From assembly GCA_019244055.1 (NCBI GenBank), contig JAFATG010000292.1:1-36340 (forward strand): 36,340 nt of DNA, in the 5' to 3' direction. Source of the stretch: Acidobacteriaceae bacterium (lineage in GTDB: Bacteria; Acidobacteriota; Terriglobia; Bryobacterales; Bryobacteraceae). The notes below the pieces were generated by a model, which ran no database searches, had not been told where the DNA came from, and saw nothing but the letters and a program-made list of their open reading frames with translations. Shown here one piece after another: positions 1 to 36,340 of this stretch. How positions within the stretch are numbered: the stretch's first letter is position 1; every line of letters begins with the position of its first letter. The position numbers and the translations under genes were made by a program.

Positions 1-2012
1 AAGATCTCGAAGTAATCGACTACGACATCGCCCGAGGTCCCCGCCGCAGGCTCGTAGATATCGATATCCAGGGCAACACCTACTTCACTCTCGAAACGAT
101 TCACGAACGAATGTTTCTGAAAACGGCGACCTTCCTGATGCGGTACGGCCGTTATAGCGAATCTTTTCGAAAACAGGACGAGAGAGCGATCGAAGCATTG
201 TATCAAGCCAACGGCTTTCGTGATTGTAAGGTCACATCGAAGGTACAGACCAATTACAAAGGCAAACCCCAAGATTTGTCCGTGGAGTTCCAAATCAATC
301 CGGGCAAGCAGTGGACCGTTTCTAGCCTGAAAATCCAGGGCAATGCGCGATTGGATTTGGCGCCGATCAAGAATCAGCTTGCGTCCATAGAGGGGCAGCC
401 GTTTGCGGACGTAAATATAGGCTCGGATCGCAACAGAATTCTCGAGTATTACTACAACCACGGTTTCCCGGGCGCGTCCTTCACTTATTCAGCGAAACCC
501 GGCGCGGAGCCCGCAACAATGGATCTCGTTTATTACATAACCGAGGGTCACCAGGAGTTCGTTCGCAAGGTTATCATCTCCGGGCTGTACCGGACCCGTC
601 CATCCTTGGTCCAAAAAGAAATTAACTTCGAGGAAGGCAAGCCGGTGTCGATGCTGCAGATCAACAGTGTCGCGCAAAAGCTCACAAGTTACGGCATTTT
701 CGCGAACGTTAATACCGGCATCCAAGATCCCAATGGAAGCAGTCAATATAAGAATATCCTCTATGATTTCGACGAAGCGGCTCGTTACACCTTCAATGTA
801 GGCTTCGGCCTGGAACTCGGGCAGTTCGGCAAGACAACCAACGACCTGTCGGAATCCGGCGGGGCGAAGGGCGTATCACCGATCGTTTCTTTTGATGTAA
901 ACCGGCTGAATTTCCGTGGCGTCGGGCAAACCATTTCCCTGCAAACCCGGTACTCAACGCTGGAGCAGCGCGAGGCGTTGAGCTATATCATCCCGCGATT
1001 TCTCGGCTCACCGAGTCGCACGCTTACGTTTCAGCTCCTCTACGATACGACGCAGGATGTTCAGACGTTTTCCTCGAAGCGCGAGGAAGCGTCGGTCACG
1101 GCCTCTCAAAGGTTGAACCGAGCATCTACTTTGGTGCTTCGGCTTTCTTATCGGCGTGTTACCACAAACAACGTCGAGATACCGGCGCTGCTGATCCCGG
1201 AGCTTCTTCAACCCGTTCGCATCGGCATGTTCTCCGCAAGCTACATACAGGATCATCGCGACAATCCCGTGGATGCGCATCGTGGTTTCTGGAACACCAT
1301 AGATGTTGGGCAGGCGGGGAGGTTCTTAGGATCGGATCGCGATTTTACCCGCGTTCTCGCTCGCAATGCTACCTACACTCCCATCGGACGTAACCTGACG
1401 TTCGCCCGCCAGACGCAGATCGGCTTTATTGTGCCGTTCAACATTCCCGAAGGCGTATCCCACTTCGAGGATATTCCGCTGCCGGAGAGGCTTTTCGGAG
1501 GTGGCAGTTCTTCGATGCGTGGTTTCGGCTTCAACCAAGCGGGACCCCGCGACATTGGGACAGCGAATGAATTGCCTGGAACTCCCACCAGTGCGCCCAC
1601 GGGATTTCCCATCGGAGGTAATGCTCTTTTCTTTAATTCTGTTGAGTTGCGGTTTCCCTTAATTGCCCCCAATATCAGTGGTGTTTTGTTTGAGGATATG
1701 GGAAACATCTATACGGGTTTCAGCTATATGTCCTTCGCCTATCACCAGCCCAGCCAGCAGGATTTCAACTATGCCGTGCAGGCACCGGGATTCGGAATCC
1801 GCTACAAGACACCCCTCGGTCCCGTTCGGGTTGATTTCGCGTACGCGCTGAATCCATCGCACTATCTCGGTTTCAGTACTAATGTGCCCATCCAGGATCT
1901 GCTTCCTTGCACGCCACAACAAATCGGAAATCCCGCGTATCCTAACTGCACCCCCGGCCCTCAAAAGCTCAGGGCTTTTCAATTCTTCTTCTCTATCGGG
2001 CAGGCGTTCTGA
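1..2012 (+). CDS. Omp85 (BamA/TamA) family outer-membrane assembly protein, 5'-truncated by window edge
   Basis: Outer-membrane beta-barrel insertase of the Omp85 superfamily. The frame is open from base 3, so the N-terminus lies outside the window; the ATG at 111 is internal. Three POTRA-like stretches are visible: one ending just before 111 (IQGNTYFTLETIHERM), one near 315-400 (LKIQGNARLDLAPIKNQL) and one near 565-640 (VIISGLYRTRPSLVQKEI). The rest, from about base 780, is rich in alternating polar/hydrophobic strands typical of the 16-stranded barrel. A GGSSSMRGF segment near 1500 matches the conserved RGF loop region of the family. The last residue is phenylalanine (FSIGQAF), as expected of a C-terminal barrel signal. 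The stop overlaps the next start (TGATG), and the SurA-like and TamB genes follow, so it may act with TamB as a TamA-like partner. BamA and TamA cannot be told apart without the N-terminus. Confidence 0.93.
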   Translation, partial: DLEVIDYDIARGPRRRLVDIDIQGNTYFTLETIHERMFLKTATFLMRYGRYSESFRKQDERAIEALYQANGFRDCKVTSKVQTNYKGKPQDLSVEFQINPGKQWTVSSLKIQGNARLDLAPIKNQLASIEGQPFADVNIGSDRNRILEYYYNHGFPGASFTYSAKPGAEPATMDLVYYITEGHQEFVRKVIISGLYRTRPSLVQKEINFEEGKPVSMLQINSVAQKLTSYGIFANVNTGIQDPNGSSQYKNILYDFDEAARYTFNVGFGLELGQFGKTTNDLSESGGAKGVSPIVSFDVNRLNFRGVGQTISLQTRYSTLEQREALSYIIPRFLGSPSRTLTFQLLYDTTQDVQTFSSKREEASVTASQRLNRASTLVLRLSYRRVTTNNVEIPALLIPELLQPVRIGMFSASYIQDHRDNPVDAHRGFWNTIDVGQAGRFLGSDRDFTRVLARNATYTPIGRNLTFARQTQIGFIVPFNIPEGVSHFEDIPLPERLFGGGSSSMRGFGFNQAGPRDIGTANELPGTPTSAPTGFPIGGNALFFNSVELRFPLIAPNISGVLFEDMGNIYTGFSYMSFAYHQPSQQDFNYAVQAPGFGIRYKTPLGPVRVDFAYALNPSHYLGFSTNVPIQDLLPCTPQQIGNPAYPNCTPGPQKLRAFQFFFSIGQAF

Positions 2013-2653
2013 TGTGGTGGCGCGCGATGCCCCTGCTTTGTAGCTTTGTTGCACTTGCCTCTGGCGTAATTATCGACCGCATAGCGATTATCGTGGGAAA
2101 CGCCATCATCAAGGACAGCGACATCAACCGCGATGTCAAGGCGACAGAGTTCCTGAACGGCCGGCCCTTGGACCTGAGTAATGCATCCCGAAAGCAAGCC
2201 GCCGACCGGCTCATAAACCAGACTCTGATTCGAAGAGAGATTCGCATAGGCGATTACCCGATTGCCACGTTGCAGCAGGCCGATATTGAACTAAATCGGC
2301 TAGAAAGCCAGAGATTCAAAACTCAGGAAGGTTTTGAGCAAGCTCTGCGCAGATACGGCCTGACCGAACTGGAATTGCGGACGCAGTTTCAGTGGCAGCT
2401 CACAGTGCTGGGGTTCATTGACGCGCGCTTTAAACCGGCTGTGTTGGTCAGCGATCAAGAGATTACGAACTATTACAGGGAGCATGAGGCCGCACTTCAT
2501 CAGGAGTACTCCGGAAAAGCTTCGCTCGACGATCTCCGCGATGACATTCGCAGTACCATAACCGGCGAGAAAGTAAATACCCTTTTCTTCTCATGGTTGA
2601 GCGACCAGCGCAAGCAGACTAAGATTCAGTTTGTCGAGAGAGATCTGGCATGA
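2012..2653 (+). CDS. SurA N-terminal-like periplasmic chaperone without PPIase domain
   Basis: A 213-residue secreted protein. Residues 1 to about 18 form a short signal-peptide-like segment (Arg then MPLLCSFVALASG). The next stretch, IIDRIAIIVGNAIIKDSDI, is the hallmark opening of SurA/PpiD-type chaperones (VVDRIVAVVNDEVIT-like). A helical SurA_N-like region follows, with LINQTLIRREI at about residues 68-78. Full SurA proteins are about 430 residues and carry one or two parvulin domains. None is seen here, so only chaperone activity toward outer-membrane proteins is expected. It overlaps the Omp85 gene by one base and the TamB gene by four bases (ATGA), so translation is probably coupled. 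Family membership is by motif recognition; the lack of a PPIase domain is seen directly from the length. Confidence 0.8.
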   Translation: MWWRAMPLLCSFVALASGVIIDRIAIIVGNAIIKDSDINRDVKATEFLNGRPLDLSNASRKQAADRLINQTLIRREIRIGDYPIATLQQADIELNRLESQRFKTQEGFEQALRRYGLTELELRTQFQWQLTVLGFIDARFKPAVLVSDQEITNYYREHEAALHQEYSGKASLDDLRDDIRSTITGEKVNTLFFSWLSDQRKQTKIQFVERDLA

Positions 2654-5600
2654 CCCACCGAGCCAAGAAGATCCTTTTCATCGCCGCCGGTTCCCTGGTA
2701 GGGCTGATTCTCATTCTTGTAATTGCTGCCGTCATTGTTCTGAAGAGTGGTTGGTTCGCTAACTTTGCGAAAGAAAAGATCGTTGCGGAAATTGAGAGTG
2801 CCACCGGTGGCACTGCAACGGTTGGATCATTTGAATTCGACCTGTCACATTTAACCTTGCGCATTCGCAATTTCGTGCTTCACGGAACCGAGCCGAAGAC
2901 TGCGGCCCCACTCTTCTCGGTGCCGCTTCTCGAGCTCCGCATGAAACTCTTCTCGGGAATCATGCACACGCTAGATCTCGCGTACCTGGGTGTCGAGAAG
3001 CCGCAGGTCGACTTAATCGTTTTTCCCAACGGCACGACCAATATTCCTCAACCCGAGAATCCAACCAAATCCAGCGGAAACAGCAACACCTTAGAAACTG
3101 TTGTGAACTTGAAAGTGAATAAGTTTCTAATTGAGAACGGAATAATTGTTGCTGCAGACCAGAAGAGCGCGTTCAACGCCCGCGGCGAGAACCTGCGAGT
3201 GCTCCTGAACTACGATTTTGCCCATCCTTCCTATGCCGGCAATCTCACCATGGCTCCTCTACAGTTCTCATCGGGAGTTAAAGCGCCTCTCGAGGCGAAC
3301 GTAAATATTCCGGTAGTTATAGAAAGCAACGCGATCAGAATCGATAGCGCTAGTATTGCGACTCCACAATCGCGGATCCGGCTATCTGCCTCGTTGACGA
3401 ATATAAATGCCCCGATCATTTCGGCCAGTCTAAATGCAGGTATTTCATTACCGGAACTGCAGCGCAGCTTCACTTTGCCAATCGATGCGAATGCGAAGGG
3501 CGCTCCGCAGACGCTCACGGCTGACGTAGCTGTTCAAATGAACGAGGCGAGCAAAGCTCTGCAGATTCAGACGGCCCATATCGCGCTTGGTCAAACGACC
3601 TTTCAGGCTTCTGGAGCGCTAGTTCCAGGTCAGACCCCCGGAGTGCAATTCAACGCCGATTTTGCCCTGGGCGAGTTATCGCGCCTTATGAACATTGGGT
3701 CCGTTCAGGCCCAAGGCAACCTTTTTGCAATTGGAACGGCAACCCTGGATAGGCAAGACAATTATGCCGTCAATGGCACGCTGAACTCTCGCGGCTTGGC
3801 GCTACGAAGCGGAACGACGGAAGTGTCAAATGTCAGCCTGCATACTCCCTTTCACGCCGACCCGTATCTGATCAGTCTCGACGGTCTGAAGCTGGACGCT
3901 TTCGGCGGAAGCCTCGCGGCCAAACTCTTTATCGAAAAGATGCAACAACTCAGCCTGGAAGGAACGCTGCGCAGCTTCTCCCTCCCGACCCTTGCTTCCG
4001 CATTTATGGGAAAGCGCCTCGGCTACGACGGCATTCTCGGGGGAACCTTGAAAGCACAAGGCAACCTGAAGGCAAAGGGCGCGAGCGGTTTCAGCGCTAA
4101 CACGAACTTGGTCATAACTCCTGGTACGGAGGGCGTGCCTGTCAGCGGCCGACTGACCGCCGACTATTTTGGCACAAGCGGAGCCATCGATTTAGGGCAA
4201 TCCTACATTTCGCTTCCGAACTCCAGGCTGGAGCTGGCGGGATCTCTTAACAAGCGCATTGATATCAGCCTCATTTCTCACAATCTGAATGATTTCCTGC
4301 CTGCGGCGAATCTTGCATCTTCGACCCCACAGACTTCTTTGCCGGTCAGCTTGCGTTCCGGCGGAAGGGCGAGCCTTCAGGCACAGATCACGGGAAATCT
4401 CTCTGATCCGAGCGTTGCCGGTCAGGTGAAAATGACCAGCTTCACGGTCGAGCAAAGGCCGTTTAGCCAACTCGGCCTGGATGTAGCTGCCTCCCCGTCC
4501 GCGGCATCGATTCAGAATGGAATCCTGACCAGTCAGGACCTGCAAACCAACTTTGACGCGACCGTCGGATTAGTGAAATGGAAGCCGCTGCCGCGTTCGC
4601 CAGTGACCGCAAATGCCAGCCTTCGCAGCGGTAACGTAGGTAACTTGCTGGCGTTGGCGGGCCAATCTTCGCTCCAGGCAAGCGGTCAGGTCGCGGCCGA
4701 CGTTCATCTTAACGGAAGTTACGGAGATCCCAGCGGAAACGCGGTACTTCAGATCCTGAATGGTTCCGTGGACCAGCAGCCGTTCAGCAAACTTTACACC
4801 GGAGTTAACCTCCAGGACCAACTAATCACGCTGTCAGATTTCGAACTCGATACAGCAGGCGGGCGCGTCACCGCCAGCGGAACATTTCGACATCCGCCAG
4901 ACAGTTTCATGGTGGGCCACGCCCAGGTCCAGATCGCAAGCACTGGGATTCAACTTGCGAATATCACACCATTGCAACAGAAGAGTCCTGGAACGGCGGG
5001 GACTATTCAACTCAACGCGACCGCGGCGGCGGATGTAACTAAGTCAGGCAATCAGACACAGATGACTGTCTCGAATATAAGCGCCGGTCTCGCGGCTCAC
5101 GGTTTACGGGTACAGAACCAGAATGCAGGCGACTTGACCGCCACCGCCCGCACAAATAACGGGACTGTGAATTACAACATCGTCTCAAACTTCGCTAGCT
5201 CTGATGTAAGGGTCGAAGGTCGCACTGCTCTTACCAAGGATTATCCTACCAATGCCGACGCGTCAATTAAGAATCTGTCGCTGGAAAAAGCTTTACAGAT
5301 TACTGGCGAAACCCAGTATCCGGTGAGCGGAGATTTTTCCGCCACCGCTCATCTAAGTGGTACCTTGCAGGCTCCAAACGGAAACGTCAGCTTCACTCTG
5401 GCGGCAGCCAAGGTATACCAAGAATCCATCAACCGCCTGGAAGGTAGGATCAGCTATTCAGATAGGCTCATCCAGATTCCCTCTATTACGATTGGAGCAC
5501 CAGCCGGTGAACTTACCGTCAGTGGGTCGTTTTCTCATCCAGCAGGCAATTTCAATGCTGGCGCATTGACGCTGAAGCTTGACAGCTCTCCTCTACAACT

Positions 5601-7548
5601 CGCGAAAATCAAACACGTTCAGCAGCAGGAACCCGATTTTGCGGGGACGCTGAAACTCACGGCGAACGTTGCCGCGTCATTGCGAGATCAGAACGGAAGC
5701 CGTTCCGTCGAAATTTCGAAACTCGACGCAGATATTGCCGCAAGGGAGCTTCGGCTAAACAACACGAACTTCGGCCAGGCGACCTTTACAGCTCGCGCCA
5801 ATGGCCAGAATCTAGACTATCGTCTTGACTCTGATATTGCGCAAAGCCAAGTTCATGGCCAGGGCACTTCTCAACTCACCGGCGATTACCCGACAAAGGC
5901 GAGTATTACGTTTGGCAACGTCCAGTACTCCAACATACAGCCGTTCATTTCCGCCGAATCGGCTCCAGAACAACTCTTCGACGCAAGCTTAGACGGCCAG
6001 GCTTCGATAAACGGTCCTTTATTGAAGGCTGACGATCTCACGGGCCGCTTGCAGTTGAATCGGCTCGACGTGCAGACGCATCCGAAAGCTACACCAACAG
6101 GTGGACCCGCGCTGAGAAGAATTGAACTTCAGAATCAAGGCCCAATTCTGTTAAGTCTTGATCGCAATGTCGTGCAGGTGCAGCGATTCAAGATATCCGG
6201 GCCGGATACAGATATCAACGCTTCTGGCGCACTCAACTTGAAGAACGGGAAGAGCCCTCTGGGCCTCACGCTTGCTGCCACCCTGAACCTCGGAATTCTT
6301 CAAGACATTAGTCGGGATTTTTATTCTTCAGGCCTGTTGACGGTGGACGCGACAGTTCACGGAAATTTTACTAAGCCGCTTGTCAATGGCCAAGTGGTTC
6401 TTAAGAACGCGAACGTCAACTATACTGAGTCGCCAAATGGCCTCTCGAAGGCAAACGGAACTATTCTTCTGAACGGCACCAGCGCCACTATTCAAAGCCT
6501 GACGGCGGAAAGCGGCGGAGGCAAGATTTCCCTTGGTGGCTTTGTTTCGCTCGGCGGCCCCGTCATGAGCTATAACCTGCGCTCGTCTGCCAATCGCGTA
6601 CGAGTGCGGTACTCGGGAATTGACGTAGTATCTAACGCGACAATAACTCTGATAGGTAACGTCAATCGTTCGCTTCTTGGCGGTACCGTCACGGTTCAGA
6701 AAATAGCCTACAATTCATCGAGTGATGTTGGCTCAATTCTTTCTTCCGCCTCAACGCCACCGTCGACCCCATCGAATCCATCAACTTTGCTGGCGGGAAT
6801 GCGGCTTAACATCCACATTCTGACTGCGCCCAATCTTCAAGTGGTCTCAACCTTTACCGATAAGCTTGAGGTCTTCGCCGATCTGAATGTACGTGGGACG
6901 GCCGCTACACCCGGAGTGATCGGCCGCGTTACGGTCACGAACGGGCAATTAGTTTTCTTCGGCAACACCTATACGGTGAATGCCGGTTCTATCAATTTTT
7001 ACAATCCGAACTCGATCGAGCCCGTTCTGGATATATCCCTCGAGACGATTGCTCAGGGTGTTGATGTCGTAATCGGAGTCTCGGGCGCCATGGATGACCT
7101 GAGGCTGAATTACCGGTCCGATCCACCGCTCACATTCGAGCAGATCGTGCAACTGCTGGCCACGAACACAACGCCGGCGAATGCTCAGATCGCCGCGCAT
7201 GAGCCCGCGCCGCAACAGCAGTCATTGAGCCAGATGGGCGAATCAGCGATACTGGGCCAGGCGATTGCCAACCCTCTTGCAAGCCGTGTGCAACGGGTAT
7301 TCGGTCTAACAGACTTCAAAATCGATCCGTCCGTTGCAGGCAATAACGGGCAGCCGACTGCCCGAGTTACTCTGCAGCAAAAGATTACGAGCAATATTAC
7401 ATTTACTTATATTCAGGACGTTACACAGGCTAACTCTGAAATCATCCGTATTCAAATGGATCTTACGAACAAACTATCCGCGGTCGGATTGCGCGATTAC
7501 AACGGCAATGTGAGCGTGGAATTCTTCTACAAATTCAAAAAACGATAA
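2650..7548 (+). CDS. tamB: TamB-like translocation and assembly module / inter-membrane lipid transfer protein
   Basis: A 1632-residue AsmA/TamB-superfamily protein. One N-terminal membrane anchor lies at about residues 8-32 (long Ile/Leu/Val run). It is followed by an AsmA-like opening (FAKEKIVAEIESATGG, then SFEFDLSHLTLRIRNF). The long middle is made of beta-rich repeats, and the C-terminal 350 or so residues form the conserved TamB domain: VTNGQLVFFGNTYTVNAGSI at about 1429-1448, the PPLTFEQIVQLL motif, and a C-terminus ending in the aromatic-basic FFYKFKKR. TamB proteins bridge the periplasm and work with Omp85 partners; recent work places the superfamily in phospholipid transport to the outer membrane. 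Size is above the roughly 1260 residues of the E. coli protein, partly explained by an internal duplication of about 215 residues. The start overlaps the SurA-like stop (ATGA). Confidence 0.92.
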   Translation: MTHRAKKILFIAAGSLVGLILILVIAAVIVLKSGWFANFAKEKIVAEIESATGGTATVGSFEFDLSHLTLRIRNFVLHGTEPKTAAPLFSVPLLELRMKLFSGIMHTLDLAYLGVEKPQVDLIVFPNGTTNIPQPENPTKSSGNSNTLETVVNLKVNKFLIENGIIVAADQKSAFNARGENLRVLLNYDFAHPSYAGNLTMAPLQFSSGVKAPLEANVNIPVVIESNAIRIDSASIATPQSRIRLSASLTNINAPIISASLNAGISLPELQRSFTLPIDANAKGAPQTLTADVAVQMNEASKALQIQTAHIALGQTTFQASGALVPGQTPGVQFNADFALGELSRLMNIGSVQAQGNLFAIGTATLDRQDNYAVNGTLNSRGLALRSGTTEVSNVSLHTPFHADPYLISLDGLKLDAFGGSLAAKLFIEKMQQLSLEGTLRSFSLPTLASAFMGKRLGYDGILGGTLKAQGNLKAKGASGFSANTNLVITPGTEGVPVSGRLTADYFGTSGAIDLGQSYISLPNSRLELAGSLNKRIDISLISHNLNDFLPAANLASSTPQTSLPVSLRSGGRASLQAQITGNLSDPSVAGQVKMTSFTVEQRPFSQLGLDVAASPSAASIQNGILTSQDLQTNFDATVGLVKWKPLPRSPVTANASLRSGNVGNLLALAGQSSLQASGQVAADVHLNGSYGDPSGNAVLQILNGSVDQQPFSKLYTGVNLQDQLITLSDFELDTAGGRVTASGTFRHPPDSFMVGHAQVQIASTGIQLANITPLQQKSPGTAGTIQLNATAAADVTKSGNQTQMTVSNISAGLAAHGLRVQNQNAGDLTATARTNNGTVNYNIVSNFASSDVRVEGRTALTKDYPTNADASIKNLSLEKALQITGETQYPVSGDFSATAHLSGTLQAPNGNVSFTLAAAKVYQESINRLEGRISYSDRLIQIPSITIGAPAGELTVSGSFSHPAGNFNAGALTLKLDSSPLQLAKIKHVQQQEPDFAGTLKLTANVAASLRDQNGSRSVEISKLDADIAARELRLNNTNFGQATFTARANGQNLDYRLDSDIAQSQVHGQGTSQLTGDYPTKASITFGNVQYSNIQPFISAESAPEQLFDASLDGQASINGPLLKADDLTGRLQLNRLDVQTHPKATPTGGPALRRIELQNQGPILLSLDRNVVQVQRFKISGPDTDINASGALNLKNGKSPLGLTLAATLNLGILQDISRDFYSSGLLTVDATVHGNFTKPLVNGQVVLKNANVNYTESPNGLSKANGTILLNGTSATIQSLTAESGGGKISLGGFVSLGGPVMSYNLRSSANRVRVRYSGIDVVSNATITLIGNVNRSLLGGTVTVQKIAYNSSSDVGSILSSASTPPSTPSNPSTLLAGMRLNIHILTAPNLQVVSTFTDKLEVFADLNVRGTAATPGVIGRVTVTNGQLVFFGNTYTVNAGSINFYNPNSIEPVLDISLETIAQGVDVVIGVSGAMDDLRLNYRSDPPLTFEQIVQLLATNTTPANAQIAAHEPAPQQQSLSQMGESAILGQAIANPLASRVQRVFGLTDFKIDPSVAGNNGQPTARVTLQQKITSNITFTYIQDVTQANSEIIRIQMDLTNKLSAVGLRDYNGNVSVEFFYKFKKR
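4675..5960 (+). repeat. Two-copy internal protein repeat (about 215 residues) within tamB
   Basis: Two consecutive blocks of about 640 bases encode recognisably duplicated protein segments. Paired landmarks are ASGQVAADVHLNG with SGDFSATAHLSG, GGRVTASGTFRHPP with AGELTVSGSFSHPA, GIQLANITPLQQ with PLQLAKIKHVQQ, and DYPTNADASIKN with DYPTKASITFGN. The nucleotide level has diverged, so the duplication is old. Boundaries are approximate. Confidence 0.7.
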
Positions 7549-7564
7549 ACAGGCGCATTCTGTC

Positions 7565-8668
7565 ATGAGACTCGTCGTCTTCGGCCTTTCGATCAGTTCT
7601 GCCTGGGGAAACGGTCATGCGACGCTGTTGCGCGGCCTTTTTCGAGAATTACACGGCATGGGCCACGAAGTACATTTCTTTGAGAAAGATGTGCCCTATT
7701 ATGCTTCGCACCGTGACGCCCGCGATTTCTGCTACGTCGATCTTCACTTGTACTCGGATTGGGGCGAGATCCGTGTGAAGGCTGCGAAGCTGTTGGCCAC
7801 AGCAGACGCGGCGATGGTGACTTCGTACTGCGGCGACGGAGCTGAAGCATCCGAGCTAATTCTTTGCTCGAATGTGTCGCGATCCATTTTTTACGATATG
7901 GATACGCCTGTAACATTGAGCCGGCTGGAACGCGGGGAGACGGTCGCCTACCTGCCTTCAGATGGTCTGACCGGCTTTGATCTCGTGCTCAGTTACACCG
8001 GCGGCCGGGCCTTGGAAGATCTGCAGAGTAAACTCGGCGCGCGCCGCACTGCGACGCTCTACGGCTGGGTTGATCCGGAAGCGTATCACAACGCAGTTTC
8101 CAGGTCGCAGTTTGAAAGCAACCTTTCTTACTTGGGTACGTATTCGGCTGATCGTCAAGCCGCTTTCGAAAAGTTGTTATTGGAACCGGCTCGGATTATT
8201 GGAGATCGCCAGTTTACTGTCGGCGGCGCAATGTATTCCGACAGGCAGTTGTGGCCCAATAACATTCGGTACTTCGAGCACGTGCCTCCAGCGGACCACT
8301 GTGCGTTTTATTCTTCTTCGTGTTTGACGCTGAACATCACGCGTGGATCAATGGTTGCTATGGGCTACTGTCCGTCGGGCCGCCTCTTTGAAGCTGCGGC
8401 ATGTGGCACGGCGGTTCTCAGCGATTGGTGGCTTGGTCTGGATAGTTTCTTTAAACCAGGCGAAGAAATCTTAATCGCGGCGTCCACAAACGATGCCATT
8501 TCGGCAATAACGAGTGATGAAAGTGAATTGAAAGGCATCGCGAAACGAGCGAGGCAGCGGGCTCTGGCCTGCCATACTGCCCGGATCCGCGCGGAACGCC
8601 TCGTTGAATTGATTGAAGATCCGGTAACCGATCCGGTTCAAGGTGTGGTGTTGACGAAAGGAGCTTGA
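7565..8668 (+). CDS. CgeB-like glycosyltransferase (GT-B fold)
   Basis: A 367-residue protein with a CgeB-type N-terminus (MRLVVFGLSISSAWGNGHAT, then GHEVHFFEKDVPYY) and a C-terminal glycosyl-transferase 1-like half containing LNITRGSMVAMGYCPSGRLFEAAACGTAVL. That segment matches the nucleotide-sugar binding region of GT-B enzymes, with an acidic residue (E) in the R-L-F-E-A-A-A-C-G-T block. Its donor and acceptor are unknown. It begins 16 bases after tamB and its TGA overlaps the region of the following GTG start, so it heads the glycan gene run 7565-10414. It is cytoplasmic, with no signal peptide or membrane segment. The family call rests on motif recognition. Confidence 0.8.
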   Translation: MRLVVFGLSISSAWGNGHATLLRGLFRELHGMGHEVHFFEKDVPYYASHRDARDFCYVDLHLYSDWGEIRVKAAKLLATADAAMVTSYCGDGAEASELILCSNVSRSIFYDMDTPVTLSRLERGETVAYLPSDGLTGFDLVLSYTGGRALEDLQSKLGARRTATLYGWVDPEAYHNAVSRSQFESNLSYLGTYSADRQAAFEKLLLEPARIIGDRQFTVGGAMYSDRQLWPNNIRYFEHVPPADHCAFYSSSCLTLNITRGSMVAMGYCPSGRLFEAAACGTAVLSDWWLGLDSFFKPGEEILIAASTNDAISAITSDESELKGIAKRARQRALACHTARIRAERLVELIEDPVTDPVQGVVLTKGA

Positions 8669-8669
8669 T

Positions 8670-9407
8670 GTGTGGGGAATTATTCCTGCCGCGGGAATGG
8701 GGAGCCGTATTCAACCCTTAGCCTTTTCGAAGGAACTCCTGCCCGTCGGCAGTTTCGCAGAAGGAGCGGGCGAACGGCCCCGAGCGGTCAGCGAATACCT
8801 CATAGAGCGAATGACCGCCGGCGGAGCCCGAAGGATCTGCTTCGTCATCTCTCCAGGTAAATCGGACATCCTGAATTACTTTGGCGGCCAGGCCCTTTCC
8901 GCTGAAATCTTCTACGCGGTTCAGCCAAAACCTGCGGGACTCTGTGACGCGATCTTCCGAGCGCTGCCGTTGATTCCACCAGACGAGCAGGTCTCCATTG
9001 GCTTGCCTGACACGATCTGGTTTCCCGAGAATGCGCTCGCTTTTCTGCCCGATGGAGTTCTCTCGCTTCTTCTGTTTCCGGTAGCGCATCCCGAAAGGTT
9101 CGACGCGGTTATAACGAACGAGCAAGATGAAGTGCTGGAAGTACAGGTGAAGAAGGAATCGCCCTCAACACACTGGGTCTGGGGAGCTCTCAAAATGCCT
9201 GGTCAGGTGTTGACTGAATTGCATGACCTTTGGGTAGCGCGCCAGGACGAGTATTTAGGGACGTTGATTAACGAATACCTAAGTCGCGGCGGGCGTGCGT
9301 ACGGTTTCAAAACAGGGGAGTGCTACGTAGATGTGGGCACGCTGAACGGATATCGCGAGGCTCTCCGGGTACTGGACGCGAACTGCGCTGAGTTGAATCA
9401 AGCTTGA
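8670..9407 (+). CDS. Sugar-1-phosphate nucleotidyltransferase (RfbA/GalU-like)
   Basis: A 245-residue GT-A-fold nucleotidyltransferase. The N-terminal signature IIPAAGMGSRIQPLAFSKEL corresponds to the family GxGxRxxP...K(P/E)LLPV nucleotide-binding loop. GLPDTIWFPENA near residues 110-121 carries the aspartate that usually binds the metal. A C-terminal YVDVGTLNGYREAL matches the end of the catalytic domain. It would make an NDP-sugar from sugar-1-phosphate and NTP for the glycan pathway; the exact sugar cannot be read. The start is GTG at 8670, preceded by GGAG at 8660-8663 six bases upstream. An ATG at 8668 is in another frame. It is short compared with RfbA (about 290 residues) and looks like a minimal version. 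Confidence 0.84.
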   Translation: MWGIIPAAGMGSRIQPLAFSKELLPVGSFAEGAGERPRAVSEYLIERMTAGGARRICFVISPGKSDILNYFGGQALSAEIFYAVQPKPAGLCDAIFRALPLIPPDEQVSIGLPDTIWFPENALAFLPDGVLSLLLFPVAHPERFDAVITNEQDEVLEVQVKKESPSTHWVWGALKMPGQVLTELHDLWVARQDEYLGTLINEYLSRGGRAYGFKTGECYVDVGTLNGYREALRVLDANCAELNQA

Positions 9408-10414
9408 CTTCTCCCGCGCTCAGTCCGAATCTGACACTGGAGATCATTGGCGATTTCCCAACCCTTCTGAAGCTTGAACACGAATGGCGGCAACTGGCTG
9501 AGACGAGCGAGTTTCTAGCGCCTTCGCAGTCGCCGCAATGGCTCCTGCCATGGTGGAACCATTTCGGTAGCGGAGAATTGAGGGTCTTCGTACTCCGCTT
9601 GAATGGAAATCTTGCCGGTGTCGTACCCTGCTTTCTACATCTCTGGGAGGGGAGGCGCCAACTTACTCTCATTGGATCCGGAGTTTCCGACTATCTCGAG
9701 CCGCCGATCGCAACAGACATTGTTCCGCACGCCATGAAGGCTCTAGGGCAAGCTCTCGAGATCAGAGATGATTGGGACGTTTGTAACTGGCAGGACTTGA
9801 ATTCCGAAACGCCTTTAACCCGGATTCTCGGAGACGGCCTTTGCATCACCGTTCAAGGCGATATCGAATGCACGGCAATTCCAGTAACCGGAGACTTCCA
9901 ACAATACTGGACCGAACGGCCTCGCGGCTTACGGCGAAATGTCAAGCGTTATCTGGGGAAGGCGAAATCCATCGCACAGCCGGAGTTTTTGGTTTCCTTA
10001 AAACCGGAACCGGAGATCATGAACGCTCTCATTGGGCTTCATGGAGCTCGATGGCGAAGGAGCGGCTCGCCTGGCATGATCGCTGAAAACCGTTTGGTTC
10101 CGTTTCTCCGCGAAATGGCTTCGGTATTCGCGGATGCCGGAGCATTGCGATTGTTCAGCTTACGGTTCGAGAACAGGATCGTGTCTGTGATTCTCTCATT
10201 TGTTTTCCGAGACACGCTGTTCTCGTATTTGAGCGCGTTCGACCCTGAGTACGAGTCTCTTGGATTCGGAAGAACTTTGCTGTACGATTCCGTCCGCTAT
10301 GCATTTGAGGAAGGATATCGTTCATGGGATTTTCTTCGAGGTAATGAGGCTTACAAGTTTGACTGGGGAGCGAAGAGGATTCCGAAGCGGCGAGTTCTCA
10401 TCGTGCGCAAATAG
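9404..10414 (+). CDS. FemAB/CelD-like GNAT acyltransferase of the glycan locus
   Basis: A 336-residue cytoplasmic protein of the CelD/BcsL type (acetyltransferase 6-like). An N-terminal half has FLAPSQSPQWLLPWWNHFG, a recurrent opening in this family. The C-terminal half has RLVPFLREMASVFADAGALR and then LSAFDPEYESLGFGRTLLYD and EGYRSWDFLRGNEAYKF, the conserved GNAT core ending in F-L-R-G-x-E-x-Y-K. Such proteins are found in exopolysaccharide loci and are predicted to acylate or otherwise modify sugars. The start is a TTG at 9404 that overlaps the previous TGA (TTGA); no better in-frame start precedes the conserved region. The 3' end overlaps the convergent GT4 gene by 17 bases. Confidence 0.8.
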   Translation: MTSPALSPNLTLEIIGDFPTLLKLEHEWRQLAETSEFLAPSQSPQWLLPWWNHFGSGELRVFVLRLNGNLAGVVPCFLHLWEGRRQLTLIGSGVSDYLEPPIATDIVPHAMKALGQALEIRDDWDVCNWQDLNSETPLTRILGDGLCITVQGDIECTAIPVTGDFQQYWTERPRGLRRNVKRYLGKAKSIAQPEFLVSLKPEPEIMNALIGLHGARWRRSGSPGMIAENRLVPFLREMASVFADAGALRLFSLRFENRIVSVILSFVFRDTLFSYLSAFDPEYESLGFGRTLLYDSVRYAFEEGYRSWDFLRGNEAYKFDWGAKRIPKRRVLIVRK

Positions 10415-11483
10415 TGGCTGTCGAGCGCTTTAGTATCTGCTGATAGAGCTCCAGATATTCATCGACCATCCGACGGAGGGAAAACCGCTCCCGGGCAGTT
10501 GTGCGGCATACATCTGGAGAGATGAACTTGACTTCCCCGACCGCCTCGGCCATCTCTTCTTCCGAATCAACAATGAAGCCGGTCCGGCCATGCTCAACGA
10601 TCTCCGGTAGGGCCCCCTGGCGAAATGCCACAACCGGCGTGCCGGATGCGATTGCTTCCATCGCCACAAGAGAGCTCGTTTCCGGTGCAGAACTCGGGAT
10701 CAGCAGGCAACGAGCGTCCGCTAGCAGATCCCATTTGGTTGCTGGCCCGATAGGCCCGATATAGCGGCGGCTTTGATCAAGCAAAGGCTCGATTTCGCTT
10801 TGAAAATAGGCGCGATGATAGGCGAATGGATGAACCGGACCTGCGATCTGAAGGTCCATATTGAGTCTTCGTGCTACGCGAAGAGCCACATGGGCGCCTT
10901 TCTCCGGGCAGATACGCCCAATCCAAAGCAAGTAGCTCTGCTTGTGGCGCTCCCTGGATGGGATCGCGTCGATGCCGTTTTGAATGACTGGTAGGTGCTC
11001 ATGCGATCCGGCCGATTTCGCTTGTGAATTGGAAACGAAGTTCAATTGGAGATCCTGGTCGTTAAAGATTTGCGGAGGGTACCAGGTGACCGGTAGATGA
11101 AGCGTCGCCAGTTGAGGTATGGTCCCGCCAGGCCGATACGTCCAAAAATCGAGGCTGTGGAAGTGAATGAGATCGATAGGTTCGTCCTTAATTACGCGCT
11201 TGATAGTTTCGGCGTGGATAAGTTGCGCTTCTGCGCGCAGCTGATCGGTAATCTCGACAGGAGGGGCGGGCGTTCGAACCAGTTCTCCGCTGACCTTCGA
11301 TCCGGCTGCCGCTATCACCAAAGAGCGATGACCAGCGGCCGCCAGTTCACGCTCGAGCAGAAACAGAATCTGCTCCGCGCCACCACCCGCTCCCGAAAAC
11401 ACCGGCAGCATGGGATAAGCAACGCCGAGGACGGTGAGTTGGCCCTCATGCGATCTGTTCGCCCTCAAGCCTTCCGATTCCAC
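10398..11483 (-). CDS. GT4 family glycosyltransferase
   Basis: A 361-residue GT-B glycosyltransferase on the minus strand. The N-terminal domain carries the glycine-rich acceptor-side loop FSGAGGGAEQILFLLERELA. The C-terminal Rossmann domain carries YLLWIGRICPEKG, which is typical of GT4 donor binding, and the E-x7-E motif in PETSSLVAMEAIASGTPVV. It probably adds a sugar to a lipid-linked or exported glycan using an NDP-sugar. It is convergent with the acyltransferase gene (17-base overlap) and divergent from the ABC exporter genes, with 112 bases in between. It has no signal or membrane segment. Confidence 0.88.
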   Translation of the reverse strand: MESEGLRANRSHEGQLTVLGVAYPMLPVFSGAGGGAEQILFLLERELAAAGHRSLVIAAAGSKVSGELVRTPAPPVEITDQLRAEAQLIHAETIKRVIKDEPIDLIHFHSLDFWTYRPGGTIPQLATLHLPVTWYPPQIFNDQDLQLNFVSNSQAKSAGSHEHLPVIQNGIDAIPSRERHKQSYLLWIGRICPEKGAHVALRVARRLNMDLQIAGPVHPFAYHRAYFQSEIEPLLDQSRRYIGPIGPATKWDLLADARCLLIPSSAPETSSLVAMEAIASGTPVVAFRQGALPEIVEHGRTGFIVDSEEEMAEAVGEVKFISPDVCRTTARERFSLRRMVDEYLELYQQILKRSTATICAR

Positions 11484-11595
11484 TCTGGTTGGAGGCTAGG
11501 ATGACCAATTTCGCTACAATGGTCGGAGTTGCGGTCGCTTCACCCCGCTGAATGAGCTTCGTATGTGGGAGCGTTCAAGCCGCAGCGGTACATAA
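11484..11595. promoter_or_regulatory. Divergent intergenic region between GT4 gene and ABC exporter
   Basis: This gap must hold promoters for both directions. On the plus strand TACAAT at 11515-11520 is a good -10 match. The best TTGGAG at 11489-11494 lies 20 bases upstream, too far for a standard -35 box, so the call is weak. No strong Shine-Dalgarno sequence precedes the ATG at 11596. Confidence 0.3.
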
Positions 11596-12378
11596 ATGCT
11601 TGAACTTGTGCGGGATACATACCGCTATCGAGAACTGATCTGGGCCCTTGCCTTAAAGGAACTCAAAATCCGGTACAAACGATCTGTGCTCGGGTTTTTA
11701 TGGGCGTTATTGAATCCCATGCTCCTGATGGTCGTGCTGACGCTCGTTTTTTCGACCGTGATGCCGATCAAAATCCCGCAGGGACACTACGCGATATTTC
11801 TTCTTAGCGTTCTGCTGCCATATACATTCTTCTCGCAATCGTTGACCTATGCGGCCGAATCGATCGTAGGAAACGGTAATTTGATCAAGAAAGTGGCTGT
11901 CCCCAAGCTTGTCTTTCCGATGGCCGCGCTGGTCTCGAATTTGATCAATTTTCTTCTCTCACTAATCCCGCTTGCACTAATCACTGTCGCTATAGGCCAT
12001 CCCTTCCATTGGACTTGGGTTTACCTGCCAGTCCCGCTTTTGGCGCTGACTGTTTTCACACTGGGCGCCACATTCTTTTTCGCCGTCGCCAACGTCTATT
12101 ACCGCGATGTTGCTCACATTCTGCAAATCCTTCTGCAGATTCTTTTCTATGTATCGCCCATCATCTATTCACTGGATCAGATTCCAATGAAGTATCACTG
12201 GATATTCAAACTGAATCCGTTGATTTACTTCTTGAACGGATTTCGCTTGAGTGTTTACTACGGGCTACTGCCGGCAGCGCCTTCGATTTTGGCCTCTTTC
12301 GTTTGTGCTCTTTTGGCGCTGATAGTCGGATTCTGGATCTTCCGAAGACACCAGCAGGAGTTTGTGTTTTACGTCTGA
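11596..12378 (+). CDS. ABC-2 type polysaccharide exporter permease (Wzm/TagG-like)
   Basis: A 260-residue integral inner-membrane protein. The cytoplasmic N-terminus LKELKIRYKRSVLGFLW is the standard signature of O-antigen/teichoic-acid ABC-2 permeases. About six hydrophobic segments follow, with LLQILFYVSPIIYSLDQIP and LNPLIYFLNGFR near the C-terminal end, both conserved in the family. It pairs with the ATPase nine bases downstream and exports an undecaprenyl-linked glycan across the inner membrane, presumably the product of the glycosyltransferases at 7.5-11.5 kb. Length fits the family (250-270 residues). Confidence 0.92.
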   Translation: MLELVRDTYRYRELIWALALKELKIRYKRSVLGFLWALLNPMLLMVVLTLVFSTVMPIKIPQGHYAIFLLSVLLPYTFFSQSLTYAAESIVGNGNLIKKVAVPKLVFPMAALVSNLINFLLSLIPLALITVAIGHPFHWTWVYLPVPLLALTVFTLGATFFFAVANVYYRDVAHILQILLQILFYVSPIIYSLDQIPMKYHWIFKLNPLIYFLNGFRLSVYYGLLPAAPSILASFVCALLALIVGFWIFRRHQQEFVFYV

Positions 12379-12387
12379 CGAAGTCAA

Positions 12388-13191
12388 ATGAAGGACTCAA
12401 GCATAGTCGTAAGCGTGGAGAATGTGACCCAACGATTTCGGGTCATTCACGAGCGTCCGGATTCGGTGCGTGAACTGTTTGCCAGGTTCTTCCGCAACCA
12501 GATCAGTTATTCCGATTTTGAAGCGGTGAGCAATGTTTCCTTTTCTGTGAGAGCCGGAGAGATGATTGGCATCATCGGACGTAACGGATCGGGAAAGAGC
12601 ACGCTCTTGAAGGCCATTGCAGGTATCTATAAACCTACCGCCGGACGAGTCAAACTGCGTGGTACTATTGCTCCCCTGATTGAGCTCGGCGCAGGCATGC
12701 ACAGTGAACTGACGGGCCGCGAAAATATCCTTCTGAACGGGCTGCTCATGGGCTATTCGAAGCAGCAGATGCTCAGGCGGGAGCAGAAGATAATCGAGTT
12801 CGCGGACATCGGCGATTTTATCGACGTGCCGATCAAGCAATACTCGTCAGGCATGTATATGCGGCTCGCGTTCTCCGTTGCAACGGAAGTAGATCCCGAT
12901 ATTCTCGTCATTGATGAGATTCTGGCGGTTGGCGATACGGCATTTCAGCAAAAGTGCTTCGAGCGGCTACGGCAGTTCCGTTATTCGGGCAAAACGATCC
13001 TGTTCGTTTCGCACACGATGAGTCAAGTTGCAGAGCATTGCGACCGAGCCCTTCTATTAGAAAACGGACGACTGATTCTCGATGATCTTCCCGAACCCGT
13101 CATCGACGTGTATAGGAGTAAATCCGCTGCCGAGCTTTCAGCAGCCACCGAGAAAAGGGCGGACATGGTCAGCGTAGACTCCGAACCATAA
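12388..13191 (+). CDS. ABC polysaccharide exporter ATPase (Wzt/TagH-like), without carbohydrate-binding domain
   Basis: A 267-residue ATPase of the Wzm/Wzt class. Walker A GRNGSGKS is at residues 64-71, the ABC signature YSSGMYMRL starts at about 152, and Walker B ILVIDE is at 172-177, followed by the H-loop in LFVSHTM. The chain ends soon after the nucleotide-binding domain. Wzt proteins that recognise a capped O-antigen are above 400 residues because of an extra C-terminal binding domain; that domain is absent, so export is probably not gated by a terminal cap. It follows the permease by nine bases and is convergent with the fuconate dehydratase gene 40 bases away. Confidence 0.92.
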   Translation: MKDSSIVVSVENVTQRFRVIHERPDSVRELFARFFRNQISYSDFEAVSNVSFSVRAGEMIGIIGRNGSGKSTLLKAIAGIYKPTAGRVKLRGTIAPLIELGAGMHSELTGRENILLNGLLMGYSKQQMLRREQKIIEFADIGDFIDVPIKQYSSGMYMRLAFSVATEVDPDILVIDEILAVGDTAFQQKCFERLRQFRYSGKTILFVSHTMSQVAEHCDRALLLENGRLILDDLPEPVIDVYRSKSAAELSAATEKRADMVSVDSEP

Positions 13192-13231
13192 ACGCTTATT
13201 CTGTGTCGCATCGTAAACAGGTAAGGCCAGG

Positions 13232-14521
13232 TTATCGCCAAGCCTTGCCGTCGGGGTAGCGATAAGTCTGTAGCGATTCCTGTTTCATTTCGATGCTATA
13301 TCCGGGGCGTGAAGGCGGGATATAGCGGCCATTGTGCATGTGCACAGGATCGAGAAAGTGCTCATGTAGGTGGTCAACATACTCGAGGAAACGATTTTCA
13401 AGCGACCCCGTCACGCAAATATAATCGAACAGAGAAAGGTGCTGGACATATTCGCATAATCCGACGCCGCCCGCATGCGGGCAAACCGGGGTTCCGAACT
13501 TAGCCGCCATCAGCAGCACGGCGAGAATCTCATTCACACCGCCGAGTCGGCAGCTATCGATCTGGCAGACATCGATCGCTTCCGCCTGAAAGAACTGTTT
13601 AAACATGACGCGGTTCTGGCAATGCTCACCGGTGGCGACACGAATCGGGGCAATCGCCTTGCGAATCGCGGCATGTCCGATCACGTCGTCCGGACTCGTA
13701 GGTTCTTCAATCCACCAGGGATCGAATCGCGCCAACGCCCGCATCCGCAGGATCGCTTCATTGATATCCCAGCGCTGGTTCGCATCCATCATTAACTGCC
13801 GTGAGCCAATTTCTTCCCGAATGATGACGCACCGGCGCTCATCGTCTTGCGGATCGGCTCCCACTTTGATCTTGAACTGTGTCCATCCCTGTGCGATCGC
13901 TTCACGGCAGAGCATTCTCAATTGGAGATCCGTGAAGCCTAGCCATCCTGCCGACGTTGTGTAGGCAGGATATCCGAGAGCCCGCATCTCATTCTCCCGG
14001 GTCCTCCGGGTGGATTGATTGCGGCGAAGAATCACCAACGCTTCATCTCGAGTGAGCGCGTCGGTTATGTAACGGAAATCGATGCAGGAGACGAGCTGCT
14101 CGGGCCCCATATTGACCAGGAGTTGCCACAGCGGCTTCTTCTCGGCCTTCGCCCACAGGTCCCAAACTGCGTTGACAACGGCGGCGGTTGCCAGGTGTAT
14201 CATGCCTTTCTCCGGCCCTACCCATCGCAACTGGCTATCCCCGGTGATTAACCGCCAGAACGCCCCCATGTTCTCCGTAAGCAGTTCAAGCGTTTTGCCC
14301 AAAACTAAAGGCGCCAAGGCTTCAATGGCGGCGACGCACAGCTCATTACCGCGACCAATAGTGAATGTAAGTCCGTGGCCCTCGAGTTGGCTACCCGTGT
14401 GGAGAATGCAGTATGCAGCCGAGTAATCCGGATCGGCATTCATAGCATCGGAGCCAATATGCTGCCGGGACGTGGGAAAGCGGATATCGAGCGCTTCAAC
14501 TCGGGTTATGCGGATCGGCAT
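13232..14521 (-). CDS. fucD: L-fuconate dehydratase (enolase superfamily)
   Basis: A 429-residue enolase-superfamily acid-sugar dehydratase, converting L-fuconate to 2-keto-3-deoxy-L-fuconate. The residue layout matches the characterised Xanthomonas enzyme almost position for position: the KxK base motif at K217/K219, metal ligands D246 (MMDANQRW), E272 (WIEEPTSPDD) and E299 (ATGEH), and the acid/base H349 in VCPHAGGVGLCE. The motifs TSAGWLGF and EYVDHLHEHF are specific to the FucD/ENOSF1 group, and the length fits. It is a single gene here, with no fucose dehydrogenase, lactonase or transporter beside it. It is convergent with the exporter ATPase and is followed upstream by a gene-poor stretch. 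Function is by family; substrate range is inferred. Confidence 0.92.
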   Translation of the reverse strand: MPIRITRVEALDIRFPTSRQHIGSDAMNADPDYSAAYCILHTGSQLEGHGLTFTIGRGNELCVAAIEALAPLVLGKTLELLTENMGAFWRLITGDSQLRWVGPEKGMIHLATAAVVNAVWDLWAKAEKKPLWQLLVNMGPEQLVSCIDFRYITDALTRDEALVILRRNQSTRRTRENEMRALGYPAYTTSAGWLGFTDLQLRMLCREAIAQGWTQFKIKVGADPQDDERRCVIIREEIGSRQLMMDANQRWDINEAILRMRALARFDPWWIEEPTSPDDVIGHAAIRKAIAPIRVATGEHCQNRVMFKQFFQAEAIDVCQIDSCRLGGVNEILAVLLMAAKFGTPVCPHAGGVGLCEYVQHLSLFDYICVTGSLENRFLEYVDHLHEHFLDPVHMHNGRYIPPSRPGYSIEMKQESLQTYRYPDGKAWR

Positions 14522-14897
14522 CAGATCGCCGGTGAGCCTAGCGTACTACAGAGATTGAGCTGCCGCGAGCACGTAGTAATCACGCTATTGACATCGGCTT
14601 CGGTCGGCGATGGTTGACGATGCAGGCGCGCAGACAGAATTTACCGCGCAGCGTCGCATTCGAAAGAAAGACACGCCCACGCTTTATAATGCGCTTGAGA
14701 ATTCCACTGTTTTGATGATTGCGTTCTTCCTCGCTTATGGCAGCGCCGTTAGTGACTCGCTTGGTGATCGCTCGGTGCAGTTTCTGGTGCGGAGAGAAGG
14801 CGTTGAGCCCCCGATCGAGGTGCCAATGGATACCCGCGTTTATCTTAGATCGCAGCAGAAGTGATCTGTGTTAAAACCCGAGAAGATAGGAAAGCAA
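14522..14897. other. Gene-poor stretch between fucD and patatin gene
   Basis: No convincing gene. An 84-codon open frame at 14610-14864 has no recognisable family, and its C-terminal peptide RREGVEPP is what an antisense-read tRNA 3' end typically gives. The stretch presumably holds the fucD promoter on the minus strand and contains the tRNA-like fragment at 14785-14815. Confidence 0.5.
14785..14815 (-). repeat. Diverged tRNA-Leu 3'-end-like fragment (possible old attachment-site remnant)
   Basis: Twelve bases (tggtgcggagag) are identical to the CCA end and acceptor strand of the intact tRNA-Leu at 27172-27183. After that the identity is partial and ends in a shared ccccc: about 20 of 25 bases match from tgcggag onward. 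It lies in the same orientation as the other two copies. Chance is not excluded, because beyond base 14815 there is no similarity. Confidence 0.35.
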
Positions 14898-16088
14898 ATG
14901 TCACTGAAAGCGGAACGATGGAAAGCTTTGCAACCGCGCTACGCAGAGGAGCGACCGCACCGCATGCTCGCGTTTGACGGCGGAGGGATCCGCGGCCTTA
15001 TCGCGCTGGGAATTTTGGAGAAACTGGAGACGCTGATTATCAACAAGACAGGGAAGCAACTCTGCGAATATTTCGACTACATCGCTGGAACTAGCACGGG
15101 AGCGATTATCGCCGCCGGCTTGGCACGCGGTATGACAACAGCAAGTCTAATCGACTTCTATCGTTCGAATGGCAGCCAAATGTTCGAGCACTCCTGCCTC
15201 GTCGAGCGCATCAAGTATTTCTATACGGCCGATCCTCTCAAAGCCAAACTACAGGAAGTATTTGGGCCGGATACCAATCTGGAACCACAAAACCTGAAGT
15301 GTCTCCTGCTAGTAGTAACGAAGAATGTGACAACCGACTCACCTTGGCCGATTAGCAGTAACCCGGATGCTAAATATAACGATCCCACGCGTAAAGATTG
15401 CAATCTGAAGATTCCACTCTGGCAATTGGTGCGGGCTAGCACCGCAGCGCCCATATATTTTCCTCCGGAGATCCTGCAATGGGACAGCAGTGATTCCTCA
15501 AGGACATTCGTGTTTGTTGATGGAGGGGTTACGCCGTATAACAATCCCGCCTTCCTTCTCTACCGCATGGCAACGGAGCCGGCATATCGGCTGAACTGGA
15601 AGGCCGATGAGAGGAACCTCCTGTTAGTTTCCGTCGGCACAGGAGCAGCGGAGTCACTGGGCGCGACTGCGGCTTCACCAAACAAGAACATTGTCTCCAC
15701 GATCGCCGGCCTACCGGGAGAATTGATGTACGGAATCCAGGTAGATCAGGACGTCAACTGCCGCACCGTGGGCCGCTGTACCTGGGGAGCGCCGCTGGAT
15801 CGCGAAATCTTAGACCTGGTGCCCCGAACGATTCTTGACGGTGCGACGCTAGAAGAGCAATACGCGGCACCTACAATTCCACTCTCCACGGATCTTGGGC
15901 GGCGATTTCTCTACACTCGGTACAATGCGGACCTAAGCAGTCAGGGGCTTCATCGGCTCGGTTTTCCGAAGTTGGAGCCGGCAAGCATTCAAAAAATGGA
16001 CGCGGTCGAGAATATCGACTCACTTCTCGAAATAGGAAGGGCTGCAGGTGGGGTTGTGGACCCGCTTCACTTTGGGCCCTTCATTTAG
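14898..16088 (+). CDS. Patatin-like phospholipase
   Basis: A 396-residue acyl hydrolase with an intact patatin Ser-Asp dyad. The oxyanion loop DGGGIRG is at residues 27-33, the nucleophile elbow GTSTG has Ser66, and the DGG motif has Asp208 followed by NNPA. Family members release fatty acids from phospholipids; some are anti-phage effectors or secreted toxins, others have housekeeping roles. No signal peptide or membrane segment is seen, so it is cytoplasmic unless exported by another route. I chose the ATG at 14898 because AGGA lies six bases upstream; an in-frame GTG at 14868 would add ten residues. No nucleotide cyclase of the CBASS type lies next to it. The next gene is the SLOG-like protein, 335 bases away with its own regulatory signals. 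Confidence 0.9.
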   Translation: MSLKAERWKALQPRYAEERPHRMLAFDGGGIRGLIALGILEKLETLIINKTGKQLCEYFDYIAGTSTGAIIAAGLARGMTTASLIDFYRSNGSQMFEHSCLVERIKYFYTADPLKAKLQEVFGPDTNLEPQNLKCLLLVVTKNVTTDSPWPISSNPDAKYNDPTRKDCNLKIPLWQLVRASTAAPIYFPPEILQWDSSDSSRTFVFVDGGVTPYNNPAFLLYRMATEPAYRLNWKADERNLLLVSVGTGAAESLGATAASPNKNIVSTIAGLPGELMYGIQVDQDVNCRTVGRCTWGAPLDREILDLVPRTILDGATLEEQYAAPTIPLSTDLGRRFLYTRYNADLSSQGLHRLGFPKLEPASIQKMDAVENIDSLLEIGRAAGGVVDPLHFGPFI

Positions 16089-16423
16089 CAGAACGGCCCA
16101 TTCATTCCTGAGCATGTGTTCGAGAGGCGAGTGGGCGAGCAATTTACTGAGTTTAACTAGCTGGTCCTGCCTAGTTTGCTTTATCCATGAGAAGGGTGCT
16201 GTTGCGTCAGCTTGTGCTTGCGCCTGCTCGTATTTGATGTGTCCAGATCTAAAACCCGTCCGTTTGCGGGGTCTGGTTTTTGGCCGAAACCCATAATGAC
16301 AAAGCACGTTATTTCGGGCATCCTGGATCCTTCCAGTCTGAGTTTCGGAGCGCTATGATAACACGGAGAAACGAACGAAAGTTTGCCAATCGCTAGCTTC
16401 GATCGGTTGGCAACGAGTGATAA
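16089..16423 (+). promoter_or_regulatory. Intergenic region with possible terminator, -10 box and inverted repeat ahead of the SLOG-like gene
   Basis: No gene is seen. A GC-rich imperfect hairpin followed by ctggttttt at about 16254-16281 could terminate the patatin transcript. TATGAT at 16354-16359 is a good -10 element with a poor TTCCAG 17 bases upstream. An inverted repeat TTGCCAATCG (16383-16392) / CGGTTGGCAA (16404-16413), 9 of 10 paired, ends ten bases before the ATG at 16424. It could be an operator or an mRNA hairpin over the ribosome-binding region. Confidence 0.4.
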
Positions 16424-16963
16424 ATGATTGTGGCATTGGCCGGAAGGCGAATCGACTCACCCGAAGCAACCCCCCCTAGGTTCCCGCTGAGCAATGTGGA
16501 ACGCGTACGCGACAGGGTTACGACGCTGCTTCAAGCAAACGATGTCACAGCTATCGTTAGCAGCAGTGCTTGCGGTGCTGACTTGGTGGCTCTTCAGGCT
16601 GCTGATGCACTGGGTATTCGGCGGCGTGTCGTGCTCCCCTTTTCCGCTGAACGTTTTCGAGTGAGTTCTGTGATCGATCGTCCCGGCGAATGGGGATCGA
16701 TTTACGATAACGTGATTGATTCTGTTGCGGCCAGGGGGGATCTTGTCGAACTACAATCCAATCGCGAGGACGGGAAGGCTTACGCAGCTGCGAACTTGGT
16801 TATTCTTAACGAGGCTGAAGCTCTAGCGCGAGAGTCGCGCCAGGACGCAGCGGCTGTCTTGGTGTGGGATGGCGCGTCACGCGGTGAAGGCGATCTCACG
16901 GTGGAGTTCGGACAGACAGCGCGGGCTCGCGGGTTGAAGATACTCGAAGTAAAGACGGTCTAG
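16424..16963 (+). CDS. SLOG-like (Rossmannoid nucleotide-binding) protein of unknown function
   Basis: A 179-residue soluble protein. The first strand and glycine/arginine turn (MIVALAGRRID), the SSSACGADLVAL segment at about residues 46-57, and VVLPFSAERFRVSSV at about 69-83 resemble the SLOG superfamily (relatives of DprA, LOG and the TIR-associated SLOG domains), which bind nucleotides or NAD-derived ligands. A late VLVWDGASRGEGDLT strand-loop also fits. These proteins are often found in predicted nucleotide-signalling conflict systems. Here it sits between a patatin phospholipase and a GH19 lysin, but with long spacers, so a common operon is not shown. The fold assignment is inference from motifs; no enzymatic residues can be claimed. 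Confidence 0.6.
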   Translation: MIVALAGRRIDSPEATPPRFPLSNVERVRDRVTTLLQANDVTAIVSSSACGADLVALQAADALGIRRRVVLPFSAERFRVSSVIDRPGEWGSIYDNVIDSVAARGDLVELQSNREDGKAYAAANLVILNEAEALARESRQDAAAVLVWDGASRGEGDLTVEFGQTARARGLKILEVKTV

Positions 16964-17043
16964 CGATTAGTGCTTCGCTGCCGTCTAATTCGGCAAGTTC
17001 AAGTGGACGACAAGCTCGTATGACTCCTTCAATTGATATGATT

Positions 17044-17064
17044 CAAACTCTCTGAAAGAGTTTG
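17044..17064 (+). promoter_or_regulatory. Perfect 8-bp hairpin directly upstream of GH19 start codon
   Basis: CAAACTCT (17044-17051), a 5-base loop, and AGAGTTTG (17057-17064) form a perfect inverted repeat that ends four bases before the ATG at 17069. No free Shine-Dalgarno sequence is left, so the hairpin may control initiation. It is not followed by a T-run on the plus strand and is not a normal terminator for the gene before it. Confidence 0.5.
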
Positions 17065-17068
17065 GGCA

Positions 17069-17677
17069 ATGTTCACTTTCGATGATCATAAACTGTTCTC
17101 GGCTTACGTCACAGCGTTCCCCGGCCCGCCACCCAAGCCGGAACAGGTCGCCCGAGCGGGAACCTTAATGGGCTTTCTCAGCACTGATTCCGACATTTCG
17201 GATATCCGCTGGGCCGCTTATATGCTCGCGACAGTCAAGCACGAGTGTGCGGACACGTGGACCCCGATTGCAGAACGAGGGTCACCGGAGTATTTTCGCC
17301 GCTATGATGCGGACACTGTTTTAGGTCACCGACTCGGCAATACGGAGGATGGTGACGGGTTTCGATTCCGAGGGCGCGGTTACGTTCAGATCACGGGGCG
17401 AGCAAATTACGGTCACTTAGGACAATTGCTCGGTATGGGCGATCAACTGACAGAAAATCCCGATCTTGCGCTTGATCCTAATGTCGCGTATAGGATCATG
17501 TCGATCGCTATGCGTACGGGATCTTTCACGGGAAAAAAGCTTGGCGATTTCATCAGCCAGAATTCGTGCGATTTCATGAACGCCCGCCGCATCATCAATG
17601 GGACTGACCAAGCTGAGAAGATTGCCGGTTACGCAACAAAGATCCAGCAGGTGCTGACATCCGCGATCATCGAATAA
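17069..17677 (+). CDS. GH19 chitinase/endolysin-like glycoside hydrolase
   Basis: A 202-residue lysozyme-fold hydrolase of the COG3179 (GH19) type common in phages and prophages. The catalytic glutamate is in ATVKHECADTW (about residues 53-63). The conserved core RFRGRGYVQITGRANYGHLG is at about residues 91-110, and NPDLALDPNVAYRIM follows, then FTGKKLGDFI and ARRIINGTDQAEKIAGYA. It should cut peptidoglycan or chitin. No signal peptide is seen, so release would need a holin-like route or secretion; no holin is visible nearby. The gene ends 39 bases before the displaced tRNA-Leu fragment, so it borders the island junction. A phage origin is plausible. Confidence 0.88.
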   Translation: MFTFDDHKLFSAYVTAFPGPPPKPEQVARAGTLMGFLSTDSDISDIRWAAYMLATVKHECADTWTPIAERGSPEYFRRYDADTVLGHRLGNTEDGDGFRFRGRGYVQITGRANYGHLGQLLGMGDQLTENPDLALDPNVAYRIMSIAMRTGSFTGKKLGDFISQNSCDFMNARRIINGTDQAEKIAGYATKIQQVLTSAIIE

Positions 17678-17716
17678 AAAGGTTTGGGATTAGCACTCGT
17701 AGCGTGGTAATTAAGG

Positions 17717-17770
17717 TTGGTGCGGAGAGGGGGACTTGAACCCCCACGGTGTTACCCGCTAGCACCTCAA
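17717..17770 (-). repeat. Displaced 3' part of tRNA-Leu(GAG): candidate attachment site (distal copy)
   Basis: 54 bases identical to 27171-27224, in the same orientation. Read on the minus strand, it covers the tRNA from the first base of the anticodon loop (TTGAGGT) through the variable arm, T-arm, acceptor strand and encoded CCA. Identity breaks precisely at the loop border (agt versus agc). The 5' half of the tRNA is missing, so this cannot be a functional gene. This is the footprint expected from integration into a tRNA gene. Confidence 0.9.
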
Positions 17771-18013
17771 ACTAATCATCCCGTCCGAAGGTACGCCGTT
17801 CCAATGACTTAGGGCGACAGATCGTGTGGAAGCGGGTGGGGTCGATAGGCCCGAATGGCACATTAGTGGCACAAACAAGGGATCGCGCCCGCGATTCGTG
17901 TCTTCACAAACCTTGCTCAGATAGATCGACGATTGCACGGTTTCGAGTCGGCAAAGTCCATCGCTCGGAGCCTGCCCGGCGACCTGCTGGTTTTTAAACG
18001 GAAACTTCGGTAG
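17771..18013. other. Non-coding stretch beside the displaced tRNA fragment, with TGGCACA direct repeat
   Basis: No convincing gene on either strand. Two copies of TGGCACA at 17856-17862 and 17867-17873 are spaced 11 bases apart, one helical turn. Arm-type binding sites of tyrosine recombinases look like this, but the match is only suggestive. The start of the RepA remnant lies at the right-hand edge, after the in-frame TAG at 18011. Confidence 0.35.
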
Positions 18014-18861
18014 GCAGAAGCAATCCAGCTCGTGCGAATCAATCGCGAGAACCGCGCTCAGAACCTGGGCTTTGCCTCGCGACCTTTTGTCTTGTGTGGT
18101 CTGCCGATCAAGCGTCCCGCTAAGGGCGTGCTGCTGCAGGAGCGGCGAAACGGGCAGTTTTTGTTGCAGGTCACTGGCCATCCCCGGTACGGAGTGCCCT
18201 GGGGCCAGGACCGCCTCATTCCTATTTTCGTGGCGACCCTAGCGGTACGAAACAGAAACAGACCATTACCTTCCGCAGCGCGGCTGAAATGCTGGACGTA
18301 TTCGGGATGCAGCAGGGTGGCTCTCAGTATCGTCGCCTCGTTACAGCGTTCCGGCGGTGTTCGGAGCGACGATATTCTTCGGCACCGATACGCAGCACGA
18401 GAAAGCGACGGTGATGCAGCAGGCGCGATTTAATTTCATGCGGGAGGCGAGGATCTGGTATTCGCGCGATCCGAATCAAACCGTTTTGCCGGGCGGCTTC
18501 GAGAATGAGATCGTCCTCAGTGACGAATTTTTCGGGAGGTAACCACACACTCGATTCCGACCGATCTCGAGGCGGCGAAGGCGCTCTCGTCGGCTCCAGC
18601 GGCGCTCGATCTGTTCATGTGGTGTCATACCGCTGTTTTAGGGCGATGGGCTCTGAGAGCGTACCCCTCTTTGGCGATTTCGGCCTCGCCGGTCAACTCG
18701 GAAGTGTCGATTATGCCCGGCCTCGCAAATTCAGGGAACGGCTGGAACGCTGGCTCGGTCTAGTCCGAACATTATGGCCGAGTTGCCCAGCTCATATCAC
18801 CTCCGATGGCGACTACATGCTGATTCAGCCGGCACTGGCACTGGCGGCAAAGGGGGCATAG
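18014..18861 (+). pseudogene. repA: RepA-type plasmid replication initiator, inactivated by four frameshifts
   Basis: The reading frame steps four times, each by the loss of one base, at about 18249, 18355, 18533 and 18623. Joining the frames gives one continuous protein of about 280 residues that follows the RepA family order: LGFASRPFVLCGLP; LQVTGHPRYGVPWGQDRLIP; TFRSAAEMLDVFGMQQGG; QYRRLVTAFRR then VFGATIFFGTDTQ; ARIWYSRDPNQ; SIPTDLEAAKALSSAPAALD; SVPLFGDFGLAGQLGSVDYA; RKFRERLERWLG then LWPSCPAHITSDG. The N-terminus is unclear (TAG at 18011). An active form would initiate plasmid replication. It is immediately followed by the DnaA domain IV protein. Intact long genes nearby make random sequencing error an unlikely sole cause, but this cannot be excluded. 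Confidence 0.85.
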
Positions 18862-19161
18862 ATGGCATCACCCTCCTTTGTGCCTGATTCGGTTTCGCAT
18901 CGCCGGATTTCACTTGCGGAGATTGACGCGGCTGTGTCGGCACGCTTGGGTCCCACCCGCGGATTAGGGAATTCACAGCCGGCCTGTTTCAATCGCCAGG
19001 TTGCGATGTACTTGGCCAAGCATGTCGGGCCGTGGAGCACAACCGTCATCGGCCGCTTCTACAACGGTCGCGATCACTCAACTGTTTGCCACGGTATTCA
19101 GAGGATCGGGGCGCTTCGCGATAGCAACCCTGACCTCGATCTATTGTGTTATCGGATCTGA
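18862..19161 (+). CDS. Stand-alone DnaA domain IV (DNA-binding) protein
   Basis: A 99-residue protein consisting mostly of the C-terminal DNA-binding domain of DnaA. The diagnostic helix-turn-helix NRQVAMYLAKHVGPWSTTVI (about residues 46-65) and the signature GRDHSTVCHGIQRI (about 71-84) match the domain that recognises DnaA boxes. The AAA+ ATPase part is absent, so it cannot unwind origins by itself; it could act as a partner or antagonist of chromosomal DnaA or as an accessory to RepA. The ATG lies right after the RepA stop (TAG, ATG) and the 3' end overlaps a small ORF, suggesting one plasmid replication operon. Domain identity is strong; role is inferred. Confidence 0.87.
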   Translation: MASPSFVPDSVSHRRISLAEIDAAVSARLGPTRGLGNSQPACFNRQVAMYLAKHVGPWSTTVIGRFYNGRDHSTVCHGIQRIGALRDSNPDLDLLCYRI

Positions 19162-19316
19162 AACACCAGCTAACCGGGGTTGGTGCAGCCCTGGACGAAA
19201 GCGAAGCAGAACCAAGCGATGGCCAGGTGAGTCTGAGTCGAGACGATCTCGAACAGCTGGCCGAACTGATTGCAGAGCGCGTATATGAGCATTTGAGGAA
19301 GATGATCCCTCGGTAG
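19146..19316 (+). CDS. Small protein of unknown function, coupled to the DnaA-like gene
   Basis: A 56-residue frame starting at GTG 19146, overlapping the DnaA-like gene by 16 bases. The second half, SLSRDDLEQLAELIAERVYE, is a clean amphipathic helix, and the end is HLRKMIPR. Charged, helical composition and the coupled start speak for a real gene, perhaps a small DNA-binding or adaptor protein. I do not recognise a family. The alternative frame that starts at 19001 lacks such composition and I regard it as a shadow. Confidence 0.5.
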   Translation: MLSDLKHQLTGVGAALDESEAEPSDGQVSLSRDDLEQLAELIAERVYEHLRKMIPR

Positions 19317-19400
19317 CAGGCCAGGCGATGCTGCAGCAGGACTAAGACAGATGAATCTCACCTGACCAAAGGCCAGGAACAAAACCAGAAATTAACGACT

Positions 19401-19661
19401 ATGCCAACGTTGAGTATTTTTTTCGGAATCGTCATTCGCATGTACTTCGACGACCATCCGCCGCCGCACTTCCACGCCATCTACGGTGAAGACGAGGTGA
19501 AAATAGCTATCGAAACCTTGAAGGTAATTGAAGGAGGACTCCCACGGCGAGCTCTTGCGCTTGTTCTGGATTGGGCCGAACTGCACAGACAAGAATTGCG
19601 CGACAATTGGGTGAGAGCGCAGGAGCACGAACCGCTGAGGCCCATCCAGCCACTGGAGTAA
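19401..19661 (+). CDS. DUF4160 family protein
   Basis: An 86-residue protein with the canonical DUF4160 layout: MPTLSIFFGIVIRMYFDDH, the histidine-rich PPPHFHA motif at about residues 20-26, then IETLKVIEGGLPRRALALVL and a C-terminal helix WAELHRQEL. The biochemical function is unknown. Genes of this family are very often paired with DUF2442 genes, as here (four-base gap), and the pair has been predicted to act like a toxin-antitoxin module. In this place it may be a maintenance module of the former plasmid. Which partner would be toxic cannot be read from the sequence. Confidence 0.88.
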   Translation: MPTLSIFFGIVIRMYFDDHPPPHFHAIYGEDEVKIAIETLKVIEGGLPRRALALVLDWAELHRQELRDNWVRAQEHEPLRPIQPLE

Positions 19662-19665
19662 CGAA

Positions 19666-19929
19666 ATGCATCGAATCGTTCGCGTAAGCGCTGGCGAGGG
19701 GTACACACTCAATGTGGCATTCAGTGATGGTACGAGTGGAAAAGTCGATCTGTCTTCAAGACTCTTTGGGCCGATGTTTGAACCGCTCCGAGATTCGGCG
19801 CTGTTTTCGCAAGTTCAGGTTGATGAGTTTGGAGCCGTCTGCTGGCCTAATGGAGCAGATCTAGCTCCGGATGCTGTCTATCGAACGATCTCGTCCGGAG
19901 CTGACCAGCAAAGTGAATTAGCTTCTTAA
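19666..19929 (+). CDS. DUF2442 family protein
   Basis: An 87-residue protein with the DUF2442 pattern: an N-terminal beta region (VRVSAGEGYTLNVAFSDG), KVDLSSRLFGPMFEPLRD at about residues 26-43, and VDEFGAVCWPNGADLAPDAV at about 51-70, where the WPNG-D-LAPD motif is diagnostic. The family is small, soluble and uncharacterised, and is thought to be the antitoxin or regulator partner of DUF4160. It starts four bases after the DUF4160 stop, so both are in one transcript. The function is inferred only from this recurrent pairing. Confidence 0.85.
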   Translation: MHRIVRVSAGEGYTLNVAFSDGTSGKVDLSSRLFGPMFEPLRDSALFSQVQVDEFGAVCWPNGADLAPDAVYRTISSGADQQSELAS

Positions 19930-19934
19930 TTAAC

Positions 19935-20126
19935 TCACTGGACGGCAGCCCCGTCCTCTTTGATTACTTCGCGTGTACTGGTTAGCACAGTCCATACTGG
20001 GCGATTTAATCCGACCGTGATTTCCCAGAAGCCGGTCTGTCCAATCTCGCCGTAGGCGACTACACGTCCAGGTGGCGGTGTGCAGTTTCCGAGAACCGTT
20101 ATCGGCCACCGTACATGAATGAGCGA
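19935..20126 (-). pseudogene. C-terminal remnant of an unrecognised gene
   Basis: About 63 codons between an upstream stop (20127-20129) and TGA at 19935-19937 have coding-like composition: HVRWPITVLGNCTPPPGR, then VVAYGEIGQTGFWEITVGLN and RPVWTVLTSTREVIKED. No ATG, GTG or TTG start sits ahead of the conserved-looking part, so it reads as the tail of a decayed gene. A family is not recognised. It could be chance, but the codon pattern is better than that of flanking frames. Confidence 0.35.
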
Positions 20127-20247
20127 TTAGCTCCAAGTGGCCGTCCATAGCGGCATTCCGGCAATATTTGTTTTCGGTGGAAATACAAGTGTCGGCGCCT
20201 CGTGAGTTTGTCATTCGGTACCATTTAGCTGTTCCTTTGCTCTGGCT

Positions 20248-21702
20248 ATGACACGCGTCCGTTTTGCGCCATCCCCCACCGGTTACCTTCACATAGGCGG
20301 GGCGCGAACCTTTATCTTTAACTGGCTTTACGCCCGGCACAATCGTGGCACGATGATTCTTCGCATCGATGATACCGACGTCGAGCGGAACAGTGAGGTG
20401 TCGCTCGAGTCGATCCATCAAGGTCTCGAATGGCTAGAACTCGGGTGGGACGAATTCTACCGTCAGTCCGAGCGCGTCGCTCTGCATCGACAGGCCGCCT
20501 GGGCCATTTTTGAGAAAGGCCTTGCGTATCGGGACTTCACGTCGGCCTCACTAGCGCTAGAAAATTCAAGCGAAGGATGGGTTTCGAATCCAGGAATGCG
20601 GGAGCTATCTCGAGAGGAAAGCGATCGCCGGGCCCATTCTGGCGAAGCTTTCGTACTGCGCTTCCGCGTGCCACGCGAATCGCGAAACGAGATTGTTGTA
20701 CGCGATCTTGTGTACGGGACGGTGACGAAGGCTACAAGCGACGTGGAGGACTTCGCGCTGCTCCGCTCGACAGGCGTGCCGACCTATCACATGGCATCCT
20801 GTGCGGACGACGCAGATCTGCGCATTACCGACATTCTCCGCGGCCAGGAACACTTGGCGAATACCTTCAAACACGTGCTGATCTTCGAAGCTCTTGGCGT
20901 CGACACGCCGAACACTGCTCATTTGCCACTCCTGATGGCGCCCGACGGTGCGAAGCTGTCAAAGCGCAAGCATGGTCCCGTCGTGAGCGTCACGACATAC
21001 CGTAATGCCGGTTTCCTGCCACATGCGTTTGTCAACTTTCTTTGCCTGCTCGGATGGTCGCCGAAAAATGACATCGAGAAAATGTCACGAGAGGAACTCA
21101 TTGAGCTGTTTTCGCTCGAAGGCATCCACCGCGCGAACGCCATCATTAACTTTACAGAGAAAGACCCTTTCGATCCAAAGGCCATATGGCTGAATGCGGA
21201 ACACCTCCGCACGCTCAGCTTCGACCAACTCGCAAGACGCTTGATGCCTTATGCGCAACAGGCAGGCTTCCGGAACGTCACGGTAGAGAAGCTTCGTGCG
21301 ATTACTCCGCTCATCCGTGAACGGATCCGGTTGTTAAGCGAGGTGGCTATGGTCGCGGATTTCTTCTTCGGGGAACCGGGACCCTACGATCCCACAGAAC
21401 TGATTCCTCAGAAGGGGGATGCCAACATGGCTACGCTGGCGTTGTCCAAGGCCAAAAAAGTTTTGGCTGCCGTGCCTGTCTTCGACCATGGAACCATCGA
21501 GGCAGCCCTACGAGGCGCTGCGGATGAACTCAAACTCAAAGCAGGACAGACGTTCCAGCCTATTCGCGTCGCGGTTTGCGGACGCAAGAATGCACCGCCT
21601 CTCTTCGAGACGCTCGAAGTGCTCGGGCGGGAGACTGTGCTGACTCGTATCGACTCCGCGCTAGATATTGTCAATGCACGACAACAACTTGCCTCTCTCT
21701 AA
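20248..21702 (+). CDS. gltX: Glutamyl-tRNA synthetase
   Basis: A 484-residue class I aminoacyl-tRNA synthetase that charges tRNA-Glu (and possibly tRNA-Gln). The ATP-binding [13 protein letters not shown] has the HIGH-equivalent HIGG at residues 15-18, and the KMSKS-equivalent KLSKR starts at 236. The GluRS-type RDLVYG and [17 protein letters not shown] segments are present. The C-terminal part from about residue 330 is the all-helical anticodon-binding domain. In place of the usual Cys-rich CFCT segment, residues about 92-95 read RDFTS. Length fits bacterial GluRS (470-500). The stop overlaps glnS by 29 bases, so the two are co-translated. The gene is intact and lies within the tRNA-Leu repeat. 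Confidence 0.95.
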
Positions 21703-23350
21703 CTTTATAAGGGATATCATTCTCAAGGATCATGTGAGTGGAAAGTATGGCGGGCGCGTCCGCACGCGCTTTCCACCGGAGCCGAATGGCTACCTGCACG
21801 TCGGGCATGCCAAGAGCATCGTATTGAATTTCGGCCTCGCCAAGGAGTTCAGGGGCGAGTGCAACCTGCGATTCGACGATACAAATCCTATCAAAGAAGA
21901 GACCGAATACGTTCAATCGATTATCGAAGACATCAAATGGCTGGGCGGCGATTTCGGTGATCGGATCTTTTATGCATCAGACTACTTTTCGCAGTTGTAT
22001 CTTTGGGCCATCGAGCTCATAAACAAAGACAAAGCCTACGTCTGCGATTTGAGCAGCGACCAGGTGCGCGAGACCCGCGGCACTCCTACGCAACCCGGTC
22101 ACGACAGCCCCTTTCGTGACAGGAGCGTGGAAGAGAATCTCGGTCTTTTCGAGCGCATGAAGAACGGAGAGTTTCCCGATGGCGCACGGACATTACGCGC
22201 GAAAATCGACATGAGGTCGCCGAATCTCAATTTGCGGGATCCCGTGATATACCGGATTTTGCATGCTGAGCATCATCGAACCGGCAACCAGTGGTGTATC
22301 TATCCGATGTACGACTGGGCGCACGGCGAATCCGATTCCATCGAAGGCATCACTCATTCCATTTGTACGCTCGAGTTTGAAGACCATCGTCCGTTATATG
22401 ACTGGTTTCTGGAGCAGCTTGGGATTTTCCACCCGCAGCAGATCGAATTCGATCGATTGAACCTAACGTACACGGTGCTGAGCAAGCGCAAGCTGCTACG
22501 GCTAGTCGAGCAAGGTATCGTAGAAGGCTGGGATGACCCGCGCATGCCCACGATTAGCGGGATGCGGCGCCGCGGTTACTCCCCGGAAGGGCTGCGGAAT
22601 TTCGCACGGAGCCTCGGCGTATCGAAGACCAACGGCATCACGGAATTTGAAAAGCTCGAGTATTATATTCGCGAGGATTTGAACAAGGCGGCGAAACGCG
22701 TGATGGCAGTATTGCGCCCCTTGAAACTCGTGCTGACAAACTATCCCGAAGGCCAGGTGGAGTTCGTCGAGGCTATTAACAATCCTGAGGACGCAAGTGC
22801 GGGGACGCGGCCGCTACCCTTCTCCCGTGAGCTTTGGATCGAGCAGGAGGACTTTCTCGACGTGCCTCCCAAAGGGTACCACCGCTTGTATCCGGGCAAT
22901 GAGGTCCGGCTACGCTATGGCTATATCATCAAATGCCAGAACGTGGTGAAAGATCCGGCGACCGGCGAGATTCTGGAGATTCAGTGCACATATGATCCAG
23001 ACACACGCAGCGGCCAACGGACGCGGAAAGTGAAGGCGACGATTCATTGGGTATCGGCGGTGCACGCGATTCCCGTGGAGGTTCGGCTTTATGACAAGCT
23101 GTTCACTACAGAGAACCCAAACAATGTACCAGGGGACGGGGACTTCACAATGTATTTGAATCCCAAATCGCTCGAGGTGGTGCAGGCGAGGGCCGAAGCG
23201 TCGTTGGCAAGCGCTAGGCCTTGTGACCGCTACCAATTCGAGCGCCTCGGGTATTTCTGCGCTGATAGGTGCAGCGCGGCGGGGCGACTGGTTTTTAATC
23301 GCACTGTCGAGTTACGAGACACCTGGGCGAAGCTTCAGAAGAAGATCTAG
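21674..23350 (+). CDS. glnS: Glutaminyl-tRNA synthetase
   Basis: A 558-residue class I synthetase for tRNA-Gln. [17 protein letters not shown] has the HIGH-equivalent HVGH at residues 42-45, and VLSKRKL at 268-274 is the KMSKS loop, with the first position Leu instead of Met. GlnRS-specific features include RFDDTNP and EEDIKWLG-like residues, [15 protein letters not shown], and a two-barrel C-terminal anticodon-binding part with [19 protein letters not shown] prefer the ATG at 21674 to the TTG two codons earlier. GlnRS is patchy in bacteria; its presence means this genome need not rely only on the indirect GatCAB route. The gene overlaps gltX, an arrangement suggesting coordinated Glu/Gln charging. 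Confidence 0.95.
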
Positions 23351-23410
23351 TGCTGGGGCTTTGAAAGCTGCCCGCCGGCTCTCTTCCAAAAGGAATAGAA
23401 TAGTGCTGAA

Positions 23411-23683
23411 GTGCCCATTCGAGAGTACAAACCGGACCAGTTCTTTCGGGCATCCATTGACACAATGGATGATACAGAAGATTGCAAGACCTACGTTGCC
23501 GAGTACTTCTCATGGAAGGTTCCGCGGCACGGCGAGGCAGTTTTTACAGAGCTGCAGGAGGCAGAGAAGTTTTTGCTCGCAGTATACGCAGAAGACACGC
23601 CCGATATTCCCGTATTGGAGCGGCAGTTCAGAATGACTCCTTACCTTGAATCACAGCCGAAAAGCGCGCAAACATCGGCATAA
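23411..23683 (+). CDS. Small protein of unknown function downstream of glnS
   Basis: A 90-residue soluble, acidic protein starting at GTG 23411, 60 bases after glnS. Visible parts are REYKPDQFFRASIDTMDD, then YFSWKVPRHGEAVFTELQEA and a C-terminal segment TPDIPVLERQFRMTPY. I recognise no family, signal peptide or membrane segment. The codon composition is consistent with a gene and the frame stays open to a clear stop, but support is moderate and the start is uncertain. Confidence 0.45.
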   Translation: MPIREYKPDQFFRASIDTMDDTEDCKTYVAEYFSWKVPRHGEAVFTELQEAEKFLLAVYAEDTPDIPVLERQFRMTPYLESQPKSAQTSA

Positions 23684-24121
23684 ACTGCACCGCACCGCTT
23701 CCGGCCACTAATGCTGATCCATGGCTGGGACAAAGCCGCGCGGAGCCGGATGATTTGACGATATTTGAATAACTGAAGTGGCTCACGAGCGCGAAGGCTC
23801 CGGGGTTGTGGAAAGGTCTGTTTACTGACATCCCACAAAACACGTTCCGTGCCCCTCCGTGAGAAATCGACCCGACCTGCTATTGCTTTTCAGACCATTC
23901 TCCAGCTGGCGACTTCCCGTCAACTTGGGTGAGCGGATGCTAGGGGCGTTTTTCAGGAGTAATCGGCAAACGCCTTATAACGGCAAATCTCGGACTTATG
24001 AAGCCAAATACACTGGCAATCTACTTGAAACTTTTTGCAACAGGCACAGAAGACTGAGCAGATGCGCGGTAGACCGGCGACTCAGAATCTCAGCCCTGGA
24101 ACTCAACTGTTACTCATGCGC
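23684..24121. other. Non-coding stretch between the small gene and ADOP pseudogene
   Basis: I see no gene, tRNA, hairpin-plus-T-run or repeat here that I can support. A 195-codon plus-strand frame starting at 23859 runs into the antisense of the ADOP and is regarded as a shadow. Confidence 0.5.
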
Positions 24122-26774
24122 CTACTCGGCGCGTAGCGCTTCAATCGGGTTTACTGATGCGGCTCTTTTCGCGGGCACGAAGCTGGCAAGTAACGATGCA
24201 AAGCCGAGCAGAACAGCTATAGCGATCAGGCTCTCAGGATCCCATGAGTTGACGCCGAACAGGATCTGGCGAGCTAAAGTAGCGCCGCCGATTGCAGCTA
24301 TCGCGCCGATCGCAATACCCAGAACGGCGAGTGTGCCAGCCTCACGTATGATCAATCGATACACGGACCGATGCTCTGCGCCGAGGGCCATTCGCACGCC
24401 GATCTCGCGCGTTCTTTGGCTGACCGAGTATGCGATAACACCGTAAAGCCCGACTATTCCTAACAGCAACGCGGCGGCACCAAAACCTGCCACGAGCATC
24501 GCTGAAGAGCGGTGCAGAGACGCTGTTTCGGAGTTCTTAATGAACGCTTCCATCGTCGCCTCGTTCCGCACGCCAATATCAGTGTGCAGTTGCTCAATTG
24601 TCCGTCTCAGACCCGGAAGTATTGCTTGCGGCTCCTGCGATGTGCGGGCAATCACGAAGAAGTAGTCGCTTGGGTCCTGGTTGAAGGGATGATATTCCGC
24701 CGGCCAGATATCCGAATCGAGTTCGCCTTCGCGGATATCACCTACGACACCGATGATGGTCTTGATAGATTTCGGCGATAACCGGGTGTCGCCAATTTGT
24801 TGTCCGATCGGGTTCTCACCGGGAAAGTATTTCCGGGCAAGAGTGTTATTGATGATGACTACTTCCGGCTTCGACTTGTCCTCAGCATCGCTGAAGTAGC
24901 GGCCGCGCAAAAGCGTCGCTCCGATGGTTCTGAAAAATTCTCCACTGACATCTCGCTCGTTCACTTCGATGTGCTTACCGTCATACGGCCTGCCGACGAA
25001 ACGAATCCAGTCCGTGTCGCCGTTGGAACCCGCTGGCCGCAGCGTGGTTTAACGCGGCCGACTGCACTCCCGGAATCGTTTCCACCTGGGTGAGGACGTC
25101 GCGCCCCAGCGCGATGCTCTGTTCGTCTTTGCCGTACTTAGTATCGGGCGCTCCGACCTGTAAGGTCGCCAGATGATAAGGGCGAAAGCCGAGTTCCACG
25201 TGCATCAATTGATACAAGCTCTTGCCGAAAAGTGAGGCCCCGACGAGCAAGACCATGGCGGTTGCCAGTTCCACAACTACCAACCGTGAACCAACTCTGC
25301 GCCAGGCTTTTCCAGCCGAGCCTCGGCTCCCTTCCGCCAAACTGTTGCCCATATCAGAGAACGAAAAATGGAACAGTGTAGTAGCGGTAAATACCACCAC
25401 GGCCATCGCCGCCAGCGCTAATACGAAGGTAACAACCCGCCCATTTACACATACACTCAGCATGAACGGCATTCCGGGGAGCATGTCAGCCGGAATGAGC
25501 GTCTTCAGCGCCTGCGTGCCCCACTTGGTGAAAACGAGCGCGGCGACGCTCGATGCCGTGACAATGGCAAACGCCTCTGTCGCGAATTGCATTGTCAACC
25601 GGGACCTTGATGCCCCGAGTGCTCCTCGCACCGCGATTTCTCGACGCCGCCCCTCCGAGCGCACCAGGATGAGGCCGGCGACGTTCACATAGGCTATGAG
25701 CAGAAGAAGAGCTGCACCGCTCATTAATACAAGGAGTATGGGACGAATTTTGCCTACGATCGCCTCCGAGAGGGGAATGAGGGAAACGCCGCGGCCCCGA
25801 TTCGAATCAGGGAATAGTCGCTCGAGGTGCCTGGCGATAGCGGAGAGATTGGCCAGAGCGCGCTCAGGGGACACGCCGTCTTTCAGACGCCCAACGGCGA
25901 ACAGATCGTGGCAGCTGCGACGCTGCTCACACAAACTGTCCTTGGGATTGATTGTCGTCCAGAAATCGCTGGAATCGAGAGGGGCGAAATGAAAACTGGG
26001 CGGCAGCACGCCGATCACGGTATACGCGTTGCCACTTAACAAGACCGGCTGTCCCAAAATGCTTTTACGGCCGCCGAATTTCTCTTGCCACAACGAAAAA
26101 CTCAGGAGAGCCACGCGACGGCTACCCGGACCGTCTTCGTTTTTGGCAAACGTTCGCCCCACCGCCGGAGTCACTCCCAGTGTTTGGAAGAAGCCGCCGC
26201 TCGCGCGGCCGCCGAGGACGGGCTCAGTCCCGGATCGCGTGCTCATCAGGAAACCGGCTCCCGTGTAGGCATCAAAGGATTCCAAGACGGTTTGTGAGCG
26301 CTTCCAATCTTGGAAATCCTCATAAGAAAGGTTTGCGATGGCAAGCGGGTCGGAAGTTTCCGCTAGTCGAACCAGGCGCGCTGGTTGACGGTAAGGTATG
26401 GGTTGAATCAGCGCCGCGTCGACGAACGCGAAGATCGCAGCGCAAACAGCCATTCCAAGTGAAAGCACAAACACGGCGGTAACAGAATAGCCGGGCCGGT
26501 TTACCAATTGCCGAAACGTGAATCGGAATTCCGAAATAAGGTGCTCCACCGAAAGCACGGTGCTTCTGTCGCGATAGGCTTCTGTTGCCGCGGCGAGGCC
26601 GCCGGCCTCGAGAAGCGCGGCGCGTCTGGCCTGCTCCGGTATCATGCCGGAGCGGAGGTTGTCGGCGATTTGCATTTGAAGATGGCTCTCAAATTCCTCG
26701 GCCATGTCGTTGTCCCGATGCCTCTGCTTAAATAACCCTAGGATCCGGCTAGCCCAGCTTCTTAGCGTTCTCAT
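24122..26774 (-). pseudogene. ADOP-type MacB/FtsX permease, split by one frameshift
   Basis: Two minus-strand frames (26774-24981 and 24964-24122) are one gene. The upper part has an N-terminal cytosolic helical domain (EEFESHLQMQIADNLRSGM), a first TM segment, the MacB periplasmic domain (LGVTPAVGRTF, LLSFSLWQEKFGG) and an FtsX block (LLLIAYVNVAGLILVRSEGR, RREIAVRGALGASRSR). After a frame change at about 25029-25050 it continues as DWIRFVGRPYDGKHIEV, then RDVSGEFFRTIGATLLRG and a second FtsX block (REIGVRMALGAEHRSVYRLI, PAKRAASVNPIEALRAE). This is the duplicated layout of acidobacterial orphan permeases of about 800-880 residues. The start overlaps the padR stop (ATGA), so PadR probably controls it. 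One extra base (or two missing) explains the break. Confidence 0.88.
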
Positions 26775-27115
26775 GCCAAGTCCTCACTCGGTTTGAAGAA
26801 GCGTCCAAGAATCGCGGTCGTTTGAGCCCAATCGCGGGCTTCGCGTTCCAGTTGCTTGCGACCGGCGCGCGTTAGCTTGTAAAACTTCGCGCGGCGATTA
26901 TTTTCCGATACACCCCATTCAGAGGAGATGGAGCCTTCCTGCTCCAGCTTCAAGAGCGCTGGGTAGAGTGTTCCGTAGTTCAGGGACAAGAGATTGCCGC
27001 TTGTCTGCTCGATACGGCGTGCAATGCCGTACCCATGTAAAGGCCCTAGCGTTTCGAGCCTCTTCAGCACCATAAGAGCGAGTGTGCCTTGCCAAACATC
27101 CACTTTGCCGTCCAT
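26771..27115 (-). CDS. PadR-family transcriptional regulator
   Basis: A 114-residue winged-helix regulator. The opening VDVWQGTLALMVLKRLETLG and HGYGIARRIEQTSG is the PadR helix-turn-helix, and NYGTLYPALLKLEQEGSIS is the recognition helix and wing; KFYKLTRAGRKQLERE follows. I use the ATG at 27115 because GGAAG sits six bases upstream; a GTG at 27145 would add ten residues. It overlaps the ADOP gene by four bases, a layout common in Acidobacteriota, where PadR is expected to repress the permease and itself in response to an unknown ligand. It lies next to the 3' end of tRNA-Leu, separated by 27 or so bases beyond its upstream GTG. Confidence 0.92.
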   Translation of the reverse strand: MDGKVDVWQGTLALMVLKRLETLGPLHGYGIARRIEQTSGNLLSLNYGTLYPALLKLEQEGSISSEWGVSENNRRAKFYKLTRAGRKQLEREARDWAQTTAILGRFFKPSEDLA

Positions 27116-27170
27116 TATGGGCTTCCCATATGTAGTATCGGACACGGCATATGGCTAACCAATGGGAGTT

Positions 27171-27224
27171 TTGGTGCGGAGAGGGGGACTTGAACCCCCA
27201 CGGTGTTACCCGCTAGCACCTCAA
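27171..27224 (-). repeat. tRNA-Leu part of the 54-bp direct repeat (proximal copy)
   Basis: Identical over 54 bases to 17717-17770, in the same orientation, 9454 bases apart. It covers the intact tRNA's anticodon loop to the CCA and one further base. Inside the intact gene, this is where an integrated element would have restored the tRNA 3' half. Confidence 0.9.
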
Positions 27225-27256
27225 GCTAGTGCGTCTGCCAATTCCGCCATCTCCGC
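27172..27256 (-). tRNA. tRNA-Leu (anticodon GAG), CCA encoded
   Basis: An 85-base class II tRNA on the minus strand. The acceptor stem pairs GCGGAGA (5') with TCTCCGC (3'), followed by discriminator A and an encoded CCA. The anticodon stem CTAGC/GCTAG encloses the loop TTGAGGT, giving anticodon GAG, which reads CUC and CUU. A long variable arm (GGGTAACACC-like) and the T-arm GGGGG TTCAAGT CCCCC complete it. It lies 12 bases downstream of secG on the same strand, as in the secG-leuU order of E. coli, so the two are probably co-transcribed. Its 3' part is the target of the 54-bp duplication. Confidence 0.97.
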
Positions 27257-27268
27257 TGATGAGAAAAC

Positions 27269-27598
27269 TTACTTGTGGGGTCCCGGTTGGGATTTTGGCG
27301 CGGGCGTTTTCGGAGCGGTAACCGGCGCGGGACGGCGATGCTCCAGGATACTTCCCGTGCTCGGTGTTCGGTTGTTCGCCATAATCACCAGAACCAGTGA
27401 GGTAATCATGAACAGGGCGGCCGCAACCGTGGTCGCCTTGGACAAAACGGTGGCAGTTCCGCGGGGCCCGAACACCGTTTGAGAACCCATACCGCCGAAG
27501 GCGCCTGCCAAATCTGCCGCTTTCCCGCTCTGCAGAAGGACGACGATGATCAGAAAGAAACAAATAATAACGTGCAGGGCCGTGACCAGATACAACAT
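27269..27598 (-). CDS. secG: Preprotein translocase subunit SecG
   Basis: A 109-residue inner-membrane subunit of the SecYEG channel. The first helix ([20 protein letters not shown]) is followed by the family motif [22 protein letters not shown], quoted here in part ([14 protein letters not shown]), with the second helix at about residues 56-75 and the [12 protein letters not shown] loop typical of SecG. The C-terminal 35 residues are Pro/Ala/Lys-rich and probably disordered. The start ATG at 27598 is 47 bases from the divergent pdxH start, so both share a promoter region. It helps cycle SecA during export; export is needed by the OM and pilus operons here. Confidence 0.94.
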
Positions 27599-27645
27599 TG
27601 CCAGATCCGAGTATAGCAGCGGTTGCGCGGTGCGACAGTGGAGCT

Positions 27646-28317
27646 ATGCCCGATTCTGCCGAACGAACTCACCACCTCTCGCTCGAGAATCTGCGCGAGG
27701 ATTACTGGGCTGGCGTTCTCAACGAACAGAATTGCGAAACAAACCCAATCGTGCAATTCGAGAGGTGGCTAAACGAAAGTCAAGCTGCTGATTCCAAAGA
27801 ACCCAACGCTATGACGCTGGCGACAGTAAGCGCGGACGGGCGACCGTCAGCCAGAATCGTCTTGCTGAAGGAAGTGAGTGACGCTGGGTTCGTTTTTTAC
27901 ACCAATTACACCAGCCGCAAGGCCAAAGAACTGGAAACGAACCCATTCTGTGCGCTCACATTCTGGTGGGACGCGGTGGAGAAGCAGGTGCGCGTAGAGG
28001 GTCGGGCGGAACGAATTTCACGGGAGCGATCGGACGCATACTTCCGCACTCGGCCGAAAGGCAGTAAGCTGGGAGCTTGGGCATCCCATCAAAGCGAAGT
28101 GTTACCCAGCAGACAACTGCTCGAAGAACAGTTGTCTAAACTTGAGCATAGGTATGCTCACACCGCGGAGATCCCGGCGCCCGACTTTTGGGGCGGCTAT
28201 TGTGTTGTACCTTACACAATTGAATTCTGGCAAGGGCGGCCCAACCGCCTTCATGATCGGATCCGTTATAGAAGGTCAGGCGAAAGTAGCTGGCTGATCG
28301 AGCGGCTATCTCCATAG
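27646..28317 (+). CDS. pdxH: Pyridoxine/pyridoxamine 5'-phosphate oxidase
   Basis: A 223-residue FMN oxidase that makes pyridoxal 5'-phosphate. Family segments appear in order: NPIVQFERWLNES; MTLATVSADGRPSARIVLLK; FVFYTNYTSRKAKELETNP; TFWWDAVEKQVRVEGRAERI; SDAYFRTRPKGSKLGAWASH; and the C-terminal WGGYCVVPYTIEFWQGRPNR with RLHDRIRY and a final LIERLSP. I use the ATG at 27646 (GGAG at 27640-27643); an in-frame TTG at 27598 would overlap secG. The length equals the 218 residues of E. coli PdxH closely. It is divergent from secG and followed by lolA 19 bases later. Confidence 0.95.
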   Translation: MPDSAERTHHLSLENLREDYWAGVLNEQNCETNPIVQFERWLNESQAADSKEPNAMTLATVSADGRPSARIVLLKEVSDAGFVFYTNYTSRKAKELETNPFCALTFWWDAVEKQVRVEGRAERISRERSDAYFRTRPKGSKLGAWASHQSEVLPSRQLLEEQLSKLEHRYAHTAEIPAPDFWGGYCVVPYTIEFWQGRPNRLHDRIRYRRSGESSWLIERLSP

Positions 28318-28336
28318 TCAACGAAGCAATTAGTCC

Positions 28337-28999
28337 ATGCGTCTGTCTCTTGTGTTCCTGCTTCTCTGGGTTGCTGCGGCGAGTGTCTCCACCCTGCTCG
28401 CAACTTCTTCCGCGGATGAATTGATCAAGCAAGTGCAAGATCGATACAACGGAGCACGGACTTTATCGGTGCAGTTCGAAGAAGATTACAGCATTCAAGG
28501 TCACCCGAGACCCTCCGAATCCGGAACAATGATCCTGAAGAAACAGGGCAAAATGCGCTGGGATTACACGCGGCCGCCGGGCAAGCTCTTTCTCTCAGAT
28601 GGCAAGAATGTATACCTATATACCGCAAGCGATAACAGAGTAGAAAAAGTTCCGCTGAAGGACACCGAGGATATGCGGGCCCCGCTCGTGTTTCTCTTGG
28701 GGCACCTGGACATGAAGAAGGATTTTCGGGATTTCCAGGTGACGTCCGCCGAGCACGGAAACTGGCTGGACGCTTCGGCTAGCAGCGATCGAGTACCCTA
28801 CGACAAAGTTGCCATGCTGATACTGCCCAATGGCGCGATTGGAGAGCTGAAGGTATACGGGCGTGATCAGTCCGTGATGTCCTTTTTCTTTCGAGAGGAG
28901 AAAGTGAATCCGCCGGTGCAGGACCAGTTATTTCACTTCGCTATCCCGCCCGGTGCTGAGGTGGTGGATGCCATGGATTCCGGGTCGCAGGAACAGTAA
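28337..28999 (+). CDS. lolA: Outer-membrane lipoprotein carrier protein LolA
   Basis: A 220-residue periplasmic lipoprotein carrier. A signal peptide (about residues 1-27, LSLVFLLLWVAAASVSTLLA) precedes ELIKQVQDRYNGARTLSVQF. The LolA core follows: GTMILKKQGKMRWDYTRPPG, then LFLSDGKNVYLYTASDNRVE and PLVFLLGHLDMKKDF. The hydrophobic-cavity beta-sheet pattern fits a length of about 200 residues. It receives lipoproteins from LolCDE and delivers them to LolB or directly. The next gene (GspF) starts after three bases, so the lipoprotein carrier leads the pilus/secretion operon, which may need OM lipoproteins for its secretin. Confidence 0.9.
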   Translation: MRLSLVFLLLWVAAASVSTLLATSSADELIKQVQDRYNGARTLSVQFEEDYSIQGHPRPSESGTMILKKQGKMRWDYTRPPGKLFLSDGKNVYLYTASDNRVEKVPLKDTEDMRAPLVFLLGHLDMKKDFRDFQVTSAEHGNWLDASASSDRVPYDKVAMLILPNGAIGELKVYGRDQSVMSFFFREEKVNPPVQDQLFHFAIPPGAEVVDAMDSGSQEQ

Positions 29000-29002
29000 C
29001 AC

Positions 29003-30211
29003 ATGGCAGAGTTTCTTCTTCGGTACGCCGATGGCCGCGGCCAAATGCACGAGCAGGTAGCCGATGCGCCGTCCGAGCGCGATTTGCGAGACCGGTATTC
29101 GCAACAAGGATTCCTAGTGTATTCAGTGCGCGCCCGAGATCTGGGGGCGCGCCTGGGTGGTGTCAGCCGCCGGAAGAAGACGGTCAATCTAGAGAAATTC
29201 CTAATCTTCAATCAGCAATTTGTGACTTTAGTTCGGGCTGGGCTGCCGATTCTGCAAGCGCTTGATCTGCTGGCAGACCGGCTTACAGACGAGAAACTGG
29301 GCCGGCATATCAGGGCGGTGCGGGACGAAGTGCGAACCGGAACGGTCCTGTCCGACGCGTTCGCGCGCCAGGGGGTCTTCCCTCCGATGTATGTAACCTC
29401 TGTGCTGGCCGGTGAAAAGAGTGGTTCGCTGCCCGAGGTGTTGGACCGCTATCTGGCATATCAGAGGCTCACGCTGGCGGTGCGTAAAAAGCTGCTGGTT
29501 TCGCTGCTCTATCCCAGCGTTCTGATTGTGATGGTGATCTGCCTCATCATCTTCTTGGTGACTTACGTCGTCCCGAACTTCGCGGCTCTGTATACCAGCA
29601 TGGAAGCGAAGCTGCCGGCCGCGACTGAAATTCTGATTGCGGTTGGCACAACGGCGCGCAATTACGTGCTGACGGGGGTCGTTGCACTGGTCGCCGCAGG
29701 CATTCTAGCGTACTTCTGGGCTCGGCGCGACTCGTCGCAAGAAAGACTAGATCGTGTCAAGATGCGCATGCCTCTGTTGGGAGAGATCTGGACCAAGTAT
29801 CAGGTAGCGCAGTTCTCGCGCGTTTTAAGCACCCTACTCATCGGCGGCATCCCGCTGGTGCAATCACTGGAAACGGCGGGCCGGTCGCTCGGTACGGTCC
29901 TGCTGAAAAAAGCTCTCGATCAAACGGCCGTGCTGGTGCGCGAGGGCAAGTCTCTTTCGGCAGCATTAAAAAAGACCGGAATCGTACCGGGATTGGCAAT
30001 CGACATGATGGAGGTTGGCGAGTCGACCGGAGCATTACCCCAGATGCTGAGCAGCGTGGCTGAGTTTTATGAAGAGGATGTGTCGACGCGCATGACGGCG
30101 GTCCTCTCGCTGATTGAACCCGCCATCATGGTGTCGATGGGTATTTTCGTCGCCTTTGTGCTGGTGGCTCTGTATCTACCAATTTTCTCGTTAGCGAACA
30201 CGATCAGGTAA
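29003..30211 (+). CDS. gspF: Type II secretion/type IV pilus inner-membrane platform protein (GspF/PilC family)
   Basis: A 402-residue polytopic protein. Two T2SSF domains are visible: FNQQFVTLVRAGLPILQALD at about residues 69-88, with VFPPMYVTSVLAGEKSGSLP, and the repeat QFSRVLSTLLIGGIPLVQSL, with IDMMEVGESTGALPQMLSSV. Three hydrophobic segments lie at about residues 168-190, 215-235 and 372-397 (MVSMGIFVAFVLVALYLPIF). It is the platform on which the ATPase drives pseudopilus or pilus assembly. Length matches PilC/GspF (400-405). It stops one base before the ATPase gene. Confidence 0.93.
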   Translation: MAEFLLRYADGRGQMHEQVADAPSERDLRDRYSQQGFLVYSVRARDLGARLGGVSRRKKTVNLEKFLIFNQQFVTLVRAGLPILQALDLLADRLTDEKLGRHIRAVRDEVRTGTVLSDAFARQGVFPPMYVTSVLAGEKSGSLPEVLDRYLAYQRLTLAVRKKLLVSLLYPSVLIVMVICLIIFLVTYVVPNFAALYTSMEAKLPAATEILIAVGTTARNYVLTGVVALVAAGILAYFWARRDSSQERLDRVKMRMPLLGEIWTKYQVAQFSRVLSTLLIGGIPLVQSLETAGRSLGTVLLKKALDQTAVLVREGKSLSAALKKTGIVPGLAIDMMEVGESTGALPQMLSSVAEFYEEDVSTRMTAVLSLIEPAIMVSMGIFVAFVLVALYLPIFSLANTIR

Positions 30212-31834
30212 ATGGCAACAGAAACGATCAAACCGAAAGACGCCTCCGAAGAAGCGGAACAGGCGCAACTGCTAGCCCGGCGTTATCGGTGCGAATTCAT
30301 CAACCTGCATACAGCGAAGATTGACCACGAACTCTTTCGCACGGTACCAGTGGACCTCATGTTTCGGTATCACTTTGTACCATTGCAGGCGCAAAACGGA
30401 ACGCTTGAAATCGCGATCGCCGACCCGCGCCAGATCGTTCTAATCGACGAGCTCTCAGTGCTGCTCGGAAAAAAGCTGCGGACGAAGATTGCGACCTATT
30501 CGCAGATTTCGGACCTGCTAAAGAAAACCGAGCAATCGCAGCGCGTGCTCGAGGAAGTCACCGAAGGATTTGCGCTGGATGTCGTCGGTGATGACGAGGG
30601 TGCCGACGAGAATCTTTCGATCGACCGGCTCACCTCGGATGAAGGCAATATCGCGCCAGTGATCAAACTGGTGGATACAACGATCTTCAACGCACTGGAA
30701 CGCCGCGCCAGCGACATTCACATTGAAGCGCGCGATCAGGAACTGGCGATCAAATATCGCATAGATGGCGTGCTGCAATATGCGATGAGCCCGATTGCGA
30801 AGGAATGGTATTCCGCCGTCATTTCGCGCATCAAGGTGATGAGCGAACTCGATATCGCCGAACGGCGCGTTCCGCAGGATGGACGCTTCCGCGTGCGGTA
30901 TAAGGGACGGCTGATTGATTTCCGGGTGTCCATCATGCCGACGATTTATGGCGAGGATGCGGTACTTCGTGTACTCGACAAGGAATCGATGAGCGAGAAG
31001 TTCGCGCGGCTGACTCTGGATGTTGTTGGGTTCGCGGATCAGGATCTGGCGAAATTCCGGCGTTTTATCAAAGAGCCGTACGGAATGGTGCTGGTAACCG
31101 GGCCGACTGGTTCGGGAAAAACAACGACGCTGTATGCGGCCCTGAGCGAAATCAAGAACGATGAGGACAAGATCATTACGATTGAAGATCCTGTCGAGTA
31201 CCAAATCAAAGGGATCACGCAGATCCCAGTGAACGAGAGGAAGGGATTGACCTTCGCGCGAGGATTGCGATCGATCCTGCGACACGACCCGGACAAAATT
31301 CTGGTTGGCGAAATTCGCGACCAGGAAACAGCGCAGATCGCCATTAATGCCGCGCTTACCGGCCACCTGGTATTCACGACGGTACACGCGAACAACGTTA
31401 TCGACGTGCTGGGCCGATTTCTGAATATGGGTGTCGAGCCGTACAATTTTGTCTCGTCGTTGAACTGCATTCTTGCCCAGCGGCTGGTCAGAGTTATTTG
31501 TCCGCACTGCCGGGAGCGAGTGACCTATGATGACGCGTACCTGCGCGAGAGCGGTCTCGACCTTGCCGAATGGCGCTCCTTTCCGTTCCATGAAGGGCGT
31601 GGCTGCATCGAATGCAGCGGTACCGGTTTTCGCGGTCGCACGGCGATTCACGAACTGCTGGATTTGACAGAAGAGATACGCGAAATGATCGTGGATCGAA
31701 AGTCGACCTCCGAGATCAAGCGAACGGCAAAGGCCGACGGAATGACATTTTTGCGGCAATCGGCGCTCGATCGCGTAAGCGGCGGGATTACCACGTTACG
31801 AGAGGCGAACAAAGTCACCTTTATCGAAGGGTAG
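30212..31834 (+). CDS. gspE: Type II secretion/type IV pilus assembly ATPase (GspE/PilB family)
   Basis: A 540-residue hexameric ATPase. A T2SSE N-terminal domain (residues about 25-125) precedes the catalytic part: RRASDIHIEARDQELAIKYR, Walker A GPTGSGKT at 297-304, the Asp box ITIEDPVEYQIKGITQIPVN, Walker B ILVGEIRDQETA, and the His box LTGHLVFTTVHANN. A tetracysteine zinc motif has Cys430, Cys433, Cys465 and Cys468 (CPHC and CIEC). All active-site boxes are intact, so it is an extension-type motor; retraction ATPases lack the tetracysteine motif. It shares transcription with GspF and PilM-like genes. Confidence 0.95.
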   Translation: MATETIKPKDASEEAEQAQLLARRYRCEFINLHTAKIDHELFRTVPVDLMFRYHFVPLQAQNGTLEIAIADPRQIVLIDELSVLLGKKLRTKIATYSQISDLLKKTEQSQRVLEEVTEGFALDVVGDDEGADENLSIDRLTSDEGNIAPVIKLVDTTIFNALERRASDIHIEARDQELAIKYRIDGVLQYAMSPIAKEWYSAVISRIKVMSELDIAERRVPQDGRFRVRYKGRLIDFRVSIMPTIYGEDAVLRVLDKESMSEKFARLTLDVVGFADQDLAKFRRFIKEPYGMVLVTGPTGSGKTTTLYAALSEIKNDEDKIITIEDPVEYQIKGITQIPVNERKGLTFARGLRSILRHDPDKILVGEIRDQETAQIAINAALTGHLVFTTVHANNVIDVLGRFLNMGVEPYNFVSSLNCILAQRLVRVICPHCRERVTYDDAYLRESGLDLAEWRSFPFHEGRGCIECSGTGFRGRTAIHELLDLTEEIREMIVDRKSTSEIKRTAKADGMTFLRQSALDRVSGGITTLREANKVTFIEG

Positions 31835-31841
31835 GTATTGG

Positions 31842-32753
31842 TTGTTGTTGACGGAAAAGATACAGGGGTGGATTTCGGATCCGCCGCCTAATTATCTGTT
31901 TGAAATTACGGACACGTCGCTGACGTCGGTATCACCCCGGAACCCGGCCGCGCAGGGTCGTGAAGTTCTGACGGAGCGCGGCCTCTCCGTTTCTCCGATC
32001 GCCCCCAATCTATTGAAGCCGCAGCTTTACCGCGATGCGCTACGGCGAGTGCTTCCGCCGAATGGAACAAAGCGCCTGAGAACGGCGCTGGTTCTTCCGG
32101 ATTACGCCGTCCGGATGGCGCTCCTGGATTTTGAAGCATTCCCGTCGGGGGAAACGGAGCGCACCGCTCTGCTTCGCTTCCGGTTGCGTAAGAGCGTACC
32201 GTTCCCCATCGATGAAGCGCAAGTTTCGTATTCGATTCAGACGCAAACCGCCAGTCAGGTGGAAGTACTAGCGGTAGCGATTGCCCGTCCCATCCTAGCC
32301 GAGTATGAAGGGCTGTTTACGGAAGCCGGTTTGCGGCTGGGGTTAGTCGTTCCGTCGTGCCTTGCCGCTCTGCAGTTGTGCCGGCCAGAGCAGGAGGAAC
32401 TCACGCTGCTTATGAAGGCGGCCGGGGCAACACTTTCGGTGGTGCTGCTGGAGCGCGGCCGCGTGCGTCTGATCCGCTGCCTGGATTTGACAGACAATGA
32501 GTCCCAGGAGAACCGCTCGGCTGCAGACATTGTGCTGCCACTTCTGCAACAGACGATCGCGTATTCCGAAGATCAGCTTGGAAGTGGCGTGGGCCGGGTT
32601 CTGCTATGTGGCTTCGGTCTCGAAACCGAGGCTGTGATAGACGTGATTGCGCGAGAGTTGGGGATGGCTTCGGCTCCAGTGCAATCGAGATTCGGAACGG
32701 CATCGCACGACAACGCGGGCCTGCTAGGGCTGCTGGAGCGATACGCCGCATGA
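31842..32753 (+). CDS. pilM: PilM-like actin-fold assembly protein
   Basis: A 303-residue cytoplasmic protein, divergent from but aligning in order with PilM: ALVLPDYAVRMALLDFEAFP, LLRFRLRKSVPFPIDEAQVS and VEVLAVAIARPILAEYEGLF, then a second lobe with ATLSVVLLERGRVRLIRCLD and VGRVLLCGFGLETEAVIDVI. This is the actin-like bipartite layout used by PilM, which binds the PilN N-terminus. The start is uncertain: TTG at 31842 begins the longest frame, and TTG at 31845 or 31848 would serve equally. It overlaps pilN by ATGA. The GspL cytoplasmic domain is an alternative homologue, but a separate pilN supports PilM. Confidence 0.82.
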   Translation: MLLTEKIQGWISDPPPNYLFEITDTSLTSVSPRNPAAQGREVLTERGLSVSPIAPNLLKPQLYRDALRRVLPPNGTKRLRTALVLPDYAVRMALLDFEAFPSGETERTALLRFRLRKSVPFPIDEAQVSYSIQTQTASQVEVLAVAIARPILAEYEGLFTEAGLRLGLVVPSCLAALQLCRPEQEELTLLMKAAGATLSVVLLERGRVRLIRCLDLTDNESQENRSAADIVLPLLQQTIAYSEDQLGSGVGRVLLCGFGLETEAVIDVIARELGMASAPVQSRFGTASHDNAGLLGLLERYAA

Positions 32754-33343
32754 ACACCCCACTCTTGGACATCAATCTTGCATCACAGCCGTTCCGGCGT
32801 GAGCGCGCAACCAATGCCGCACTCGCGGCCATTTCCGCGGGGCTTCTGTGCTCGCTTCTGATTCTGACCGGGTTGATTTTGCACGAGCGTTCGCGAGCGG
32901 CCGATTTACGCCGGGTGATGAATTCTGAAGCCGCGCAGCTCCGGTTACTCCAGAACCGCCAGAATCATTTTTCGGCGATTCTGGCCAAGCCTGCGAATGC
33001 AGACGTTTTCGCCACGAACGTCTTCCTTAATGAGCTGATTGCGAAACGATCAGTCAGTTGGACGCGCGTGTTCAGCGACCTTCAGACGGTGATGCCCAGC
33101 GCCATGCAGTTGCTGGCGATCCGTTTGCCTCAGGTAGCGACGGAAGATGCAAGCGGCACGAACCGCGTACAGCTCGATATGGTTCTGGGAAGCGAAAGAC
33201 CGGACGCGGTCATCGAGCTACTGAAGCGCCTGCAGGAATCAACGCTCTTCGGGCCCGCATCGGTGGTGAGCGAGACACCTCCCAACCAGAACGATCCTCT
33301 TTACAAATACAAAGTGACGGTGGCCTATGCCCAGAAACTTTAA
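32750..33343 (+). CDS. pilN: PilN-like inner-membrane assembly protein
   Basis: A 197-residue bitopic protein. The N-terminal motif NTPLLDINLASQPFRRER corresponds to the INL-region of PilN that docks onto PilM. One transmembrane helix lies at about residues 27-46 (ISAGLLCSLLILTGLILHER), followed by a coiled-coil-like stretch (LRLLQNRQNHFSAI) and a periplasmic ferredoxin-like domain. The ATG at 32750 overlaps the pilM stop; upstream codons are shadow. It overlaps pilO by 17 bases. PilN and PilO form a heterodimer in the periplasm. Confidence 0.85.
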   Translation: MNTPLLDINLASQPFRRERATNAALAAISAGLLCSLLILTGLILHERSRAADLRRVMNSEAAQLRLLQNRQNHFSAILAKPANADVFATNVFLNELIAKRSVSWTRVFSDLQTVMPSAMQLLAIRLPQVATEDASGTNRVQLDMVLGSERPDAVIELLKRLQESTLFGPASVVSETPPNQNDPLYKYKVTVAYAQKL

Positions 33344-33935
33344 TTCGCTGATGGGCGCGGCAATGCAGCGGGGAACCCGGTTTTGGCTGCAGGTGAGCTG
33401 CATTGTTTTGGCAGTATTGAATGGGATCGCTCTCTTCCTGTACTTCGCTCCGCCGGGCGGCTCGCGGGCAGAACTGGCGCAAGAGAGCGAGCAGATTAGA
33501 AGTGAGATTGCCGCTGCGCGAAACCGGTCTGTGCGACTGAAAAATGTGGCGGAAAAGGTGGAAGTGGGAGGCCGCCAATCCGGCGATTTCGAAGCCAGAT
33601 ACTTTGTTCCAAAGCGCATCGCATATGGAGCTGTAATCGCCGAGATTCAGCGAATGGCGAAGAGTTCCGGTGTGCAGGAGCGCGAGGCGGTTTTCGCGGA
33701 AGAGCCGATCGAGGGGACGAGCGATTTATCGCTGCTGAACGTGACGGCCGATTATCAAGGTTCCTATGAGAGTTTGCTGGGTTTTCTCAATGCAGCCGAT
33801 CATTCTCCGATGCTGCTGATGCTTGACGCGCTTGGTGCGACGCCGCAGCAGAAGGGCGGCGAGATCAACACCTCGATCCGGTTTCAGGCGGTCATTCGCG
33901 ACGACGGCAGCGGGGCGTCCGGAGTATCGCAATGA
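33327..33935 (+). CDS. pilO: PilO-like inner-membrane assembly protein
   Basis: A 202-residue bitopic protein. A TM helix lies at about residues 21-41 (LQVSCIVLAVLNGIALFLYF), then a coiled-coil region (ELAQESEQIRSEIAAARN), then a beta/alpha periplasmic domain including YQGSYESLLGFLNAAD, typical of PilO (G-x-Y-x-x-L-x-x-F-L-x-x). The pattern and place between pilN and the PilP/GspC-like gene support the call; sequence identity with characterised PilO is low. It ends by ATGA overlap. Confidence 0.82.
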   Translation: MPRNFNSLMGAAMQRGTRFWLQVSCIVLAVLNGIALFLYFAPPGGSRAELAQESEQIRSEIAAARNRSVRLKNVAEKVEVGGRQSGDFEARYFVPKRIAYGAVIAEIQRMAKSSGVQEREAVFAEEPIEGTSDLSLLNVTADYQGSYESLLGFLNAADHSPMLLMLDALGATPQQKGGEINTSIRFQAVIRDDGSGASGVSQ

Positions 33936-34624
33936 AGGCAGCGGCGCAGACGAGAATTTTTGGTCTCCGGGTCGGAATCGATCCCAAAATACTGGCAGGT
34001 GGCCTGATCGCGATCGCGGTACTTCTATTTTGGTATAACTCGCGATCCGACGATGCGGGCGGCGCGGCGAGCGTCAGTTCGCACGCTCGTGGCGGAACGA
34101 TCGCGTCTCCCCAGGCCAGGCGCACGGCGGTGCGCCGGACGGCTGCGCCGAGTGATCGGGGGGTGCCGCGCGTGAGGCCGGTAGATCCGACGCATGGCGA
34201 TCTGGATCCCACGCTGCGGCTGGATTTGCTAAGCCGCGTTCAATCCGTACCTCCAGCTCCTGCTGGCCGAAATATCTTCGAAGCGGGCCCCGCGCCAGGC
34301 GTTACTAATAACGGTGCGGGTACGATCAAGGGACCAATCATACCGGTCGTGCAAAGACCTCCAGTTCAGACGATGCCGGCAGCGATCACCGCTCAAGTAA
34401 ACATCCCGCTAAAGTACTACGGCTTCGCGAAGCCGGTGAATAAGCGAAGGGGGAATCTCGGCTTCTTTCTCGACGGCGACAACGTGCTGATGGCGAGTGA
34501 AGGCGAGTTGATACAAAAGCGATACTTGGTGGTACAACTCACGCCTCACGGCGCCCGTCTTGAAGACACTCAGTTGAGGCAGGATCAGACCCTGCCCGTG
34601 ATGGCGGAAGCGGCGGTTCAATGA
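33932..34624 (+). CDS. PilP/GspC-like membrane-anchored protein
   Basis: A 230-residue protein with one TM helix at about residues 19-36 (DPKILAGGLIAIAVLLFWYN), a Pro/Arg/Thr-rich linker and a small C-terminal beta-domain: IPLKYYGFAKPVNKRRGN, then GFFLDGDNVLMASEGELIQK and RYLVVQLTPHGARLEDTQLR. This resembles the HR domain of GspC and the beta-domain of PilP, which contact the secretin. No lipobox cysteine is visible, unlike PilP. The position after PilMNO supports the link; family assignment is inferred from architecture. Confidence 0.65.
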   Translation: MKAAAQTRIFGLRVGIDPKILAGGLIAIAVLLFWYNSRSDDAGGAASVSSHARGGTIASPQARRTAVRRTAAPSDRGVPRVRPVDPTHGDLDPTLRLDLLSRVQSVPPAPAGRNIFEAGPAPGVTNNGAGTIKGPIIPVVQRPPVQTMPAAITAQVNIPLKYYGFAKPVNKRRGNLGFFLDGDNVLMASEGELIQKRYLVVQLTPHGARLEDTQLRQDQTLPVMAEAAVQ

Positions 34625-35874
34625 GCTACGCCCATAGCGAACGAGGATCGGCGCTGCTGATCGTCTTTGTGTTCGCCGCGATGGTTGCGGTTATGCTCTA
34701 CATGGAACTGCCGGTTGCAGTTTTTGAAGCGCGGCGGCAAAAAGAGCAATTGCTGGTGGATCGCGGCAACGAGTACGCTCACGCCGTCAAGCTGTTTGTG
34801 CGCAAGGTCGGCCGATATCCCACCTCGATCAGCGAGCTCGAAGATACCAATCGCATGCGCTTCCTGCGTCGCAAGTATAAAGATCCGTTCACTGGAAAAG
34901 ATGATTGGCGGCTGCTGCACGTCGGTCCCGGCGGGGTGCTGCTGGATTCGAAAGTCGCCAAAGTGAATCCGCTTTCGGGAAATAGCAAGAGCCAATCTTC
35001 AGGAGCTTTTGGTTCCTCATTTGGAAGCACGGCTTCAACACCGAACGGAAGCACAGCTTCAACGGCGAGTACCAATACCGGACTCGGAACGTTCGGTTCG
35101 AGCTCGTCGTCCGATTCGAGCAGCGCACCCGAAGTGGTCGTGCCGCCTGTTCCGCAGCGCTCACCCGCCGTGGCGGCGAACGGAGCGGGTGCCGGTCCAA
35201 CCGCGCATTCCGCTGAAGCCGACCTGACGTCAGGAGTCGCGCCTAACCCGGCCGAAATATCGGCACAAGCAGAGCAGGGGGTGAATGCGACTCTGACCGC
35301 AGCGGCAGACCTGGGCGGAACGAACGCAAACGGGCCGCAGCAGACGAACGGAATGCCAGCCCTTTCGCAGAACGGGGTCGAGAACGCAGCCGCGAATGCG
35401 GGCGCGAACGCAACGCAGCCAGGGACAAGCCCAACCGGAGTGCAGCCTGGCGGAGGCCCAAACGGAGCGCAGTCGGGGCTAGGCGCGAACGGAGCGCAGC
35501 CTGGCGCGGGCCCAAACGGAGCTGTGAGGAACGGTCAGGCGGGAAGTGTTGCCCCGGGTGGCGGAGCACTGATGAGCGGTGGACTCGCCGGTGTTGCCAG
35601 CAAGGCGCAAGGGCACACTATTAGAGTGATAAACGACCAGACCAACTATTCGCTTTGGGAGTTCTACTACAGTCCGCAGAACGATACCGCTGGCGGTGGA
35701 GGAACGTTGCCAGGAACCGCTGGACAGCAACCTGGTACACAACCGCAGAACGGAAATTCATCGGGATTCGGACAACAAACCGGAAGCGGCTTTTCGATTA
35801 GTCCGGGTCTGAGTTCATCGCCCGCGGGCGGTGCTGCACCGCAAAGCACAGCACCAAGTGGGCCGCCGGAGTAG
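34621..35874 (+). CDS. Pseudopilin-like protein with long Gly/Ala/Asn/Gln-rich C-terminal tail
   Basis: A 417-residue protein. The N-terminus SERGSALLIVFVFAAMVAVM looks like a class III (prepilin) signal, with cleavage after Gly9 and a hydrophobic stalk. The fifth mature residue is Val, not the usual Glu, as in GspK/PilX-type minor pseudopilins. A short globular part (YAHAVKLFVRKVGRYPTSIS, then FLRRKYKDPFTGKDDWRLLH) resembles the GspG core. From about residue 120 on, the protein is low-complexity: Ser/Thr-rich, then repeats around GANGAQPG, then Gly/Gln/Pro-rich. The last unit holds TNYSLWEFYYSPQND. It ends the operon; a secretin gene is not seen. Substrate or tip role is unknown. Confidence 0.75.
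   Translation: MSYAHSERGSALLIVFVFAAMVAVMLYMELPVAVFEARRQKEQLLVDRGNEYAHAVKLFVRKVGRYPTSISELEDTNRMRFLRRKYKDPFTGKDDWRLLHVGPGGVLLDSKVAKVNPLSGNSKSQSSGAFGSSFGSTASTPNGSTASTASTNTGLGTFGSSSSSDSSSAPEVVVPPVPQRSPAVAANGAGAGPTAHSAEADLTSGVAPNPAEISAQAEQGVNATLTAAADLGGTNANGPQQTNGMPALSQNGVENAAANAGANATQPGTSPTGVQPGGGPNGAQSGLGANGAQPGAGPNGAVRNGQAGSVAPGGGALMSGGLAGVASKAQGHTIRVINDQTNYSLWEFYYSPQNDTAGGGGTLPGTAGQQPGTQPQNGNSSGFGQQTGSGFSISPGLSSSPAGGAAPQSTAPSGPPE
35385..35525 (+). repeat. Low-complexity imperfect repeat encoding GA/GPN/GAQ units
   Basis: Imperfect units of about 24-30 bases, based on gg(c/a)gcgaacggagcgcag and ggcccaaacggagc, encode runs such as GANGAQPGAGPNGA. They lie within the tail of the pseudopilin-like gene and would be prone to slippage between strains. 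Confidence 0.6.
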
Positions 35875-35908
35875 ACAAGCATCGTAGCACGCGCTTGTAA
35901 CCGTGTCA

Positions 35909-36340
35909 CTATTGATCCGCCCTCAAGGTCATCGCGGGATCAACTATCGCGGCACGGCGTGCTGGTAACCAGCAAGCGAGTGCCGCTACTCCGGAGAGGA
36001 GGTAAGAGATCGCTACAAAATGTGAAGCGATCATGCGGCCGAACTGCAAACAGCAGAGCGGAAATAAATCGGGTTACGGCCCAAGCGCACGCGAGACCGC
36101 AGACAAGACCTGCAAAGGTAAGTTGCAGTCCTTGTTTCATGACCATACAGATCACGTCTCGTGTTTGCGCTCCCAACGCAATCCGGATACCGAACTCTTT
36201 CATTCGCTGAGTCACGAAATAAGAGACCAGACCATATAGCCCGATGCTCGCGAGTAACATCGCCAGCCCGGCAAGCCCACTGAGCAAGAGGGCCGGAAAC
36301 CGCCGATTAGCGGTTTGATAATCGAAATACCATCCCATAG
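35909..36340 (-). pseudogene. C-terminal part of a second ADOP-type permease, frameshifted and cut by window edge
   Basis: The minus-strand frame enters from beyond 36340 and reads LLLSGLAGLAMLLASIGLYG, then RMKEFGIRIALGAQTRDVIC, the second FtsX block of an ADOP. At the four-base A-run at 36017-36020 (T-run on the coding strand) the frame changes: the original frame ends as [12 protein letters not shown], whereas the shifted one gives [20 protein letters not shown] and ends [15 protein letters not shown] before TAG (35909-35911), the expected ADOP end. One extra T explains it. Either it is a recent pseudogene or a homopolymer sequencing error. Confidence 0.85.

Follow-up and report, generated by a model that had tools for sequence, protein, structure and literature searches.

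A probable remnant of a RepA-type integrative element in tRNA-Leu(GAG) encloses genes for a glutamyl- and a glutaminyl-tRNA synthetase in an acidobacterium

The window analyzed here is the entire contig C245 (36,340 bp) of G000, a 6.2-Mb draft assembly of 372 contigs (completeness 96.7%, contamination 3.81%); other G numbers denote its relatives, which are Bryobacteraceae-type Acidobacteria, and L numbers denote glnS loci. The sole tRNA detected across the window is an intact tRNA-Leu(GAG) on the minus strand (27172..27256; ARAGORN, Rfam RF00005 at 55.1 bits), the presumed integration target, with secG on its 5′ side (27269..27598, minus strand). Its 3′ half is present a second time, as positions 17717–17770 and 27171–27224 are identical at 54 of 54 positions. 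Past these 54 bp, a single A/G difference is followed by three identical bases, so that the displaced half (17717..17774, minus strand) and the tRNA-side copy of the att core (27171..27228, minus strand) agree at 57 of 58. The anticodon arm of the tRNA reads CTAGC-TTGAGGT-GCTAG, which makes the first nucleotide of the anticodon loop the start of the repeat; the other end of the repeat coincides with the tRNA 3′ end. The displaced copy has the same orientation as the tRNA and lies on its 3′ side at a spacing of 9,454 bp. The original prediction of a perfect, same-orientation duplication of the tRNA 3′ half with exactly these ends was therefore correct. A search of G000 with a 261-bp query around the displaced copy (E ≤ 0.001) gave one further match, at 77% to tRNA-Leu(CAG). 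The GC content of the segment falls inside the contig's own range and is uninformative for its origin.

From the displaced copy toward the tRNA, the segment contains a repA remnant, dnaA-C, DUF4160 and DUF2442 genes, gltX2, glnS, a split ADOP permease gene, and a PadR gene. An arm homologous to that of the element in G014 and a repA pseudogene with pieces in several frames occupy 17775..18861 (plus strand). The repA pieces, at 17927–18831, match open RepA ORFs of relatives by tblastn, two of which contain RepA_C/RPA Pfam domains; the repA of the window is a frameshifted remnant. It is followed by an uninterrupted ORF (18862..19161, plus strand) that encodes the C-terminal region of DnaA (domain IV) as a stand-alone protein (PF08299, Bac_DnaA_C, 7.8e-13), in agreement with the replication genes predicted for this end. 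The adjoining DUF4160 and DUF2442 proteins are encoded on the plus strand at 19401..19661 (PF13711, 9e-24) and 19666..19929 (PF10387, 5.1e-16). Next on the same strand are gltX2, encoding a second glutamyl-tRNA synthetase (20248..21702; TIGR00464, 403.8 against a cut-off of 289.95), and glnS, encoding a glutaminyl-tRNA synthetase (21674..23350; TIGR00440, 712 against a cut-off of 425.8). On the minus strand, the ADOP permease is split into a C-terminal part (24122..24964; TIGR03434 profile positions 530–803 of 803) and an N-terminal part (24981..26774; positions 1–499 of 803), and a PadR regulator of the acidobacterial paralog family lies beside them (26771..27145; TIGR03433 at 130.8 bits with a cut-off of 101.8; PF03551). 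The profile matches and positions between the tRNA and the displaced copy confirm that gltX, glnS, and the PadR/ADOP pair are enclosed by the segment. Among the matches scored for the ADOP permease in 24 relatives (E 1e-120, up to 55 candidates per genome), the best reached 53%. This result fits an accessory origin but is weak proof of it, as such permeases are numerous in these genomes.

An integrase was not recognized among the ORFs of the island. When 71 ORFs from the elements and integrase loci of relatives were compared with positions 14500–27300 (tblastn, E 1e-4), the matches were the repA and dnaA-C ORFs only, with no integrase found, and the transfer genes of G012:C274 (see below) had no tblastn match within the island. 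The statement that no integrase is visible thus holds for the window. As to a fitting recombinase elsewhere in the genome, G000 has 14 Phage_integrase matches, but a search for close relatives of the integrase that lies beside tRNA-Leu(GAG) in G012 found none (best E 1.1e-4).

To compare this site among relatives, the tRNA-secG-pdxH-lolA region was searched in 23 genomes of the genus and family. All 23 gave some match, several of them (e.g., G001, G011, and G016) only to other tRNA-Leu genes. Displaced 3′ halves lacking the remainder of the tRNA were present in G014:C188 (58 bp exact), G012:C53 (58/58), and G013:C126 (about 57 bp). G014 and the window share homology (72.7% over 681 bp) across the arm and repA that lie behind the core; it sets in immediately past the core, and the DNA preceding the core is unrelated in the two genomes. 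G002 harbors a whole tRNA-Leu, and 708 bp beginning 144 bp past its 3′ end match G014 DNA (89.7%) located 938 bp beyond the displaced copy there. In the 17 kb of G002 read, a displaced copy was not found. By this sequence comparison, G014 looks like a filled site and G002 like an empty site for the same element end; about 0.8 kb of the G014 flank is left unexplained by the comparison, and the G014 contig stops in repA, short of the far end.

The far-side anchor of the window, TamB (2650..7548, plus strand; PF04357), is 62.6% identical over 522 aa to that of G002, where it lies 15.6 kb beyond the tRNA; the only matches to window genes in between are permease matches of about 30%. The expectation of an uninterrupted site was borne out insofar as G002 lacks the island with both anchors present, together with the G014/G002 pair. 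The outer genes of the window (GH19, patatin, and enolase) were not found beside tRNA-Leu(GAG) in any relative, so that an empty counterpart of its exact site was not observed. The opposite arrangement, gltX-glnS-padR next to secG-tRNA-Leu with no displaced copy, which would have spoken against an insertion, was absent from the tRNA flanks of 13 relatives, some of them short. Site-specific integration into tRNA-Leu(GAG), as proposed, is supported by a second species with the same junction, by a third in which the site is empty, and by repA relatives located behind 3′ halves of tRNAs; like the repeat geometry and the decay, these are observations. In a comparison of 14 flanks of tRNA-Leu(GAG), most were unlike one another, the exceptions being G004/G010, G017/G019, and TamB in the window and G002. 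In G010 and G017, the native tRNA-Leu(GAG) is cut and replaced by a complete, different tRNA-Leu(GAG).

The DNA just outside the displaced copy was also inspected. A weak third copy resembling the tRNA-Leu 3′ end, possibly an older attR, lies at 14784..14815 (minus strand) and contains the 12-mer TGGTGCGGAGAG, for which 0.09 matches with up to one mismatch are expected in the window and three were seen; its ungapped 40-mer score of 24 equals the best of five shuffles. Its alignments to tRNA-Leu(GAG) and tRNA-Leu(CAG) score alike, and it could derive from either, as an ortholog of the enolase (77.6%) lies near tRNA-Leu(CAG) in G001. Between this copy and 17717, genes for a patatin phospholipase, an unknown protein, and a GH19 enzyme (14868..17677, plus strand; PF01734, PF00182) make up a possible second island in tandem. 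PADLOC run on five proteins matched the patatin alone, as a phospholipase effector model.

The repA of this element belongs to a wider family. With the G014 RepA piece as a query, matches were found in 13 of 25 genomes, including G000 and G014, and five of 20 repA loci share with the window a DnaA C-terminal gene downstream of repA. In G020 and G023, the DNA upstream of repA matches tRNA-Gly(CCC) from its anticodon loop onward (46/46) and is thus a 3′ half of this tRNA, and the intact tRNA-Gly(CCC) is found elsewhere in the same genome. The identity of these halves was established by BLAST, ARAGORN, and direct comparison; Rfam at a relaxed threshold did not detect the truncated tRNAs in four loci. 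A Phage_integrase match lies beside the intact tRNA-Gly(CCC) of G020, and in G012:C259 a distance of 30 bp separates the end of a tyrosine recombinase ORF from tRNA-Leu(GAG). The repA of G012:C274 has a tRNA-like sequence upstream, and the genes behind it contain T2SSE (VirB11-like), CagE/VirB4, TrbL, VirB8, and CagX domains. Taken together, the repA sites of G020 and G023, the transfer genes of G012:C274, and the integrases beside tRNAs in G012:C259 and G020 suggest an element plan of tRNA-int-transfer genes-repA-attR, pieced together from separate contigs, as no single contig contained all of it. The related RepA-type elements thus appear to be integrative and conjugative elements. A search of a plasmid collection with RepA returned one weak relative only (Pelobacter, 31%), and no plasmid form of the element was identified. 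From this plan we infer that the window retains only the last part, attR-repA-dnaA-C.

The G014 junction, the empty site in G002, the repA loci at tRNA-Gly(CCC), and the type IV secretion genes of G012 argue that the segment contains what is left, after decay, of the distal end (attR-repA-dnaA-C) of an integrative and probably conjugative element. A tyrosine integrase would have recombined attP, the element's version of the 3′ half of tRNA-Leu, with tRNA-Leu(GAG) at the anticodon loop. The element's copy would have rebuilt the tRNA and the host's own 3′ half would have been pushed to 17717, with the att arm, repA, and dnaA-C kept at the distal end. After insertion, repA would have been broken by frameshifts, and loss of the integrase, which lies beside the tRNA in relatives, and of the transfer genes would have fixed the island. 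Its interior now contains DUF4160/DUF2442, the GluRS + GlnRS operon, and the PadR/ADOP pair; there, gltX2-glnS would provide a direct route to Gln-tRNA(Gln) beside the resident GluRS + GatCAB route.

We then analyzed the distribution of the synthetase genes. The product of gltX2 is 51% identical to that of the resident gltX on contig C117, and no second full-length glnS match was found in G000. The dN/dS values relative to G016 are about 0.08 for gltX2 and about 0.06 for glnS, and relative to G016 and G036 together they span about 0.06–0.09, rough figures with synonymous sites near saturation; judged by these ratios, both genes are evolving by purifying selection. Full-length glnS occurs in six of 39 relatives (in two pieces in G018). 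Only one of the 16 congeners, G016, encodes it and 15 lack it; five of the 16 are less than 80% complete, and among the seven with a completeness of 90% or more and a contamination of 5% or less, one has the gene. The resident gltX type (at least 75% to C117) is present in 14 of the 16 congeners, in pieces in two of them; G016 has the gltX2 type only, and no gltX was found in G015 (55% complete). A gatB gene is present in 16 of 17 genomes, G000 included, with no match in G014. As resident GluRS and gatB genes accompany gltX2 and glnS, G000 possibly has both glutamine-decoding routes.

In a tree of 30 GluRS sequences, from which G003 and G014 were omitted for a fragmented gltX, G015 for lack of one, and L159 for a partial one, the 11 glnS-linked GluRS form one clade (100/100). 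Within it, G016 pairs with G036, a member of another family (98/91), and G000 lies outside both; the other GluRS of G000 groups with its own genus. Among 87 glnS loci, gltX2-like genes (62–82%) lie 3–126 bp from glnS in 11 distinct acidobacterial loci (L081 and L151 are one contig, counted once), which is why gltX2 and glnS appear to travel together among Acidobacteria. The acidobacterial loci L085, L172, and L207 have no adjoining gltX2-like gene, L087 is a fragment, and in other phyla a distant gltX (33–38%) lies within 148 bp of glnS at seven loci. A strict mutual exclusion of the two gltX types was rejected, as G020 has a resident-type gltX and a lone glnS. Arg358 of Thermus thermophilus GluRS, which we take to mark a discriminating enzyme (tRNA-Glu only), did not serve to separate the two GluRS: the resident GltX1 has Arg in this column of the 1g59 alignment, and GltX2 apparently does as well, as read by eye from alignments to other GluRS.

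The arrival of gltX2-glnS on the window's element is the simplest reading and a likely one, favored by the enclosed position of the pair, the absence of glnS from 15 of 16 congeners, and a gltX2 lineage that crosses families. The position alone points to the island as the vehicle, since a tblastn search (1e-5) of 15 other acidobacterial glnS loci with 36 element proteins (integrases, RepA, DnaA-C, transfer proteins, DUF4160, DUF2442, and PadR) found nothing. A tRNA is present at only one of them (L085, 9.8 kb off), and no element was found with gltX2-glnS plus its own integrase or transfer genes. The PadR/ADOP pair would have come in as cargo too. The pair and its neighbors might instead have entered later, by a separate recombination into a tRNA-Leu hotspot whose ends (att copies, repA, and dnaA-C) the element had supplied. 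The variable tRNA-Leu(GAG) flanks, the missing integrase-proximal end, and the lack of element-family genes at the 15 other glnS loci would suit such a history, but a repeat search revealed no further att copy within the segment and a single insertion is the simpler account, so that we regard it as possible but unlikely.

It is improbable that gltX2 and glnS are old residents lost in most congeners, next to which the element inserted only a short repA end. Although loss of an acquired GlnRS is documented (PMC3927822) and G000 and G016 have the pair in common, the G016 pair is nearer to that of G036 than to that of G000 and has a different gene downstream, glnS is missing from nearly all congeners, and the pair is enclosed by the tRNA and the displaced copy. 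The contig is a draft one and the repeat is 54 bp long, and the assembly may have been misjoined there, or C117 may be a contaminant in view of the 3.81% contamination of G000. As an account with no integration at all, however, such a misjoin or a local duplication of the tRNA 3′ half is very improbable, given that G014 shows this core-arm-repA junction too and that G002 and G014 form an empty/filled pair. We therefore hold, with good though not full confidence, that the segment is the remnant of a RepA-type integrative element inserted in tRNA-Leu(GAG), with gltX2-glnS and PadR/ADOP as its presumed cargo.

Islands in tRNA genes are common and their cargo is usually dispensable. We tentatively suggest, as a minority view of our own, that a RepA-type tRNA-integrating element ferries a complete unit for direct glutamine decoding, made up of this GluRS lineage and GlnRS, among Acidobacteria that otherwise use GluRS + GatCAB; G000 would then have been caught with both routes, and G016, with the same pair and no resident GluRS detected, would be the state after replacement. 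This suggestion is graded lower because genes of the element family are missing beside the 15 other acidobacterial glnS. If true, mobile elements would be agents of exchange for a core translation pathway. Within the genus, the occurrence of the resident GluRS alone, of both, and of the acquired pair alone resembles the steps of such a swap, which is otherwise inferred from deep trees, and the locus and its relatives offer a concrete setting for asking how bacteria change Gln-tRNA synthesis. The results also outline a repA-dnaA-C element family that targets tRNA 3′ halves (Leu-GAG and Gly-CCC) in Bryobacteraceae-type Acidobacteria.

The structure resembles known tRNA-bordered islands. In the Islander definition (PMC4383910), a tRNA-targeted island is 2–200 kb long and runs from a regenerated tRNA to a displaced 3′ fragment that lies downstream and has kept the tRNA's orientation; anticodon-type crossovers are called subsite A, and tandem arrays are known. 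The window likewise has an intact tDNA and a tDNA end fragment, the latter downstream in the same orientation at 9,454 bp, with a subsite A crossover, and G002, with both anchors, lacks the island at the same site. Of the Islander filters tested, the island fails only the one for an integrase gene, having none; unlike islands of that type, it is decayed. With the putative integrative and conjugative elements of the genus and family (G012:C274, and G020:C10 with C5/C34 on separate contigs), the window shares repA, in G020 also its position beside a displaced tRNA half, and thus replication and att modules (the repA remnant and dnaA-C beside attR), but it lacks their integrase and transfer genes, its repA is broken, and its target is tRNA-Leu instead of tRNA-Gly. 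Tycheposons (PMC10872708) are tRNA-bordered cargo islands as well, and the tRNA replacement in G010 and G017 recalls them, whereas the window's element restores the tRNA with a 3′ half only and has a RepA remnant. A limited literature search returned no report of a synthetase operon or pair inside a tRNA-bounded island. Transfer of GlnRS between bacteria, as well as its loss, is described in PMC3927822, whose Table 1, as we interpret its flattened layout, lists GlnRS with one GluRS and gatCAB in one of six acidobacterial genomes. The glnS of the window resembles those acquired GlnRS in its horizontal gain and differs from what is described there in belonging to a two-gene unit with its own GluRS lineage, in lying within a tRNA-bounded island, and in the persistence of the resident GluRS. 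The integration event is thus of an ordinary, known class and well supported, and it is the cargo of a GluRS and a GlnRS that is unusual and possibly informative.

Two relatives, G016 and G036, both encode the pair formed by the second glutamyl-tRNA synthetase gene and the glutaminyl-tRNA synthetase gene (gltX2-glnS), and no resident-type gltX was detected in either genome. The reverse state, a resident-type gltX without the pair, was found in 14 of the 15 other congeners of G016 (the genome under study left out) and in both examined congeners of G036 (G035 and G037).

In two genomes of different genera, the native tRNA-Leu(GAG) next to secG retains just its 5′ half, and a complete, different tRNA-Leu(GAG) lies 38 bp (L074:16256-16424, G010:C333) or 58 bp (L089:10829-11004, G017:C227) from it. 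The two replacement tRNAs are nearly identical except in the variable arm and anticodon stem, as if an element had carried its own full tRNA. Copies of 23–26 bp covering the tRNA-Leu 3′ end only, two of them close together in G009:C43 (L095:1-23 and 1758-1783) and one in G014:C317 (L134:10334-10356), suggest other elements with a crossover in the T arm. On contig G018:C36 (L088:11533-13766), the tRNA and a displaced tRNA-Leu 3′ half enclose a 2.1-kb segment containing a 374-aa ORF, whose start appears Fic-like.

Near the end of the window, a 27-bp tandem repeat (35401-35535) lies inside an ORF (34621-35874). The stretch 14784-17716, with the weak third tRNA-like sequence on one side and the displaced tRNA-Leu 3′ half on the other, encodes a patatin phospholipase, a 179-aa protein and a GH19 enzyme, and is possibly an older tandem island; its patatin phospholipase fits the PADLOC phospholipase effector models.
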